In this document: positions 1 through 47,884 of the stretch, piece by piece
Numbering within the stretch: position 1 is the first letter of the stretch
Layout: each line of letters opens with the position of its first letter
Source of the DNA: a virus
Reading direction: 5' to 3' (one strand)
Virus record (IMG/VR): IMGVR_UViG_3300047195_000739
Coordinates: 1-47,884 of that record
Length of the DNA stretch: 47,884 nucleotides
Translations under genes and position numbers: made by a program
Notes under the pieces: generated by a model
Database searches by the model: none
The model's input: the letters and a program-made list of their open reading frames with translations, nothing else
Told to the model about the DNA's origin: nothing

Positions 1-127
1 ACAATAACGCCTCTGGAAGCATTAAACTTATTTGGGTGCTTTAGATTATCAGCCAGGATTTACGATTTAAGAAAACTTGGGCTTGCAATTGAAGAAAGGG
101 CTTTTGTTACTCATACAAATAAACGGG
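1..127. repeat. Terminal direct repeat, left copy (circular overlap)
   Basis: These 127 bases are identical to 47758-47884. The match begins and ends exactly at the contig ends, and one reading frame continues through the join. An exact overlap of 127 bases is what de Bruijn assembly with k=127 leaves on a circular contig, so I read it as an assembly overlap and not as a biological terminal repeat. The unique genome length would be 47,757 bp. Confidence 0.93.
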
Positions 128-171
128 TAAGTCAATATTGGATTCAACAACTTGAATTATTTAATACTTAA
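1..171 (+). CDS. Helix-turn-helix protein, 3' part (gene crosses the contig ends)
   Basis: Frame 1 is open from base 1 to the stop at 169-171. It is the continuation of the gene that starts at 47710. Joined across the 127-bp overlap, the product is 72 aa. The visible segment (ITPLEALNLFGCFRLSARIY followed by DLRKLG) matches phage helix-turn-helix proteins of the HTH_39 type, in which a short winged helix begins with 'TPLEAL..FG..RLSARI.DLR'. It is likely a small DNA-binding regulator. The frame includes Trp and Gln-rich residues near the C-terminus and stops 11 bases before the next start. Confidence 0.85.
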   Translation, partial: TITPLEALNLFGCFRLSARIYDLRKLGLAIEERAFVTHTNKRVSQYWIQQLELFNT

Positions 172-181
172 CCAATAAGTT

Positions 182-487
182 ATGAAAACATACCAAATGA
201 AAGATTATCCTGATGATAAAGATTTGGAACTCATTGAAAAATGGGATGTAATAAATGATATTTCCGGATTACTTCAATTTCTTGAATCTATGATGTGGAT
301 GCCTGATTGGTGTTTTGAACTTAAAGGTAAAAGAATTTTAAAACTTCAATTACACACTGGAGGGTGGAGTGGTAATGAAGATATAATTAGATCCTTAAAA
401 ATGAATACTCTTTTTTGGGCATGTCATTGGGTTATGTCAAGACGTGGAGGTCATCATTATTTTGAAATAAAATTAAAAAGTAAATGA
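182..487 (+). CDS. Hypothetical protein, 101 aa
   Basis: I do not recognise a named family. The protein is rich in Trp, Met and aromatic residues, with an acidic N-terminus and a compact core (WDVINDISGLLQFLESMMWM). The C-terminal half contains GGWSGNEDII and SRRGGHHYFEI, consistent with a small alpha/beta fold. It begins 11 bases after the helix-turn-helix gene, and its stop overlaps the next start (ATGA), so it is translated in one run with 484-723. No membrane segment or signal peptide is visible. Similar 100-aa proteins are common in the early regions of Bacteroidota phages. Confidence 0.8.
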   Translation: MKTYQMKDYPDDKDLELIEKWDVINDISGLLQFLESMMWMPDWCFELKGKRILKLQLHTGGWSGNEDIIRSLKMNTLFWACHWVMSRRGGHHYFEIKLKSK

Positions 488-723
488 AAACAGATATTAT
501 AAAAATTTGCGGAGGGTACCAGGTAACTTTTACACAAGGTATGCAGACTTTTCATGTCGGCTTCATAGGTATTAAGAAAGAGGCTAAATGGATGAAGGAG
601 AGGCTTGATATTACTTTTGAGAATTACAGGCGAGAGATACGGACTGAAAAATATGAAGTTGAGAAGGAAATAAATCAAATTATAAAACAAACTAATGGGA
701 TTAAATTATGTAAAACCTGGTAG
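484..723 (+). CDS. Hypothetical protein, 79 aa
   Basis: This is a small basic protein with no recognised domain. Residues 1-35 alternate hydrophobic and polar positions (KICGGYQVTF, HVGFIGIKKE), suggesting a beta sheet. Residues 36-70 are a charged helix (KEAKWMKERLDITFENYRRE). The start overlaps the previous stop by 4 bases, and the C-terminal coding end overlaps the next gene by 29 bases. Tight packing supports translation, but the function is unknown. Confidence 0.72.
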   Translation: MKTDIIKICGGYQVTFTQGMQTFHVGFIGIKKEAKWMKERLDITFENYRREIRTEKYEVEKEINQIIKQTNGIKLCKTW

Positions 724-1366
724 TAATATGTATTCTTGGATTAATGCCACATGGAATACCATAAAGGGTGAATGTCCGCACGGGTGTATCTACTGTTACA
801 TGAAGCGTTGGGGCAAACAAAAACCAATTAGGTTTGATGAGAAGGAACTCAAAACCGATTTAGGTTCCGGCAACATTATTTTTGTTGGATCGAGTTGTGA
901 TATGTTTGCTGATGATATTCCGGGGAAATGGATTTATGAAACATTGATTCATTGTATAAAATTTAACAACACCTATCTCTTCCAGACAAAGAATCCCGAG
1001 AGAATACTGAATGGCGGTAACGCCTTTCCAAAGAAAAGTATTTTTTGCACAACGATTGAAACCAATAGATGCTATCCTTTAATTATGAATCACAGCCCCC
1101 TACCTTCGTTAAGGGCGTTATGGATGAGTGACTTATCATATTTCGGAGATACTTATGTAACAATCGAACCAATTATGGACTTTGACTTATCTGATTTGAT
1201 TGATTTGATTAAAATGTGTCGCCCTAAAAAAGTCAATATCGGTTTTAATACATCATTTAAAGTAAAACTACCAGAACCTTCAAAAGAGAAGTTATTGGCA
1301 TTGATTGATGAACTTCAAAAATTTACAATAATTGATAAAAAAAATAATTTAAAACGATTATTATGA
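695..1366 (+). CDS. DUF5131 / phage Gp37-Gp68-type radical-SAM-like protein, 223 aa
   Basis: The N-terminus has the family signature 'WINATWNTIKG' followed by a cysteine cluster C27-x3-C31-x2-C34 (CPHGCIYC), the arrangement that holds a 4Fe-4S cluster in radical SAM enzymes. FVGSSCDMFADDIP and YLFQTKNPERIL continue the DUF5131 pattern, and FCTTIETNR and VTIEPIMDFD fit later strands of a TIM barrel. The family is widespread in phages and plasmids; its substrate is not established, and a radical reaction on nucleic acid or nucleotide is only a guess. The start at 695 overlaps the previous gene by 29 bases; a later Met lies at residue 12 and would remove the overlap. The final codons overlap the next start. 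Confidence 0.85.
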   Translation: MGLNYVKPGSNMYSWINATWNTIKGECPHGCIYCYMKRWGKQKPIRFDEKELKTDLGSGNIIFVGSSCDMFADDIPGKWIYETLIHCIKFNNTYLFQTKNPERILNGGNAFPKKSIFCTTIETNRCYPLIMNHSPLPSLRALWMSDLSYFGDTYVTIEPIMDFDLSDLIDLIKMCRPKKVNIGFNTSFKVKLPEPSKEKLLALIDELQKFTIIDKKNNLKRLL

Positions 1367-1671
1367 CAACATTACTAAAATTCACAATCGGAAATGCACT
1401 GGTACTTTTGCTCGTTGCCGGCGTTCTGGGACTGCTAATTACTTATTTTGTATATTACCTGGGCAATAGGCAGGCAAAGAAAGATAAACGGCTACAAGAG
1501 GCTTATGATAGGCTTTACAGGCATCTGATATGGTGCGTGAATAATTTCAAAATTGATGAGATGGGTAAAAAGCTTCTCAAAGAGAAATTTGACAATATTT
1601 CTAAGTTCAAATGCTGTAACAAGGAAAAGTTGGCAGTACTGGAAGTGGAATTTTATCGTAAATTTAAATAA
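1363..1671 (+). CDS. Small membrane-anchored protein, 102 aa
   Basis: Residues about 10-33 form one strong transmembrane helix (ALVLLLVAGVLGLLITYFVY). They are followed by a basic, helical cytoplasmic part (GNRQAKKDKRLQEAYDRLYR) and a C-terminal helix with a CC pair. The topology suggests N-out/C-in with a DNA- or protein-facing tail. It starts inside the end of the DUF5131 gene (ATGA overlap), so the two are translationally coupled. No family is recognised. A role at the inner membrane during takeover or exclusion is possible but not shown. Confidence 0.78.
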   Translation: MTTLLKFTIGNALVLLLVAGVLGLLITYFVYYLGNRQAKKDKRLQEAYDRLYRHLIWCVNNFKIDEMGKKLLKEKFDNISKFKCCNKEKLAVLEVEFYRKFK

Positions 1672-1674
1672 TCA

Positions 1675-1944
1675 ATGAAAGACGGACAATTATTAAGAGA
1701 GACAAGATATTTGATTTTCAAAGAACAACCAATTCAGAGAAAAACAAAATCAATCTCAGTTATCAATAAATCATCAGGAGAAGAAATCGCAACAATAGAA
1801 TGGTATGGAGTATGGAAGCAATACTGTCTTATGCCGGAACCATTTTTTAGAACGGTATGGAATAATACTTGTCTTACTGATATTATTTTAATTCTAAATG
1901 AGCTAATGGAAGAAAGAAACATTTTGAAACCGAAAGGATATTAA
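1675..1944 (+). CDS. Hypothetical protein with N-terminal KDGQLL motif, 89 aa
   Basis: The family is unknown. The N-terminus reads MKDGQLLR, a motif that recurs at the start of three other small proteins in this genome (1947, 41338, 41539). The body is a mixed alpha/beta protein with SISVINKSSGEEIATIEWYG and QYCLMPEPFFRTVWNNT, and a C-terminal helix (ILILNELMEERN). It follows the previous stop by 3 bases. No catalytic motif or membrane segment is seen. Confidence 0.78.
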   Translation: MKDGQLLRETRYLIFKEQPIQRKTKSISVINKSSGEEIATIEWYGVWKQYCLMPEPFFRTVWNNTCLTDIILILNELMEERNILKPKGY

Positions 1945-1946
1945 TC

Positions 1947-2270
1947 ATGGAATACAAAGATGGACAATTATTAAGAGTAAAGGTCATTAAGAATGAGGAT
2001 GACTTGCCGAAAGAAAGTTATTATAGTGCTCACATGAAAGAAGATAGCCTGGATTTTAATTATAAACAAAGATTATTTAATAATGATTACAAAGACTATT
2101 GGCTTGAAAATATTGACTGGTATCTCCAACCTATTGAGATTACCGATGTTGACATTGATGCATGGGCAAATGATCATCAATTTGATGATGGATTAAATAA
2201 TTGTGAAAATATTCTAATTTATGGTGTAAAAGCAGCATTGAACGATGAAATTAAACATATTGAGAAATGA
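1947..2270 (+). CDS. Hypothetical acidic protein with KDGQLL motif, 107 aa
   Basis: It starts MEYKDGQLLRVKV, sharing the N-terminal motif with 1675, 41338 and 41539. The rest is acidic and rich in Asp, Asn and Trp (YWLENIDWYLQPIEITDVDI, AWANDHQFDDG). It looks like a small globular protein, and acidity of this kind is common in phage anti-host or DNA-mimic proteins. That is only a suggestion from composition. It is 2 bases after the previous gene and overlaps the next start by 4. Confidence 0.75.
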   Translation: MEYKDGQLLRVKVIKNEDDLPKESYYSAHMKEDSLDFNYKQRLFNNDYKDYWLENIDWYLQPIEITDVDIDAWANDHQFDDGLNNCENILIYGVKAALNDEIKHIEK

Positions 2271-2611
2271 AACCAAAAAACATTGAAGAATTTAAAGCAC
2301 TCGTCGAGATTTATGAAAATATAACTCTTGTCAAAATAAAAGAGATTTGGCATAATGAGTCATATTTTAATGTACGAAATATTACTGGATTTGGAGATAT
2401 TTCTACCTGTACTTTATGTAGAAAAGTTAAAGCCACCATTGTTAATTATAGATGTGAAAATTGTGTTTATGAAATTTCTCTAGGATGTTTATCTTTTAGA
2501 AATAAAGTTTCTTATTATAGAATTATAAATGCTCAAACCCCCCGCCAACTTCTTGCAGCTTTCCGCAATCGTGCGAAACATCTTAGAAAAACTTACCCTC
2601 AATACTTGTAA
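2267..2611 (+). CDS. Hypothetical zinc-binding protein, 114 aa
   Basis: Two CxxC knuckles (CTLC near residue 47 and CENC near residue 64) indicate a structural zinc site. A basic C-terminus (FRNRAKHLRKTYP) suggests contact with nucleic acid. No named family is recognised. The gene overlaps its upstream neighbour by ATGA and is followed after 2 bases by the DUF3820 gene. Confidence 0.75.
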   Translation: MKPKNIEEFKALVEIYENITLVKIKEIWHNESYFNVRNITGFGDISTCTLCRKVKATIVNYRCENCVYEISLGCLSFRNKVSYYRIINAQTPRQLLAAFRNRAKHLRKTYPQYL

Positions 2612-2613
2612 CT

Positions 2614-2799
2614 ATGACAGATAATAGTTTAATGCCATTCGGTAAATATAAAAATGAAAAAATGGCCAATGTACCGCCGGAATACCTGATTTGGCTTTAT
2701 GAAAATGCTAAAGTCTATGGAGAAATAAAAGATTATATCAGAGATAATTTGGATGTTTTAAAAGCTGAAATTAATTATATAGAAAAAAGAAATAAATGA
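2614..2799 (+). CDS. DUF3820 family protein, 61 aa
   Basis: The pattern MPFGKYK.EKMANVPPEYLIWLYEN is the core signature of DUF3820 (QSregVF_b-like), a roughly 60-70-aa family found in phages and bacteria. It is often encoded near exonuclease or replication genes. The length fits the family exactly. The biochemical role is not established. It is packed between 2267-2611 and 2801-3256 with spacers of 1-2 bases. Confidence 0.85.
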   Translation: MTDNSLMPFGKYKNEKMANVPPEYLIWLYENAKVYGEIKDYIRDNLDVLKAEINYIEKRNK

Positions 2800-2800
2800 A

Positions 2801-3256
2801 ATGGAAAGAAATGAAGCTCGCAATGTAGCATTAGAAATAATCTGTAATAGGGAACATCTTGTTAATTTCCCTTTTGATTATAAAAAGGGGCTGGCTAATG
2901 AGATTGCTGATGCCATAATACTGGCAATACTGGAAGAGGAACCAAAAGAGATAACTGCACTTAAATTGGATATGCCAACAACAATAACGAATTATTTAAC
3001 TCTAAAATGGGGGACATTAAAAAGTTGGGATTTTACCAACTCAGAAAAAGGAAAAGAACTGTTAGAAGAATATCAAGAAATTGGTTCATCTTTTACTGCT
3101 ATGGGGCAACATGACACTCCACGACAAAAAGAAATAATTTGTGAACTTATAGATCTATGCGATGGCGATACAATTTATCTCAATTGGGATGATGAAAATG
3201 TTTCAAAAGAGAGAGCAAAACAATATGTAATTGAATATGGTTCGAAACGTTCTTAG
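2801..3256 (+). CDS. Hypothetical protein, 151 aa
   Basis: The protein is acidic and soluble. The N-terminal 50 residues are helical (ARNVALEIICNREH, LANEIADAIILAILEEEP). The C-terminal part contains TLKWGTLKSWDF and ELIDLCDGDTIYLNWDDENV. I recognise no family. It is the last gene before a gene-poor stretch with attC-like repeats (3257-3800), so it may mark the edge of the native phage block. Confidence 0.72.
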   Translation: MERNEARNVALEIICNREHLVNFPFDYKKGLANEIADAIILAILEEEPKEITALKLDMPTTITNYLTLKWGTLKSWDFTNSEKGKELLEEYQEIGSSFTAMGQHDTPRQKEIICELIDLCDGDTIYLNWDDENVSKERAKQYVIEYGSKRS

Positions 3257-3264
3257 TATGAACA

Positions 3265-3398
3265 CTAACGAATTGCGGTATGTTACGTGCCGGATTAATA
3301 ACGAAACACTATCAAATTATGACAGAACTTAATAAACATCAGGAACTTTGGCAAACCACTACACCCGGCATGGAGTATGACCGCGTGTTATAAGTTAG
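3265..3398. repeat. attC-like imperfect palindrome, copy a
   Basis: Three blocks pair in order: CTAAC (3265-3269) with GTTAG (3394-3398), GCGGT (3275-3279) with ACCGC (3380-3384), and CGTGCCGG (3286-3293) with CCGGCATG (3365-3372). They enclose a central stretch of about 70 nt. GTTAGGC at 3394-3400 fits the integron core GTTRRRY; the left core CACTAAC does not fit RYYYAAC. Size and interrupted pairing resemble integron attC sites. A second, related sequence lies at 3731-3795. The integron assignment is inference; the palindrome is seen directly. Confidence 0.5.
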
Positions 3399-3432
3399 GC
3401 GATTTTACTTACTGAAATTGATTTGAAACACT

Positions 3433-3680
3433 AAAAATAAAAGCCTTGGGCAGGCGTTGTAAAACCCAATTGTATTATGGAAATATTTAAAGAAGGAGAT
3501 TCCGCTATTAAAGCAGTTTTAACTCCAGAAGATGTGGAAAGTGCAGTAAGGCAATTTATTTGCACATGCCGACCTGAGTTTGCAACAAATTGGTTGCTCA
3601 ACCCAACTTACAATTTAGGAACTGTTCTTTTTTCTGGCACGAAAGGAGATGATTAATTTGCAGGCGGGGCTTTTATTTTT
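3433..3680. repeat. 13-bp inverted repeats flanking a 59-aa ORF
   Basis: AAAAATAAAAGCC at 3433-3445 is the exact reverse complement of GGCTTTTATTTTT at 3668-3680. The direct repeat GCAGGCG lies just inside each arm (3450-3456 and 3660-3666). Together they bracket the 59-aa ORF at 3477-3656. The right arm ends in a T-rich run and could work as a terminator for the ORF. The pair could also be the ends of a small mobile cassette. Confidence 0.5.
3477..3656 (+). CDS. Hypothetical cassette protein, 59 aa
   Basis: An ATG at 3477 opens a 59-codon frame ending at 3654-3656. The product is MEIFKEGDSAIKAVLTPEDV followed by a Cys-containing segment (RQFICTCRPEF) and a short C-terminal half ending in SGTKGDD. 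No known family is recognised. It sits alone between two attC-like repeats and is bracketed by 13-bp inverted repeats, a layout expected of a gene cassette. Translation is plausible because the ATG is preceded by an A/T-rich stretch, but coding status is not certain. Confidence 0.5.
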   Translation: MEIFKEGDSAIKAVLTPEDVESAVRQFICTCRPEFATNWLLNPTYNLGTVLFSGTKGDD

Positions 3681-3730
3681 TCTTTCAATTACGCAGAAAG
3701 TTTAAATCGAAGCACTTCTCCGCCTTGCTT

Positions 3731-3795
3731 ATAACGTTTCCGCTATGTGCAGTTTGGGAATTAAAAGCACTGCACTATCAATTTATACTAAATTT
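3731..3795. repeat. attC-like repeat, copy b, with 7-bp hairpin
   Basis: The sequence shares its framework with copy a: 'TAACG....CCGC/GCGG.TATG' at the start, and CACTATCAATTTAT (copy b) against CACTATCAAATTAT (copy a) near the end. It has a 7-bp hairpin, GTGCAGT (3747-3753) with ACTGCAC (3769-3775). It lies directly upstream of the methyltransferase start at 3802. Two diverged copies, one before and one after the 59-aa ORF, support a cassette origin for 3.26-4.93 kb. Confidence 0.48.
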
Positions 3796-3801
3796 AATTA
3801 A

Positions 3802-4932
3802 ATGAACGAAATATCGAATACCACTGAACCCCAAATTGCATATAGTGAGTGTTATGCACAGGTTTTTTTTCATCGTTTTCCGTATCGTTGGACTTTAAAA
3901 GATGCCAACTTTACAAAGGATAAAGGCAAAATATTTAGTTGCTTTGCTTGTGGTGGTGGTTCGACAATGGGTTATAAATTAGCTGGTTTTGACGTGATAG
4001 GATGCAATGAAATTGACCCTAAAATGATTGAAGCATACAAAGTAAACCACAACCCGAAATATGCTTTTTTAGAACCAATACAAACTTTTAAAATGCGTGA
4101 AGATTTACCACAGGAACTATATGAGCTGGACATTTTGGACGGTTCGCCACCTTGTAGCAGTTTTTCAATGGCTGGAAATCGTGAAAAAGATTGGGGAAAA
4201 GATAAAGTTTTTAGAGAAGGGCAAGCAATGCAAGTTTTAGATACTTTGTTTTTTGATTTTATTGATTTAGCAAAGAAATTACAGCCTAAAGTTGTGGTTG
4301 CTGAAAACGTAAAAGGATTGCTTTTAGGAGATGCAATACAGTATGTAAGGCAAATATACCGTGAGTTTGATTTGGCTGGTTATTACTGCCAACATTGGCT
4401 TTTAGATGCAAGTAAAATGGGTGTGCCACAAAGGCGTGAACGTGTATTTTTTATTGCATTGCGTAAAGATTTGGCAAAGCCATTTTTAAAGCAAATGAAT
4501 TTGTTTGATATTTTGCCCGAAATAAAACTGGAATTTAATGAAAAAGGCATAAAATACGGTGAAATAGAAGACAAATCGGATTGTACTGAAACGATAACAG
4601 AAACGCAAAAAACACACTGGTTAAGAACAGAAAAAGGACATTGTTTTTCTAAATACCACGAAAAAGGACATTGGTTTAATTCTTATAAAATACAACCAAA
4701 TGAAATTTGCCTGACTATTTTGGCAGGAACTGGAAGTGGAATTTACCATTACGAATTTGCAAGAAAATTAAACACATTGGAATATTCGTATTGTTCGACA
4801 TTCCCAACAGATTACAACTATATGGAAAATAAACCTAAATATCTAATGGGAATGAGTGTTCCGCCTGTAATGATAGCAAACATAGCGACTGAAATTTATT
4901 CCCAATGGCTCTCGAAGTTGGCACGGTCTTAA
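3802..4932 (+). CDS. C5-cytosine DNA methyltransferase, 376 aa
   Basis: The enzyme transfers a methyl group from SAM to C5 of cytosine in DNA. Motifs appear in canonical order: I (IFSCFACGGGSTMGY, with Cys where FxGxGG is usual), IV (DGSPPCSSF, with the catalytic Cys in PPC), VI (VVAENVKG, ENV), VIII (GVPQRRERVFFIAL), then a target-recognition region of about 130 residues, and motif X (VPPVMIANIATEI). The length is normal for a complete orphan methyltransferase. No restriction endonuclease is adjacent, so a protective role against host restriction is likely. It follows an attC-like repeat and is not overlapped by neighbours, unlike most genes here; this suggests later acquisition. Confidence 0.93.
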   Translation: MNEISNTTEPQIAYSECYAQVFFHRFPYRWTLKDANFTKDKGKIFSCFACGGGSTMGYKLAGFDVIGCNEIDPKMIEAYKVNHNPKYAFLEPIQTFKMREDLPQELYELDILDGSPPCSSFSMAGNREKDWGKDKVFREGQAMQVLDTLFFDFIDLAKKLQPKVVVAENVKGLLLGDAIQYVRQIYREFDLAGYYCQHWLLDASKMGVPQRRERVFFIALRKDLAKPFLKQMNLFDILPEIKLEFNEKGIKYGEIEDKSDCTETITETQKTHWLRTEKGHCFSKYHEKGHWFNSYKIQPNEICLTILAGTGSGIYHYEFARKLNTLEYSYCSTFPTDYNYMENKPKYLMGMSVPPVMIANIATEIYSQWLSKLARS

Positions 4933-5006
4933 ACTTGTGCATAACTATATATATGTATACCTTTAGTAAACAATATATTAAAAAATAGAAAAAAGAAACA
5001 AATGAA

Positions 5007-5117
5007 ATGGCAAATTGTTTTATAATAATATTACTGGCAGGAATTTTCGGTTGTCTTTGGGTAATTGCGGAAAGATTATATGAAATTCAAAAAATCTTAA
5101 AGAAAAATAATAAATGA
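5007..5117 (+). CDS. Very small membrane protein, 36 aa
   Basis: The frame ATG 5007 to TGA 5115-5117 encodes one transmembrane helix (ANCFIIILLAGIFGCLWVIA) followed by a basic tail (IQKILKKNNK). Its stop overlaps the start of the next tiny ORF (ATGA at 5114-5117), a coupling also used by the larger genes here. That makes both frames more believable. The function is unknown. Confidence 0.5.
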   Translation: MANCFIIILLAGIFGCLWVIAERLYEIQKILKKNNK

Positions 5118-5209
5118 AATGGATTGAAAAACATCAATGGCTGGCGGTGGCAATTACATTGGTAATCATAACGATTATCGGGATAATCTGTAATTCGATA
5201 TTCAGTTAA
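5114..5209 (+). CDS. Very small membrane protein, 31 aa
   Basis: It begins inside the stop of the 36-aa ORF and ends at 5207-5209. MKWIEKHQW is followed by a transmembrane helix (LAVAITLVIITIIGIIC). The stop is just before the terminase promoter, so the pair ends the upstream operon. The function is unknown; two stacked micro-membrane proteins could act in membrane exclusion or holin control. Confidence 0.48.
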   Translation: MKWIEKHQWLAVAITLVIITIIGIICNSIFS

Positions 5210-5210
5210 T

Positions 5211-5242
5211 TTTGTAAAGTCAATTATTTTATTATACTTTTG
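5211..5242 (+). promoter_or_regulatory. Bacteroidota-type promoter upstream of the terminase genes
   Basis: A -33 element TTTG at 5211-5214 and a -7 element TACTTTTG at 5235-5242 (consensus TAnnTTTG) are 20 bp apart, as for the primary sigma factor of Bacteroidota. Transcription would begin near 5248, about 25 bases before the small-terminase start. The sequence around it is very A/T-rich. Confidence 0.72.
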
Positions 5243-5272
5243 TAAATTAATTGTAAATAACAATTACCAATA

Positions 5273-5614
5273 ATGGCAAAAGGTAAGAAAGGTTTTACTG
5301 CAGGGATCTCAGGTAATCCAAGAGGACGTAAAACAGGAATACCAAATAGAACTACCAAAGAAGCAAAGGAATTGTTAGAACAAATCCTATTAGGTCAAAT
5401 TGACAATATTAAAACAGCTTTTAAAAAATTACAAAAAGATCCTGGTCGTTATCTGGATGCCTGTTCAAAATTATTTACTTATGTCTTGCCGAAGAAAACA
5501 GATATAACAACTGGAGATAAGCCAATTCAACCTATTTTAAATGTAACGGTTGATAGTTCGGAAACTGGGGAAGCTCTTAAAAAATTAAGAGATGAGCTCA
5601 GTAAAACTAACTAA
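5273..5614 (+). CDS. terS: Small terminase subunit (DUF5681-like), 113 aa
   Basis: The N-terminal GISGNPRGRKTGIPNRTTKEA matches the 'SGNPNGRPKGTPNRTT' signature of small terminase or terminase-associated proteins of the DUF5681 type. It is followed by a helical region (ELLEQILLGQIDNIKTAFKK) and a tail that would contact the large subunit. The role is recognition of viral DNA for packaging. It is first after a promoter and overlaps terL by 23 bases, the usual partner arrangement. Its length is normal for the class. Confidence 0.8.
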   Translation: MAKGKKGFTAGISGNPRGRKTGIPNRTTKEAKELLEQILLGQIDNIKTAFKKLQKDPGRYLDACSKLFTYVLPKKTDITTGDKPIQPILNVTVDSSETGEALKKLRDELSKTN

Positions 5615-6761
5615 TGTATTTTATCGAACAACAGAAGCATTCTTAAATGCTTTAAACGGAACTGGTCCCAGATTAATTATCCAGCAAGGAGGGCAGGGAT
5701 CATCAAAAACATATTCTACTCTTCAGGTTATTTATAATGCTTTAGTAGTCGGTCCAATGATGCCAACGACTATTTGTTCGTACGCATTACCTCATTTAAA
5801 ACTAGGTGCGTTAACTGATTTTGATAATATTCTTACATCTTTTGGTGAAAATATCGGAGAGATAAGAAAAGATCCTTCACATCCAACATATCAGATAGGT
5901 AAATCAAAAATAGATAGTTATGGAGTTGAGGGCAATATAGCAATGGCGCACGGGCCACGCAGGAAAATACTTTTTATCAATGAATGTAATAGAAAAATTA
6001 CTTATGAGGTATTTGATCATTTATTTTCAAGAAGTGAAATAACTTTTCTTGATTTCAATCCTGATCAGGAATTCTGGTTACATGACAAAGTCTTACCGTT
6101 TATCCCTCATATTATCATTCAATCCAATTTTTTAGATAATCCATATTTGCCGGTTAATGAATTGAATAATATCCTGATGAAAAGAAATAAACCAGGGTTT
6201 GAAAATTGGTGGAAGGTTTACGGACTTGGCGAACTTGGTAGATTGGAAGGTGCAATACTTCCAAATTGGCGTTATGGTGAATTTGATAAATATTTACCTT
6301 ATGGATTTGGTCTTGACTTTGGGTTTAATAATCCTGATGCTATGTCTAAAATAGCCATTGATCATAAGAATAAAAAAATATTTTGGGATGAGAAAATATA
6401 TAAATCTGGCAATTCATTTGAACAATTAAGATTATTAATTGCTGAACATTGTAATAGAAATGATGCGATAACGGCTGATTGTGCTGATGCCAGAATGATT
6501 AATGAGTTAAAGAAATATTTTAATATCAAACCTGTCAATAAAGTAAAATGGACGGTTGCTGAAGCTCTAAAATTAATGCAGGATTATGAAAATATCATAA
6601 CTGAGACAAGTTATAATTTATCAAAAGAGTTTAATAATTATATTTGGAATGATAAAAAGGCCGGTATTCCAATTGATGATTTTAATCATCTTATAGATGG
6701 GGGACGTTATAGATTTCAGGAATCATTTACACCAGAATCGCATCAAATATGGCACGGATAA
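5592..6761 (+). CDS. terL: Large terminase subunit (ATPase-nuclease), 389 aa
   Basis: This motor translocates DNA into the prohead and cuts it. Walker A is GGQGSSKT at residues 33-40; Walker B is ILFINE near residues 125-131, with the catalytic Glu. The nuclease acidic residues appear as LDFGFNN (about 241), TADCADA (about 295) and DDFNHLIDGGRYR (about 361), so all three metal-binding positions are present. At 389 aa it is compact but complete. It overlaps both neighbours. The portal gene, normally next, lies 18.5 kb downstream. Confidence 0.93.
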   Translation: MSSVKLTNVFYRTTEAFLNALNGTGPRLIIQQGGQGSSKTYSTLQVIYNALVVGPMMPTTICSYALPHLKLGALTDFDNILTSFGENIGEIRKDPSHPTYQIGKSKIDSYGVEGNIAMAHGPRRKILFINECNRKITYEVFDHLFSRSEITFLDFNPDQEFWLHDKVLPFIPHIIIQSNFLDNPYLPVNELNNILMKRNKPGFENWWKVYGLGELGRLEGAILPNWRYGEFDKYLPYGFGLDFGFNNPDAMSKIAIDHKNKKIFWDEKIYKSGNSFEQLRLLIAEHCNRNDAITADCADARMINELKKYFNIKPVNKVKWTVAEALKLMQDYENIITETSYNLSKEFNNYIWNDKKAGIPIDDFNHLIDGGRYRFQESFTPESHQIWHG

Positions 6762-7396
6762 AGCAATTGGAAAAATTGACTTTGAAAGATATGATGTTGA
6801 ATCTTCAATCATATATCGGATTATCGGAAGGATTAGCACAACTCCCATTACCCCTATATATTGACATTGGTTTTAAAAGGCTTATTATTCCGAAAGACCT
6901 GGATGAGTTTACAAACAATATTTGTTATGGCCAACGTTTATTTATGGTGCGGAAAGAAGATAATGACTTTGGTGTAATACTTCGCACCCTCGACGGTTAT
7001 TACTATCCAATACTAACAAATAATAAATGGGATGAAGAAAAAGCGTTATTAATTGGAAAAAAGATTATAACTTGCAAAGCAAAAGATTTATATCCCGTCG
7101 CAATGCATTTAATCACTTTGGTTGGGGAAATGGCAGATAGGGAACAAAAGCTCCTGCACCGGGAACCGTCTAAGATTGAGAAGGCGGCCGGTATTGAAAA
7201 ACTCAACGTATTTTCTGAATTAAATGCTCTGGACTTTCTTCGTGATGCTATGAAGATAACTGTGCCGGAAGTGCTGTTAACACCTTATAATGAATGCTTA
7301 GTGCGTTTTATGATTGCAAAGGAGACTAATGCTTTTCAGGAACGTTACTTTGATCTGATGAAAGAAGATAGTAAACCTAAATCAAAATTCCAATAA
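6749..7396 (+). CDS. Hypothetical virion or tail-assembly protein, 215 aa
   Basis: No family is recognised. The protein is soluble. It has an N-terminal helical part (LTLKDMMLNLQSYIGL), a central beta-rich part (FGVILRTLDGYYYPIL), and a helical C-terminal half with many charged residues ending SKPKSKFQ. It lies between terL and tail genes and overlaps terL by 13 bases. Its neighbours suggest a structural or assembly role such as neck or tail completion, but no motif proves it. Confidence 0.75.
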   Translation: MARIKQLEKLTLKDMMLNLQSYIGLSEGLAQLPLPLYIDIGFKRLIIPKDLDEFTNNICYGQRLFMVRKEDNDFGVILRTLDGYYYPILTNNKWDEEKALLIGKKIITCKAKDLYPVAMHLITLVGEMADREQKLLHREPSKIEKAAGIEKLNVFSELNALDFLRDAMKITVPEVLLTPYNECLVRFMIAKETNAFQERYFDLMKEDSKPKSKFQ

Positions 7397-7860
7397 TGTT
7401 AAATGCAATAAGTGCAATAGCAAATGCAGTATCAGCCGCCGGATGTACTCATATATTGTATGAAGCTGATAAACTGGCAAATATTACAATGGATGAAAGT
7501 TTACAAGCGGAAATCATTGGATTAATACTCGAACCTAATGAACTTACTTTGGAAGTTAAGGCCAATGCGATACTTGAACATTACCCGCCTATCTATGTAG
7601 AAATATTGCAACAGGTAAGACTTGAAACACAAGGGATGAATAGTTCAGTAATCCTTGAAACTCTATTACTTGTATGTAAAAAAGTCATTTATAAACTAAT
7701 AGAATTCTCCCAGACTGATCCTGATGGGATGTTTAATAAAATTACTCCGATGACGATTACAAAGATCACTGAAAATAAATATGATGCTAATGTCATCGGC
7801 TGGTCTATGCCACTGAATGTAACTTATTTGCTTAATGAAACTAAACCTGGTTGTGTATGA
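7396..7860 (+). CDS. Hypothetical tail-region protein, 154 aa
   Basis: This is a small acidic protein, mostly helical: ISAIANAVSAAGCTHILYEA, EIIGLILEPNELTLEVKANA and LETLLLVCKKVIYKLIEFSQ. Length, acidity and position upstream of the tape measure would fit a tail assembly chaperone or adaptor. I see no slippery heptamer at its end that would make the usual frameshifted chaperone pair. The first base of its start codon is the last base of the previous stop. Confidence 0.7.
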   Translation: MLNAISAIANAVSAAGCTHILYEADKLANITMDESLQAEIIGLILEPNELTLEVKANAILEHYPPIYVEILQQVRLETQGMNSSVILETLLLVCKKVIYKLIEFSQTDPDGMFNKITPMTITKITENKYDANVIGWSMPLNVTYLLNETKPGCV

Positions 7861-8075
7861 AAACAGAAATTGATGAAAGAGGTATTTTAATTGTTAGTGC
7901 AAAAAATTCATTAGAATCATTTGCACTTAAAATGTGGAGTGAAAAGAATATTAATCAATGTACTGGTAATTTTAAAGAGGAACCAGTAAGATGTTTTTAT
8001 ATTGATATAAGAGTGCCAAAAATAACTTTATTTCATAGAATTATTTTAAGATTTAAATTATTCTTTTATAGATGA
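7857..8075 (+). CDS. Hypothetical protein, 72 aa
   Basis: I start this gene at the ATG at 7857, which overlaps the previous stop (ATGA), and not at the TTG two codons earlier. The protein is basic toward its C-terminus, which is aromatic and hydrophobic (ITLFHRIILRFKLFFYR) and could bind a membrane as an amphipathic helix. No family is recognised. Confidence 0.62.
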   Translation: MKTEIDERGILIVSAKNSLESFALKMWSEKNINQCTGNFKEEPVRCFYIDIRVPKITLFHRIILRFKLFFYR

Positions 8076-8284
8076 AAAAAAATTTAAATTCAGTAAAAAT
8101 TGAAATCAGTGGTATTGTTTATAATTATCCAATAGACATACCTATTCCAAGAATTGGGGAAACTGTTTGTATAAATGAAGTTAGTGGAATTGTCAAAGAT
8201 ATATTTCACCAAATAAGAAGTAAAGAAATAAGCAAAAATATTGAAAAATATATTTATGTAGGTGTTTATATTCATACAAGATGA
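8072..8284 (+). CDS. Hypothetical protein, 70 aa
   Basis: This is a small beta-rich protein with alternating hydrophobic residues (VKIEISGIVYNYPIDIPIPR, VCINEVSGIVKDIF, YIYVGVYIHTR). The pattern resembles a small barrel or SH3-like fold. It overlaps both neighbours by 4 bases. Base composition is more A/T-rich than the flanking tail genes, as for 7857-8075, so the two may be a small insertion in the tail operon. Confidence 0.62.
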   Translation: MKKNLNSVKIEISGIVYNYPIDIPIPRIGETVCINEVSGIVKDIFHQIRSKEISKNIEKYIYVGVYIHTR

Positions 8285-8727
8285 TAGGTATTGATTTAAA
8301 ACCGGAACTACAAGAGATGATCAGACTTATCAGTCAGAAGAATATGTATTCCGGCAATAAGATCAGTGATTCGATTATGAAGATGTTTCAGATTGAAATA
8401 ACAGAATTGTATGATGGAATACTGGTTCCGTATTGGTTAGGTGTATTACAGCGCGGACGTGGCCCCCGGAAAAGCAATGTCGATACCGGACTTGTTAAAA
8501 AGATTTATCGATGGATGGAAAAACATAATATGTTCAAGTCTGGGACTGCAAAAGGTAAACTGGCAGAAGCAAGATATATGACCTGGTATATTAATCATTT
8601 CGGTAATAAACAATTTCGTAATAAAGTTTTTATAGATGTCTATGAATCAGTAAGAAAACAGACTATTGAAAAGATTAACAAGAAATTTGGTGATAAGATT
8701 AATAAAATAACAATGGATGTGATATGA
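8281..8727 (+). CDS. Probable tail completion or virion morphogenesis protein, 148 aa
   Basis: It is predicted to be a basic alpha/beta protein: DLKPELQEMIRLISQ, then VPYWLGVLQRGRGPRKSN, then YRWMEKHNMFKSGTAKGKLA, then TWYINHFGNKQFR. The 'GRGPRKS' loop with flanking helices is reminiscent of tail-terminator or gp10-like proteins of Bacteroidota phages, in which a GRGP motif follows a first helix. This is a resemblance, not a firm match. It overlaps the next gene by 4 bases and fits the tail module. Confidence 0.6.
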   Translation: MIGIDLKPELQEMIRLISQKNMYSGNKISDSIMKMFQIEITELYDGILVPYWLGVLQRGRGPRKSNVDTGLVKKIYRWMEKHNMFKSGTAKGKLAEARYMTWYINHFGNKQFRNKVFIDVYESVRKQTIEKINKKFGDKINKITMDVI

Positions 8728-9677
8728 TGCAATTAATAGGAACGCCGGAATATCCTGATCCTGCTGATCCTTCGGTAATTGGCCGATGGCTGGCAACAGA
8801 AAGTCCTAATAACTTTCAGCTTTGCAGAAGAGATTGGGAAGTTTCAACCTTTGATGCTTCCGGGACATATCTGGAGGTAACTCTTGCTTCAGTATTTACC
8901 GGGCAAGTAGGTGACGACATCGCAGTATTCGACGAAACGACTAACTCAATGTACGTTGGGACGGTTGCAGCGATAACCCTTCCGGCAGCAGTAGTTTTAA
9001 CATTAGATATATTTAGTGTTGCAGGTATGTTAATTACCTATCTCAATAATAATACTTTACGATCAAACTACTATTTTGAAGGCAGGTTAACAATTAACGG
9101 GGTTATTCAACCTTTAACAATAATTGCTTCACCTGATAGTTTTGGATATGCGGACTTGGATGTTTCAGGAATATTAAGGATCACTACTGCACTCGGTAAG
9201 ATAGGTAATTATTCGACTACAATAATGAGTGAGACGAATAAATCAGGCAGTTTCAGGTTTGAGTATAGCGAATGTTGGTACGGCACTACAAAGATCACTA
9301 ATCCTTATACAATGGAACCAAATACCTGGTATTATGGTGAATGTGTAAGAAGTGAAGAACAGGGATCGAACCTGCATGATTATGTCATTGATTCACTTAA
9401 TGATGCGCCGTTTCTAAATTCATTTGAACAACCTGTTTATTTCAAAGGATTGCCATTTGATTTATCGTTTATCCTTCCGCAACTTGTTACTCTGAGTCCG
9501 GGAATAAATCTGGAAATAACAATATCACAATATGATGCAAGTAATACTTTATTGTATAGCGATCTTATTTATGTCGATACAGATACACTGGAAGGATTCA
9601 TTAATTCGTTATGGATCGATCCGGCTTTGATAGATGAACATGCAGCCTATCTGACTGCTGAGATATACGTACCGTGA
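8724..9677 (+). CDS. Putative tail or baseplate protein, 317 aa
   Basis: Almost the whole protein is beta-rich with short loops. An early segment (FQLCRRDWEVSTFDASGTYL) is followed by a small barrel-like segment (AVFDETTNSMYVGTVAAITL) and a C-terminal sandwich-like part (PFDLSFILPQLVTLSPG, LEITISQYDASNTLLYSDLI). There is no signal peptide and no enzymatic motif. Position ahead of two paralogous tail proteins and the tape measure suggests a distal tail or baseplate component. Confidence 0.65.
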   Translation: MMQLIGTPEYPDPADPSVIGRWLATESPNNFQLCRRDWEVSTFDASGTYLEVTLASVFTGQVGDDIAVFDETTNSMYVGTVAAITLPAAVVLTLDIFSVAGMLITYLNNNTLRSNYYFEGRLTINGVIQPLTIIASPDSFGYADLDVSGILRITTALGKIGNYSTTIMSETNKSGSFRFEYSECWYGTTKITNPYTMEPNTWYYGECVRSEEQGSNLHDYVIDSLNDAPFLNSFEQPVYFKGLPFDLSFILPQLVTLSPGINLEITISQYDASNTLLYSDLIYVDTDTLEGFINSLWIDPALIDEHAAYLTAEIYVP

Positions 9678-10747
9678 TGGGATGGGGAATAGGCATATAC
9701 GATCTTGCCCGCATCCTTGTTAAAAAGCCATGTAAGGGATATTATTTGCGTTGGTACTATAATGGTTATCATTACTGGTTCTTTCTTCCAGGTACATTAT
9801 CTGTGCGAACAGAAGGGGAAAAATACAGGACCATTGGCACCAGGGATGTGAAGATGGGATCAGGTCAAATCACTCTGGGCCAATGCAGGGGCATAAGAAC
9901 AATAATGAATACTCGTGAAGTATCACTCTATACCGTTGACGGATGGATGAATATTCGTATTGAACCGGGAACTTTAGTTGTATATGGAAATCAAGTCGAT
10001 GGATATGAGATTGAGATAACAGCAGTTTTGGGAAGTAAATATATATCTTACACGACGGGATACAGTCCGACTGTATTTATCCCAGATGTACCTCCGATTC
10101 CTTATGTACCACCGCCAGTTATTCCTCCGACAATATTATGTGATCTTGATGATAATATTTACACAACCATAATAGTAGGAACACAAGAATGGACTATTGA
10201 AAACTTTAAATGTACTAAATATTCCGATGGTTCATCTATTATTAATATAATATTGGATGCAGCATGGTCTGCAGATGTAACAGGTGCTTACTGTTGGTAT
10301 AATAATTCTATAACATATAAGGTCCCTTATGGTGCTTTATATAACTGGTATGCAGTAACAAATGTGAAAGGACTTGTTTATCTTGAAAGAGGAGGCATAC
10401 AAGAATTGGGATGGCGCATACCTACTGATACAGATATTAATACTCTTATAACATTTTTAGGAGGCAGTACTGTAGCAGGCGGGAAATTAAAAGAAGTTGG
10501 GGTAACGCATTGGGATACTCCTAATACCGGAGCAAGTAATTCTTCTGGATTTACCGGATTACCTGGAGGGTATAGATTTGTAGGTGGCTTTTATAACATA
10601 GGTAGTAGTAGTATGCATATGAGTAGTGTACCATTCGGAAGTAGGACATATGGATTAACATTGGGATATAACTCATCCGGAGCAGTTTTGGATGATTATC
10701 ATATATTAGTCGGATGTAGTGTACGTTTAGTAAGAGATTTACCATGA
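9674..10747 (+). CDS. FISUMP-domain tail protein, 357 aa
   Basis: Residues 1-130 form a module with GYYLRWYYNGYHYWFF that also starts the 813-aa protein at 11016 (GVYLRWWFNGWHYFNF). A Pro-rich hinge follows (about 136-152). Residues about 155-357 are a FISUMP domain (Fibrobacter succinogenes major paralogous domain, C-type-lectin-like): GTQEWTIENFKCTKYSDG, YGALYNWYAV, GWRIPTD, GFTGLPGGYR, and a terminal CSVRLVRDL. The shared N-terminus suggests that it docks on the baseplate and presents the FISUMP fold for receptor binding. FISUMP domains are known targets of diversity-generating retroelements in Bacteroidota phages, but no reverse transcriptase is in the window. Four-base overlaps link it to both neighbours. 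Confidence 0.82.
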   Translation: MMGWGIGIYDLARILVKKPCKGYYLRWYYNGYHYWFFLPGTLSVRTEGEKYRTIGTRDVKMGSGQITLGQCRGIRTIMNTREVSLYTVDGWMNIRIEPGTLVVYGNQVDGYEIEITAVLGSKYISYTTGYSPTVFIPDVPPIPYVPPPVIPPTILCDLDDNIYTTIIVGTQEWTIENFKCTKYSDGSSIINIILDAAWSADVTGAYCWYNNSITYKVPYGALYNWYAVTNVKGLVYLERGGIQELGWRIPTDTDINTLITFLGGSTVAGGKLKEVGVTHWDTPNTGASNSSGFTGLPGGYRFVGGFYNIGSSSMHMSSVPFGSRTYGLTLGYNSSGAVLDDYHILVGCSVRLVRDLP

Positions 10748-11019
10748 TAGAAATATTTAAAATATCGCTTATCGCTTATATGTTCTGTACTTTAGGGCAA
10801 AAACGAATGATCTTTTATTTCTATCAGAAGCAAATACACAGATTACCGGATTGGTTATGCAAACCTTTGGGCGGTTGTTATAAGTGTTTTACAGGTCAGG
10901 TTTGTTTATGGTATTTTATTTTTACAAAGCCTTTTAATATTGTTGAATTTTTATTTTTTGTTTCTGCAGGGATATTTTCGGCAATGATTTATAATAAAAT
11001 TTACTATTACCTGAAATGA
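10744..11019 (+). CDS. Small membrane protein in tail operon, 91 aa
   Basis: It has at least two hydrophobic segments, near residues 5-17 and 60-80 (IVEFLFFVSAGIFSAMIY). Between them is a Cys-containing loop, KPLGGCYKCFTGQVCLWYF, that I associate with a recurrent small protein in Bacteroidota phages. The three cysteines could bind metal or form disulfides. The function is unknown. It lies between two tail genes and overlaps both by 4 bases. Confidence 0.68.
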   Translation: MIEIFKISLIAYMFCTLGQKRMIFYFYQKQIHRLPDWLCKPLGGCYKCFTGQVCLWYFIFTKPFNIVEFLFFVSAGIFSAMIYNKIYYYLK

Positions 11020-13457
11020 TTATAGGTGCAATAAGAATACCGATTTCGCGATGCATTGGAGGTGTATATCTTCGGTGGTGGTTTAATGGTTGGCATTATT
11101 TCAATTTTGTCAACGGATATGAGATCTCTATGAAAACCGAAAACATGGATATTCAGGTTACAAAGATGTTTTCTGCCATATCGAAGATCGAAAGACCAAC
11201 AAGACTGAAAGCCGAATATTCATATCAGATAGTACTCGAGGGGATCACTTCCCAAAATATTGAAGGATTCGCCGGGTTACTTATGGCCGAGAAAGTTGAA
11301 CAATACGAGGTTATACTTGGTACTCTATTGACTGCTGGCGGACTGACAATAACTATTGATAATACTATTATAACAGTCGATAGTACAATAACTGTTGATA
11401 GCATGATGACAACCGGTGGCGGGACTGTTGTCGGGAAATGGTATGAAGTAGAGGTAACACGTGGAGGGCATATAATCAGGGAAGAGAATACACCGGGATA
11501 TATTTTGAATTTTGAGATCACAAGGAAAGAACTACCGAACACCCCGGCTGTCTATCTAAAGACTTTGAAACTTTATTTAGGCGATACGCTTTGTGATCTT
11601 GATACTGATGAGGTCATACCGATCAATAAGCAGACAAATGATATTGCAGAGATGCAGGATAGGCAGTCAGACTTTACGGCACAGTTTAAGATAAGGAAAA
11701 CCCGGGTTATGCGGGCCTTATTCGAGTTATCTGGTGAAGTCGGAGCAAATACTACATTTCCTTTTGAGAAACAGGAATGTCGTTTGATACAGGATAATAT
11801 TGAAGTTATTACCGGGGGATCGATGATACTTGACAGAGTTGATGATCAGTATTATTATGTTAGTATTTATTCTGGTAGCCTGAATTTTTTTAAAGAAATC
11901 AATAATCTGAAGTTGGTTGATCTTCATTTAGCAACTACCGATCATCGATGGGAAGCATCTATACAGGCGGCAAGCAATATCGCTAATCTGGATTATATCT
12001 ATCCTCTTTGTGAACCTTCTGATGATTCAGCAATGTGTCCCATGACAGACGACGGTGACAGGATTGAGTTATTCGGCGGATGGATCTGGCCATTCATTAA
12101 GGTAAAGGCAATATGGGATGAGATTTTTATCCATGCAGGATTTATTTGTGAAGGTAATATACTTACAGATGACAGATTTTTAAATCTCTTTATGCCTATC
12201 ACGAATCTTAAAATCACTAAAGCATATACCGACAAATATCTTTATTCAGTTTATTGGGGAGGTGCGAAAGGTGCTATTAATAATGAACAACTTGCTTTCC
12301 CTGGTGCCTCGTTGATTAATGGAACTGAGAATTTCAGGATAGGTTATTATTATGTACCTTTTACGGCAAGTTATAAAATTCAGATTAGCGTGATAGTTCT
12401 CGGTGCTGCACCTACAATTGAATTATATAACTATGCTGCCTTTGTTGGTAATCTTAATGTTGTCTCATGGGGGATAGGACTTATTATATATGAGATTGAA
12501 TATGCCGGGACGGCTGTTGATCGACTTACATTCCTTACGACGGCTGCTTATTATTATTATTATTCTGTTTCAATAACAGAGATTAATAATGCTAAAATTG
12601 GTTTTGGCTCTGCTGTTACGATAACCCCACGCCTTCATCTTCCGGATATGACACAAACGGAATTTATAAAAACTATCTGTAATATGTTTGGGTTAATACC
12701 TGAAGTGAATCCACGAGACAGAAAGATTAAATTTTGGAATTACTTGGAACTATATGATAATATTGCCATTGCCAGGAATTGGAGTGCTTATCTTTCTGAG
12801 CGTGAAGATGAAACAGAATTTAAATTTGGTGACTATGCTCAAAGCAATTATCTGAAATACAAAGAGTCAGACGACGTTATTAAGGATAATGGTAAAGGAA
12901 CTATGTTGATTAAAGATGAGACACTACCTGAAGAGAAAGACGTTATAGAATTGTCTGTTTCAACATGCGACGAGGTGCAGGTATTTAATTCAAACCCGAT
13001 AGATCCAGTAGGTGAAAATATTTCCCGTATCGCTTTCAATGACTGGTATGATGATACTGGCACATGGAAGCAGAATGATTCAATAGATGCAAGAATTGTA
13101 TTTATCAGGGAGACTAAGGAATTATTAACAAGCCCAAGTTATCATAAGAGTTTTGGAATACGTGATACTCTTGTTGGCGGTATTTCGTATGATACACCCG
13201 CCGGAATTAATCCAAAGATTGCAACTTCTATCGATGTATCCTTTAGTAATCTGATGCCTAATTATGCAGGACTTTCCCGTATGCTTACCAAGACTAATCT
13301 TCGTAGAGCAAAATTTAACTTACCTGTTTACGAAGTGGCAGGATTGAAACATTATATTCCAATCTATTTGAGTCAATATAAAGCGTATTTTTACGTCAAC
13401 AAAATTAATAACTATGTTCCGGGTAAACTTTGTATGATCGATTTAATAAAATTATAA
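11016..13457 (+). CDS. Large tail baseplate/hub-like protein, 813 aa
   Basis: The N-terminal module (about 1-100) is related to that of the FISUMP protein. Residues about 105-135 hold a low-complexity Thr/Ile/Asp stretch (ITIDNTIITVDSTITVDS). The long middle is beta-rich, including TDDGDRIELFGGWIWPFIKV and a helical segment (LPDMTQTEFIKTICNMFGLI) followed by NPRDRKIKFWNY. That helix-plus-'FG..P....R.I.F' arrangement is typical of baseplate proteins in Bacteroidota phages and may correspond to the gp27/hub-like domain. Its position just upstream of the tape measure agrees. It has no signal peptide. The last base is shared with the tape-measure start. Confidence 0.75.
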   Translation: MIIGAIRIPISRCIGGVYLRWWFNGWHYFNFVNGYEISMKTENMDIQVTKMFSAISKIERPTRLKAEYSYQIVLEGITSQNIEGFAGLLMAEKVEQYEVILGTLLTAGGLTITIDNTIITVDSTITVDSMMTTGGGTVVGKWYEVEVTRGGHIIREENTPGYILNFEITRKELPNTPAVYLKTLKLYLGDTLCDLDTDEVIPINKQTNDIAEMQDRQSDFTAQFKIRKTRVMRALFELSGEVGANTTFPFEKQECRLIQDNIEVITGGSMILDRVDDQYYYVSIYSGSLNFFKEINNLKLVDLHLATTDHRWEASIQAASNIANLDYIYPLCEPSDDSAMCPMTDDGDRIELFGGWIWPFIKVKAIWDEIFIHAGFICEGNILTDDRFLNLFMPITNLKITKAYTDKYLYSVYWGGAKGAINNEQLAFPGASLINGTENFRIGYYYVPFTASYKIQISVIVLGAAPTIELYNYAAFVGNLNVVSWGIGLIIYEIEYAGTAVDRLTFLTTAAYYYYYSVSITEINNAKIGFGSAVTITPRLHLPDMTQTEFIKTICNMFGLIPEVNPRDRKIKFWNYLELYDNIAIARNWSAYLSEREDETEFKFGDYAQSNYLKYKESDDVIKDNGKGTMLIKDETLPEEKDVIELSVSTCDEVQVFNSNPIDPVGENISRIAFNDWYDDTGTWKQNDSIDARIVFIRETKELLTSPSYHKSFGIRDTLVGGISYDTPAGINPKIATSIDVSFSNLMPNYAGLSRMLTKTNLRRAKFNLPVYEVAGLKHYIPIYLSQYKAYFYVNKINNYVPGKLCMIDLIKL

Positions 13458-15757
13458 TGGCAGACGAGAAAAAAACATATCTAATCAATATTGAGAGCAA
13501 CCTCAAAAAATATGCTGATGACGCAGTTGAGGCTAAAAAAAGAGCTGATGAATTGAAAAGTTCATTAGAATCTTTAAAAAAGGCTGGTGCAACTCCTGCT
13601 GAAATTGAAGCTGTTAATGCTGCTTATAAAAATGCAAATGCTGAATATACGAAAGCACAGAAATTGGCTCAGATAGCAGCAGCAGCAATCAGTTCAGAAA
13701 CAGGTAGCCGAAAGCAACTTGGTGAAATACTTAAACTTCAACAATATGAATTAGGTAAGTTAGGCAATGCAATGATAAAGGATGCACAAGGAATTTTAAG
13801 AATGAATCCTTTATATATTGAACAAGCAAAGAGAGTTAAAGAAACAAGTGATGTTATTCAGAAATATGATAAAACACTGGGAGACGGAAGATCAAGTATT
13901 GGACTTTATAGTGAGGCTATTGAAAGTGCAATGGGTAAATTTTCAGCATTACCTGGACCGATAGGCAGGGCCGCATCAGCAGTACAGGGATTCGGAACAC
14001 AACTTAAAGCATTGCTTTTAAATCCAATAATGTTACTTATAGCTGGCATTACATTAGCTTTTGCCGGACTTTATAAAGTATTTGTCTCAACAGCAGAAGG
14101 AGCGGGAGTTGTTAAAGATGCTTGGGCGGGATTAAGAGCGCAAGCAAATGTATTAAGAGATAGAGTAATTTCTTTGATAGATAGTGTTCATCAGTTATTT
14201 ACAGGGGACATGGAGGCTGCTGCTATCTCTTATGCCAAAGCAATTGATTTGGGCGGAGAATCTATGAAAAAGGCCACTAATGCTGCAATAGAATTATCTA
14301 AACAACAAAGAGAATTGAATAAACAATTAGCATTTCATATATCTGAAGAGGCTAATGAAAATTTAGAGATACAAAAATATTTATTTTTATCAAAAGATAA
14401 AGCATTAATGGATCAGGAAAGAATTGATATGCTTCAAAAATCTCTTGATCTTATGAAAGAACAAGGAATTAAAGCAGCAGATTTTGCAAAAGAACAATTC
14501 CGCATAGATTCTGAAAATGCAGTATTGAAGGCAAAACAATCAGGGGTATCAGCAGAAGTATTAAGAAATTGGATAGCACTTAATCAGGAAGAGCAACAGG
14601 CTGCTTTGGAAGGATCAAAACAATTGCAAGACTTATATAATAGACTTGGAGGTGCAGCAGCCATTGCAGCACTTGAAACATCCTATGCTAAAATAACTGA
14701 AGCAAATACAAAACTTTTTGAACAAGGTAAGCGTGCAAATAGTCAAATGAGTACTCTTGTTCAAAGTATAGCAGATGACAATTTAAAATATTGGGAAGAT
14801 AGATGGAAAATAGCTGAAGATTTAAATGCAAGCAGAGCAAAAAAAGCAGAAGAGAGAATTGCAAAAGCGAAAAAGGAAAGAGAAGAAGCCGAAAAGGAAA
14901 TGGCAAAAGCCAAATCGGTATTGACAAAAGAACTTGAAGATTATAGAAAATATTTGGATGAGAAACGATTATTGGAAGTTGAAGCCGATGCAAAAAGAAA
15001 ACAGGATAGACTTGATTATCAGGAATGGTTAAATGAAAGAGAATTAATCAATCAGGATAATCTTTTACAGATCAGGCAAAGCAATAATGAATATACCTTT
15101 TCAATTCAGCGGGAACAATTAAGATTACAGCAGCAGGAGGAGATTGCCAATGCAATAAAAACCGGGGCAGATATTAATATCATAAAAGGGAAATATTCAG
15201 CAGCTCAAAGAGAGATTGATAAAGCCGAGGCATATGCTAAACTTGAACTTTATTCTGATTTTGCCGGTAATCTTGCTATCATCTTCGGGCAAAGTACAGC
15301 ACTCGGGAAAGCGGCAGCCATTGCACAAACAACTATTAGTACTTATGCGGCAGCACAAAAGGCTTATGAATCAGTTATTGAAGTTCCAGTTATTGGTCCT
15401 GTTCTGGCAGTTGTGGCGGCGGCGGCAGCAGTTGCAGCAGGTATAGCAAATGTTAAGAAGATACTTGCAGTTAAATCTGGTCTGCCAGGGGATTCCGGGG
15501 GTAGTGCCTCAATGCCAACAGCAATAACCTCAATGCCGGTAGCGCAAAGGGTATTTGCCAATCAGGTAGAATCTTCGGTACTTACACAGCCGCAATTAAC
15601 ACAATCGCAATTAAATACTTTTCCTCAACAGAATCTCTTGACGGCTGAAGATATTGCAAATGCTCTAAGGAATATGCCGGCACCAATCGTAACTGTTGAA
15701 GATATTAACGCAAAAGCAGCAAGTAAAAGGAAAGTGGAGGTCCGGGCAAATATATGA
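13457..15757 (+). CDS. Tail tape measure protein, 766 aa
   Basis: The start at 13457 (TAATG overlap) is preferred to the in-frame TTG 27 bases earlier. The protein is Ala/Lys/Glu/Gln-rich with long coiled coils: NLKKYADDAVEAKKRADELK, many 'AEERIAKAKKEREEAEKEMA'-like repeats near residues 470-500, and QEEIANAIKTGAD. Two hydrophobic segments fit membrane-penetrating parts: LNPIMLLIAGITLAFAGLYK near 195-215 and VIGPVLAVVAAAAAVAAGIA near 640-660. Tape measures set tail length; at about 0.15 nm per residue, 766 aa predicts a tail near 115 nm, so a siphovirus is likely. Confidence 0.9.
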   Translation: MADEKKTYLINIESNLKKYADDAVEAKKRADELKSSLESLKKAGATPAEIEAVNAAYKNANAEYTKAQKLAQIAAAAISSETGSRKQLGEILKLQQYELGKLGNAMIKDAQGILRMNPLYIEQAKRVKETSDVIQKYDKTLGDGRSSIGLYSEAIESAMGKFSALPGPIGRAASAVQGFGTQLKALLLNPIMLLIAGITLAFAGLYKVFVSTAEGAGVVKDAWAGLRAQANVLRDRVISLIDSVHQLFTGDMEAAAISYAKAIDLGGESMKKATNAAIELSKQQRELNKQLAFHISEEANENLEIQKYLFLSKDKALMDQERIDMLQKSLDLMKEQGIKAADFAKEQFRIDSENAVLKAKQSGVSAEVLRNWIALNQEEQQAALEGSKQLQDLYNRLGGAAAIAALETSYAKITEANTKLFEQGKRANSQMSTLVQSIADDNLKYWEDRWKIAEDLNASRAKKAEERIAKAKKEREEAEKEMAKAKSVLTKELEDYRKYLDEKRLLEVEADAKRKQDRLDYQEWLNERELINQDNLLQIRQSNNEYTFSIQREQLRLQQQEEIANAIKTGADINIIKGKYSAAQREIDKAEAYAKLELYSDFAGNLAIIFGQSTALGKAAAIAQTTISTYAAAQKAYESVIEVPVIGPVLAVVAAAAAVAAGIANVKKILAVKSGLPGDSGGSASMPTAITSMPVAQRVFANQVESSVLTQPQLTQSQLNTFPQQNLLTAEDIANALRNMPAPIVTVEDINAKAASKRKVEVRANI

Positions 15758-15984
15758 ACCGTTTTCAATATATCAATCAGAACATTGCCAGGATAAAGGT
15801 TGATGTCAGAATAGGGATAACATCTTCATATATTTTAAGGCATTTTGAGGTTTATTCCCGATATGATTATTATCGGAGACTTGGTCATAATGTGCGATCA
15901 TCTGCAATGTATGCCGGTGATGACTTCAGAATAAATGAAACCTATGTATTTAAGATTAAAAAATTCATGGAAACTATAATATGA
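15754..15984 (+). CDS. Small basic protein between tape measure and glycan genes, 76 aa
   Basis: The protein is rich in Arg and Tyr (YSRYDYYRRLGHNVRSSAMY, ARIKVDVRIGITSSYI) with no recognised domain. It overlaps the tape-measure stop by ATGA and the first glycosyltransferase start by 4 bases, so it bridges the tail and glycan genes. It may be a tail component or a basic adaptor. Confidence 0.68.
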   Translation: MNRFQYINQNIARIKVDVRIGITSSYILRHFEVYSRYDYYRRLGHNVRSSAMYAGDDFRINETYVFKIKKFMETII

Positions 15985-16616
15985 AAGTATTAATCATTAA
16001 TTTTAATCGGCTGATACTACCTGTAAGAATGGCCAACTGGCTTGCAGAACGTGGTTGTGAGCCTATTTTTATAGATAATAATTCTACTTATCCACCTCTA
16101 TTTGAATATTATAAACATTGTCCTTATTGTGTTGTAATGTCGAATATGAATTGCGGTCATCTGGTTGTCTGGGAACAAGGTATTTTAAAAAAATTAGGTA
16201 TAGAAGGGAATTATATTGTTACTGATCCCGACTTAGATCTGACAAATATCCCTGATAACTTTCTTGAAGTTTTGGAAGAAGGATTAAGAAGATATCCGGA
16301 ATTTGATAAATGCGGGTTTTCATTAGAGATAAATGATCTTCCAGATATTGATTCGGCAAAGATTGTCTTAGGTGTCGAAAATAATTACTGGAGAAATCCA
16401 CTTGATAAAGAATATTTTGCTGCCAGCATAGATACTACATTTGCATTATATAAAGTAAATTTCTTTTCAATGAATGCTATTAGGACAAACCGTCCTTATA
16501 CTGCAAGGCACGTGACGTGGTATTACGATCATATAAAAGATTTGCCTGCCGACGAACAATATTATTCTAATACTGCAAATCAAAGTTCCAGTGGAAATGC
16601 AAGGATAAGAAGATGA
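15981..16616 (+). CDS. Glycosyltransferase-like protein (GT-A fold), 211 aa
   Basis: MKVLIINFNRL starts a nucleotide-binding strand. FIDNNSTYPPLFEYY is the donor-binding 'DNNSTYxPxL' motif of a family-2-like transferase group. YIVTDPDLDLTNIP is the metal-binding DxD region (DPDLD). The protein is about 200 aa, shorter than typical GT2 enzymes, but carries the core. It begins a run of eight overlapping genes for glycan-type chemistry. The likely role is transfer of a sugar from a nucleotide donor to a virion protein or a cell-surface glycan. Confidence 0.8.
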   Translation: MKVLIINFNRLILPVRMANWLAERGCEPIFIDNNSTYPPLFEYYKHCPYCVVMSNMNCGHLVVWEQGILKKLGIEGNYIVTDPDLDLTNIPDNFLEVLEEGLRRYPEFDKCGFSLEINDLPDIDSAKIVLGVENNYWRNPLDKEYFAASIDTTFALYKVNFFSMNAIRTNRPYTARHVTWYYDHIKDLPADEQYYSNTANQSSSGNARIRR

Positions 16617-17395
16617 TAAGTATTGTTATGGCATATTATAATCGTCAGTACCAGTTGACAAAAACGCTGGAATCTCTGAAACAATATGATCCGAAAGATT
16701 TTAACGTTGTTATTGTTGACGATTGTAGTACGGAAGATGTTGTAATTCAAGTATTACCTTATGAAGTTAGTGTAATTAAATATAGAGAAAAAAAATACCC
16801 AAATTCTGCACATATCTACAATACCGGATTTAACTATGCTTTGTTAAAGAAACCTGAAATTATTTTGATCCAGAATGCGGAATGTTATCACGTTGGGGAT
16901 GTTTTGGGATATGCTAAAAATGTCACTGATGAAAACTATATTACATTTGGCTGTTTCAGTATCGATGAAGCATTGACTTTTAAGGAAAATAATATCGATG
17001 ATCTCTTATTGAAAAATGCTAATGGCGTTACAGATATTGCAGGTGCTACTTATGATGGGCAAACCGGATGGTATAATCATCCCATCTATCAACCTACTGC
17101 ACTGCATTTCTGTTCTGTTATAACAACTAAAAATTTAATTGAGATAAATGGTTTTGATGAGCGGTACTGTCAAGGCATAGCCTATGAAGACAATTATTTC
17201 CTTCAACAGATTAAAAACCTGGGATTAAAAGTTGAAATAACTGAAAAACCTTTTGTTGTTCATCAATGGCATTATTATAAGAATCTTATACCTGCTAACA
17301 AAAATGAGTTAATGGAAAGGAACCGTGTATTACACTGGTCACTGATGCCAAACGGGATCAGGGCAGTACATAAATTAACACCTGATCTTCAATGA
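16613..17395 (+). CDS. Glycosyltransferase family 2, 260 aa
   Basis: MISIVMAYYNRQYQLTKTLE and VVIVDDCSTED are the N-terminal signature of GT2 (VVxPxYN...VDDxS). ILIQNAECYHVGD supplies the acidic donor-binding region. The C-terminal GFDERYCQGIAYEDNYFLQQ matches the galactosyltransferase-like 'GfDE.y.gwg.ED.dl..R' segment, in which Glu-Asp is the presumed catalytic base. A complete GT-A enzyme is therefore present. It overlaps the genes before and after by 4 bases. The acceptor is unknown. Confidence 0.88.
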   Translation: MISIVMAYYNRQYQLTKTLESLKQYDPKDFNVVIVDDCSTEDVVIQVLPYEVSVIKYREKKYPNSAHIYNTGFNYALLKKPEIILIQNAECYHVGDVLGYAKNVTDENYITFGCFSIDEALTFKENNIDDLLLKNANGVTDIAGATYDGQTGWYNHPIYQPTALHFCSVITTKNLIEINGFDERYCQGIAYEDNYFLQQIKNLGLKVEITEKPFVVHQWHYYKNLIPANKNELMERNRVLHWSLMPNGIRAVHKLTPDLQ

Positions 17396-17991
17396 AAGAA
17401 ATTTTTACGAAGATATACAATGATAATATCTGGGGATCAAAGGAGACTGCCAGCGGCACCGGATCAGAATTAAATGCCACAATACCATTAAGGTTACGAC
17501 TTCCAATTTTATTTAAGAAATACAATATCAGAACAATACTTGATGTTGGTTGTGGCGATTGTAATTGGATAAGCAAAACAATTTATGACTTTGATTATTA
17601 TTTAGGTATCGATATCGTTGATGAAATAATTGCTAAAAATAATAAACTTTATAAAAGTGATAAAGTAGAATTTAAACAAGGTAATGTCTGCGATATAAAT
17701 TTTGATAAATTTGATGTTGTTATAATCGCTGATGTGTTAGCTCATCTTTCATTTAGCGATATTTTAAGAGCATTAGAGAAAATAAAAAAGGTCAAATATG
17801 TTTTTATAACAAATTACCCTACTTTCGCAGCGAATTTTGATATTGAAACAGGTTCATGGAGGCCGGTAAATTTCCTGATCGAACCATTTAATTTTAAAAA
17901 GCCTATTGAGACAATTGATTATAATGATCTATATGATATAAAGTTAAGACAATGTAACGACAAAACATTATCATTATGGAATGGCATTTAA
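17392..17991 (+). CDS. Class I SAM-dependent methyltransferase, 199 aa
   Basis: TILDVGCGDCNWISK is motif I of a Rossmann-fold methyltransferase. YYLGIDIVDEII carries the acidic motif II residue, and FKQGNVCDI and FDVVIIADVLAHLS are motifs III and IV. A Trp-containing C-terminus follows (LSLWNGI). It could methylate a sugar hydroxyl or carboxylate, which suits the gene context. It has no DNA-methylase NPPY or PPC motif. It overlaps the next gene by 16 bases. Confidence 0.82.
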   Translation: MKEIFTKIYNDNIWGSKETASGTGSELNATIPLRLRLPILFKKYNIRTILDVGCGDCNWISKTIYDFDYYLGIDIVDEIIAKNNKLYKSDKVEFKQGNVCDINFDKFDVVIIADVLAHLSFSDILRALEKIKKVKYVFITNYPTFAANFDIETGSWRPVNFLIEPFNFKKPIETIDYNDLYDIKLRQCNDKTLSLWNGI

Positions 17992-18803
17992 GTGTACCGA
18001 AAATTGTTCATTTTGGTTGGGGAGAAACTTTATTGCCTTATCTTCGATTATTATCTATCAAGTCATTTATGAGATATAATCCTGACTGGCAGGTCATTCT
18101 TTGGATGCCTGTCATCCCAGGAGCGGTTGTTACATGGGAAAAGGGAGGCGCACTTGATTATAAACTTTCATGCAAAAATTACATTGATGAATTGATGGAC
18201 TTACCTATAAAAAGAACATATTTCGATATTTCTCAATATGGATTTAACAATTTAATTTCCGAAGTTCATAAATCTGATTTTTTAAGATTGGTATTACTTG
18301 GTACTTATGGTGGTGTCTGGGCTGATATGGATATTTTATTTTTCAAACCTATGACTGATTTATTAGTTAATATACTGGAAAACAAAGATAAAGAATCATT
18401 TGTCTGTCATTCGCATTATGGATATACAAATGCATTTATGATGTCAACTGAAGAAAATAAGTTATTTAATAATCTCGCAGCGGCAGCAAAAAATAATTTT
18501 AATCCCTCAGAACATCAATGTCTTGGGCTGGATTTGTTTAATAAATATTATCGGGAATTAAAAATGATGGGACCATTGGCGATTAATATTGGCATGGATG
18601 CTGTTATGATGCATGATATAATTCATATCGAAGATATTTATAATGGATCGAAGGCCAGATTTACTGAAGGTTCAATAGGCATGCACTGGTATGCAGGGCA
18701 TCAGTTGTCAGGTAAGTTTTTAAGAGAAACAGATGGAGGGTTGAGAAATCTTCCGGATAATATTCTGGGTAATTTAATACGAAATGAGAGTCCTGCTTAT
18801 TAA
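17976..18803 (+). CDS. Capsular-polysaccharide-type glycosyltransferase (GT32-like), 275 aa
   Basis: VPKIVHFGWG at the start and NPDWQVILWMP are hallmarks of the GT32/TcdA-like class ('IPKIIHQIW...PdW.v.lw'). The DxD motif sits in SDFLRLVLLGTYGGVWADMD (DMD), the metal and UDP-sugar site. The C-terminal MHWYAGHQLSGKF resembles 'H...aSW'. The enzyme probably transfers a hexose. It overlaps the methyltransferase by 16 bases and the radical SAM gene by 20, so the cassette is tightly coupled. Confidence 0.87.
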   Translation: MEWHLSVPKIVHFGWGETLLPYLRLLSIKSFMRYNPDWQVILWMPVIPGAVVTWEKGGALDYKLSCKNYIDELMDLPIKRTYFDISQYGFNNLISEVHKSDFLRLVLLGTYGGVWADMDILFFKPMTDLLVNILENKDKESFVCHSHYGYTNAFMMSTEENKLFNNLAAAAKNNFNPSEHQCLGLDLFNKYYRELKMMGPLAINIGMDAVMMHDIIHIEDIYNGSKARFTEGSIGMHWYAGHQLSGKFLRETDGGLRNLPDNILGNLIRNESPAY

Positions 18804-19905
18804 TCCCTGGTTACCGGAAGTATTCCCGTCACCTGCTATTGGCTATTTACAGGCAGCATTAAACCATTGGAAAGTTGATGTTGTGGCAAAAGACCTGAAT
18901 GAAGCAATGGCAGATAAGGAGGATTATGATTTAGTCGGGGTGTCGTTTCATAGTTTTTCCGTTAAATATGCCAGACAGATCAGGGATAAGTTCAAAGGAA
19001 AATTGATTTGCGGGGGTCATCACTCATCGGCTATGCCTGATCAGATGCTTTCAATAGGTTACGATCAGGTAGTTATTGGAGAAGGGGAAAACGCTATCAT
19101 TGATATTATTCAGGGTAACAGCGAAAAGATAATTAAGGATTGTGATCATAAATATTTCTTTGGCATCAACGAGATTCCATTTCCGGATTATACAGGATTA
19201 GGATCAACAGGGGAATATGGATTTGCAATAATATCAAGTAGGGGTTGTCCTTTTAATTGTAATTTTTGCGCCTCATCATTATTCTGGGATAGGAAATGGA
19301 AAGGAAGAAACTCATATAATATTCTCAAAGAGATAGAATTAAATATCGAACAATATGGAATTAAAATTTTTATGTTTGAAGATGATAACTTTACATTAGA
19401 TAAAAATAGAGTTATAGAGATTTGTGAATCAATAAAGGATTTACAACTTGTCTGGCAATGTGCTTCACGTGCGGATACTTTGAATGATGACAATATATGC
19501 AGGTCTTTAGTCGGTTCTGGTTGTCATAAAATTTGGTTAGGCATAGAATCTCTTTCTGAAGATAGTTTGCTCAGGATGGGGAAAAGAATTGAAATAAAGG
19601 ATATATTAAGCGGAATAGAGAATGCAGACAGATTCGGTTTGCAGACAATATCTCAATTCATTGTCGGATTTCCCGGAGATATGGAAGATGATATAATGAC
19701 AACAGTAAAAAATATTAAACTTAGTCATATAAATAAAAAGTCAATTCAGATTGCATGGATCATTCCTGGTACGGAGATTTATAATAAAGCAAAAGAATAT
19801 GGTTTTAATGATGATGTTTATCTGGAATCGGGTGCGCCATATTATACTTATGAGAATGATATTGATACTTTAAGAAGGTGGTCTAATTTAATATCGAACG
19901 CATGA
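18784..19905 (+). CDS. B12-binding-domain radical SAM protein, 373 aa
   Basis: Residues 1-125 look like the Rossmann cobalamin domain: MRVLLINPWLPEVFPSPAIG, DYDLVGVSFHSFS, LICGGHHSSAMPDQML, VVIGEGE. I do not see the DxHxxG cobalamin-ligand motif in standard form. The radical SAM core follows, with C155-x3-C159-x2-C162 (GCPFNCNFC), EDDNFT, WLGIESLSED and FIVGFPGDMED. Enzymes of this layout methylate unactivated carbons or remodel glycan and lipid precursors. It is unusual among phage morphogenesis genes. Its place between glycosyltransferases suggests modification of a sugar or of the glycan acceptor. Confidence 0.88.
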   Translation: MRVLLINPWLPEVFPSPAIGYLQAALNHWKVDVVAKDLNEAMADKEDYDLVGVSFHSFSVKYARQIRDKFKGKLICGGHHSSAMPDQMLSIGYDQVVIGEGENAIIDIIQGNSEKIIKDCDHKYFFGINEIPFPDYTGLGSTGEYGFAIISSRGCPFNCNFCASSLFWDRKWKGRNSYNILKEIELNIEQYGIKIFMFEDDNFTLDKNRVIEICESIKDLQLVWQCASRADTLNDDNICRSLVGSGCHKIWLGIESLSEDSLLRMGKRIEIKDILSGIENADRFGLQTISQFIVGFPGDMEDDIMTTVKNIKLSHINKKSIQIAWIIPGTEIYNKAKEYGFNDDVYLESGAPYYTYENDIDTLRRWSNLISNA

Positions 19906-20663
19906 TTGTCTTAATTACTCCAACAGGGGGACGTCCGGATCAGATAAGTATTTGTTCGCATTTGATGCATAAGCAGACATACCAGGGAAAGGTTGTCTGG
20001 ATAATTGTCGATGATTGTATTCCTCAGACGACTGATTTTATAAATGTTGATTTTCGGGAGAACTGGACTATTATAAAAATATACCCTATACCTTCCTGGT
20101 CGTCAGGACAAAATACTCAGGCCAGAAATATATTAGTCGGCATAAATACACTCCTTGCCAGTTATCCGAAAGAAGAGATTGAAGCGATCTTTATAATTGA
20201 AGATGACGACTATTATAAACCGGTATATCTGCAAAGGATGACAGAACAATTAAAAGGATTTGATATTGCAGGAGAGATAAATACAATTTATTATAATGTT
20301 GTGCACCGGGTTCATGTCACAAATGGTAATAATAAACATGCAAGTTTATTTCAGACAGTTTTTACAGTTGCAGCAATACCGCATCTTGAAAGTAGTTATT
20401 GGCATCAGTTTATAGATTGTCAACTTTGGGAAAAGGTACAGAATAAAAATCTATTCAGAGAAAATAATCTGGCAATTGGAATAAAAGGTATGCCGGGAAG
20501 GTACGGGATAGGTGCAGGACATTCAAAATGGTTTAGTAATCATATAGATAGGAACTTAAATTATTTAACATCAATAATTGGGGAAGATGCAAAACTCTAT
20601 GCAGGATATTACAGGGATAGTCGTCAGTCACACGTTCCGTTCTTTACTACAAAACGCTTATGA
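19902..20663 (+). CDS. Glycosyltransferase (GT-A type), 253 aa
   Basis: MIVLITPTGGRPDQISIC and VVWIIVDDCIPQTT give the nucleotide-binding strand and acidic turn. AIFIIEDDDYYKPVYLQRM is the DxD-type metal site (EDDD) followed by the expected 'YL..m' helix. The C-terminal SSYWHQFIDCQLWEK and GMPGRYGIGAGHS complete an enzyme-like domain. The substrate is unknown. It overlaps the radical SAM gene by 4 bases; its 3' end overlaps the next frame by up to 77 bases. Confidence 0.82.
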   Translation: MIVLITPTGGRPDQISICSHLMHKQTYQGKVVWIIVDDCIPQTTDFINVDFRENWTIIKIYPIPSWSSGQNTQARNILVGINTLLASYPKEEIEAIFIIEDDDYYKPVYLQRMTEQLKGFDIAGEINTIYYNVVHRVHVTNGNNKHASLFQTVFTVAAIPHLESSYWHQFIDCQLWEKVQNKNLFRENNLAIGIKGMPGRYGIGAGHSKWFSNHIDRNLNYLTSIIGEDAKLYAGYYRDSRQSHVPFFTTKRL

Positions 20664-21348
20664 ATCTGTCAGACAGTTTCATCCTGATATGCAAATAATC
20701 ATAATCGACGGTTCCCCGGCCGGTAGTGAGTGCTATAAATATATAAGCAGTCTTTCATCAAATATCACAACCGTCGGTGTATGTGGTTATAACATAGGTC
20801 ACGGGCGTGGCATGGATGCGGGCATACGCATGGTGAAAACAAAGTTTGCTTTGATCTTCGATTCAGATATTACAATGTTGAAGAGTCCTGTAGAACAGAT
20901 GTTAGCAATGATGGAGGTTGATACCTATGGCGTTGGTTATCTGGAAAAAACTGGTCATGACGGATTTGAATATGGTGTACATCCTCACATCGAGGGAATG
21001 ATGTATATGTTACATCCATATTTTCAACTTTTACAGGTATCAGAATATTTCAAGTTTCACCCGTATGTTCATCATGGCGCACCTTGCTACCTGGCTGCAC
21101 TCGATATTCACAAACGTGGACTGACAAGTAAGATCATAAAAGAATTCTCGGGATTAGGACACTCATCAGGTCAGGGGATGGGGTGGAAAGGCGAACCACG
21201 GGAATATATACAGCATGATCCTGGCGGGACGCGTTATGCAAGAAAAAGAATAGGTAAATCTGAAATAGAAGGACCGTGGGATTACGGTAATGGTACAAAT
21301 GAGACGAGTCGCAGTGTTAGGACTGGGGGATTCTTTAAAAGAGTTTAA
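20587..21348 (+). CDS. Glycosyltransferase family 2-like protein, 253 aa
   Basis: After the start (ATG 20587; another at 20599) comes ITGIVVSHTFRSLLQNAYES and IIIIDGSPAGSECY. ALIFDSDITMLKSPVEQML is the DxD site, and the preceding IGHGRGMDAGIRM binds the donor base as in GT2. The C-terminal region with FHPYVHHGAPCYLAA resembles the catalytic end. The first Met codons lie inside the preceding gene, an overlap of 65-77 bases, which is long for this genome. The TTG at 20578 is unlikely to be used. Confidence 0.8.
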   Translation: MQNSMQDITGIVVSHTFRSLLQNAYESVRQFHPDMQIIIIDGSPAGSECYKYISSLSSNITTVGVCGYNIGHGRGMDAGIRMVKTKFALIFDSDITMLKSPVEQMLAMMEVDTYGVGYLEKTGHDGFEYGVHPHIEGMMYMLHPYFQLLQVSEYFKFHPYVHHGAPCYLAALDIHKRGLTSKIIKEFSGLGHSSGQGMGWKGEPREYIQHDPGGTRYARKRIGKSEIEGPWDYGNGTNETSRSVRTGGFFKRV

Positions 21349-21814
21349 TCCGGCAGATTTTGAAATGTCTATCGGTGTTAATGATATATGGCGGTATCAT
21401 AAAAGTGAAGTCGTTGTATGTCTTGATCCTAGAAAAAACTTTACCAGGGATCGTATGCAGGTTATTGACAGTTGTACGCCGAAAGCCTTTTACAGCCAGA
21501 TGGAGACCTATAAAAAGAGGCCGGATTTTTTTCTGATTGAGATATTAAATAGTTATCCGGAAGTCACATGCGATCTGTCATTGTATAAATTTCAAAGGTC
21601 TTATTGCAGTCCATTTATCGCCGTGCAGATCGCTTTTCGTTGGTACGATACGAAAGATATTCATTTGTTTGGCATTGATATGATTAATCATCCGAAGTTA
21701 GATAAAAGACTTTGCGAAAAGATTAAGGTTCATTTTATCAATCTGAAGAAGGCACTCGCGGAATACGGATGTACTCTGACAATTCATGGGCAAGGAATCC
21801 TGAAAGATATTTGA
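21290..21814 (+). CDS. DUF115/sialyltransferase-like Rossmann protein, 174 aa
   Basis: RRVAVLGLGDSLKEFNPADF, SIGVNDIWR, VVCLDPRKN and HLFGIDMI follow the pattern of small Rossmann proteins related to DUF115 and CMP-sugar transferases ('lGnGPSL..f......igvN......y.v..D'). The family assignment is tentative. It overlaps the previous gene by 59 bases; a Met at 21299 gives a slightly shorter overlap. It ends the glycan cassette, and 62 bases later the head genes begin. Confidence 0.65.
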   Translation: MVQMRRVAVLGLGDSLKEFNPADFEMSIGVNDIWRYHKSEVVVCLDPRKNFTRDRMQVIDSCTPKAFYSQMETYKKRPDFFLIEILNSYPEVTCDLSLYKFQRSYCSPFIAVQIAFRWYDTKDIHLFGIDMINHPKLDKRLCEKIKVHFINLKKALAEYGCTLTIHGQGILKDI

Positions 21815-21876
21815 TAATATTTTGCTGTCTATTTGAGTGCAGCAGAAAATCCATGTAAGAGGTTTACTTTTGGCAC
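21815..21876 (+). promoter_or_regulatory. Spacer with hairpin between glycan cassette and head genes
   Basis: This is one of the few spacers in the late region. TTTTGCTG (21820-21827) can pair with CAGCAGAAA (from about 21839) around a short loop. TACTTTTG at 21865-21872 matches the -7 box TAnnTTTG, but no TTTG lies about 20 bp upstream and the start codon follows at once. It could be a weak attenuator or an RNA processing site; a promoter is doubtful. Confidence 0.35.
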
Positions 21877-22989
21877 ATGGATAATGCTATTTTAAAAATC
21901 TATGGTGACATAGGTGAACCGGATAAGATGATGGAGGTATTCGGTATCTCTGATGAGAGTACCACATCAGTAAAAATGGTATCTCAATTTCTTGAAGAGC
22001 ATAAAGATTCAACTTCGATAACGGTAAAGATCAATTCCCGGGGTGGTGACGTCCAAGAAGGCTGGGGAATATATGATCTTCTTACAAACTCCGGAAAGAA
22101 AATCAAAACTATCGGTGAATCTAAAGTTTATTCTATTGCTACTATTGTATTTCTTGCCGGTACTGAACGTGAAATGTTTGCAAATGCGGACGGTTTAATT
22201 CATAATCCTTATATCCCTCCTTATACTCTTGCTGATGCTTATGAAGCTGATGACCTTACTAAGTTAGCTGAAGGATTGGCACAGGAAGAAGAAAAGATTT
22301 TAAATTTCTATGCTGAAAGGACTGGTGCCGACAAAGCGAAGTTAGCTGAATATATGGCAGCCGATACTAAACTTTCTGCTGAAGATATGCTTTCACTTGG
22401 TTTTGCAACAAAAATAATCGAGTCGGTTATGGCTTTTGCTTATATTAAATCTAAAAATAAATTTAAGATGGACGAAAAAGATGTTAAAACATTTGGAGAA
22501 AAACTTGATGCTATTATAGCAAAAATATCAGGATTTTCCCGACTTCCTTCAAAAGATCAGACATTAACTGATAAGGACGGCAAGGAAGTTAAACTTGAAA
22601 AGGAGACAGGCGCACCGGCAGTTGGTGACAAAGCCAGTCCGGACGGGACTTATGTAATGGCTTCCGGTCAGAAAATCACAGTATCCGGTGGTGTTATTAC
22701 AGAAATGACAAATGAAAAGTCAGAACTTGATTTGGCTAAAGAGAAGATTGCCGAACTTAAGGCAAAGGTTGCTTTAGCAGAAACAGAGAAGATTGCCGCA
22801 ACGGCAGCAATAAAAGAGGCCGAAGCAGAAAAAACGAAAGCCGTTGCAATTACAGCAGAACTGACAGCACTCCGGAATACCTGGAAGCCCGCTGCAAGAG
22901 GTCAATTACTCAGAACTGAAAAGGATACAGGGGGAGTTGATAAAGCCCGGGTAAAGGAACTTTATGCATTAAACAATAAAAAACAATAA
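21877..22989 (+). CDS. Head maturation protease (ClpP-like, S14) with C-terminal scaffold, 370 aa
   Basis: Residues about 1-190 are a ClpP-type serine protease. ITVKINSRGGDVQEGWGIYD is the oxyanion-region motif; the catalytic Ser lies in GESKVYSIATIVFLAG (about 86), the His in ADGLIHNPY (about 109), and the acidic end of the domain in LSAEDMLSLGFATKI. Residues about 200-370 are a charged, Ala/Glu/Lys-rich coiled coil (KSELDLAKEKIAELKAKVAL), as in fused protease-scaffold proteins. It cleaves scaffold and capsid N-termini during prohead maturation. The major capsid gene follows after 2 bases. Confidence 0.9.
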   Translation: MDNAILKIYGDIGEPDKMMEVFGISDESTTSVKMVSQFLEEHKDSTSITVKINSRGGDVQEGWGIYDLLTNSGKKIKTIGESKVYSIATIVFLAGTEREMFANADGLIHNPYIPPYTLADAYEADDLTKLAEGLAQEEEKILNFYAERTGADKAKLAEYMAADTKLSAEDMLSLGFATKIIESVMAFAYIKSKNKFKMDEKDVKTFGEKLDAIIAKISGFSRLPSKDQTLTDKDGKEVKLEKETGAPAVGDKASPDGTYVMASGQKITVSGGVITEMTNEKSELDLAKEKIAELKAKVALAETEKIAATAAIKEAEAEKTKAVAITAELTALRNTWKPAARGQLLRTEKDTGGVDKARVKELYALNNKKQ

Positions 22990-22991
22990 TT

Positions 22992-24092
22992 ATGGAAACA
23001 TCTGAAAGGGGAACTGGTTCTCCTCATGAATGTCTGGAAGCGATTAACCTTCATCATCTTGCATTTAGTGCCGAAGAACTTCGGACTTTACGGGAATTAG
23101 TGGTTACTGCTGTCCTGGAAGCATCAGAATTAACTCAATTTCATACTCTTGTAACAGGGATAAAGAATGACAGGGAAATTGGCATTATACCCGGAACGTT
23201 TGGACTGGTAGGTCTGGCAGCTCAGGGTTGTAATCCTACACCTCAATGCTTACAATTGGAAGCCGTACCGAAACTATGGCACCCGCGTTACCTGGAGATA
23301 ATCATTGATCAGTGCGTAACTGATGTATATGATTCCCTGGTAAGATATGCGCTTAACTGCGGCATTGATGTTTACAATCTTACCACGACTGATTATTTTG
23401 CTTTCATCCTTAGTATTCTTGTAAAAGATATTAAGAAAATGATTTTCAGAATGGCATGGTTTGGTCAGGAGGGTGTTTTAAACATTGCAAACGGCGGTAT
23501 TATAACCAATGGTGTTGATGTTGGTTATTTCGATCTGTTTGACGGCTTCTGGATTCAGTTTGCCGATGTTGTTGCCCTGCATCCCGAGAGAAGGGTTACA
23601 ATAGGTGAAAACGCCGGTCCGACTTATGCCGCTCAGAATGCTTATACCAATGCAAATGCTTTCGCAGATATAAATGCTGTTATCGATGCTGCCATTCCTG
23701 AACTGGCCATCCAGCCTGACAGGATTTTACTTGTAACACGTTCGGTGCAGCAAAGGATTCTGAGATACATGCAGGGACTTGGAATTGTTTACAATATTCA
23801 ACTCATGTTCAATGGCGTTGAATCTTCAGTATGGGACGGTATCCCGATGTATTCTATTCCGTTATGGGATCAGATGATAGATGCTTATGAAGACAACCTG
23901 GTTATGCACAATAATCCTCACAGGATACTTTACACAACCAAGTCGAACCTGAATATCGGTATGGCTTGTACATCACTGTTTGAGAATGTTAATACTTTCT
24001 ATGATCAAACAACTCGTCTGAATAGAATTGAGGCCGTTGACGCTTTCGATGCTAAGATAATCGATGACAGGTTGTTCCAGATCGGGATTTAA
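22992..24092 (+). CDS. Major capsid protein (HK97 fold, Bacteroidota phage type), 366 aa
   Basis: The position directly after the protease/scaffold and the length fit an HK97-fold capsid protein. A helical N-terminal arm (EELRTLRELVVTAVLEASEL) would be the delta domain. FGLVGLAAQGCNPTPQC and LWHPRYLEIIIDQCVTDVYD lead into the core, ILLVTRSVQQRILRYMQG is the spine helix region, and WDGIPMYSIPLWDQMID and HRILYTTKSNLNIGM are strands of the P domain seen in related Bacteroidota phages. It is probably the most abundant late product; better codon balance and a strong terminator downstream agree. Confidence 0.87.
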   Translation: METSERGTGSPHECLEAINLHHLAFSAEELRTLRELVVTAVLEASELTQFHTLVTGIKNDREIGIIPGTFGLVGLAAQGCNPTPQCLQLEAVPKLWHPRYLEIIIDQCVTDVYDSLVRYALNCGIDVYNLTTTDYFAFILSILVKDIKKMIFRMAWFGQEGVLNIANGGIITNGVDVGYFDLFDGFWIQFADVVALHPERRVTIGENAGPTYAAQNAYTNANAFADINAVIDAAIPELAIQPDRILLVTRSVQQRILRYMQGLGIVYNIQLMFNGVESSVWDGIPMYSIPLWDQMIDAYEDNLVMHNNPHRILYTTKSNLNIGMACTSLFENVNTFYDQTTRLNRIEAVDAFDAKIIDDRLFQIGI

Positions 24093-24103
24093 TACTTACG
24101 ACT

Positions 24104-24721
24104 ATGACAATAGGATGTAATCAAATAGTCGCGTGTATCCTTAAGAACTGTGCGAATCTCGTACCAGGTATTAAGGATAAGGCATATTTCCTTAACTACG
24201 ATTGTATAGATAAGGATAACAGCCATTTTGATCCTAATAATGCTCTATTGCTGACTTATCTTGCAATAAAGACAGCTACTCCACCCTGCTATGCATATTG
24301 TGTCGAGGGGTATAACTTCTCGAATGAACACAAAGTATCAATGGTAAAGAAAACTTACCAGAAGACCTGGGAGCATGGTTTTATATTCCGTATCTTTGAT
24401 AATACACCCGAAGATAAGATATGGATCGAGAATCTGAAAGATAGTCGGTTTGTTGTTATTATTGAAAACGTCTATAATAAATTGGATGCTTCTCTGGGTG
24501 ATGGGAGAACTGTATTTGAGGTCTTAGGCTGGGACTTTGGTCTTGAGCTTAATGCAGCAGAGCGTGATCCAAACTCAGATGAGATGCTTGGCGGTTGGCT
24601 TCTAACTGCCGGGTGTAGTGATAAGATGAAAGAATCATCTATCCCGTTGACGTTTTTTGATACTGATATTGCAACTACCCGTCAGGATATCGACGGATTA
24701 CTAGCACCGTGTTGCCCTTAA
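24104..24721 (+). CDS. Putative major tail (tube) protein, 205 aa
   Basis: This 205-aa soluble protein follows the capsid gene and is the last gene before a strong terminator, as expected for an abundant structural protein. FVVIIENVYNK, TVFEVLGWDFGLELNAAERD and GGWLLTAGCSDKMKES have the 'feVyG.d.GL....r.......Ggyvl.L' pattern that I associate with tail tube or head-tail proteins of Bacteroidota phages. The exact role is inferred from that pattern and its place. It is rich in Cys (8 or more). Confidence 0.6.
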   Translation: MTIGCNQIVACILKNCANLVPGIKDKAYFLNYDCIDKDNSHFDPNNALLLTYLAIKTATPPCYAYCVEGYNFSNEHKVSMVKKTYQKTWEHGFIFRIFDNTPEDKIWIENLKDSRFVVIIENVYNKLDASLGDGRTVFEVLGWDFGLELNAAERDPNSDEMLGGWLLTAGCSDKMKESSIPLTFFDTDIATTRQDIDGLLAPCCP

Positions 24722-24724
24722 AAT

Positions 24725-24751
24725 AGTGCGGTTTAGCCGCCGCACTTTTTT
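24725..24751 (+). terminator. Intrinsic terminator after capsid/tube genes
   Basis: AGTGCGG (24725-24731) pairs perfectly with CCGCACT (24740-24746) around an 8-nt loop, followed by six Ts (24746-24751). It lies 4 bases after the stop of the tube candidate. It probably ends the high-level capsid transcript and lets only a fraction read into the portal and fibre genes, which would set protein ratios. Confidence 0.88.
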
Positions 24752-24753
24752 AT

Positions 24754-25272
24754 ATGACATTAATTGAGGAAGTAGTTTCTTTTTCACGGGAATACATTAA
24801 TTCTGTTAAAAGTCGTACTTCCGAGAGGAAAGAGAAAATCAGGGTTGTATATAAGGCATTAACCGGGGAAAATGTAAGAATATCCTGCGGAACATGTTAC
24901 GTAGAAGCCTTATTAATAATTAATAATAGAATAAAAATGGGACCATGTAACTATTTATTAAAGAAAGGAGCCAGATTGACGGCTTTTGGTAATTACTCAA
25001 AAAATTGCACAAATCAGAATATCACTAATGAACTTGCAGAATGGCATTTGAGAATCAATCCCGGGTGCGCAAGACTCTTTGAACGGATGCCGGATAACGC
25101 ACCTGTTAACCTTGCTAATGTTAAGTTAGTTGCACCTCCTGCAAATATAACAATCGTTCCCCCTGTAATTACGATCATACCGCCTGTTAAAAAAGAAGAA
25201 GTAAAACCGGAAGTTAAGGCGGAAGTAAAACTTCCCGGAGTAAAAAAAAGATCCAATAAACCTAAAAAATAA
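24754..25272 (+). CDS. Hypothetical head-region protein with Pro/Lys-rich tail, 172 aa
   Basis: Residues about 1-115 form a compact domain with several Cys (VRISCGTCYVEALLIIN, YLLKKGARLTAFG) and ITNELAEWHLRINPG near its end. This core recurs in Bacteroidota phages near the portal gene. The C-terminus is a disordered Val/Pro/Lys repeat (KKEEVKPEVKAEVKLPGVKK) that may bind DNA or other head parts. Its start is 3 bases after the terminator, and its stop abuts the portal start. Confidence 0.7.
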   Translation: MTLIEEVVSFSREYINSVKSRTSERKEKIRVVYKALTGENVRISCGTCYVEALLIINNRIKMGPCNYLLKKGARLTAFGNYSKNCTNQNITNELAEWHLRINPGCARLFERMPDNAPVNLANVKLVAPPANITIVPPVITIIPPVKKEEVKPEVKAEVKLPGVKKRSNKPKK

Positions 25273-26432
25273 TGAGAGTATCCGCTACTAAATCAGCACA
25301 AAGGGTCGAGCGGAACCAATATCTCACATCAAAAAAAATAAAGGGGTACGGTAAAGGCAATGATTATCCGCAAAAGATATTGGAGATCGTAAATGCATCC
25401 GGTACAGGCAAGGTCTGTATGGATATTTACGTTAAATTTATTGAAGGAGCAGGATTTACGGATCAGGTATTTTCTGATACTATTCTTAACACAAATGGAG
25501 AAAGGGCAAATGGTCTATTAAGAAAATTTGCTAAAGATCTAAAAGCATTCAATGGCTTTGCCTGTCTTGTTAAATATGATTATCGCGCATTACCTGTTGA
25601 ATATTATAATATCCCTTTTGAGCATTGCCGTATTGAATTAAATCAGGATAAGAGTTATTCCGGCAGGATCGCTGTTCATCCGGACTGGACAAACATAACC
25701 GGAAAAGTATTTAACATGAATGATGTTAAATTTATCAAACGGTTTGATCCTTTAACAGTAGTAAGTGAGATAGTCGAAGCCGGAAGTCCTGAAAATTATC
25801 TGGGTCAGATTTTTTATTTCACTGCCGACGGAGACTTTGAATATCCTATTTGTCCTTTCGATCCTATTGTGACCGATATGCTTACTGAGGAAAGTGTCTC
25901 GACTGTTAAACATAGAAATGCAAAATATAACTTTCTGCCTGCCGGTGTTCTGGTACGTAAAGGTATTAAACCACGAACACTTGGTGACGGTACTATTGAT
26001 AAAAGTGATAAATATAACCGTGAACAAACCGAGAGTAGAGAAAATATTACAAGAATGCAAGGTGATGAAAATGCCTCAAAGATTTGGGTTGTTGATATTG
26101 ATTCTGATGAAGAAATACCTATTTTTATTGATTTTACAGCAAAGAACTATGATAGACAATATGAGGTAACAGAGAAAACAGTTCAGGAAAATATTGGTCG
26201 TATGTTTATGGTTCCACCTATTTTACGTGGAGTTGATATTGGTGCTGGTTTCGGAGCTGATTTAATGACCAATGCATATAATTTTATGAACTCTGTTACA
26301 GGGAACGAAAGAAGAATGTTAGAGGTTGCCTTTCGGGATCTATTGACATTTTATATTATTAAATTTACAGATTTCTCAGTCTTGCCATTGACTTATATTG
26401 GAACTCCGGCAACTAATACCGTAACACCATGA
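25272..26432 (+). CDS. Portal protein, 386 aa
   Basis: It forms the 12-fold ring at the capsid vertex for DNA packaging. Visible features are GNDYPQKILEIVNAS at the start, IPFEHCRI and NMNDVKFIKRFDP in the wing, and a helical stem/crown end (QYEVTEKTVQENIGRMFMVP, AYNFMNSVTGNERRMLEVAF) with VPPILRGVD. This arrangement is typical of portal proteins in Bacteroidota siphoviruses. It stands after the capsid genes and not after terL, an unusual order. It overlaps the next gene by 4 bases. Confidence 0.85.
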   Translation: MRVSATKSAQRVERNQYLTSKKIKGYGKGNDYPQKILEIVNASGTGKVCMDIYVKFIEGAGFTDQVFSDTILNTNGERANGLLRKFAKDLKAFNGFACLVKYDYRALPVEYYNIPFEHCRIELNQDKSYSGRIAVHPDWTNITGKVFNMNDVKFIKRFDPLTVVSEIVEAGSPENYLGQIFYFTADGDFEYPICPFDPIVTDMLTEESVSTVKHRNAKYNFLPAGVLVRKGIKPRTLGDGTIDKSDKYNREQTESRENITRMQGDENASKIWVVDIDSDEEIPIFIDFTAKNYDRQYEVTEKTVQENIGRMFMVPPILRGVDIGAGFGADLMTNAYNFMNSVTGNERRMLEVAFRDLLTFYIIKFTDFSVLPLTYIGTPATNTVTP

Positions 26433-26962
26433 TAGCATTAGTTTCAAAAACTGATCTGGATAATTATAAATATGTGGCTGATTCTGTTAAGAATTCAGTT
26501 ACATGGCCTCAATTTGTATCTGAGGCTCAAATGTTGGATGTTAAGATTTGGCTTGGCGATGGATTACTTAATGAATTAATAACTCAGTCCCCATTATTTT
26601 CAGCAGATAACCTGATTTTACTTAATGGCGGAAGTTATGTTTATCAAGGGAATACATATCTTTTTCAAGGATTAAAAGCAGCAATAATCTATTATGCTTT
26701 CGGAAGGTTTACAAATCGTACAGCTTTCAACTATACTGCTGCAGGACTGGTAGTAAAAGACAGTGATCTTTCCACTCCGGTGTCGGATAAGATCATGCAA
26801 CGACTTGAAACAGAGGCTCGTTTGACTGCTGATGCTATCAAATGCGAAGTTATTACGTTTCTTGACAGGAATTATCTTTTATACCCGCTTTGGATGAATC
26901 AGGCTTGCAGATGCGGGAGTTCATGCGACGGGAGAATTACATTCACAGTTATCGGAGATTAA
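26429..26962 (+). CDS. Head-tail connector (DUF6712-like), 177 aa
   Basis: The N-terminal 'ALVSKTDLDNYKYVADSVKN' followed by VSEAQMLDVKIWLGDGLLNE is the pattern of DUF6712 proteins, the adaptor-type connectors of Bacteroidota phages. A later helix-rich part (GLKAAIIYYAFGRFTNRTAF) and a Cys-rich end (QACRCGSSCDG) follow. It should bind under the portal. It is the direct neighbour of the portal gene, with a 4-base overlap. Confidence 0.82.
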   Translation: MIALVSKTDLDNYKYVADSVKNSVTWPQFVSEAQMLDVKIWLGDGLLNELITQSPLFSADNLILLNGGSYVYQGNTYLFQGLKAAIIYYAFGRFTNRTAFNYTAAGLVVKDSDLSTPVSDKIMQRLETEARLTADAIKCEVITFLDRNYLLYPLWMNQACRCGSSCDGRITFTVIGD

Positions 26963-26977
26963 CTTATACTTAAAATT

Positions 26978-27247
26978 ATGACAATACCAGTAAGACCATT
27001 TTTAGTCGTTATAAAAAGCAATCTTCTCAATCTCACTGCAAACGGAGATTATGAAGATGAAAGAGGATTTTATATCAGAGCCGGAGTAACAGGCAATATT
27101 AAATATTGTCCTTTACAAAACGAGGATGCTGATGCGATAACAAAGAATTTCACAGCATCAGATATTTTTATTGATCCGGAATTTTGTCGTAAAATATTCC
27201 AGACCGGGACGACTGCAACAAGTATTTATGTTGGTTATGGATTATAA
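26978..27247 (+). CDS. Hypothetical connector-region protein, 89 aa
   Basis: This short protein is beta-rich near its start (FLVVIKSNLLNLTANGDYE) and has a C-terminal ATSIYVGYGL. No family is recognised. It follows the connector after 15 bases and precedes the first fibre gene, so it may be a neck or fibre-attachment part. No signal peptide or membrane segment is seen. Confidence 0.65.
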   Translation: MTIPVRPFLVVIKSNLLNLTANGDYEDERGFYIRAGVTGNIKYCPLQNEDADAITKNFTASDIFIDPEFCRKIFQTGTTATSIYVGYGL

Positions 27248-27248
27248 T

Positions 27249-28586
27249 ATGAGAAAATTACTCATTTTATTATTATTGATTTTGGTAGGATGTCAGAAGA
27301 TGCCTATCTATGTCTCAAGACCAAGAACTATTTCTGTAATTAATGTCGGTACTGCCCCTAATTCCGGCAATGGAGATCCTCTTCGTACCACCATGATTAA
27401 GGTTAATTCCAATTTTGTTTACCATGATGTTGAGATAGGTTTACGGGCACCGATTAATAATCCTGTATTCACAGGTACAATAACAACGCCTTCACTGACT
27501 TTAGGTGCAGAAAAATTCACGGGTACTAAGATAGGTGTTGAGGGTGCTGATTCAACTAAGGGTGGTTCTAGGCATTATGTTCCCTGGTCAGCATTGGAAG
27601 GTTTTTCAGGTGGTGGATCAGGTGTTGCAGCAGAGACACTTGAATTTTTGGTAGGGGATGTTGGCGCACCTCAAAATGGGGATGCTACTTTAACTCATAC
27701 TCATTTTGTAGGTAAACATGTTGAAGTTTATCGGGAAAATGGATTACAAAAATTAATTCCTGCCGGTGTTACAACTGACGGATATACATTTAATGATCAG
27801 ACAGGGACAATAACATTTGTACCAGTACTTGCAACAGGAGAACAAATATTTGTAAAGGTTACAGATCCTATTTATTGGACCTCACTTGTTCTTGAAGGCG
27901 GTGGCGGTGGCGGGGCATCTTCTTTACTCACTAATCTTGTAGCTAATTGGGAACTGAATGAGACAATGGGAGCAACGGTAACAGATGAAATATCAGATTA
28001 TGTCGGTACAACTTCCGGTGCAACCGGCCAGGCAGGTTATTTTGGCTATGGAGTAAGATTTTTAGGCACTCAGGCATTAACGGTTCCTTACACTGCTGCT
28101 ATTCGTCCACAAGGTACTACTTATTCAGTTTCTTTGTGGTTCAGGATAACGGAGTTACCTTCAGTTCATGGACATTATTATGATTTGTTTATTCAAAAAC
28201 ACGATGCGGCACCTTACGAAAGTTTTAGGCTTTACATCGAGAATGCTGCAAATAAATTATATTTCTACGCTAATAATAGCATCGGAGGCACTTATTATAC
28301 TGCTGGTCCTGCTGTTAATATTAATACATGGTATAATGTTGTGATACTTTTCCGGGGTAATGGGCAAACGACTCTTTTATATGTTAATGGAGTTGATGCG
28401 AGTGGTGTATCTGATGCTTTTTCGGGTACAATCCTGGCTGCAAATTCTATTATAAGTATTGGTAATGACTATAATGGTGGTGCAACGGGCATGATTGGAA
28501 CTATTGATTGTCCCCGAATTTGGACAAAGACATTAACGTCAGCCGAAATAACAATATTACAAACTAAAACTTGGCCATTTAATTAA
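27249..28586 (+). CDS. LamG-domain tail-fibre-like lipoprotein, 445 aa
   Basis: I use the ATG at 27249, just after the previous stop; the in-frame TTG at 27171 is rejected because the ATG opens a lipoprotein signal (MRKLLILLLLILVGC, lipobox LVGC, then QK). After it comes VGTAPNSGNGDPLRTTMIKV, the 'NDGTGDPLR...K.N.NF' motif of phage tail fibres. A Gly-rich linker (EGGGGGGASS) leads to a LamG/concanavalin-like jelly roll (about 235-445) with LVANWELNETMGATVTDEIS, YSVSLWFRITEL and WYNVVILFRGNG. LamG domains bind sugars. A fibre motif behind a lipoprotein signal is odd, since virion proteins normally stay in the cytoplasm. Confidence 0.82.
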   Translation: MRKLLILLLLILVGCQKMPIYVSRPRTISVINVGTAPNSGNGDPLRTTMIKVNSNFVYHDVEIGLRAPINNPVFTGTITTPSLTLGAEKFTGTKIGVEGADSTKGGSRHYVPWSALEGFSGGGSGVAAETLEFLVGDVGAPQNGDATLTHTHFVGKHVEVYRENGLQKLIPAGVTTDGYTFNDQTGTITFVPVLATGEQIFVKVTDPIYWTSLVLEGGGGGGASSLLTNLVANWELNETMGATVTDEISDYVGTTSGATGQAGYFGYGVRFLGTQALTVPYTAAIRPQGTTYSVSLWFRITELPSVHGHYYDLFIQKHDAAPYESFRLYIENAANKLYFYANNSIGGTYYTAGPAVNINTWYNVVILFRGNGQTTLLYVNGVDASGVSDAFSGTILAANSIISIGNDYNGGATGMIGTIDCPRIWTKTLTSAEITILQTKTWPFN

Positions 28587-28591
28587 ACGAT

Positions 28592-30877
28592 ATGAAAAAG
28601 ATATTTATAATTTTTCTTTTATGGCTTTTTGCAATAACAATTTTCGGACAAAATGATAATGTACGAATGGTTGTTAATAAGAGCGATAGTACAATTTCAT
28701 TTTTTAATGGATTTATACCATTAAGGATTCGTGCTTATACTGGTGAACCAATAGTTGTTGGAGATCATTATGTTGCTACAATCGGAAATGATAACAATCC
28801 CGGGACATTAACTGAACCCTGGGGTACATGGCAGAAGGGATTTGATAATACAGCAGCAGGAGAAACAACATATATCAGGGGAGGTACTTATCCTTCTCCT
28901 AATCCTGCTAATGCAGCAGGTGTATATGTTAATAACGTGGATGGTTCAGCAGGAAATTTAAGATCAATAATAGCATATCCGGGGGAAATACCTATTCTAG
29001 ATTTAAGTAACTGTACTGTGTCGGGAGTTCCGCTTTTCGGTATTCATATGACAGATTGCGATTACTGGTATCTTAAAGGATTAAAAATAACAGGAGTACA
29101 ACAAAATGCAGGTCAACAATCATCAGGTGTTGAATTACAACGTTGTAATAACAATATTCTTGAACAAGTAGATAGTTATAATAATCATGCTTGTGGTATG
29201 GTATTATATGGTACTTATCCTGCCGGTGGAGTATGTACCGGTAATCTATATCTTAATTGTGATCTATATAATAATGATGATCCTGATGCTTATAATAACG
29301 GTAATGGTTTCACAATGGTATATATTTCAGCAGGAACAACTAACACAATACGAGGATGTAGAGCATGGAATAATCAGGGGGGTGAAGGATTTGGTATCTG
29401 GTCAAACGAGGGTTATGTTGCTATTGATTCTTGCTGGTCGTTTAATAATACGGGTAATCCGGGAGATGGTAATGGATTTGAACTCGGGTTGACTTATAAT
29501 CCTGTTGCTGGTACTAAAAGATATGTCACAAATAGTATTTCAGTAGGTAATGAAGAATATGGCTTCTCTGAATCCAATGCTGATCTTATCATGGAACTTT
29601 ATAATAATTTGGCTACTGGTAATGGTGCCGGATATTCTTTTGGTGGTAGTAATCCTGATAAACTTCATATAATTAAAAATAATGTTGATTATGGTAATAC
29701 GGGAGCTTCTGGATGGAATGCTTCTTATATACATAGTAATAATAGTTGGGACTCTGGTGTTACGGCATCTGCTGCCGATTTTGTAAGTGTGGACGTTACA
29801 CAACTAGATAATCCAAGACATTCAAACGGTAACCTGCCGGATATAACTTGTTTTTGGCCAGTAACAGGTTCCGATCTAATAGATGCCGGTACTGATGTGG
29901 GAATAGCTTATGTAGGTGCCAATCCTGATATTGGGGTGTTTGAATATGACGGTTTATTAGCACTTTTGATTGAAGGTGTAACAACTAATAATGCCGAAAC
30001 AGGATATTGGGAAGGCATCAGTATAGCAAGATCGGTTCCAACAGCATTGTCTTTTCTTAATAATTCCGTTACTTCTGTTAATACCACTGGTTATATGGTG
30101 CCAGTAGGAGACGATGAAGAGAGGGAATTTAATAATAATCTCAATGGAGCCATAATAACGGGTAATAAACTTACTTGGAATGGTACGGGATCATCAGGTA
30201 CTCATGGTCTAGCTATTGGTTATAATATAAATCAAGATGTAAAATATAATTATTTTGATAAAACACCAATAGGAATAGTATTCAAGTCTGGTACTATTGC
30301 GGGAGTTAATATGACAAATACTTCTGGTGGTGCGGCATATAATATTTTCAAAGATCCAAAAATTGTTGGTTTATTGGTAAAAGGAATAAATGGTACACAG
30401 ATTTATAATAATACATTTTATTCAAGTCTTTCGACAACTGAAACGTTACTGGTTATTCAGGAGAATCCATATTCTTCGCCTACTGTTGGGGCAACCGGGA
30501 CAAAAATTTATAATAATATTTTTTATTCAGTTTATGCAATAGAGGATATTTATGTAATGGCTAATTGTGTGACTGGTTTTGAAAGTGATTATAATATTTT
30601 TTATTGTGAAGGTGGTAATCCTAAATTTAATCTTGGTGGGGTTGTTCATACATTAGCTGAGTGGCAGGGTCATGGATATGATACTCATTCCGTTGTTGTT
30701 GATCCTGATTTTATAAATACAACTGCTTTTGTTCCGACATCCAGATTAGATTATGGTACTAATCTCGGTGCAACATGGCAGACAGGTCTTTCAACAACAG
30801 CTGTATGGACGGTAGGAGTGGCACCTGCGACACATAATCAGGATGCTACATGGCAGGTAGGTGCTCGAACTTATTAA
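28592..30877 (+). CDS. Exported right-handed beta-helix protein (putative polysaccharide-active spike), 761 aa
   Basis: Residues 1-19 are a Sec signal peptide ending FG, with Gln at +1, the Bacteroidota pattern. HYVATIGNDNNPGTLTEPWG and TYIRGGTYPSPN are the classic opening of a parallel beta-helix (pectate-lyase/tailspike-like). Many rungs with Asn ladders follow (NNILEQVDSYNNHACGMVLY, ITGNKLTWNGTG, IYNNTFYS, IYNNIFYSVY). The fold is common in depolymerases, but catalytic residues cannot be named from sequence alone. Six bases separate it from the LamG gene. It may cut host glycans, either on the virion or after export to the cell surface. Confidence 0.82.
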   Translation: MKKIFIIFLLWLFAITIFGQNDNVRMVVNKSDSTISFFNGFIPLRIRAYTGEPIVVGDHYVATIGNDNNPGTLTEPWGTWQKGFDNTAAGETTYIRGGTYPSPNPANAAGVYVNNVDGSAGNLRSIIAYPGEIPILDLSNCTVSGVPLFGIHMTDCDYWYLKGLKITGVQQNAGQQSSGVELQRCNNNILEQVDSYNNHACGMVLYGTYPAGGVCTGNLYLNCDLYNNDDPDAYNNGNGFTMVYISAGTTNTIRGCRAWNNQGGEGFGIWSNEGYVAIDSCWSFNNTGNPGDGNGFELGLTYNPVAGTKRYVTNSISVGNEEYGFSESNADLIMELYNNLATGNGAGYSFGGSNPDKLHIIKNNVDYGNTGASGWNASYIHSNNSWDSGVTASAADFVSVDVTQLDNPRHSNGNLPDITCFWPVTGSDLIDAGTDVGIAYVGANPDIGVFEYDGLLALLIEGVTTNNAETGYWEGISIARSVPTALSFLNNSVTSVNTTGYMVPVGDDEEREFNNNLNGAIITGNKLTWNGTGSSGTHGLAIGYNINQDVKYNYFDKTPIGIVFKSGTIAGVNMTNTSGGAAYNIFKDPKIVGLLVKGINGTQIYNNTFYSSLSTTETLLVIQENPYSSPTVGATGTKIYNNIFYSVYAIEDIYVMANCVTGFESDYNIFYCEGGNPKFNLGGVVHTLAEWQGHGYDTHSVVVDPDFINTTAFVPTSRLDYGTNLGATWQTGLSTTAVWTVGVAPATHNQDATWQVGARTY

Positions 30878-30887
30878 AAATAAAGAT

Positions 30888-31451
30888 ATGAAAAAGATGA
30901 AACTGATTATTGGACTTTTATTAATTACCCTGTTAACTTATTGTCAGGATGATAAGACATTTACTAAACCTGTTACATTTACAGTTCCTCCTACATTTTC
31001 AGGTGGTTTTTATTTAAATGGGATATTATATTTGAATATGCCTTCAGGTGGTGTTGCAGACTGGAATACACTACTCAATAAACCTTTGACATTTCCGGCA
31101 ACAACTCACAACCATGATCTGTTATATAGATCAATTAGTTATGTACCGACTTGGGCGGAAATAACTGGCAAACCGACAACTTTCACACCTGCTGCACATA
31201 ATCACGACTTGCTTTATAAACTTATTTCCTATGTCCCTACCTATGCAGAGATAACAGGGAAGCCGGGAGAAATTGAACTTCAGTTAGCCATAAGTCAACT
31301 GAAAGGTATTATCCCAACACGATATACAACGGCACAAATCAATGCATTTACACTACCAATTGAGGAAGGATTAGAGGTTTATGATTTAACACTTCATGTT
31401 AAAAAATATTGGAATGGTACAATCTGGAAAATTATAATTACTGCAAATTAA
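30888..31451 (+). CDS. Tail-fibre-repeat protein with lipoprotein-like signal, 187 aa
   Basis: The ATG at 30888 is preferred to the upstream TTG, which lies within the previous gene. The N-terminus has a Lys-rich start, a hydrophobic stretch (LIIGLLLITLL) and a lipobox-like LTYC followed by QDD. Two copies of a tail-fibre repeat follow: 'P.TFPATTHNHDLLYRSISY' and 'TFTPAAHNHDLLYKLISY', each with 'WAEITGKP' or 'YAEITGKP'. The C-terminus ends with HVKKYWNGTIWKIIITAN, a motif common at fibre ends. It could be a short lipoprotein fibre. The -1 Tyr in the lipobox is unusual. Confidence 0.75.
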   Translation: MKKMKLIIGLLLITLLTYCQDDKTFTKPVTFTVPPTFSGGFYLNGILYLNMPSGGVADWNTLLNKPLTFPATTHNHDLLYRSISYVPTWAEITGKPTTFTPAAHNHDLLYKLISYVPTYAEITGKPGEIELQLAISQLKGIIPTRYTTAQINAFTLPIEEGLEVYDLTLHVKKYWNGTIWKIIITAN

Positions 31452-31452
31452 T

Positions 31453-31551
31453 ATGTACGGATATACTTATACAACAACAGATGGTAAAACAATTATAGTT
31501 ATTTTTGGAGAAAGTACTGCAAGTGCAACTATTGAAATAACTGTACAATGA
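31453..31551 (+). CDS. Very small beta-rich protein, 32 aa
   Basis: The frame ATG 31453 to TGA 31549-31551 encodes a Thr/Ile/Val-rich peptide (MYGYTYTTTDGKTIIVIFGE and so on). It lies 1 base after the previous stop and overlaps the next gene by ATGA, so spacing matches real genes here. It may be a fibre tip, a trimerisation piece, or an accessory peptide. The function is unknown. Confidence 0.5.
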   Translation: MYGYTYTTTDGKTIIVIFGESTASATIEITVQ

Positions 31552-33527
31552 GAAAATTTCTCACAATATTATTCCTATTTTGCAGTCTGATTGTTTCAGG
31601 TCAGGTTTACCATTATATTGATCCAAGTGGTAATGATTCAGGAGGTGGACCCTGGCTCACATTGCATTATGCTTGCGAACAAATAACAACTCCGGGACAT
31701 GTTATTTTCGTCAATTCAGGTACATATGTAGAAACAGAACAATGTGTTTTGGCAGTTGGTGTAAGCATAACAGGTGAAGGCAATAGTAGTATTATCCATT
31801 CCCATTTGACAACCGATCCATTAATATTACTTTCTTCAGGTACAGAGGGTACAAATGGTAATCAAAGTATATCATGGATACGAATGGAAGGAGGGATGAC
31901 TGCGGAATGTCCTGTTTATACTAGAGCCAGAAGCAATGTTAAGATACATGATTGTGAATTTGAAGATTTTTTCAGTGAAGGTCCACAATTTGGCGGCACG
32001 ACCGGCGGAATAGGTCCGCCTGCTATCTATGCAACAGGTAATGAGTTCTACAATAATACAGTTATTAATTGCGCTGATTATTCAGGAGCCAATGATAGAA
32101 GCGGTAATGGCAATGGCAACATTGGTATTGGCGGTCAATCAGGTATGCTTGTACATGATAATTGGTTGGAACAAACTGATAGGGGCATTTATGCAACAGG
32201 GTATGTTATTAAATTTTTAAATTCTGGTTTTAATAGAGGTATGAAAATTTATAATAATACAATAAAAAAGCCTAGAGCAGAAGGGAATTATCCGGTAGGG
32301 AGTTGGGACTTCGCCATTGAACTTTGGAACAGTCGTGGAGGGATAGAGATTTACAATAATGATATCACAGGATCAATTGATCTGGGGGGACATACTTTTC
32401 TTAACAATGATGCCGGAGGTTATGGTTTTGCATTTAAAATTTACAATAACGTGATTGGTCAACCGACTATGCAACCCTACTATGAATGGGGATTTCACAT
32501 GGAAAGGAAACATATCGGAGGGATATATGTCTATAATAATATATTCAAAAATATAACAGAGATTTTTGATGCATGGATTGGCAACGGAGAAAGTGTAGAA
32601 GATTTTTATTTCTATAATAATATCTGTTACAATATTAATTATAATGGTAATTCTTTTGATGTAGATCCCGGTTATCCCGGGTCGGCAACCTATCACAATA
32701 TCAATTTTGTCAATAATGTTTATTATCAAGGAACTGGTGCGGGCATGAGTGCTATAAGACTCACTTTCAGCGGTGCTACAACAGAAGTCACGATACGAAA
32801 TAATGTTATGTATGGATTTACCGCTTATCCTATTTATGCCGAAAACTCTACGATAACTACCATGTCAGTAGAGAATAATCTCTACTACGATAATGGTACT
32901 AATGCGGCCTTTTATACAGGTTGTACAATAGTTGGAAAGACAGAACAAAACAATATTGTTGATAACCCTGATTTTACCAGTCCGGTAACTAACTTTCATT
33001 TACTTGCAGGTTCTCCGGCTATAAGTCCTGCTGGCATAGATATATCATGGCTCAATTATGACTTTGAAGGTAATCCTTATGAAAATCCGCCCAGTATCGG
33101 GGTGTACAAATATGGCAATACTTCTACTATGCCGACTGTCACGACAACTGCTATCTCTAATATTGACAAGACTATTGCAACAGGTGGTGGAAATTGTACA
33201 GCGACAGGGGGTGCGGCAATAACGGCAAGAGGTGTATGCTGGTCAACGGTAACTAACCCTACGATTGCAGGGTATAAGACGGCGGACGGAAGTGGATTAG
33301 GTGTATTTACAAGCAGTTTAATGGGGTTAATAGCAGGGACTACGTATTACGTGCGTGCGTATGCAACAAATGTTAATGGCACGGCATATGGCTCGCAGGT
33401 GTACTTTACAACGTTACCAGAAGTTGAACCACCAACGCCACCGGGTGTTACAGTTATTTTGAAAAATAGTGCAGGGACACAGTTTTTAAAGAATAGTGCA
33501 GGAGATAGAATTTTAATAAAGCAATAA
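31548..33527 (+). CDS. Exported beta-helix protein with fibronectin-like domain, 659 aa
   Basis: The signal peptide covers residues 1-18 and ends VSG with Gln at +1. YHYIDPSGNDSGGGPWLTLH and VIFVNSGTYVET open a parallel beta-helix whose rungs repeat 'hKIYNNxI' (MKIYNNTIKK, IEIYNNDITG, FKIYNNVIG, IYVYNNIFKN). About residues 525-625 hold a Bacteroidota fibronectin-type domain (TTTAISNIDKTIATGGGNCT, ITARGVCWST, TYYVRAYATNVNGTAYG). The C-terminus repeats LKNSAG twice. The fold suggests glycan binding or cleavage. The FN3-like domain type is known from cell-surface proteins of Bacteroidota hosts, so host origin of parts is likely. Confidence 0.83.
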   Translation: MRKFLTILFLFCSLIVSGQVYHYIDPSGNDSGGGPWLTLHYACEQITTPGHVIFVNSGTYVETEQCVLAVGVSITGEGNSSIIHSHLTTDPLILLSSGTEGTNGNQSISWIRMEGGMTAECPVYTRARSNVKIHDCEFEDFFSEGPQFGGTTGGIGPPAIYATGNEFYNNTVINCADYSGANDRSGNGNGNIGIGGQSGMLVHDNWLEQTDRGIYATGYVIKFLNSGFNRGMKIYNNTIKKPRAEGNYPVGSWDFAIELWNSRGGIEIYNNDITGSIDLGGHTFLNNDAGGYGFAFKIYNNVIGQPTMQPYYEWGFHMERKHIGGIYVYNNIFKNITEIFDAWIGNGESVEDFYFYNNICYNINYNGNSFDVDPGYPGSATYHNINFVNNVYYQGTGAGMSAIRLTFSGATTEVTIRNNVMYGFTAYPIYAENSTITTMSVENNLYYDNGTNAAFYTGCTIVGKTEQNNIVDNPDFTSPVTNFHLLAGSPAISPAGIDISWLNYDFEGNPYENPPSIGVYKYGNTSTMPTVTTTAISNIDKTIATGGGNCTATGGAAITARGVCWSTVTNPTIAGYKTADGSGLGVFTSSLMGLIAGTTYYVRAYATNVNGTAYGSQVYFTTLPEVEPPTPPGVTVILKNSAGTQFLKNSAGDRILIKQ

Positions 33528-33528
33528 C

Positions 33529-34596
33529 ATGGCACCTTCAATTGGTATCGGTATTCGGATTGGCGGAAACAGGGGAGTAGCAATTGCTACACCTACCGGA
33601 TTAGTTCTTGTCTTAATTGCAGGAGGTATCCGTTTAACATGGATTGATGTTACAGGAGAAGATGGTTATGAAATATGGGTTTCTATTAACGGAGGTATTC
33701 ATACTTTACTTAATACTGTTGCTGCTAATGTAGTTACTTATGATGATATGACTGACTATGCGGGATCAACAGTTTCTTATGAAATCAGGGCATATAAAGG
33801 CATTTCTTATTCAGATTATTCTGATGAAGCAACAATAGTTGTATGGGATAGTAGGGCATCAACATTGTTTGTTAATATGGCTGCACAGGGAGAAACGGCT
33901 TCTGACGGGTTAAAATCTGCAATGAATACGGCAATTTTAGCATTAAAAGTAAACAATGTATTTGATACTCAATTTGACCGTCTTATTGTTTACAGGAATA
34001 TAGGACGATGGTCGGCTAAAATGAATTGGATAAAAGATGCTCAAAATGCTACTGAGGTTGCAAATGGTGGTACTTTGACATTTACTACAAAAGTTGGTTT
34101 TAATAGTGACGGGGTGAAATCTTCTATCCGGCAGAATTATATTCCAAGTTCCGATGGTGTTTTATTTAAACGGGATGATGCTTGTTATTTGCTTAAAATT
34201 TCAGGCACAATAGTAAATGCGACGGCACATGGCTGTGGATCATCAACAACTTATGTTCATTTTTATCAAGCTGGTACTCCATCCAATACACTTAATTCGT
34301 GGAATGCGGAGATAACTCCAAGAGTGGTTGGTTATAATTGTACATCAAGGGCAAATAATACAACAATATCAGCATTACGAAATGCATCTAAAACTGATAC
34401 TACTGTTGCAAGTGTTGGCTTACCTGACAGGGAAATGTATTCATGTGGGATAAATGATAATAACGTGATTGGTTATTTTACTAAAACAACAGAAATACTT
34501 GAAATAGAGGCACAAGGGAAACAATTATCACAGGCAAATTTTAATACTTTTCAAACCATTATGGACGCTTTTTTCACAGCATTAGCACTTTTATAA
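33529..34596 (+). CDS. Receptor-binding candidate with N-terminal FN3-like module, 355 aa
   Basis: No signal peptide is seen. Residues about 18-105 form an FN3-like module (ATPTGLVLVLIAGGIRLTWI, YEIWVSINGG, VSYEIRAYKG). It is related to residues 1-90 of the next gene. The remaining part contains STLFVNMAAQGETASDGLK, KVGFNSDGVKSSIRQNYIPS and a helical end (EILEIEAQGKQLSQANFNTF) that I associate with phage host-recognition proteins of Bacteroidota prophages. The start is 1 base after the previous stop. Confidence 0.72.
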   Translation: MAPSIGIGIRIGGNRGVAIATPTGLVLVLIAGGIRLTWIDVTGEDGYEIWVSINGGIHTLLNTVAANVVTYDDMTDYAGSTVSYEIRAYKGISYSDYSDEATIVVWDSRASTLFVNMAAQGETASDGLKSAMNTAILALKVNNVFDTQFDRLIVYRNIGRWSAKMNWIKDAQNATEVANGGTLTFTTKVGFNSDGVKSSIRQNYIPSSDGVLFKRDDACYLLKISGTIVNATAHGCGSSTTYVHFYQAGTPSNTLNSWNAEITPRVVGYNCTSRANNTTISALRNASKTDTTVASVGLPDREMYSCGINDNNVIGYFTKTTEILEIEAQGKQLSQANFNTFQTIMDAFFTALALL

Positions 34597-34597
34597 T

Positions 34598-35824
34598 ATG
34601 GCATCAATACCTACAAATATTCAGACTGCACTTATCTCAGGAGGTGTCAGGATAACATGGGATGAAACATTTACCAATGCACAGCAAATTCAACTTTGGG
34701 TTTCCATAAATAGTGCTGCCTATGTTTTACTTGCTACAATAAATTGTGGTATAAAGACTTATGATCATGTAATTGCAGGAGTTACTACTAAGTATAAATT
34801 AAGGTCTGTTCTAATAGACCATTATTCTAATTTCAATTCTATTCCCGTATCAGCACCTGCACCACTTATTTTTACATTGACTTCAAATGGAGATGGATCG
34901 GGAGTGTCGGAACTTAGATTTGAAGTAAGTGAGAACACAACAGCGACACTTTCCGGTACTGCAAAATTTTATACTGATGCAGCAGGGACATTAAGTGAGA
35001 GTTCGACATGGTTAATTACATCAGGGGCATTAAGACTTATTTATGTAAAAGTCCCTTCTGGAACAGCAACTTTAAAAGTTAAAAATGTAATTACAAAATG
35101 GGGTGCTGATTATGGAGAAGCAATATTAAGTGGATGGGAAAATCCGGCTCCAAGTGGTGCTTTCAATTATCCTAATATTGATATTGATGTTTCCACGATG
35201 ACCAAAACAACATCTTTAAATATTTTTGGATGTAATACTGTTCACGGAGATATCTCGGGATTAACTCAACTTACATATATTGAGATAGCTAATGGTTATA
35301 CAGCGGGATCATATGAAAATCCGAATATTCAACCAGGAGAGGGATGTACGATAACAGGTAATGTTGCATTATTAACTCATTTAACTGTTATTGATGTATG
35401 GGAAAAAATTCATCTGACAGGGGATATTTCAGGATTAACAAGTCTGACAGTAATATGGATGGCAACCAATAACTTTAGTGTATTTACAGGTAGTATCAAT
35501 GCCTTGATAAATATGACATATATGGTCGTAAATGCCGGTTCTGTTCTAACTGGTTCATTAGCAGGATTAATACACCTAACAAGAGTCATACTTAATAATC
35601 CTATTTCAATTACTATTCCCAATGTGACAAATATTATCAATTTGATTTATCTATATGCTACTTTAACACTTACTTCTACTAATATAAATCAGATACTTGC
35701 AAATTTGGTGGCAAATGGGAAAACAAATGGTCTGCTTACTCTGTATAATGGAACTCCAACAGGACAAGGAGTAACAGATGTAGGCACATTACAAACAAGG
35801 GGATGGACTGTAACAACGGGATAA
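34598..35824 (+). CDS. Leucine-rich-repeat protein with FN3-like module, 408 aa
   Basis: Residues about 1-90 are an FN3-like module (TALISGGVRITWDETF, IQLWVSINSAAY) like that of 33529-34596. Residues about 200-360 have irregular leucine-rich repeats: GDISGLTQLTYIEIANG, NVALLTHLTVIDVWEKIH, GDISGLTSLTVIWMATN, GSLAGLIHLTRVILNN. Such repeats bind proteins or glycans and are common in Bacteroidota phage fibres. There is no signal peptide, so unlike the four exported neighbours it could be a true virion part. It may use the same attachment point as 33529-34596. Confidence 0.8.
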   Translation: MASIPTNIQTALISGGVRITWDETFTNAQQIQLWVSINSAAYVLLATINCGIKTYDHVIAGVTTKYKLRSVLIDHYSNFNSIPVSAPAPLIFTLTSNGDGSGVSELRFEVSENTTATLSGTAKFYTDAAGTLSESSTWLITSGALRLIYVKVPSGTATLKVKNVITKWGADYGEAILSGWENPAPSGAFNYPNIDIDVSTMTKTTSLNIFGCNTVHGDISGLTQLTYIEIANGYTAGSYENPNIQPGEGCTITGNVALLTHLTVIDVWEKIHLTGDISGLTSLTVIWMATNNFSVFTGSINALINMTYMVVNAGSVLTGSLAGLIHLTRVILNNPISITIPNVTNIINLIYLYATLTLTSTNINQILANLVANGKTNGLLTLYNGTPTGQGVTDVGTLQTRGWTVTTG

Positions 35825-35834
35825 ATTAAACAAT

Positions 35835-36272
35835 ATGTATTTATTAATTGCATTCTTATTAATTCTCTTTGAGCAAATCGCTCACGGACTTGAGACAGCA
35901 GGTCATAAGACATTGGCAGGAATGGTATTTTTTGTCTTTCTGGCAAGTGTTTATCTGATGATTTTCGCATGGGTTACTGGAAAGAAATTCCCTTTTAAAA
36001 TTAAATATATTCCACTTTGGCAAATAATTATAGGTGTTGTACTGGTAAGATTCGGAATAGGTGACTTGATCTGGAATATTTCAGCAGGTCAGTCAATCTT
36101 TTATATAGGCAATACAAAGGTTTATGATTTTATAATGGGATGGCTTGTTAACGACATGAAAATGCAGTTAAACTTGATTTGGTTTGCAAAGGCAATAGCG
36201 TTATTCTGGGGCGTGGCATGGCTGTTAGGATGGAAGGACGGAATAGTCAGATTATTTAAAAAAGATAAATAA
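35835..36272 (+). CDS. Multi-pass membrane protein, 145 aa
   Basis: About four transmembrane helices can be read (YLLIAFLLILFEQIA, MVFFVFLASVYLMIFAWVTG, WQIIIGVVLVRFGIGDLIWN, WFAKAIALFWGVAWLLGW), with a basic C-terminus (VRLFKKDK). It starts 10 bases after the fibre operon and shares its last base with the next start. Multi-helix topology next to endolysin genes fits a holin-type or membrane-modifying protein. No family is recognised. Confidence 0.75.
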   Translation: MYLLIAFLLILFEQIAHGLETAGHKTLAGMVFFVFLASVYLMIFAWVTGKKFPFKIKYIPLWQIIIGVVLVRFGIGDLIWNISAGQSIFYIGNTKVYDFIMGWLVNDMKMQLNLIWFAKAIALFWGVAWLLGWKDGIVRLFKKDK

Positions 36273-36637
36273 TGGTAATAAAAGACTCATCTTCTAAAGG
36301 TTTGATAATATGTGCACTTGTAATGATAATATTACAGGGAGGTAATCTGGTCGGAGTAGCTATTAATTCATCTGCAATCAAAAATCAATCAGATGATATG
36401 GTTGAGGCATCAGCAAAATTGAATTTTGTAAGTAAAGATTATGTACCAATGTGGTTTTTGGAAGGATTACAGAAAAATAACGATTATAAAACTCAGGAGA
36501 TAATTGCGGTCTTACAAGGGGACGATGTGAAAATTAAAGAGATAAATGAGAAATATATTGATTTTCAACGTACAATGCTTAATAATCTTTCACAGATGCG
36601 AGGAGGTTATAACAATATTATAAGAGGAGTAAAATGA
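36272..36637 (+). CDS. Single-pass membrane protein, spanin-like topology, 121 aa
   Basis: One helix near residues 9-31 (GLIICALVMIILQGGNLVGV) is followed by a mostly helical outer domain (SAIKNQSDDMVEASAKLNFV, KIKEINEKYIDFQRTMLNNL). An N-terminal anchor with a helical periplasmic part is the layout of inner-membrane spanins or lysis accessory proteins. It overlaps the peptidase gene by 4 bases. The function is inferred only from layout. Confidence 0.65.
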   Translation: MVIKDSSSKGLIICALVMIILQGGNLVGVAINSSAIKNQSDDMVEASAKLNFVSKDYVPMWFLEGLQKNNDYKTQEIIAVLQGDDVKIKEINEKYIDFQRTMLNNLSQMRGGYNNIIRGVK

Positions 36638-37083
36638 TAACCTTGCCTACTTTTTTCACACTCGATGAACTTGTTTGTCCGCACGTGTACGATTATTATG
36701 GAAAAATAGCATGGCAGTTTTTAGATATAAGACTTATTACAACTTTAGAAACTATCAGGGATCGAATCAATAAGAAGATCTTTATCAATAACTGGCAGGT
36801 ACATGGTGAATATGATGAACGGGGATTAAGATGTTATAAATGCAATATTGTTAAATATAAAATGTTGGATTATAAAATGTATATGTCAGCTCATTTATTA
36901 GGTAAAGCGGCTGATTTTGAAGTTGAAGGATTAATAAGTGAAGAAGTCAGGCAATGGATTGTTAAGAATAAAAATTGGTGGCCTTATTCAATTCGATTAG
37001 AAAAAGATACTCCACATGTCCATTTGGATTTATTTGATTCATTTGATCCGGAAAGAGAAAAAGTTTATTTATTTAATAAATGA
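36634..37083 (+). CDS. Peptidase M15-type endolysin, 149 aa
   Basis: This is probably an L,D- or D,D-type peptidase that cuts peptidoglycan cross-links at lysis. FFTLDELVCP is the usual N-terminal segment. The zinc site is S-A-H87-L-L-G-K-A-A-D94 (SAHLLGKAADFEV), and the second motif HVHLD near residue 129 provides the third ligand and catalytic region. The length is typical of phage M15_3 enzymes. It lacks a signal peptide, so it needs a holin. The last bases overlap a 29-aa membrane ORF. Confidence 0.9.
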   Translation: MITLPTFFTLDELVCPHVYDYYGKIAWQFLDIRLITTLETIRDRINKKIFINNWQVHGEYDERGLRCYKCNIVKYKMLDYKMYMSAHLLGKAADFEVEGLISEEVRQWIVKNKNWWPYSIRLEKDTPHVHLDLFDSFDPEREKVYLFNK

Positions 37084-37169
37084 AAGAGAAACTTGAAGAT
37101 ATTTTTGATTGGTGCGTAATTGGAATAATTTTTATACTTTTGGTGTATAGTTTAATTAAAATATTTTAA
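37080..37169 (+). CDS. Very small membrane protein in lysis region, 29 aa
   Basis: ATG 37080 overlaps the endolysin stop (ATGA); the frame ends at 37167-37169. MKEKLEDIFDW is followed by a membrane helix (CVIGIIFILLVYSLIKIF). A single-helix micro-protein next to the endolysin may be a pinholin or an antiholin, though topology alone cannot tell. Confidence 0.55.
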   Translation: MKEKLEDIFDWCVIGIIFILLVYSLIKIF

Positions 37170-37172
37170 GAT

Positions 37173-37922
37173 ATGTGTCTATTTAAAAAGAAACCACCGA
37201 TAGTCCCGATAACAGGCGACAAAGTTGCATTATTGTTTGGGATAAATGATTACATGGGAAACGGAAATGATCTCTCAGGTTGTTTAAATGATATTGATGA
37301 CGTTGAAAAAAAACTTAATAAAGAGTTTCCTGGATTCCAGATTAAGAAGTTCAAAGATTCGGAAGTCACAACTCAGAGATTCATTTCAGAGATTGAATCA
37401 GTTTTGCAATCAGTTGCAAAATTAATTTACATTCACTATTCAGGTCACGGTACAACCAATAATGTATCTCAGGCTCTTTATCTTTATAATGGCCCACTAT
37501 GGGAAAATGTAATTTATGATCTTGAAGATAAGACTCCAATGACGGTGCGAGTTATTGCAAAGTTTGATAGTTGTTTCTCAGGTGGGTTGCATGACCGGAT
37601 ATTCCTTTTAGGGCAAAGTTTCAAGAATAGATTTTATCCTATGCCTAGCATTACATTCACAAAACTGCCATTGAGAAAATTTGCAGAACGTGATTACCAT
37701 AAATGGGATATTTGGGCTGCGTGTGGACCTGGTCAGACAGCAGCAGATGCCAGTTTTAATAATAGAGCAAACGGGGCATTTACATTTATGGACAATAAGA
37801 GTTATGGGCCGACGACAAAGAATAGTGATGAAATCACATCATGTATCGATTTATTAAGAATAAATAATTTTGAACAGATTCCCGAATTTGACGGGCATCC
37901 TGATAATATAGTATTCATTTAA
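37173..37922 (+). CDS. Metacaspase-like cysteine protease (peptidase C14), 249 aa
   Basis: KVALLFGINDYMGNGNDLSG and LNDIDDVEKKLNKEF are the opening strand and helix of a caspase-type p20 domain. The catalytic pair is present: H92 in YIHYSGHG and C134 in KFDSCFSGG, in the usual 'YSGHG...DSCxSGG' order. WDIWAACGPGQTAADA and NGAFTF fit the last strands, so the domain is complete. Prokaryotic metacaspases cut after Arg or Lys. Here the gene lies between endolysin and holin candidates. It may process a virion or lysis protein, or act on host defence proteins. No signal peptide is seen. Confidence 0.88.
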   Translation: MCLFKKKPPIVPITGDKVALLFGINDYMGNGNDLSGCLNDIDDVEKKLNKEFPGFQIKKFKDSEVTTQRFISEIESVLQSVAKLIYIHYSGHGTTNNVSQALYLYNGPLWENVIYDLEDKTPMTVRVIAKFDSCFSGGLHDRIFLLGQSFKNRFYPMPSITFTKLPLRKFAERDYHKWDIWAACGPGQTAADASFNNRANGAFTFMDNKSYGPTTKNSDEITSCIDLLRINNFEQIPEFDGHPDNIVFI

Positions 37923-37933
37923 AACTTAAAATC

Positions 37934-38137
37934 ATGTTAACAAATTTGAGTTGGAAAACAACAGTATTAGGGATTCTACTTGCTATTGTGGTGGTAGTTG
38001 CGCCCCTGCTTCAGACTGGAACTGTCACATGGAAGGACATAACAATTGCCGTTCTTCTTGCTGTAGCTGGTTATCTTCAGAAGGATAAAGATGTTACCGG
38101 GGGAACCAGAAGTAATAACCAAAAGGTAATAAAATGA
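37934..38137 (+). CDS. Holin candidate, 67 aa
   Basis: Two hydrophobic stretches (TTVLGILLAIVVVVAPLLQT and TIAVLLAVAGYL) with a short polar turn (GTVTWKD) and a charged C-terminus (KDKDVTGGTRSNNQKVIK) are the class II holin layout. Its size and place after lysis enzymes fit. The holin would make the inner-membrane lesion that releases the M15 endolysin. It overlaps the next gene by 4 bases. Confidence 0.75.
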   Translation: MLTNLSWKTTVLGILLAIVVVVAPLLQTGTVTWKDITIAVLLAVAGYLQKDKDVTGGTRSNNQKVIK

Positions 38138-38610
38138 AAAGATTAATCATTGCACTTTTATTCGTTGCAATAACTTTTGCGAGTTATTCACAATCTGCTT
38201 GGAAGGGCTTTTTCAGGCCGATTCCGCGAGGCATTTATGAACCGATAGAAACTACCGACCGGGGGTACAGAGTTGATGAGAGTACGTCTTTCTGGCTATT
38301 CCGGCCAACTTTTCAACTGACTGCATTACAGTTTAACTTTGTAAACCCTATTACCGTATCTTCTTTGAGTTCGCTGGGAACAGGTTTAAGTTATCAGCAT
38401 TTTGTTAATGCTAATGGCGAACCTTATAATAATTATGGTTTTAATGCCTTAATTTTGTTTTCAGAAAATATCGGAGGAGTCGAACCTGCAAAATTATCAT
38501 TTGCTTTAACAGGTAATTTTTTGCAATATGTTTCAATAGGTGTAGGGTATTCCACATCAAATAAGACATTTTTTGCACTGACCGGTGTAGTAATTCATTT
38601 CAATCAGTAG
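38134..38610 (+). CDS. Exported outer-membrane beta-barrel-like protein, 158 aa
   Basis: Residues 1-19 form a Sec signal (RLIIALLFVAITFA, then SYS with Gln at +1). The mature part has amphipathic strands with many aromatic residues (WKGFFRPIP, FWLFRPTFQLTALQFNFV, VGTGLSYQHFV-like, FALTGNFLQYVSIGVGYS) and ends HFNQ. That fits a small outer-membrane barrel or a periplasmic partner. The 'AWKGFFRP...LTALQF..' pattern recurs beside holins in Bacteroidota phages. It may help disrupt the outer membrane or block superinfection. It is the last gene before a strong terminator. Confidence 0.75.
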   Translation: MKRLIIALLFVAITFASYSQSAWKGFFRPIPRGIYEPIETTDRGYRVDESTSFWLFRPTFQLTALQFNFVNPITVSSLSSLGTGLSYQHFVNANGEPYNNYGFNALILFSENIGGVEPAKLSFALTGNFLQYVSIGVGYSTSNKTFFALTGVVIHFNQ

Positions 38611-38639
38611 GTTTTTTCATAGTTGGTTAGTTTGGGTTT

Positions 38640-38673
38640 AGCAGGGAGATGTGGTTAACCTCCCTGCTTTTTT
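38640..38673 (+). terminator. Strong intrinsic terminator at the end of the late operon
   Basis: AGCAGGGAG (38640-38648) pairs perfectly with CTCCCTGCT (38660-38668) around an 11-nt loop, followed by six Ts (38668-38673). It is 30 bases after the last lysis gene and separates the late genes from the control hub. Confidence 0.92.
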
Positions 38674-38686
38674 ATTTCAAACATTA

Positions 38687-38716
38687 TTTGTTTATTCCAA
38701 AATTATTATATCTTTG
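38687..38716 (+). promoter_or_regulatory. Bacteroidota-type promoter for a short RNA
   Basis: TTTG at 38687-38690 and TATCTTTG at 38709-38716 (TAnnTTTG) are 18 bp apart. The expected start is near 38722. Only about 50 bases lie between this start and the next terminator hairpin, so the product would be a short RNA. Confidence 0.65.
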
Positions 38717-38721
38717 TATCG

Positions 38722-38772
38722 ACATGCTCACCCCGCTTCCCGATTGAACAGCGCGCTCAGGGTGGGCTTTTT
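38722..38772 (+). ncRNA. Candidate short structured RNA ending in a terminator hairpin
   Basis: GCTCACCC (38726-38733) pairs with GGGTGGGC (38760-38767) using one G-U pair, and CGCT (38734-38737) pairs with AGCG (38750-38753) inside. Five Ts follow (38768-38772). With the promoter just upstream, this would be an RNA of about 50 nt with no start codon in a useful frame. It could be a regulatory RNA, or a fail-safe terminator/attenuator for the downstream operon. Confidence 0.5.
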
Positions 38773-38815
38773 ATTTGTTCACAAAAAAAAGAACTAAAAT
38801 AATTGAAAAATTGTA

Positions 38816-38845
38816 TTGTTATATCAATTATATATATTACATTTG
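38816..38845 (+). promoter_or_regulatory. Bacteroidota-type promoter for the early/replication operon
   Basis: TTG (38816-38818, as ATTG) and TACATTTG (38838-38845, TAnnTTTG) are 19 bp apart in a very A/T-rich stretch. The expected start is near 38851, about 27 bases before the ATG at 38878. No other promoter is needed for the long run of genes that follows, so this is probably the main early promoter. Confidence 0.65.
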
Positions 38846-38877
38846 ATATATAATTACAAACCAATACCGCAAAGACA

Positions 38878-39063
38878 ATGAAAACACAAGACAGAATAGT
38901 AACAATTCAGTTACATAAATCGGACTTTAATCCTGAAATATGGGAAAGTCTTAGAAAAAATACATATTGGTATGATATTGTATTTATAGGTGAAAGAATC
39001 ATAAGAATAGTTACATGGGAAAGCAACTATGAATCAATTCAGGAAATATATAATTTTAATTAA
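38878..39063 (+). CDS. Hypothetical protein, first early gene, 61 aa
   Basis: This is a small alpha/beta protein (DRIVTIQLHKSDFNPEIWES, YDIVFIGERIIRIVTWESNY) with no known family. It is the first gene after the early promoter. Its start follows the motif CCGCAAAG (38867-38874), which also precedes the next gene. It may be an early host-takeover protein. Confidence 0.65.
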   Translation: MKTQDRIVTIQLHKSDFNPEIWESLRKNTYWYDIVFIGERIIRIVTWESNYESIQEIYNFN

Positions 39064-39074
39064 ACCGCAAAGAA

Positions 39075-39266
39075 ATGAAAACAGTAGAATTAAATTACAA
39101 TAAAACTTTTGCTCCCTGTACATACAAACAGGTATCTTATATGAGAACTTTTGCAAATTTTCACACAAAAGAAAGTACAACTCAAATAATGAAAAGACTT
39201 GCAATATTTGAAGCATCTGAAATAATAGAAGATTTAAAAAATGGCGAAGAGATAACATTAAAATAA
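39075..39266 (+). CDS. Hypothetical protein, 63 aa
   Basis: It is mostly helical after residue 20 (YKQVSYMRTFANFHTKESTT, QIMKRLAIFEASEIIEDLKN). The pattern 'T.kQv.ym...a.....es......rL...eAS.iI..L..G' resembles short SAP- or DUF3072-like modules that occur in phage proteins, but I do not assign a family. Its start is preceded by a second CCGCAAAG (39065-39072). Confidence 0.6.
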   Translation: MKTVELNYNKTFAPCTYKQVSYMRTFANFHTKESTTQIMKRLAIFEASEIIEDLKNGEEITLK

Positions 39267-39268
39267 CA

Positions 39269-39339
39269 CTTTGCGGTCGGGTGCGGGAAGAGGAAAACCC
39301 CTTTACAAAGATGAGGATATCCCCCCGCATTCGTTACCG
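39269..39339 (+). ncRNA. Structured intercistronic RNA element
   Basis: CGGT (39274-39277) pairs with ACCG (39336-39339), and CGGGTGCGGG (39278-39287) pairs with CCCGCATTCG (39324-39333) using two G-U pairs; AGAGG and CCCCTT form a small inner hairpin. The 5' edge CTTTGCGG (39269-39276) is the reverse complement of the CCGCAAAG found before the two upstream genes. It is not a normal terminator because no T-run follows. It may be a processing site, attenuator, or protein-binding leader for the GIY-YIG gene at 39356. Confidence 0.5.
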
Positions 39340-39355
39340 TTTAAAATAAATAATT

Positions 39356-39961
39356 ATGGAAGAAACTATCGGAATATATAAAATTCAATCTACCATAAAA
39401 CCTGAAAGAATCTATATTGGATCAGCGGTTAATTTCCATAATAGAATAAGACAGCATTTAAATAGATTAAAAAGAGGGAATCATCATTCAAATATACTTC
39501 AATGTCATTGCAATAAATATGGGATTGAAGATTTAGAATTTATAATTATAGAATATTGTTCTATCGAATCTTTGTTAGCCAGAGAACAATTTTATATCAA
39601 TACATTAAATCCATATTTCAATATTTCTCTGGTTGCGGGAAATCCAATGTTGGGAAGGAATCATAATGAATCAACAATACAGGGTATGAGAAATAGGCGG
39701 CATTCTAAAGAGACAAGACAGAAAATGAGTGAAGCGCAAATACGAAATGGGAATAAACCTCCATCAAATAAAAATATACCTCATTCAGAAATAAGGAAAA
39801 ACAAAATGCGGAATAATAAAAATGCAACAGGATCAATACGTTCATTAGAGTTCAGGGAAAATTTAAGATTATTGAAATCTGGAACTAAGGCAACTAATGA
39901 GGCCAGACAAAATATGAGGAAAGCATGGGAATTAAGAAAATTATCATTAATTAAATACTAA
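39356..39961 (+). CDS. GIY-YIG homing-endonuclease-like protein with NUMOD3 motifs, 201 aa
   Basis: The catalytic domain (about 1-90) has G6-I-Y8 and Y20-I-G22 with GSAVNFHNRIRQHLNRLK, where the conserved Arg is present, and the metal-ligand Glu in LLAREQFYINTLNP. The C-terminal half contains NUMOD3-type DNA-binding repeats: GRNHNESTIQGMRNRR, HSKETRQKMSEAQIRNGNKP and similar segments to the end. This combination is typical of homing endonucleases. It is free-standing, not in an obvious intron, and lies at the start of the early operon next to a structured RNA. It probably cuts competing phage DNA to spread itself. Confidence 0.9.
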   Translation: MEETIGIYKIQSTIKPERIYIGSAVNFHNRIRQHLNRLKRGNHHSNILQCHCNKYGIEDLEFIIIEYCSIESLLAREQFYINTLNPYFNISLVAGNPMLGRNHNESTIQGMRNRRHSKETRQKMSEAQIRNGNKPPSNKNIPHSEIRKNKMRNNKNATGSIRSLEFRENLRLLKSGTKATNEARQNMRKAWELRKLSLIKY

Positions 39962-39965
39962 GAAT

Positions 39966-40133
39966 ATGGAAGAATTTGTAGGGATTAATTTAGAATTACC
40001 AATAGATTTCAGTTTAGATCTTGATCAGTATATTCTTGATCTGAAAAGGACAGGAGTAAAAGTTTCAAAAGCAGAATTGATAATCAAATTTGCAAGGATG
40101 CAGTTTAATCGTGAATCTAAAAACTTGAAATAA
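39966..40133 (+). CDS. Hypothetical protein, 55 aa
   Basis: ATG 39966 to TAA 40131-40133. The product (MEEFVGINLELPIDFSLDLD, then YILDLKRTGVKVSKAELIIK) has an acidic N-terminus and a helical, basic C-terminus ending FNRESKNLK, like small ribbon-helix or partition-type DNA binders. The stop shares its last base with the next start. It was too short for a 60-aa cut-off. Family unknown. Confidence 0.6.
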   Translation: MEEFVGINLELPIDFSLDLDQYILDLKRTGVKVSKAELIIKFARMQFNRESKNLK

Positions 40134-40312
40134 TGAAAACAAGAAGTTTAATAGGATTTTTGCCTTTACTTGCATCAATGTTTGCCGGTGGTACAGATGC
40201 ACAGCCAGTTAGGAATATTTCAGGATATTCTGGAAATTCTATATTTATTCCCAGACATGGAAAATTCAAAGGATGGATGAAAGAAAACAGACGTTATAAA
40301 TCTTTGAAATAA
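40133..40312 (+). CDS. Small exported or membrane-associated protein, 59 aa
   Basis: ATG 40133 (shared base with the previous stop) to TAA 40310-40312. The N-terminus is signal-like (MKTRSLIGFLPLLASMFAGG, then TDAQP), and the rest is basic (RHGKFKGWMKENRRYKSLK). If cleaved before Gln it would release a cationic peptide of about 35 aa into the periplasm. The function is unknown. Confidence 0.58.
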   Translation: MKTRSLIGFLPLLASMFAGGTDAQPVRNISGYSGNSIFIPRHGKFKGWMKENRRYKSLK

Positions 40313-40467
40313 TGAATAACTTAATAAAAATTCAGAAACATCAAAACAGAACTCGTGAATTGTATGAACAGAAATTTACCCGTTCTGATTGGGATTTAAA
40401 AAAACCAGAAGCAATAAAATGGTTTAAGAAATGTCAGGAAATTGCAGCAAAAGAAATATTTGTATAA
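40312..40467 (+). CDS. Hypothetical basic protein, 51 aa
   Basis: ATG 40312 to TAA 40465-40467. The product is helical and basic (NNLIKIQKHQNRTRELYEQK, SDWDLKKPEAIKWFKKCQEI). Its start overlaps the previous stop, and it ends 1 base before the methyltransferase-like gene. The function is unknown. Confidence 0.55.
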   Translation: MNNLIKIQKHQNRTRELYEQKFTRSDWDLKKPEAIKWFKKCQEIAAKEIFV

Positions 40468-40468
40468 A

Positions 40469-41095
40469 ATGAAAGTCTTGAATCTTTATTGTGGTTTAGG
40501 AGGTAACCGTAAACTTTGGCAGGATGTTGAGGTAACTGCTATTGAAAATAACGAAAGTATAGCGAAATTTTACAATGACCATTTCCCAGAAGATAAATTA
40601 ATAATAACAGATGCACATGAATTTTTGTTAAATCATTATTCAGAATTTGATTTTATATGGAGTTCAATTGAATGTCCTTCACATAGTCGTGCTCGGTTTT
40701 GGGGTTCACGTCCAAATAATAAAATCAAACCGATATTTCCTGATATGAAACTTTATGAAGAAATTCTATTTTTAAAACATTATTTTAAAGGTAAATGGGT
40801 TGTTGAGAATGTTGTACCTTTTTATACACCATTAATTAATCCGTCTACAATAATCGGCAGACATTATTTTTGGTCTAATTTTATTATTACCACAATTAAT
40901 ATAAAAGAGGCTGATATTAATAGAGGAAAAATATATGAATGGCAAAATTTACATGGATTTGATATTTCAGGTTATAAGTTTACTTCCAGGCGGGATAAAA
41001 TTTTGAGGAATTGTGTTAATCCGGAATTAGGATTGCATATTTTAAATTGCGCTTTTAAAAAGGAAAATATTACTCAAAAAACAATATTTGATTAA
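40469..41095 (+). CDS. C5-cytosine-methyltransferase-like protein, variant active site, 208 aa
   Basis: I use ATG 40469 (MKVLNLYCGLGGNRKLW), not the upstream TTG. Motif I is LNLYCGLGG. FDFIWSSIECPSHSRAR sits where motif IV should be; the Cys is retained but the usual Pro-Pro-Cys is Ile-Glu-Cys. Motif VI is WVVENVVPFYTPL (ENV). RRDKILRNCV resembles motif VIII/X. At 208 aa it lacks a large target-recognition domain. Related small proteins are common in Bacteroidota phages. It may methylate cytosine with altered efficiency or be a non-catalytic DNA binder. It differs strongly from the 376-aa enzyme at 3802. Confidence 0.78.
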   Translation: MKVLNLYCGLGGNRKLWQDVEVTAIENNESIAKFYNDHFPEDKLIITDAHEFLLNHYSEFDFIWSSIECPSHSRARFWGSRPNNKIKPIFPDMKLYEEILFLKHYFKGKWVVENVVPFYTPLINPSTIIGRHYFWSNFIITTINIKEADINRGKIYEWQNLHGFDISGYKFTSRRDKILRNCVNPELGLHILNCAFKKENITQKTIFD

Positions 41096-41104
41096 TTCAC
41101 ACAA

Positions 41105-41338
41105 ATGCAACCGAGAATTACTTCACATGGTATTAATAGTTTTATCAGTTGTTTTCATTGCAATGAAGAACTGACTGATGATTTTCCTGGTAAAATTATT
41201 ACCTGGAAAAAGGACGGTAGAAATTACAGGGAAATTGTTTGCAAGGAGCATTTTATGAGAGTAGAATATATTGAGTTTCTGGCAGGATTGAATAAGTTTG
41301 AAGTAAGAAACTATCCTAATTATTTAAATATAATATAA
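41105..41338 (+). CDS. Small zinc-finger protein, 77 aa
   Basis: SCFHCNEEL gives CxxC near residues 15-18, and VCKEHF gives C..H near residue 42, together a likely zinc knuckle. Other visible features are LTDDFPGKIITWKKDGRNYR and a C-terminal FLAGLNKFEVRNYPN. It is probably a small DNA- or RNA-binding regulator. It shares its last base with the next start. Confidence 0.68.
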   Translation: MQPRITSHGINSFISCFHCNEELTDDFPGKIITWKKDGRNYREIVCKEHFMRVEYIEFLAGLNKFEVRNYPNYLNII

Positions 41339-41535
41339 TGGCAACAAAAGACGGACAATTAATTAAAGTCAGCGAATTAAAAAACGGAGACTTATTTTCA
41401 TTTAGGACAATTAAAAAACCTATATGGTGGCGATTCCTTGAAATTAAAGATGGATTGATAATTTATGAGGCAATCAAAGATAAGAATTATCAATTCACTT
41501 CACTGAGAACTTGGATTACAGTATTAAAAAAATAA
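41338..41535 (+). CDS. Hypothetical protein with KDGQLI motif, 65 aa
   Basis: MATKDGQLIKVSELKNGDLF repeats the N-terminal 'KDGQL' motif of 1675 and 1947. The remainder is a small beta-rich domain (FSFRTIKKPIWWRFLEIKDG, LIIYEAIKDKNYQFTSLRTW) of the kind that folds as an SH3-like barrel. The function is unknown. It overlaps 41105-41338 by one base. Confidence 0.68.
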   Translation: MATKDGQLIKVSELKNGDLFSFRTIKKPIWWRFLEIKDGLIIYEAIKDKNYQFTSLRTWITVLKK

Positions 41536-41538
41536 CTC

Positions 41539-41877
41539 ATGAAAGACGGACAAATATTAACAGCTCAGCAAGAAGAATTATGGGATAAATATTCTGAAAT
41601 TATTGATACTGATATAGATAGTTTAAATTATTATGTGGGGAAAATCATTTTAACCCATGAAAACTACAAAAAACTATGCAATGAGCTCCGCACTATCGAA
41701 CCTATTGATGAGCAGGAATCAAAAAATATTACACAAGGATTTAATAGAACCCGGAAGATTTGTCAATTTTTTTTACCTGATCAACCAAAAAATCTTAATT
41801 GTAATAGAGATATTATATTTATTCCTTGTGAAGGCGTTACATGTGGAAGTTTTGAATTTAAATTAAATAATCAATGA
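41539..41877 (+). CDS. Hypothetical protein with KDGQIL motif, 112 aa
   Basis: MKDGQILTAQQEELWDKYSE again starts with the KDGQ motif. The middle contains a helical segment (ILTHENYKKLCNELRTIEPI), and the C-terminus CNRDIIFIPCEGVTCGSFEF has three Cys, perhaps a metal site. It overlaps the next gene by 4 bases. Family unknown. Confidence 0.65.
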   Translation: MKDGQILTAQQEELWDKYSEIIDTDIDSLNYYVGKIILTHENYKKLCNELRTIEPIDEQESKNITQGFNRTRKICQFFLPDQPKNLNCNRDIIFIPCEGVTCGSFEFKLNNQ

Positions 41878-42131
41878 AAGACGATTTAAACTTATTTAGA
41901 GCCGTTTTGGCAGACTGGAATGAACAGATAAGGATTATGACCTGCCGGGACATTGAGTACGTCCTGATGAATGCCACAACGTCTGGCGAGATAAATTCAA
42001 TTGTCTGGGATAACCTGGATTTTCTGAATGACAATATTAAGTTATTCAGGAACGTAAATGATGCGCGAAAACGTATTAACCGTTTGCGTAAATTCAAGTT
42101 TGATAATTGTGAAATGATATACTTAAATTGA
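41874..42131 (+). CDS. Hypothetical helical protein, 85 aa
   Basis: The protein is almost all helix with alternating charge (DLNLFRAVLADWNEQIRIMT, NIKLFRNVNDARKRINRLRK), ending in CEMIYLN. Its start MKDDL overlaps the previous stop by ATGA. It has no known family; it may be a small coiled protein-protein adaptor. Confidence 0.65.
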   Translation: MKDDLNLFRAVLADWNEQIRIMTCRDIEYVLMNATTSGEINSIVWDNLDFLNDNIKLFRNVNDARKRINRLRKFKFDNCEMIYLN

Positions 42132-42343
42132 ATATTATGGGAGAAATAGCAGAAGATATGATTGATGGAACTTGTTGTTCTTTATGTGGTTGTTATTTTA
42201 GACATCCAAAGAAAGATCCAAAGACTGGGGAATCAATAGGTATTTATACTCATGGATATCCTGTAGTTTGTTTGGATTGTTGGGATGATTTGACAAATTA
42301 TGATAGACAATTCGTTCGAAAAGCAGAAGTTGAAACTTTATAA
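42128..42343 (+). CDS. Zinc-ribbon protein, 71 aa
   Basis: CCSLCGCYF (CxxC) and VVCLDCWDDL (CxxC) are about 32 residues apart, the layout of a small zinc ribbon. The text between is rich in Lys/Pro (HPKKDPKTGESIGIYTHGYP). It may bind nucleic acid or RNA polymerase. A second Met at 42137 is also possible. It overlaps the previous gene by 4 bases. Confidence 0.7.
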   Translation: MNIMGEIAEDMIDGTCCSLCGCYFRHPKKDPKTGESIGIYTHGYPVVCLDCWDDLTNYDRQFVRKAEVETL

Positions 42344-42354
42344 TATAATTAACC

Positions 42355-42741
42355 ATGTCATTAATTGAAATAAGTACAAAGTATAACGGCGCTGCCAGAG
42401 ACGTCAATGTCAAGGCAATGAACTGCAAAAAAATTGATCAAAATATTGATCCATTTGTCAAAAAAGTTGCTAACATAATTTATAAGGAAACAGGATACTA
42501 TCCTTTGGCAAGAGTTAAATACAGAGGCAGAAAATATGTTGAAGCAAGACAATTACTTGCAGTATTCCTTTGTAAATATACTAAAGAGATACTTACATCA
42601 GTAGGATTATCATCAGGAGATAAGGATCATGCAACAGTGGTACATTCAAAACATGCAATTCAAAATAGGTTTGATACTGAACCGATATTCCGATCGATGT
42701 ATAAAAGGATTGATAAAAAAGTTAAAAATATACAATTATGA
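42355..42741 (+). CDS. DnaA domain IV-like DNA-binding protein, 128 aa
   Basis: VEARQLLAVFLCKYTKEILT, then SVGLSSGDKDHATVVHSKHA, matches the C-terminal DnaA DNA-binding domain: 'aRq...yL.......s...IG..fg.rdHtTVihav'. The basic loop and the 'DHATV' signature that reads DnaA boxes are present. The AAA+ ATPase is missing, so it cannot load helicase alone. The likely role is to bind an origin or host DnaA boxes. It lies in the early operon, upstream of SSB and the replication initiator. The C-terminus overlaps a 45-aa membrane ORF. Confidence 0.87.
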   Translation: MSLIEISTKYNGAARDVNVKAMNCKKIDQNIDPFVKKVANIIYKETGYYPLARVKYRGRKYVEARQLLAVFLCKYTKEILTSVGLSSGDKDHATVVHSKHAIQNRFDTEPIFRSMYKRIDKKVKNIQL

Positions 42742-42875
42742 AAAAGTTATTAATCTTCTTATTTCTTTTATTTTTATGGATGGGCATCTGCCTGGTTGTA
42801 ATTCTATGTGTCATGAAACATGAAGATTCAAAAGGTAATTGGATCGCTGATTCGCGAATTGAAAATAAACTTTAA
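42738..42875 (+). CDS. Small membrane protein, 45 aa
   Basis: ATG 42738 overlaps the DnaA-like stop (ATGA); the frame ends at 42873-42875. One long hydrophobic helix (LLIFLFLLFLWMGICLVVIL) is followed by a polar tail (HEDSKGNWIADSRIENKL). A single-pass micro-protein in the early operon; function unknown. Confidence 0.6.
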   Translation: MKKLLIFLFLLFLWMGICLVVILCVMKHEDSKGNWIADSRIENKL

Positions 42876-42887
42876 ATAAATAAAGTT

Positions 42888-43280
42888 ATGAAACAAGAAT
42901 TTGAAATGACCGAAAGTGAATTGCAAGCTTTTTATGACATCTCACGAAATCAAGAACCTGTAATATTTGCAGGTGCTTGGTTAGGTCTTGATACACAAGA
43001 GAAAGCTAATAAATTGTGGCAAATAATGGCTGATAATTATGGTTTTGTTTGGGACTCTGTAGAACCTTCTGCAAAAGGTTATAGATTTTTTCTTGCAACT
43101 CCAAAATCAAAAGTAATACCAAAGACACAATCAGAAATTGAAATAGATAAATATGATACTTTGCAGAAAATAGTTACACAACTTGAATTTTGTAATTATA
43201 AATCTGAAAGCGGATTTCTTAAAATGAATGTAGCATTTTTGTCATTAAAACGAATGGCAGAAAAGCAATTAATTGAATAA
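42888..43280 (+). CDS. Hypothetical early protein, 130 aa
   Basis: The N-terminal half (ESELQAFYDISRNQEPVIFA, AGAWLGLDTQEKANKLWQIM, YGFVWDSVEPSAKGYRFFLA) is a compact alpha/beta unit common to Bacteroidota phages. The C-terminal half (TLQKIVTQLEFCNYKSESGF) is helical. No catalytic motif is visible. It lies upstream of the recombination genes. Confidence 0.72.
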   Translation: MKQEFEMTESELQAFYDISRNQEPVIFAGAWLGLDTQEKANKLWQIMADNYGFVWDSVEPSAKGYRFFLATPKSKVIPKTQSEIEIDKYDTLQKIVTQLEFCNYKSESGFLKMNVAFLSLKRMAEKQLIE

Positions 43281-43315
43281 ATTGAATTAAACATAATTAT
43301 TAACCAATAAATAAA

Positions 43316-43510
43316 ATGAAAACAACAGAAGAAAAACTTAAAATTGCTATTGATGCATTAATGCAGTGTACAAATCCTTCAGGTGCATATAGTCTTGATA
43401 GATTAGAGCATGCAGAAAATACAATAAAAAATATAGAAATTATTGCTAAAACTGCATTGAAAGAGTTGAATATAATACTTGATCCTAAAATATTTAAAAT
43501 TAACCAATAA
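43316..43510 (+). CDS. Hypothetical protein, 64 aa
   Basis: It is a short helical protein (TTEEKLKIAIDALMQCTNPS, EHAENTIKNIEIIAKTALKE). The start follows the leader TTAACCAATAAATAAA (about 43300-43315). The same 16-mer recurs at about 43499-43514, upstream of the Rad52-like gene. This leader may be a translation-enhancing sequence, or a short duplication. Function unknown. Confidence 0.66.
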   Translation: MKTTEEKLKIAIDALMQCTNPSGAYSLDRLEHAENTIKNIEIIAKTALKELNIILDPKIFKINQ

Positions 43511-43521
43511 ATAAAACCAAA

Positions 43522-44079
43522 ATGGATTTACAGATTTTAAACAGACCGTTAACCAGGGAACAGATAGATTTTAAGATTTCTATGGTTACAAAAGGTAATG
43601 ATGCTATCTGGGCTTCGATACTTGCCTATAAAGATGCACGTACAGACATGCAAGTACTAGATGAGGCTTGTGGACAATTCGGATGGATGAATGAATACCA
43701 GAGGGATTCTAAACAGGTCCTACAATGTACTATAAGTATCTGGGATGACTTGAAGATGCAATGGATAAGTAAAACTTCCAATGGCATTGAATCAGATTTT
43801 GAATCAGAGAAAGGTGAATATTCTGATGCATTTAAACGGGCCGGGTTCATGTGGGGAATTGGAAGAAAGTTATATGACTTTCCTGCAATATGGGTACAAT
43901 TATCTGTAGGTGATTATTATGAGAAAGACGGAAAGATTAAAGCATCAGGAAAACTTCGAGTTAATGAATGGAAATGGAATATTTCTGAAGATTATAAAAC
44001 TGTTATCGCTGAAAGAAAATTTAACGGTAAATATGTTGAGATTTATAATTCTAACCCTTATAACAAAAAATCAAAATGA
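43522..44079 (+). CDS. Rad52/Rad22-type single-strand annealing protein, 185 aa
   Basis: The signature EYSDAFKRAGFMWGIGRKLY matches the Rad52/Rad22 phage family ('SDAFKRA..kWGIGRyLYd'). The preceding TISIWDDLKMQWISKTSNGI and QFGWMNEYQRDSKQVLQCTI form the beta sheet that binds single strands. It anneals complementary ssDNA during recombination-dependent repair or replication. Its length of 185 aa is normal. The SSB gene follows directly with a 4-base overlap, a usual partnership. Confidence 0.88.
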   Translation: MDLQILNRPLTREQIDFKISMVTKGNDAIWASILAYKDARTDMQVLDEACGQFGWMNEYQRDSKQVLQCTISIWDDLKMQWISKTSNGIESDFESEKGEYSDAFKRAGFMWGIGRKLYDFPAIWVQLSVGDYYEKDGKIKASGKLRVNEWKWNISEDYKTVIAERKFNGKYVEIYNSNPYNKKSK

Positions 44080-44513
44080 ATCATTGGATAGGACTTGGAA
44101 GGGTAGGTCAAGACCCTGAAGTAAAAGAATTTACAAATAATAAGGTTTGCAAATTTAGTTTGGCCACATCGGAAAGTTATAAAAAGAATGGTGAAAAGGT
44201 TACAGACACCACCTGGCATAATCTCGTATTTTGGGGCAAACAATGTGATATATTGAAAGAATATGTAACAAAGGGGGATCAGTTGCTTGTTGAAGGTAAA
44301 ATAGTTATACGCAATTATACTGATAAATCTGGTGTCGAACATTGGTCCACTGAAATTGTTTGTGATAAATTTGAATTTGTAGGTTCTAAAAAAGAAGGTA
44401 AGCCAGTTGAAAGAAAATCCGGTAAAGTTGAAACCGGATCAATGAGTAATATTGATGAATTACCTGAAGCGAATGAATCTGCAGAAAATGACCCATCATA
44501 CTTTCCGGGATGA
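44076..44513 (+). CDS. ssb: Single-stranded DNA-binding protein, 145 aa
   Basis: The OB fold covers residues 1-108: MNHWIGLGRVGQDPEVKEFT, CKFSLATSESYKKNGEKVTD, TTWHNLVFWGKQCDILKEYV, KGDQLLVEGKIVIRNYTDKS and EIVCDKFEFVG. A flexible acidic tail follows (PEANESAENDPSYFPG). Its end DPSYFPG resembles but does not match the usual DDDIPF tip that binds partner proteins. It coats single-stranded DNA and works with the Rad52-type protein upstream. Confidence 0.95.
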   Translation: MNHWIGLGRVGQDPEVKEFTNNKVCKFSLATSESYKKNGEKVTDTTWHNLVFWGKQCDILKEYVTKGDQLLVEGKIVIRNYTDKSGVEHWSTEIVCDKFEFVGSKKEGKPVERKSGKVETGSMSNIDELPEANESAENDPSYFPG

Positions 44514-44872
44514 AAACATTTCAAATTGCAGCAAATCTAGATAGTTATCGATCAAATTCTAATAAGACAATGAAGTTAGTTTTTGAGACGAATGAATTAA
44601 CTCCTGAAACAATGGCGAATATTCATTATTCACTTTATAAAGCCGGATTCCTTGCTTTTGCTCCAGATCCTTTCAGAACCGAGGAACTTGAGGAGATAGA
44701 TAAATTGAAAGTGGATTTTGAAGATATGCAAAAATCGCCAAGCCAAAGACTAAGGTCTGTTTTATTCATTTTATGGAAACAAAATCCTGAAGGATATAAA
44801 GCATCTAATGATCATTATATTTCAAAAATGGAGACAATAATTGAACATTTTAAAAGTAAGATTGAATCATGA
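44510..44872 (+). CDS. Hypothetical protein downstream of SSB, 120 aa
   Basis: The N-terminal NSNKTMKLVFETNELTPETM and the following GFLAFAPDPFRTEELEEIDK recall a small phage family found after ssb; it may help in recombination. The C-terminal part (QRLRSVLFILWKQNPEGYKA) resembles a helical adaptor. I do not assign a function. It overlaps both neighbours by 4 bases. Confidence 0.72.
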   Translation: MKTFQIAANLDSYRSNSNKTMKLVFETNELTPETMANIHYSLYKAGFLAFAPDPFRTEELEEIDKLKVDFEDMQKSPSQRLRSVLFILWKQNPEGYKASNDHYISKMETIIEHFKSKIES

Positions 44873-45015
44873 TTGAACCTGAAGAAGAAATATTAGAACA
44901 ATGTCCTAATTGTGGTGCAATATGGGGTTGCGAAGAGTTTGATTTTCAATCATGTGATTGTTGTGGTTATCCCGATGTAAATATGGATAATGATTATTTT
45001 GATTATGATAATTAA
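44869..45015 (+). CDS. Small acidic zinc-ribbon-like protein, 48 aa
   Basis: ATG 44869 overlaps the previous stop; the frame ends at 45013-45015. ILEQCPNCGAIWGCEEF has CxxC plus a further Cys, and SCDCCGYPD has another CxxC. The C-terminus is very acidic (DVNMDNDYFDYDN). The four Cys likely bind zinc. The acid tail could mimic DNA. It is shorter than 60 aa but is compactly embedded in the operon. Confidence 0.62.
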   Translation: MIEPEEEILEQCPNCGAIWGCEEFDFQSCDCCGYPDVNMDNDYFDYDN

Positions 45016-45346
45016 GCGTTACAATAAGTACAAAGCTGAAAAGCAAAGTTTCGGGGGGCGAACTTATCATTCCAAAAAAGAGGCAAGTTATGCTATTAAT
45101 CTGGAATGGAAGAAAAAGGCTGGTGAGATAAAAGAAATAATTCCTCAGTATAAGATTGATATTCGTGTTAATGGGAAACATATCACAAGTTATTATATCG
45201 ATTTTAAAGTGATATATACGGACGGACGAATAGAATTGATTGAGGTAAAAGGATTTGCGACGGATGTGTGGCTACTTAAATGGCGATTAACTGAAGCATT
45301 ACTTGAAGAAATTGAGCCAGGAGCAAAACTTGTATTGGTAAAATAA
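45005..45346 (+). CDS. DUF1064 phage endonuclease (PD-(D/E)XK type), 113 aa
   Basis: I use ATG 45005 (MIIKRYNKYKAEKQSF) because the family starts with '.k.nKY.ak'; the ATG at 44990 only adds a hydrophobic stretch. GGRTYHSKKEASYAINLEWK carries the first Glu, and YYIDFKVIYTDGRIELIEVK the Asp and Glu-x-Lys of the PD-(D/E)XK site. DUF1064 proteins are thought to be small nucleases, perhaps junction resolvases. Its size fits the family. It overlaps the zinc-ribbon gene by 11 bases. Confidence 0.86.
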   Translation: MIIKRYNKYKAEKQSFGGRTYHSKKEASYAINLEWKKKAGEIKEIIPQYKIDIRVNGKHITSYYIDFKVIYTDGRIELIEVKGFATDVWLLKWRLTEALLEEIEPGAKLVLVK

Positions 45347-45379
45347 AAGAATTGAAGTAATAATTTAATAACTACAACT

Positions 45380-45424
45380 ATGGCAATTATTCAAAAGTGT
45401 TTACCACCAAGTGACGAAGAATAA
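45380..45424 (+). CDS. Possible 14-aa leader peptide
   Basis: ATG 45380 to TAA 45422-45424 encodes MAIIQKCLPPSDEE, 3 bases before the next start. It is preceded by an A-rich spacer with the same style as other starts here. It may be a small leader or chance. I include it at low confidence because its stop lies so near the downstream ATG. Confidence 0.25.
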   Translation: MAIIQKCLPPSDEE

Positions 45425-45427
45425 AAT

Positions 45428-45679
45428 ATGGGAAAAGATCCTACCGTACTTTTCTATACACAAGACTTCATTACAGGAACGCTTCTAATGACCTATGAGC
45501 AGAAGGGTAAGTATATTACTTTACTTTGCTTACAACAGCAAAATGGCGGACTTTATGAATGTGACATGTTACAAATTTGCGGTGAAAAGGATGAGAAAAT
45601 TTGGACGAAATTTGACTTTGAAAATAAATCGAAAAATGTATTGCCATGTCAAAAATTAAGTTTACTTTTGATACCGTGA
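45428..45679 (+). pseudogene. Truncated replisome-organizer N-terminal domain, 83 aa
   Basis: MGKDPTVLFYTQDFITGTLL, MTYEQKGKYITLLCLQQQNG and LYECDMLQICGEKDEKIWTK match the start of phage replisome-organizer proteins ('kDPAvLFYtsDFltGT..m..eq.GkYi.LLclqhq.G'), which usually run 200 aa or more and continue with '...YYNeRl'. Here the match ends at about residue 62 and the frame stops after an unrelated tail (NVLPCQKLSLLLIP). The region right after its end holds crossing inverted repeats and a GIY-YIG gene, so an insertion may have broken it. A complete initiator gene lies at 46101. Confidence 0.6.
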
Positions 45680-45788
45680 TTAAACTGATTTACATGAATA
45701 GCAGTAAATTCAAATAAACAATATAGACTCCCTTCCTGGGAACTCTTTCGTCATGCGAATCAGTTAATCACACCCCAGGAATCGGAGT
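45676..45788. ncRNA. Pseudoknot-like structured region (two crossing inverted repeats)
   Basis: Repeat A: GTGATTAAACTGATT (45676-45690) is complementary to AATCAGTTAATCAC (45758-45771), 14 pairs with one bulged A. Repeat B: ACTCC+TTCCTGGG (45727-45740) is complementary to CCCAGGAA+GGAGT (45774-45788), 13 pairs with a small internal loop. The right arm of A lies within the loop of B, so the two cross. A small TTCG/CGAA hairpin lies between. The region has no ORF and sits between a truncated gene and a GIY-YIG gene. It could be an RNA pseudoknot, or remnants of a mobile-element end. Confidence 0.5.
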
Positions 45789-45805
45789 TTAAATTTTGTG
45801 TGGTT

Positions 45806-46111
45806 ATGAAAGAATTAAAAGATTTTGAAATCAGTGAATTTGGCAAACCTTCAAGTCCGGGCGTTTATGCAATATGGGTAAGGAATCAATTTTATGAACC
45901 CGGAGAAAACCATTTACTATATATTGGCAGTACAGCTAATCTATACAAAAGACTCAATAGTAATAAGCATTACTATAAAATAACTCTCAATAAATTCAAT
46001 GGTTTAGTGTGGACTTCTTTTATAGAAACTAATGATTACCGAAACCTTGAATATTATCTTATTGGAAAACATAAGCCAATTCTTAATAAACAATTAAATA
46101 ATGGCTTATAG
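45806..46111 (+). CDS. GIY-YIG nuclease-like protein, 101 aa
   Basis: I use ATG 45806 rather than the GTG two codons earlier. SSPGVYAIWVRNQFYEPGEN holds GVY (GIY position) and HLLYIGSTANLYKRLNSNKH holds YIG with the conserved Arg region; NLEYYLIGKHKPILNK has the Glu metal ligand and terminal Asn. The protein is only the catalytic domain, without a NUMOD DNA-binding tail, so it may be a solo nuclease. It overlaps the next start by 11 bases. Its flanks (a truncated gene and crossing repeats) suggest insertion. Confidence 0.85.
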   Translation: MKELKDFEISEFGKPSSPGVYAIWVRNQFYEPGENHLLYIGSTANLYKRLNSNKHYYKITLNKFNGLVWTSFIETNDYRNLEYYLIGKHKPILNKQLNNGL

Positions 46112-46838
46112 ATATTCCAATACTGACAAATGGGGTGATTGTTGGTTTTCTAAATTAAAGCCAATAGAAAAATTACTTTTTAACTATCTTTGTGATAATT
46201 GTGATATTGCCGGATTCATCGAATTAAACCAAAAGAGATGGGCTTCTGATATAGTTACTGAAGTGAGAATAATAGAAGGGGCTTTAAAGGGGCTTAATAG
46301 GGGCTTAATATATTCAAACACAAATGATTGTATTTTCATCCGTAATTATTTGAAACATCAAAAAAACTTGCCTTTAGACCCCATAAAAAACCCTGCGCAT
46401 AAAGGAATAATAAAGCGGTTTGAATTATATTCTTTTAAGTTTAATATCAAAGATATAAATGAATTTATTGAAGGGGCTTGCAAGGGGCTTAGTACCCCCT
46501 TAGGTAATGCTATTGGTAATGGTAATGGTAATGGTAATGATTTAGGTAAAGAAAAAGAGGAGAAAGAAAATTTATTAAAGAAAAAAGAAATTGTATTTAA
46601 GAGTGAAGTTTTTGAATTTTCTGAAAAGTACAATGAAGAAATGTTAAATAAGTTTTGTAATTACTGGACTGAAAAAAATAAATCACTTACTAAAATGCGT
46701 TTTGAACTTGAAAAAATATTTGAAATTTCAAAACGAATTGCGACCTGGGCGGCACGTGATAATGAATATAATAAAAGTAAACAGAATAATGATAGTGTAT
46801 TTGCTAAATTTGGAGTAAAACAAAATGGAAAACGATAG
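46101..46838 (+). CDS. Replisome organizer / DnaD-like replication initiator, 245 aa
   Basis: The N-terminal RYSNTDKWGDCWFSKLKPIE, KLLFNYLCDNCDIAGFIELN and RIIEGALKGLNRGLIYSNTN are a winged-helix domain of the phage replisome-organizer type ('W.D.....L.p.eKll..YLltn....GiYe'). A (Gly-Asn)n linker and a Lys/Glu-rich stretch follow (about 139-165), then a helical C-terminal domain (YNEEMLNKFCNYWTEKNKSL) ending KNGKR. It should bind the origin and recruit helicase. Its own coding DNA holds iteron-like repeats (see 46277-46538), as the lambda O gene does. The next gene overlaps by 14 bases. Confidence 0.84.
   Translation: MAYRYSNTDKWGDCWFSKLKPIEKLLFNYLCDNCDIAGFIELNQKRWASDIVTEVRIIEGALKGLNRGLIYSNTNDCIFIRNYLKHQKNLPLDPIKNPAHKGIIKRFELYSFKFNIKDINEFIEGACKGLSTPLGNAIGNGNGNGNDLGKEKEEKENLLKKKEIVFKSEVFEFSEKYNEEMLNKFCNYWTEKNKSLTKMRFELEKIFEISKRIATWAARDNEYNKSKQNNDSVFAKFGVKQNGKR
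46277..46538. repeat. Iteron-like repeats inside the initiator gene (candidate replication origin)
   Basis: AGGGGCTT occurs at 46277-46284, 46288-46295, 46299-46306, 46472-46479 and 46483-46490. Within each group the spacing is exactly 11 bp. Because 11 is not a multiple of 3, the first three copies are read in three frames, so the repeat is a DNA-level signal and not a protein repeat. After the last copy come an AAGGGG/CCCCTT palindrome (46482-46499), four tandem GGTAAT units (46515-46538) and a long A-rich stretch (to about 46605). Iterons followed by A/T-rich DNA within an initiator gene is the lambda-type origin layout. Confidence 0.62.
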
Positions 46839-47361
46839 TAAATTTCAGACGTATGCAAATGAATTGGTAAGAAATGTACCAATGGAAAATTTACAATATC
46901 TTATTGCATTATTTATGCAAGAGGCGGCTATTAACATGGGAAGCGAAGTGAGTGAAAAGACACTTGAAAGGACAATTTACTATATTCAAAAGGATTTTAG
47001 TTATATTCCTGTCAATTATATTGCATCAGCTTTCATACGTGGATCACTTGGTAAATTTGGTAAAGAAGGTGCTGGCCGGTTGGTGCCAAAAACTATTCAT
47101 GCATGGCTGGGTGAAATAAGTCTTGATTATAATCAGGCAATATCAAAGGAAAAGATTAAGGCAAGACAGATGGATGTTGGTATAGCAATGGATCTGCATA
47201 AATACCCAGTTGGTAGTGCTATTAGTAAGAAGATTGAATGGTACAGGAAAGGATTGATAGATGGGGATGACTGGGATCAAATACCGCTTAAAGAACTTGC
47301 TGAGATGATTGGCAGGGGTGGTTATCCTTTGCCTTCACATTTTGGAATTGAAACAAAATAA
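46825..47361 (+). CDS. Putative replication accessory protein, 178 aa
   Basis: This helical soluble protein has YANELVRNVPMENLQYLIAL, TLERTIYYIQKDFSYIPVNY, and an aromatic, Gly-rich motif (SAFIRGSLGKFGKEGAGRLV, PKTIHAWLGEISLDYNQ). The pattern recurs next to replication initiators in Bacteroidota phages. The position after the replisome organizer suggests a helicase loader or partner, but there is no Walker A motif. Function unproved. It overlaps the initiator by 14 bases. Confidence 0.72.
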   Translation: MENDSKFQTYANELVRNVPMENLQYLIALFMQEAAINMGSEVSEKTLERTIYYIQKDFSYIPVNYIASAFIRGSLGKFGKEGAGRLVPKTIHAWLGEISLDYNQAISKEKIKARQMDVGIAMDLHKYPVGSAISKKIEWYRKGLIDGDDWDQIPLKELAEMIGRGGYPLPSHFGIETK

Positions 47362-47370
47362 GTAAAACTA

Positions 47371-47706
47371 ATGAAAACAATTAAAGAGATTGAATTAGAA
47401 ATTATTGAAATTGGAAAATCAATGAAGGATTTAGATTCTAAAAGGGCAATTAATACAGAATCTAGAAAAATTGAGATTTTGAGACAATGTAAATTATACC
47501 TTGAAACAAATCCCAAACCGGAATTTATTGAAGAGATGAAATCTTCTGTTGAGTTTCGAATTGATTTAATAAGGGAAAGATATGGCGCATGGTGTGCTTG
47601 TAGAAATTTAAGTCAATTTAAAAATCCATTACATCATTATTATAATGAAATGGGAATGGCTCAATTGAAATTACAATTAAAAACATTAGAATATTTAATT
47701 AATTAA
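47371..47706 (+). CDS. Hypothetical coiled protein, 111 aa
   Basis: The protein is almost all helix: TIKEIELEIIEIGKSMKDLD, SRKIEILRQCKLYLETNPKP, EFIEEMKSSVEFRIDLIRER, then a WCACRNLSQFKNPLHHYYNE loop and a C-terminal helix. It may be a coiled adaptor. Function unknown. It is followed after 3 bases by the gene that crosses the contig end. Confidence 0.68.
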   Translation: MKTIKEIELEIIEIGKSMKDLDSKRAINTESRKIEILRQCKLYLETNPKPEFIEEMKSSVEFRIDLIRERYGAWCACRNLSQFKNPLHHYYNEMGMAQLKLQLKTLEYLIN

Positions 47707-47709
47707 TCA

Positions 47710-47884
47710 ATGGAATCACAAAATAAAGCAATTGCTAAACATCTTAATGAGGGGAATACAATAACGCCTCTGGAAGCATTAAACTTATTTGGGTGCTTTA
47801 GATTATCAGCCAGGATTTACGATTTAAGAAAACTTGGGCTTGCAATTGAAGAAAGGGCTTTTGTTACTCATACAAATAAACGGG
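47710..47884 (+). CDS. Helix-turn-helix protein, 5' part (crosses the contig end)
   Basis: ATG 47710 starts MESQNKAIAKHLNEGNTITP and runs off the contig in frame. Its last 127 bases are the same as the first 127 of the window, and reading on from base 128 of the window gives the full 72-aa helix-turn-helix protein (see 1-171). It closes the circle between the replication operon and the next block. Confidence 0.85.
   Translation, partial: MESQNKAIAKHLNEGNTITPLEALNLFGCFRLSARIYDLRKLGLAIEERAFVTHTNKR
47758..47884. repeat. Terminal direct repeat, right copy (circular overlap)
   Basis: This is the identical partner of bases 1-127. It lies inside the helix-turn-helix gene, so a real terminal repeat here would have to cut a gene, which again favours an assembly overlap on a circular or permuted genome. 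Confidence 0.93.

Follow-up and report, generated by a model that had tools for sequence, protein, structure and literature searches.

Export signals on four consecutive fibre-type genes of a Bacteroidota phage contig and their counterparts among virion proteins of Cellulophaga phages

In the textbook view, the virions of tailed phages are products of the cytoplasm. Four consecutive genes in the window (the whole stretch of 47,884 nucleotides analysed here, IMG/VR virus record IMGVR_UViG_3300047195_000739) raise the question of why phage proteins of fibre or beta-helix type should begin with export signals. These four proteins, P1 to P4, depart from the usual state of fibres, which are cytoplasmic and lack a signal peptide; in a generic fibre control, 0 of 78 carried signals. 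The features of the locus are listed here, with a slash marking the predicted cut.

25272..26432, + strand: portal-type protein, used as query for finding relatives; matches annotated portals
27249..28586, + strand: P1, 445 aa; signal of lipoprotein type, N-terminal fibre motif and LamG domain (from ORF, predictor, PF13385 and motif match)
27249..27290, + strand: P1 signal peptide, 14 aa; lipobox LVG/C, then Q-K
27339..27416, + strand: P1 fibre motif INVGTAPNSGNGDPLRTTMIKVNSNF, resembling the N-terminal end of phi14:2 gp092
28071..28550, + strand: P1 LamG/ConA-like domain, residues 275-434; PF13385, E 1.4e-21
28592..30877, + strand: P2, 761 aa; SPI signal and two domains, the first of putative beta-helix type through an L051 homologue
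28592..28648, + strand: P2 signal peptide, 19 aa; IFG/Q
30888..31451, + strand: P3, 187 aa; signal, HNHDLLY fibre repeats and C-terminal domain
30888..30941, + strand: P3 signal peptide, to the conserved Cys (LTY/C-Q); the SPI reading ends at 30944
31548..33527, + strand: P4, 659 aa; SPI signal, repeat-rich body and host-type C-terminal repeat
31548..31601, + strand: P4 signal peptide, 18 aa; VSG/Q
33117..33422, + strand: P4 repeat domain, residues 524-625; a Bacteroidales MAG has it at 10 places, with 41-56% identity
33529..34596, + strand: P5, 355 aa; without signal
34598..35824, + strand: P6, 408 aa; without signal, related to P5
38134..38610, + strand: lysis-region protein 38134, 158 aa; SPI signal SYS/Q; L080 homologue at 10968 (40%)

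The ORFs of P1 to P4 follow each other on the + strand with gaps of 5, 10 and 96 nt. They are flanked by portal/connector genes on one side and by the signal-less P5 and P6 on the other; the start of P5 resembles signal-less M-x-I-R-I-G-I-G proteins at the same place in relatives. Gene order, the P1 motif and the P3 repeats mark the group as fibre-type, with P2 and P4 included by position only. The portal-type protein matched the annotated portals of Cellulophaga phage phiST and Tenacibaculum phage Larrie. By its relatives, the host belongs to Bacteroidota: 144 of 146 portal-matching phage records were named after Bacteroidota genera (the other two were unnamed), and portal relatives were also present in a Bacteroidales MAG and a Flavobacterium genome. 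Megablast of 24 kb gave no phage record.

Each of P1 to P4 begins with M followed by K or R; a hydrophobic segment and a motif of cleavage type come next. Our predictor, an untrained rule-based score that is neither SignalP nor benchmarked against it and that misplaced some cuts (for example in L051:7890), flagged 7 of the 71 window genes: P1 to P4, 38134, and the lysis-region, membrane-protein-like genes 36272 and 37934. Sec or lipoprotein signals had been claimed for the first five, and all five were recovered; the fibre or beta-helix bodies claimed for P1 to P4 were borne out only in part. When the N-termini of the 71 genes were shuffled in 400 rounds, signal-like genes numbered 0.54 per genome on average (maximum 4), and those with Gln 0.035 (maximum 1). 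Gln makes up 3.0% of window residues and lay at or beside the cut in five of the seven flagged genes, exactly the five named in the sequence-only reading. The score rewards Gln; with this bonus removed, the cuts of P1 to P4 were unchanged and that of 38134 shifted elsewhere. The export signals on window genes are real and far beyond chance.

Gln at +1 of signal-peptidase substrates is the Bacteroidetes Q-rule, a known Bacteroidota trait, and signal peptidase II cleaves before Cys. Gln had been placed directly after the cut in all five proteins. P2, P4 and 38134 agree with this, each having a type I signal with Gln at +1. In P1, LVGC is a lipobox and signal peptidase II cuts before its Cys, so that Gln is at +2. 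The LTYC/Q of P3 can be read as an SPI site (Gln at +1) or as an atypical lipobox. Because the Cys is conserved in the homologue L080:6001-6438 (AVAC-GQ) and a larger relative, L081:5302-7044, has IIGC-Q, the second reading is the better one, and P3 is probably a lipoprotein rather than an SPI substrate.

The bodies of the proteins were then compared with known families. In P1, both the LamG domain and the fibre motif proposed earlier were found (PF13385, with the E value listed above). Its post-signal motif scored 60 against the N-terminal end of the MS/MS virion protein phi14:2 gp092 (shuffled maximum 50, 0 of 500), and matched phrog_8859 (E 0.0018); BS-TP3 gp9 was rejected as a further match, with a score of 24 against a shuffled mean of 23. 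A search with P1 among phage records gave no match, and searches of viral contigs with P1 and P4 returned the duplicate contig (L002) only. The repeats of P3 matched PHROG tail families (best E 7e-7), and its C-terminal domain also occurs in the signal-less L016:12056-13015.

For P2 and P4, Pfam gave no beta-helix family at cut-off. The N-terminal domain of P2 has its homologue in the PF22842-matching (Pel9A-like beta-helix) part of L051:7890, and its two domains occur in swapped order in L051:7890-11135; the beta-helix proposed earlier for P2 is supported through its relatives. The P4 body may also be a beta-helix, as judged by eye and by partial similarity to PF22842 proteins, with weaker support than P2. 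Its closest homologue, L080:1265-3202 (40% identity), had no Pfam match, and a profile of four P4-type proteins found none among PDB sequences at E 0.01. Predicted structures of P2 (5-row alignment, mean pLDDT 33.0) and P4 (2-row alignment, mean pLDDT 36.7) were rejected as a basis for fold searches. The C-terminal repeat of P4, called FN3 in the sequence-only reading, received no FN3 call from Pfam; it is a domain of Bacteroidota chromosomal genes, and two of the four places fetched lay in genes with an export signal. No Pfam match to a T9SS C-terminal sorting domain was seen in P1 to P4 at E up to 1.

Consecutive fibre-type genes with signals were found in three marine Cellulophaga phages: phi10:1 gp091-094, phi19:1 gp101-104 and phi18:3 gp085-087 (11 proteins). 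In GenBank (KC821618, KC821607 and KC821620), all 11 are annotated as virion proteins, with the note 'annotation based on experimental MS/MS proteomics analysis'. Such notes say nothing about N-termini, and vesicle or soluble proteins that co-purified may be among those annotated. All are of SPI type, 10 have Gln at +1, and they are the signal-bearers among the 55 MS/MS-annotated proteins examined in five phages. In phi13:1 and phi14:2, 32 of 32 MS/MS structural proteins examined were without signals. Three exported-type genes of phi10:1 outside the cluster (758, 19215, 23531) are annotated as hypothetical rather than structural, so being exported does not by itself put a protein on the virion list. 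In phi10:1, the structural gp088 is separated from the signal genes by just two small genes (172 and 116 aa; gp090 with MS/MS), and large signal-less fibre candidates are therefore absent there. In phi19:1, the large signal-less MS/MS proteins gp97 and gp98 lie upstream and could be its fibres. In blastp at E 1e-3, P1 to P4 matched none of the compared Cellulophaga proteins.

From about residue 117, phi10:1 gp093 is 44% identical to the signal-less phi14:2 gp097 (a tail protein with an MS/MS note) and 50% identical to the signal-less phi17:2 gp054 (structural by similarity); one body thus works with or without a signal. Its match to phi18:3 and Nekkels is limited to residues 1-118 or 1-132, and phi10:1 gp094 and phi18:3 gp087 have only about residues 1-70 in common. 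The N-terminal module was kept while bodies changed, which we read as a fibre pattern. Among four phages, the signal codons of the gp093 family showed 27 synonymous and 0 nonsynonymous pairwise differences (pairs not independent). This signal is conserved as protein, under purifying selection. In the gp094 family, nonsynonymous differences in the signal (27) were as common as synonymous ones (23).

Related sets occur in other contigs. L002, a second IMG/VR contig, has the same genes at 100% and may derive from a related sample. Four consecutive signal genes are present in IMGVR_UViG_3300031566_000617 (L080), which resembles the window in its homologues of P4 (40%), P3 (49%), 37173 (30%) and 38134 (40%) but differs in gene order and partly in bodies, two of its four signals being without +1 Gln. 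L016 has a pair of signal genes, L051 three, and the tail module of Tenacibaculum phage Larrie one. Of the 19 portal-related loci that extend 3 kb or more past the portal, L016 was the only one with fibres of this kind; the family count was taken over the 47 portal loci other than L002. A signal-bearing fibre cluster was not found in FCL-2, 6H, crAss001 (first 50 kb) or BS162P3 (34.8 kb), and five crAss001 tail/fibre proteins and the FCL-2 and 6H tail proteins looked at had no signals. A Flavobacterium erciyesense prophage gene, L058:12728-13918 (ADA/Q by eye), was not flagged by the predictor and was not counted; a search with the Flavobacterium prophage fibre gave no phage record.

The Bacteroides-type O-glycosylation motif is D[ST][AILVMT]. 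In 26 proteins, 20 of them with signals, counts of this motif were below expectation for 16 of the 20, and only L016:13521 exceeded its shuffles at 0.02 (6 versus 2.2 expected); glycosylation was therefore dropped as a reason for export. A search of viral contigs with L016:13521 returned only itself.

For P1 to P4, the best reading, to which we give about even chances, is that they are fibre- or lyase-type proteins exported by Sec that would be added to virions beyond the cytoplasm, upon lysis or later. It is supported by signals beyond chance together with the Cellulophaga MS/MS annotation, the shared bodies, the codon pattern and the further signal-gene sets. Signals, conservation of one signal family and modules were computed, and virion presence is deposited annotation in three Cellulophaga phages only. 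P1 to P4 would be exported by the Sec pathway of the Bacteroidota host; signal peptidase I would cut P2 and P4, exposing Gln, whereas P1, and probably P3, would undergo lipoprotein processing. Late in infection, the exported proteins would be kept in the periplasm or on the surface, where finished particles set free by lysis might acquire them as receptor-binding or polysaccharide-cutting appendages. To our knowledge, no such route, with fibre export followed by attachment outside the cytoplasm, has been described for tailed phages. P1 to P4 may be part of a broader class of fibres in Bacteroidota phages, one in which members of SPI type reach the virion, and by analogy with the other phages the virion reading is stronger for P2 and P4 than for the lipoprotein-like P1 and P3.

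The two options raised earlier were exported sugar-binding or sugar-cutting decoys and fibres added outside the cytoplasm; the 11 Cellulophaga proteins favour the second. The main rival is the first: the proteins would not be virion parts but would cover or trim glycans on the infected cell or on debris, keeping progeny from being wasted and blocking competing phages. We regard this as the less probable reading but a serious one, above all for P1 and P3, which as lipoprotein-like proteins (P3 probably) would be membrane-anchored. The match of P2 relatives to a polysaccharide-lyase-type beta-helix, the host-protein domain in P4, the retention of signal-less P5 and P6 as possible virion fibres, and the reading of Porphyromonas gingivalis phage Q-rule genes as possible envelope modifiers (PMC10367356) would all fit decoys. 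Against them are the virion annotation of 11 of 11 signal-bearing fibre-type proteins, the virion fibre modules of P1 and P3, and the location of P1 to P4 between connector-type and signal-less tail-type genes.

It is improbable that the hydrophobic N-termini are unused for export and stay on the proteins, serving cytoplasmically assembled virions as hydrophobic anchors or trimerisation plugs. The Cellulophaga annotation by itself requires no export, and the conserved gp093-family segment would suit an anchor. Gln right after the cut in 10 of 11 proteins, with host-typical c-regions, is not readily accounted for unless signal peptidase and glutaminyl cyclase act, however, and P1 and P3-type members have Cys at the cut. 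Passive capture of host genes with their signals (no phage function yet), or a chimeric contig, would fit the likeness of P2 relatives and the P4 repeat to secreted proteins of the host. We consider such an origin very improbable, given that L002 has the same genes (100%, though its sample may be a related one), that homologues occur in L080, L016 and L051, that phage fibre modules (P1, P3) bear signals and that the gp093-family signal is under purifying selection.

Export followed by attachment to released particles, our preferred reading, suggests that some tailed viruses may finish their particles with previously exported parts. More tentatively, at somewhat under even chances, a lineage-spanning group of Bacteroidota tailed phages would build head and tail in the cytoplasm while their fibres are exported by Sec, trimmed, capped with pyroglutamate and attached during or after lysis, lipid-anchored members staying on the cell as matching decoys. 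If receptor-binding fibres of some Bacteroidota phages do take the route through Sec and signal peptidase, such proteins may be overlooked, engineering these phages would require export, and the phages would depend on Sec or glutaminyl cyclase of the host. Published phage isolates make the export idea directly testable.

Superinfection-exclusion lipoproteins of the Llp/Ltp type are small lipoproteins blocking the receptor or DNA entry; P1 and P3 are lipobox-like but have fibre domains. The absence of a signal peptide has been used as support for phage origin (PMC6199706). A full-text literature search, whose scope did not include the original Cellulophaga paper, found no paper that relates fibres in Bacteroidota phage virions to signal peptides. 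The set had been thought to lack established precedent, yet the Cellulophaga annotation was already in GenBank and Q-rule phage genes were already in print. Phages of P. gingivalis (proposed Nixviridae) resemble the window in carrying Q-rule signals on phage genes (PMC10367356; PMC10653852), interpreted as possible envelope modifiers (PMC10367356). They differ in being described as five genes of unknown function, with no mention of fibres found there.

Pel9A-like right-handed beta-helix polysaccharide lyases (PF22842) are matched by P2 relatives in L051, L016 and L080:4184, while P2, P4 and the closest homologue of P4 fall below the PF22842 cut-off; the likeness to lyases is known from sequence. 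Among signal-less fibres and tailspikes, phi14:2 gp097 and phi17:2 gp054 share a body with the signal-bearing phi10:1 gp093, and phi14:2 gp092 shares the N-terminal motif of P1; unlike P1 to P4, phi14:2 gp097, phi17:2 gp054 and crAss001 gp22-26 have no export signal. A close likeness is to phi10:1 gp091-095, phi19:1 gp101-104, phi18:3 gp085-087, phi46:3 gp079-083 and Ingeline_1 genes 31-34, all runs of three to five fibre/lyase-type Sec/SPI genes with Gln at +1 throughout except in phi19:1 gp104; MS/MS notes of their own are held by phi10:1 gp091-094, phi19:1 and phi18:3 but not by phi46:3 or Ingeline_1. These Cellulophaga runs are all of SPI type, whereas P1 and probably P3 of the window look like lipoproteins.

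The window is a virus record of 47,884 bases. Its portal-type gene is followed by a DUF6712 gene, a small gene, four fibre-type genes (P1-P4), a pair that lacks signals (P5 and P6) and then the region of the endolysin-type and caspase-domain genes.

13430, tape-measure-type protein (phrog_3336, E 2.8e-7)
21877, head maturation protease
22992, phrog_38780 protein with a counterpart in Bacteroides phage BS-TP3 (25% identical)
25272, portal-type protein
26429, DUF6712 protein
26978, small protein directly ahead of P1-P4
27249-28586, +, P1 (445 aa)
28592-30877, +, P2 (761 aa)
30888-31451, +, P3 (187 aa)
31548-33527, +, P4 (659 aa)
33529-34596, +, P5
34598-35824, +, P6
36634, endolysin-type protein (phrog_894), after P5 and P6
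37173-37922, caspase-domain (Peptidase C14) gene (PF00656, E 4.9e-12), near the endolysin-type gene

P1-P4 (27249-33527) had each been read, from the sequence alone, as having a Sec or lipoprotein signal at the start. The prediction supports this. Our own rule-based predictor, which uses a positive n-region, an uncharged hydrophobic core and a -3/-1 or lipobox rule, marked 7 of the 71 called window genes as signal-bearing. Five of these, P1-P4 and the lysis-region gene at 38134, have Gln at or beside the cut; the remaining two, 36272 and 37934, resemble membrane proteins. When all 71 N-termini were shuffled 400 times, a genome had on average 0.54 genes that looked signal-bearing, and 0.035 in which Gln was present as well. 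The predictor score includes a Gln bonus; on its removal, the cuts of P1-P4 were unchanged and that of 38134 shifted.

The accompanying claim, that Gln follows the cut, stood for P2 and P4, which have plain signal peptidase I (SPI) sites, but not for P1, where the cut is a lipobox (LVG|C) and Gln is thus at +2. P3 is a probable lipoprotein with an unusual Tyr at -1, because its Cys is kept in a homologue on contig L080 and the site reads IIG|C-Q in a larger relative, on L081. In P. gingivalis, >60% of the proteins predicted to be SPI substrates have been reported to carry Gln after the cut, the Q-rule (PMC5837995). The Q-rule requires a Bacteroidota host, and the host of the window phage is very probably one, since 144 of the 146 phage records matched by the window portal protein take their names from Bacteroides, Phocaeicola, Parabacteroides, Cellulophaga, Tenacibaculum or OM05-12, and the search also matched a Bacteroidales MAG contig and a Flavobacterium genome. 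We conclude that the P1-P4 signals are a real, unusual feature, with more support than sequence alone could give.

Several other window genes have features of their own. The signal-bearing 38134-38610 protein (158 aa) looks by eye like a small outer-membrane protein and has a homologue at L080:10968 (40% over 163 aa). A homologue of the caspase-domain gene (L080:7544-8341; 30%, E 6e-29) lies beside that contig's own signal-fibre set. Between the tail and head modules, the gene run at 15981-21814 includes a glycosyltransferase domain (16613), with others in the run resembling glycosyltransferase, methyltransferase or radical-SAM genes in weak matches or by eye; similar-looking genes are at L016:3239-5989, and the products might modify fibres or host glycans. 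A tail-region protein (9674-10747) has a Fib_succ_major domain (PF09603, E 8e-23), a fold that is a frequent target of diversity-generating retroelements (DGRs).

The signal-bearing fibre set is an optional, module-shuffling block rather than a core feature, because only one of the 19 longer portal loci has such genes, L080 carries a set of its own and signal-less 'M-x-I-R-I-G-I-G' proteins are usual at this place in relatives. We scanned 47 loci, that is, 46 portal relatives other than the duplicate contig L002, plus L057. Among the 19 that extend at least 3 kb past the portal (L032-L034 look like one phage), fibre-type genes of at least 150 aa that bear a signal lie past it in L016 only. Seven others (L004, L012, L022, L026, L033, L034 and L039) have signals in later genes only, at or near lysis-type genes by position; no signals were found in the remaining portal loci, many of which do not reach far enough for a judgement. 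On L080, four signal genes follow one another, P3 and P4 homologues among them. As a control for fibres in general, viral loci were found with L051:5827 (best 80 of 305, 79 after removal of the query itself); by the same rule, none of the 78 with intact 5′ ends had a signal. L081:1440-7988 holds a run of six signal-like genes (842, 112, 199, 580, 164 and 140 aa); in one of them a lipobox precedes many fibre repeats of the P3 type.

Judging from matches to their bodies and from the P4 repeat in a Bacteroidales MAG, P2 and P4 seem to stem in part from the host, and P1 and P3 resemble phage fibre modules that have acquired a signal. P1 has a LamG domain, and its post-signal motif is similar to the N-terminus of phi14:2 gp092, an MS/MS-annotated virion protein. 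P3 has tail-fibre repeats and a C-terminal domain also found at the end of the signal-less L016:12056-13015. The two domains of P2 recur in L051 in swapped order, and a Pel9A-like beta-helix model was matched by the P2-homologous part of L051, by L016:14663 and by L080:4184. P4 is repeat-rich by look, its beta-helix identity being less certain than that of P2; a Pfam search with its closest homologue, L080:1265, gave no match. The repeat at the C-terminus of P4 was found at 10 places in a single Bacteroidales MAG, and two of the four places fetched lie within genes starting with an export signal.

In Cellulophaga phage phi10:1, gp091-gp094 all carry the deposited note 'annotation based on experimental MS/MS proteomics analysis', and all have an SPI signal with Gln at +1. 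So has gp095, whose annotation as a pectate lyase comes from similarity. The same pattern was seen in phi19:1 gp101-104 (Lys at +1 in gp104) and phi18:3 gp085-087. Signals were present in 11 of the 55 examined MS/MS-annotated proteins of five phages (phi13:1, 0/13; phi14:2, 0/19; phi10:1, 4/12; phi19:1, 4/7; phi18:3, 3/4), 10 of the 11 with Gln, in a count that was made from fetched stretches (part-genome for phi10:1, phi19:1, phi18:3 and phi13:1), leaves out phi19:1 gp094 at a stretch end and takes as MS/MS several proteins, none among the 11, whose note reads only to 'part of structural virion'. Such signal-gene runs without MS/MS notes of their own occur in Ingeline_1 (genes 31-34) and in phi46:3 (gp079-083), where four of the five genes are called structural from similarity. 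Three exported-type genes of phi10:1 outside the cluster are absent from the virion list.

The gp093 body is common to signal-less structural proteins (phi14:2 gp097, 44%; phi17:2 gp054, 50%). The signal and the next 50-110 residues are constant and the bodies vary, both for gp093 against phi18:3 and Nekkels and for gp094 against phi18:3 gp087, as expected of proteins that dock by an N-terminal module and bind by their distal part. Within the signal, 27 of 27 pairwise codon differences in the gp093 family are synonymous; the gp094 family has 23 synonymous and 27 nonsynonymous differences, with the hydrophobic core and Gln kept. Some of these proteins have PHROG models, named 'tail fiber' or 'virion structural protein', that start at residue 1, signal included.

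Beyond the Cellulophaga phages, the tail module of Tenacibaculum phage Larrie contains one fibre-type gene with a signal (UXQ88755), between homologues of phi13:1 gp013 and gp014; in phi13:1 a signal-less, non-homologous MS/MS protein, gp015, adjoins the corresponding place. L051 has three signal-bearing fibre-type genes, the C-terminal part of the first matching actinophage minor tail proteins. No such cluster was found in the examined stretches of phi13:1, phi14:2, phi38:1, phi17:2, FCL-2, 6H, crAss001 (first 50 kb), BS-TP3 and BS162P3, which counts against the generality of signal-bearing fibre sets. Phage FCL-2 has, far from its tail genes, a 147-aa gene (L071:45363-45806) with an SPI signal, +1 Gln and then a 'GIATTTPTETLDVNGT' motif. 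In Flavobacterium erciyesense, a fibre gene of prophage type (L058:12728-13918), with a holin-like gene just downstream, has by eye an ADA|Q signal, missed by the predictor.

For P1-P4, the sequence-only reading had left a choice between exported decoys and virion fibres added outside the cytoplasm. The MS/MS-annotated Cellulophaga analogues favour the latter, and that exported fibres join the particles seems to us an evenly balanced proposition. In the simplest fitting model, P1-P4 would be translated together with the structural genes beside them (1-96 nt between genes) and exported, the SPI members would build up outside the cytoplasm, and lysis would bring particles and exported fibres together; export, cleavage, timing and attachment are steps that we infer. 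In other phages, such as T4, it is established that fibres can attach late in vitro. By blastp, the Cellulophaga proteins with virion annotation do not match P1-P4, and the evidence for a place in the virion consists of annotation text for phages other than this one. That P1-P4 are exported decoys is a tentative, less probable reading; for P1 and P3, which are of the lipoprotein type, a role bound to the membrane is no less natural.

We found no paper tying the virion fibres of these phages to signal peptides, the original Cellulophaga paper lying outside the searched literature, and no discussion in print of the Cellulophaga virion annotation. In one survey, lack of a signal was taken to support a phage origin of DGR proteins (PMC6199706). 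A flavophage paper lists pectate lyases as core genes of Assiduviridae, with 0 occurrences of 'signal peptide' in its main text (PMC8776804). Q-rule genes in P. gingivalis phages have been published as proteins of unknown function (PMC10367356; PMC10653852). With these genes in print and 11 signal-bearing, MS/MS-annotated Cellulophaga phage proteins deposited, the earlier statement that no precedent was known needs correction, and the Cellulophaga annotation is an experimental lead already on deposit.

Follow-up and report, generated by a model that had tools for sequence, protein, structure and literature searches.

The window analysed here is the whole of a linear virus record of 47,884 nucleotides, which carries at 46101..46838 on the plus strand an open reading frame (ORF) encoding a putative replication initiator of 245 amino acids, built from an N-terminal winged helix, a low-complexity linker and an exchangeable C-terminal domain. 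The region coding for the predicted winged helix (46122..46361, plus strand; residues 8-87) was delimited from an AlphaFold model and comparison with PDB structures, with predicted elements α1 (21-33), α2 (44-50), α3 (55-64) and wing strands at 69-71 and 77-80. AlphaFold models of 15 relatives give a winged helix with pLDDT of about 90 in the core, after which the linker is disordered and the C-terminus poorly predicted. Comparison of the fold returns generic winged helices, where the RepA_N structures 4pta, 4pt7 and 5kbj score Z 5.7-5.9 (residues 8-132) against Z 6.7 for CRP wings, such that RepA_N is not separable from other winged helices. The protein has no Pfam match, and its N-terminus matches PHROG phage replication initiation families weakly (E 0.009-0.43, the best being 0.009), while its C-terminus (46540-46838) matches phrog_19415, a family of unknown function. 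This C-terminal domain is common to proteins of Cellulophaga, Flavobacterium 11b and Bacteroides phages, and we regard it as an exchangeable module because the N-termini are unrelated in Cellulophaga phi19:3 and 11b.

The genes around the ORF encode a single-stranded DNA binding protein (SSB), a Rad52/Erf-like annealing protein, a DUF1064 resolvase-like protein and a DnaA-domain-IV-like protein (Bac_DnaA_C, Pfam E 6e-8) at 42355-42741, 3.4 kb upstream of the initiator, and together form a typical phage replication and recombination neighbourhood. A small DnaA-domain-IV-like protein is also encoded near the initiator in L004 (5326-5979), L127 (near 3874-4100) and L137 (near 4344), and these proteins of the relatives have the signature GRDHATV. 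Downstream lies an ORF of 178 amino acids (46825-47361) that has no family match; its counterparts in L126 (44%) and L125 (24%) immediately follow the initiator, and its product is a candidate helicase-loader partner. No Rfam family was found in 44000-47884, and a nucleotide search of the region against phages returned mostly short, low-scoring matches, several of them at the simple GGTAAT repeat.

Within the initiator ORF, five exact copies of the 8-mer AGGGGCTT start at 46277, 46288, 46299, 46472 and 46483, in two groups whose members are separated by 11-bp steps, as a preliminary description of the sequence had it. The word is absent elsewhere in the window on both strands (expected count 0.96; none of 100 shuffles reached five). 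Relative to the ATG at 46101, the copies lie at offsets 176, 187, 198, 371 and 382, and therefore the three members of group 1 fall in three different reading frames. When the ORF was shuffled synonymously, preserving the protein and its codon usage (n = 20,000), AGGGGCTT was found no more than three times in any shuffle, and the number of identical 8-mers at 11-bp spacing, nine in the real ORF, never exceeded five. On the same count of identical 8-mers, with all non-codon spacings tested, every other 500-bp stretch of the window scores two or less. Group 1 (46276..46308, plus strand) comprises three 11-bp units, AAGGGGCTTTA, AAGGGGCTTAA and TAGGGGCTTAA, and codes for residues 59-69, with Tandem Repeats Finder (TRF) reporting an 11-bp array at 46277-46310. 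Group 2 (46471..46492, plus strand) comprises two units, AAGGGGCTTGC and AAGGGGCTTAG, at the start of the linker, the groups lying 195 bp apart. Residues 59-69 correspond to the end of predicted helix α3 and the turn that follows it, and if α3 is the recognition helix, the binding site would encode part of its own reader.

Group 2 is followed by what had been described as a palindrome, and its arms are present as AAGGGG (46482-46487) and CCCCTT (46496-46501). Alignment with relatives revises its identity: L125 and L127 show it as an inverted third iteron copy, AAGCCCCTATG, and aligned relatives have AAGCCCC at this place, so that TACCCCCTTAG in the window phage (46493..46503, minus strand) is best described as a degenerate inverted third unit of group 2, the sixth copy overall. 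Adjoining this unit, TRF reports a 6-bp (GGTAAT)n array (46503..46539, plus strand) that codes for a Gly-Asn linker and includes four consecutive exact copies at 46515-46538, matching the (GGTAAT)4 previously noted. The A-rich tract said to follow the repeats is likewise present as an A-rich, purine-rich stretch (46535..46609, plus strand), which on its composition is a candidate unwinding element: at 46535-46594 the AT content is 80% and the purine content 77%, values that rank within the top 3% and the top 0.3% of 60-bp windows, respectively. The GC skew is positive over the entire record, nearly all genes of which are on the plus strand, and is uninformative on the position of an origin.

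As loci selected by the motif would be biased by circularity, relatives were retrieved with residues 1-54 only, which lie upstream of every repeat (alignment A1, the seeds of which were motif-positive). This search gave 47 loci from IMG/VR and GTDB genomes, Bacteroidota metagenome-assembled genomes (MAGs) among them, while scans A2 and A3 contributed near-identical isolates and few additional independent genes. The relatives found in this way, without use of the repeats, keep both the repeats and their phasing. In the closer relatives the copies stand at matching offsets (176/187/198 and about 368/379), and an inverted unit ends group 2 where the window phage has the degenerate palindrome. The comparison of synonymous sites that the preliminary description had called for was made over conserved amino acids in four- and six-fold degenerate columns of 19 non-redundant relatives, where the modal codon accounts for a fraction of 0.88 in the iterons versus 0.47 elsewhere (p = 1.4e-5). 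GGG dominates the glycine codons of the iterons, though it makes up 14% of glycine codons in the window phage. Synonymous sites are thus nearly frozen exactly at the iterons, and together with the three reading frames of group 1 this bears out the proposal that conservation acts on the DNA; judged from these alignments, selection on the repeats is at the DNA level. The reading of the repeats as a candidate origin is supported by these sequence comparisons, with the word origin used in an interpretive sense.

The position and orientation of the groups differ among phages. In many of them group 2 runs in the opposite orientation to the gene, group 1 is lost in L134 and L136, and in L020 and L101 group 1 lies near the gene start, in a region coding 'PFIRGLQGAYKLL'. 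In the subfamily with MAKRFTDTEKW (L020, L050, L063 and L101), group 1 is found at an offset of about 57-104 in the open frame rather than at α3, so that the same DNA word occupies another part of the domain. Among close relatives, the N-terminus and the iterons stay together and C-termini are freely exchanged (alignment A4). L004, the nearest match to the C-terminus (62% there), has an unrelated N-terminus and another 11-bp word, AAGCAAA. On the reverse strand of L090, near 10923 and 11358, AAGGGGCTT units form direct and inverted arrays in a place that no ORF covers; they may be a free-standing origin or a decoy of the AAGGGGCTT iteron type.

A pattern search of IMG/VR found at least 120 contigs with an 11-bp phased pair, and among the 120 listed, a further copy lies 80-350 bp away in 81, compared with 19 of the 120 listed for a 12-bp control (at least 120 contigs) and 3 of the 28 contigs of a reversed control. 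The raw count of the 11-bp pattern was rejected as proof, since the reversed control gives 28 contigs but the 12-bp control also reaches at least 120; the 12-bp matches read mostly as codon-periodic repeats and seldom have a second group. The case therefore rests on the architecture and the synonymous sites, not on raw counts.

How general the 11-bp step is was assessed in 57 non-redundant initiator genes, retrieved by their N-terminal domain or by tblastn and not phylogenetically independent. In 37 of them, 11-bp repeats exceed what synonymous shuffling produces; the same holds for 2 of 147 neighbouring genes. Repeats at 22 bp occur in 16 of the 57 and other spacings in 5% or less; the 20 genes that fail the 11-bp test include L180 and L181, which share only the C-terminus. 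The words vary among phages (AAGGGGCTT, AAGGGGG, AAGGGTAT, AAAGGGTT, AAACCCTATC, ACGAATCGT, ACGATACGT and ATACGGTAT) and the 11-bp step is constant, with AAGGGGCTT conserved in phages of 30-68% GC. Where divergent words occur in two groups, the groups often match each other, both being altered together in L137 (AAGGGGG), L170 (AGGGGCTA/G) and L183 (AAAGGGTT), as is expected if one protein reads both. Across 73 motif-bearing ORFs, the coding strand downstream of the last iteron is unusually rich in purines (mean rank within the ORF 0.91), irrespective of the GC content of the genome, and the linkers are of the types GNGNGN, KDKDKD, QEQEQE or MDMDMD. The purine-rich stretch may be an unwinding feature, or may just reflect charged linkers, which partly explain it. 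Downstream AT-richness was also considered as a general feature and is unsupported across GC (mean rank 0.59). As IMG/VR contigs lack host names, the range across phyla is drawn from named phages and MAGs; by their sequences, the same design is one that recurs in related initiator genes of viruses of very different bacteria, including one virus whose origin has been mapped by experiment.

Named phages place these genes in a replication context. In E. coli phage PhiR5_2 the gene order is cI-cro-cII-x-initiator homologue-dnaC, and the homologue, annotated 'DNA replication protein O', carries the AAGGGGCTT word with group 2 inverted. The homologue in Geobacillus E2 is a replication protein encoded before a DnaB-like helicase gene. 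L183 is Klebsiella phage ST13-OXA48phi12.4, with a ParB/RepB-like gene immediately preceding the AAAGGGTT-iteron initiator and dnaC downstream of it. In Lactococcus phage Tuc2009, rep (orf16) is annotated 'contains origin of replication' and has CAACCA at 341/352/363/374, exactly 11 bp apart (p = 0.007), and the experimentally identified rep of TP901-1 gives a weak 11-bp signal (p = 0.03).

Iteron origins embedded in an initiator gene are already known as a kind, from lambda O, Tuc2009 rep and plasmid RepA_N. The likeness to the lambda origin proposed earlier holds at the level of logic: in lambda O and ori-lambda (also in Stx phages) the iterons likewise occupy the central part of the initiator gene and adjoin an AT-rich tract, as those of the window phage lie in its initiator gene next to a low-complexity tract, and the lambda gene lies after cII and before the loader gene, as in PhiR5_2-type phages. 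As also anticipated, repeat and protein differ. Lambda has a single group of four annotated 18-bp iterons at spacings of 20-24 bp, with 20 and 23 bp obtained for lambda O in the repeat comparison, whereas the window phage has 9-bp cores at 11 bp in two groups, and no sequence match of the window protein to lambda O was found among the Pfam and weak PHROG comparisons given above. The bind locus of plasmid pMV158 is a plasmid origin with 11-bp direct repeats, although its RepB is a rolling-circle initiator of a class unrelated to the window protein.

Tuc2009 rep offers a closer precedent than lambda does. The Rep proteins of Tuc2009 and TP901-1 bind direct repeats in their own genes, and these repeats serve as ori (PMC8965321). 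Like the window phage, Tuc2009 Rep2009 (orf16) has a direct-repeat origin in the initiator gene with 11-bp steps and a low-complexity linker following it; it differs in its motif and in the single group found, while the TP901-1 repeats differ in having no clear 11-bp phase. The C-terminal DnaD/DnaB_2 domain of the Tuc2009-like type was not found in the window protein, which has no Pfam match; another iteron carrier, the L041 type, has DnaB_2 (PF07261). In RepA_N plasmids such as pSK41 and pTZ2162, an N-terminal winged helix-turn-helix (wHTH) domain binds Rep boxes in the middle of rep, the ori encodes the linker, and the C-terminal domain differs from genus to genus (PMC5703833); pPR9 is a chimera that has a phage-type N-terminal domain. 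The window phage shares this plan of conserved N-terminus, candidate origin in the central linker and exchangeable C-terminus; the RepA_N domain PF06970 gave no match in its protein at E 0.1, and RepA_N Rep boxes are semi-palindromic around poly-A (PMC7145576). In SPP1, the origin-binding protein gp38 binds direct repeats within gene 38 (oriL), adjoining an AT-rich element (PMC6316719), and this published description resembles the window phage in its repeats within the initiator gene.

On comparative sequence evidence, we consider it probable that a tailed phage of the Bacteroidota type starts its replication at this array, an origin that lies within the gene of its own initiator and is bound by the winged helix of the protein encoded there. 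In this mechanism, the N-terminal winged-helix domain of the 46101 product would bind AAGGGGCTTnn units, one per helical turn, so that the bound copies would stack along one face of the DNA in each group. Group 1, with its three units, would possibly be bridged to group 2, which has two units and an inverted one, and the complex would open the adjoining GGTAAT and A-rich purine tract (46503-46609), with the exchangeable C-terminal domain recruiting a helicase loader or helicase. The alignments display DNA-level selection, a constant 11-bp phase, a motif travelling with the N-terminal domain and changes shared between groups; from this pattern we infer protein binding, unwinding, helicase loading and origin firing.

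The same repeats could be read in other ways. That they merely encode the peptide EGAxKGL, selected at the protein level, draws on the fact that both groups encode EGA(L/C)KGL in the window phage, yet 11 bp is not a multiple of the codon, group 1 spans three reading frames, synonymous codons are nearly fixed at the iterons and the inverted group 2 of other phages encodes KPLxSP instead. The inversion of group 2 and the relocation of group 1 mean that the peptide cannot explain the repeats, and with the synonymous-codon constraint the inversion refutes this explanation, to which we give virtually no weight. Binding by another factor, such as the phage DnaA-domain-IV-like protein (42355-42741) or a host protein, appears very improbable. 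Such a protein is encoded 3.4 kb upstream, and DnaA-like signatures stand next to the initiator in L004, L127 and L137, but most relatives with the same iteron have no DnaA-like gene in the stretch examined, the annotated genes around the PhiR5_2 initiator include none, AGGGGCTT is unlike a DnaA box, and the motif accompanies the initiator N-terminal domain across phages of differing GC.

Plasmid iterons commonly serve both replication and autoregulation or copy control, and the sites of the wHTH protein could act in the latter roles, as a transcription roadblock or by handcuffing, with replication starting elsewhere and no opening at the array. All sequence evidence for a protein-binding site fits this reading equally. 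However, two groups deep in the gene and an adjoining low-complexity tract favour an origin, the window holds no repeat array of equal strength elsewhere, and the in-gene rep repeats of Tuc2009 and TP901-1 are the ori (PMC8965321), so that purely regulatory sites seem unlikely, if less so than binding by another factor.

Beyond this locus, we tentatively propose, at somewhat less than even confidence, that the origins embedded in genes of wHTH phage initiators, in several bacterial phyla, share a single 11-bp code in which each turn of the helix holds one site and the 9-bp words drift. In the AGGGGCTT subfamilies, group 1 would encode part of the reading helix of the protein, such that site and domain share one constraint and move as a cassette while the C-termini swap. 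Literature searches, which covered few subscription papers and are weak evidence of novelty, returned no description of AAGGGGCTT iterons or of an 11-bp rule for phage initiators, and neither the broad 11-bp rule nor a group 1 coding for part of the putative recognition helix seems to have been reported in the accessible literature.

To our knowledge, the origins of most metagenomic phages are unknown, and a fixed 11-bp phase in a recognisable wHTH gene offers a simple reader by which origin, initiator and iteron word are found together. The same 11-bp reader also predicts incompatibility groups and phage-encoded-resistance decoys. That AAGGGGCTT is retained at 30-68% GC illustrates how far a site of this kind can prevail over codon usage. 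Because group 1 overlaps codons of the putative recognition helix, the co-evolution of protein and site can be tested directly in one 700-bp gene.
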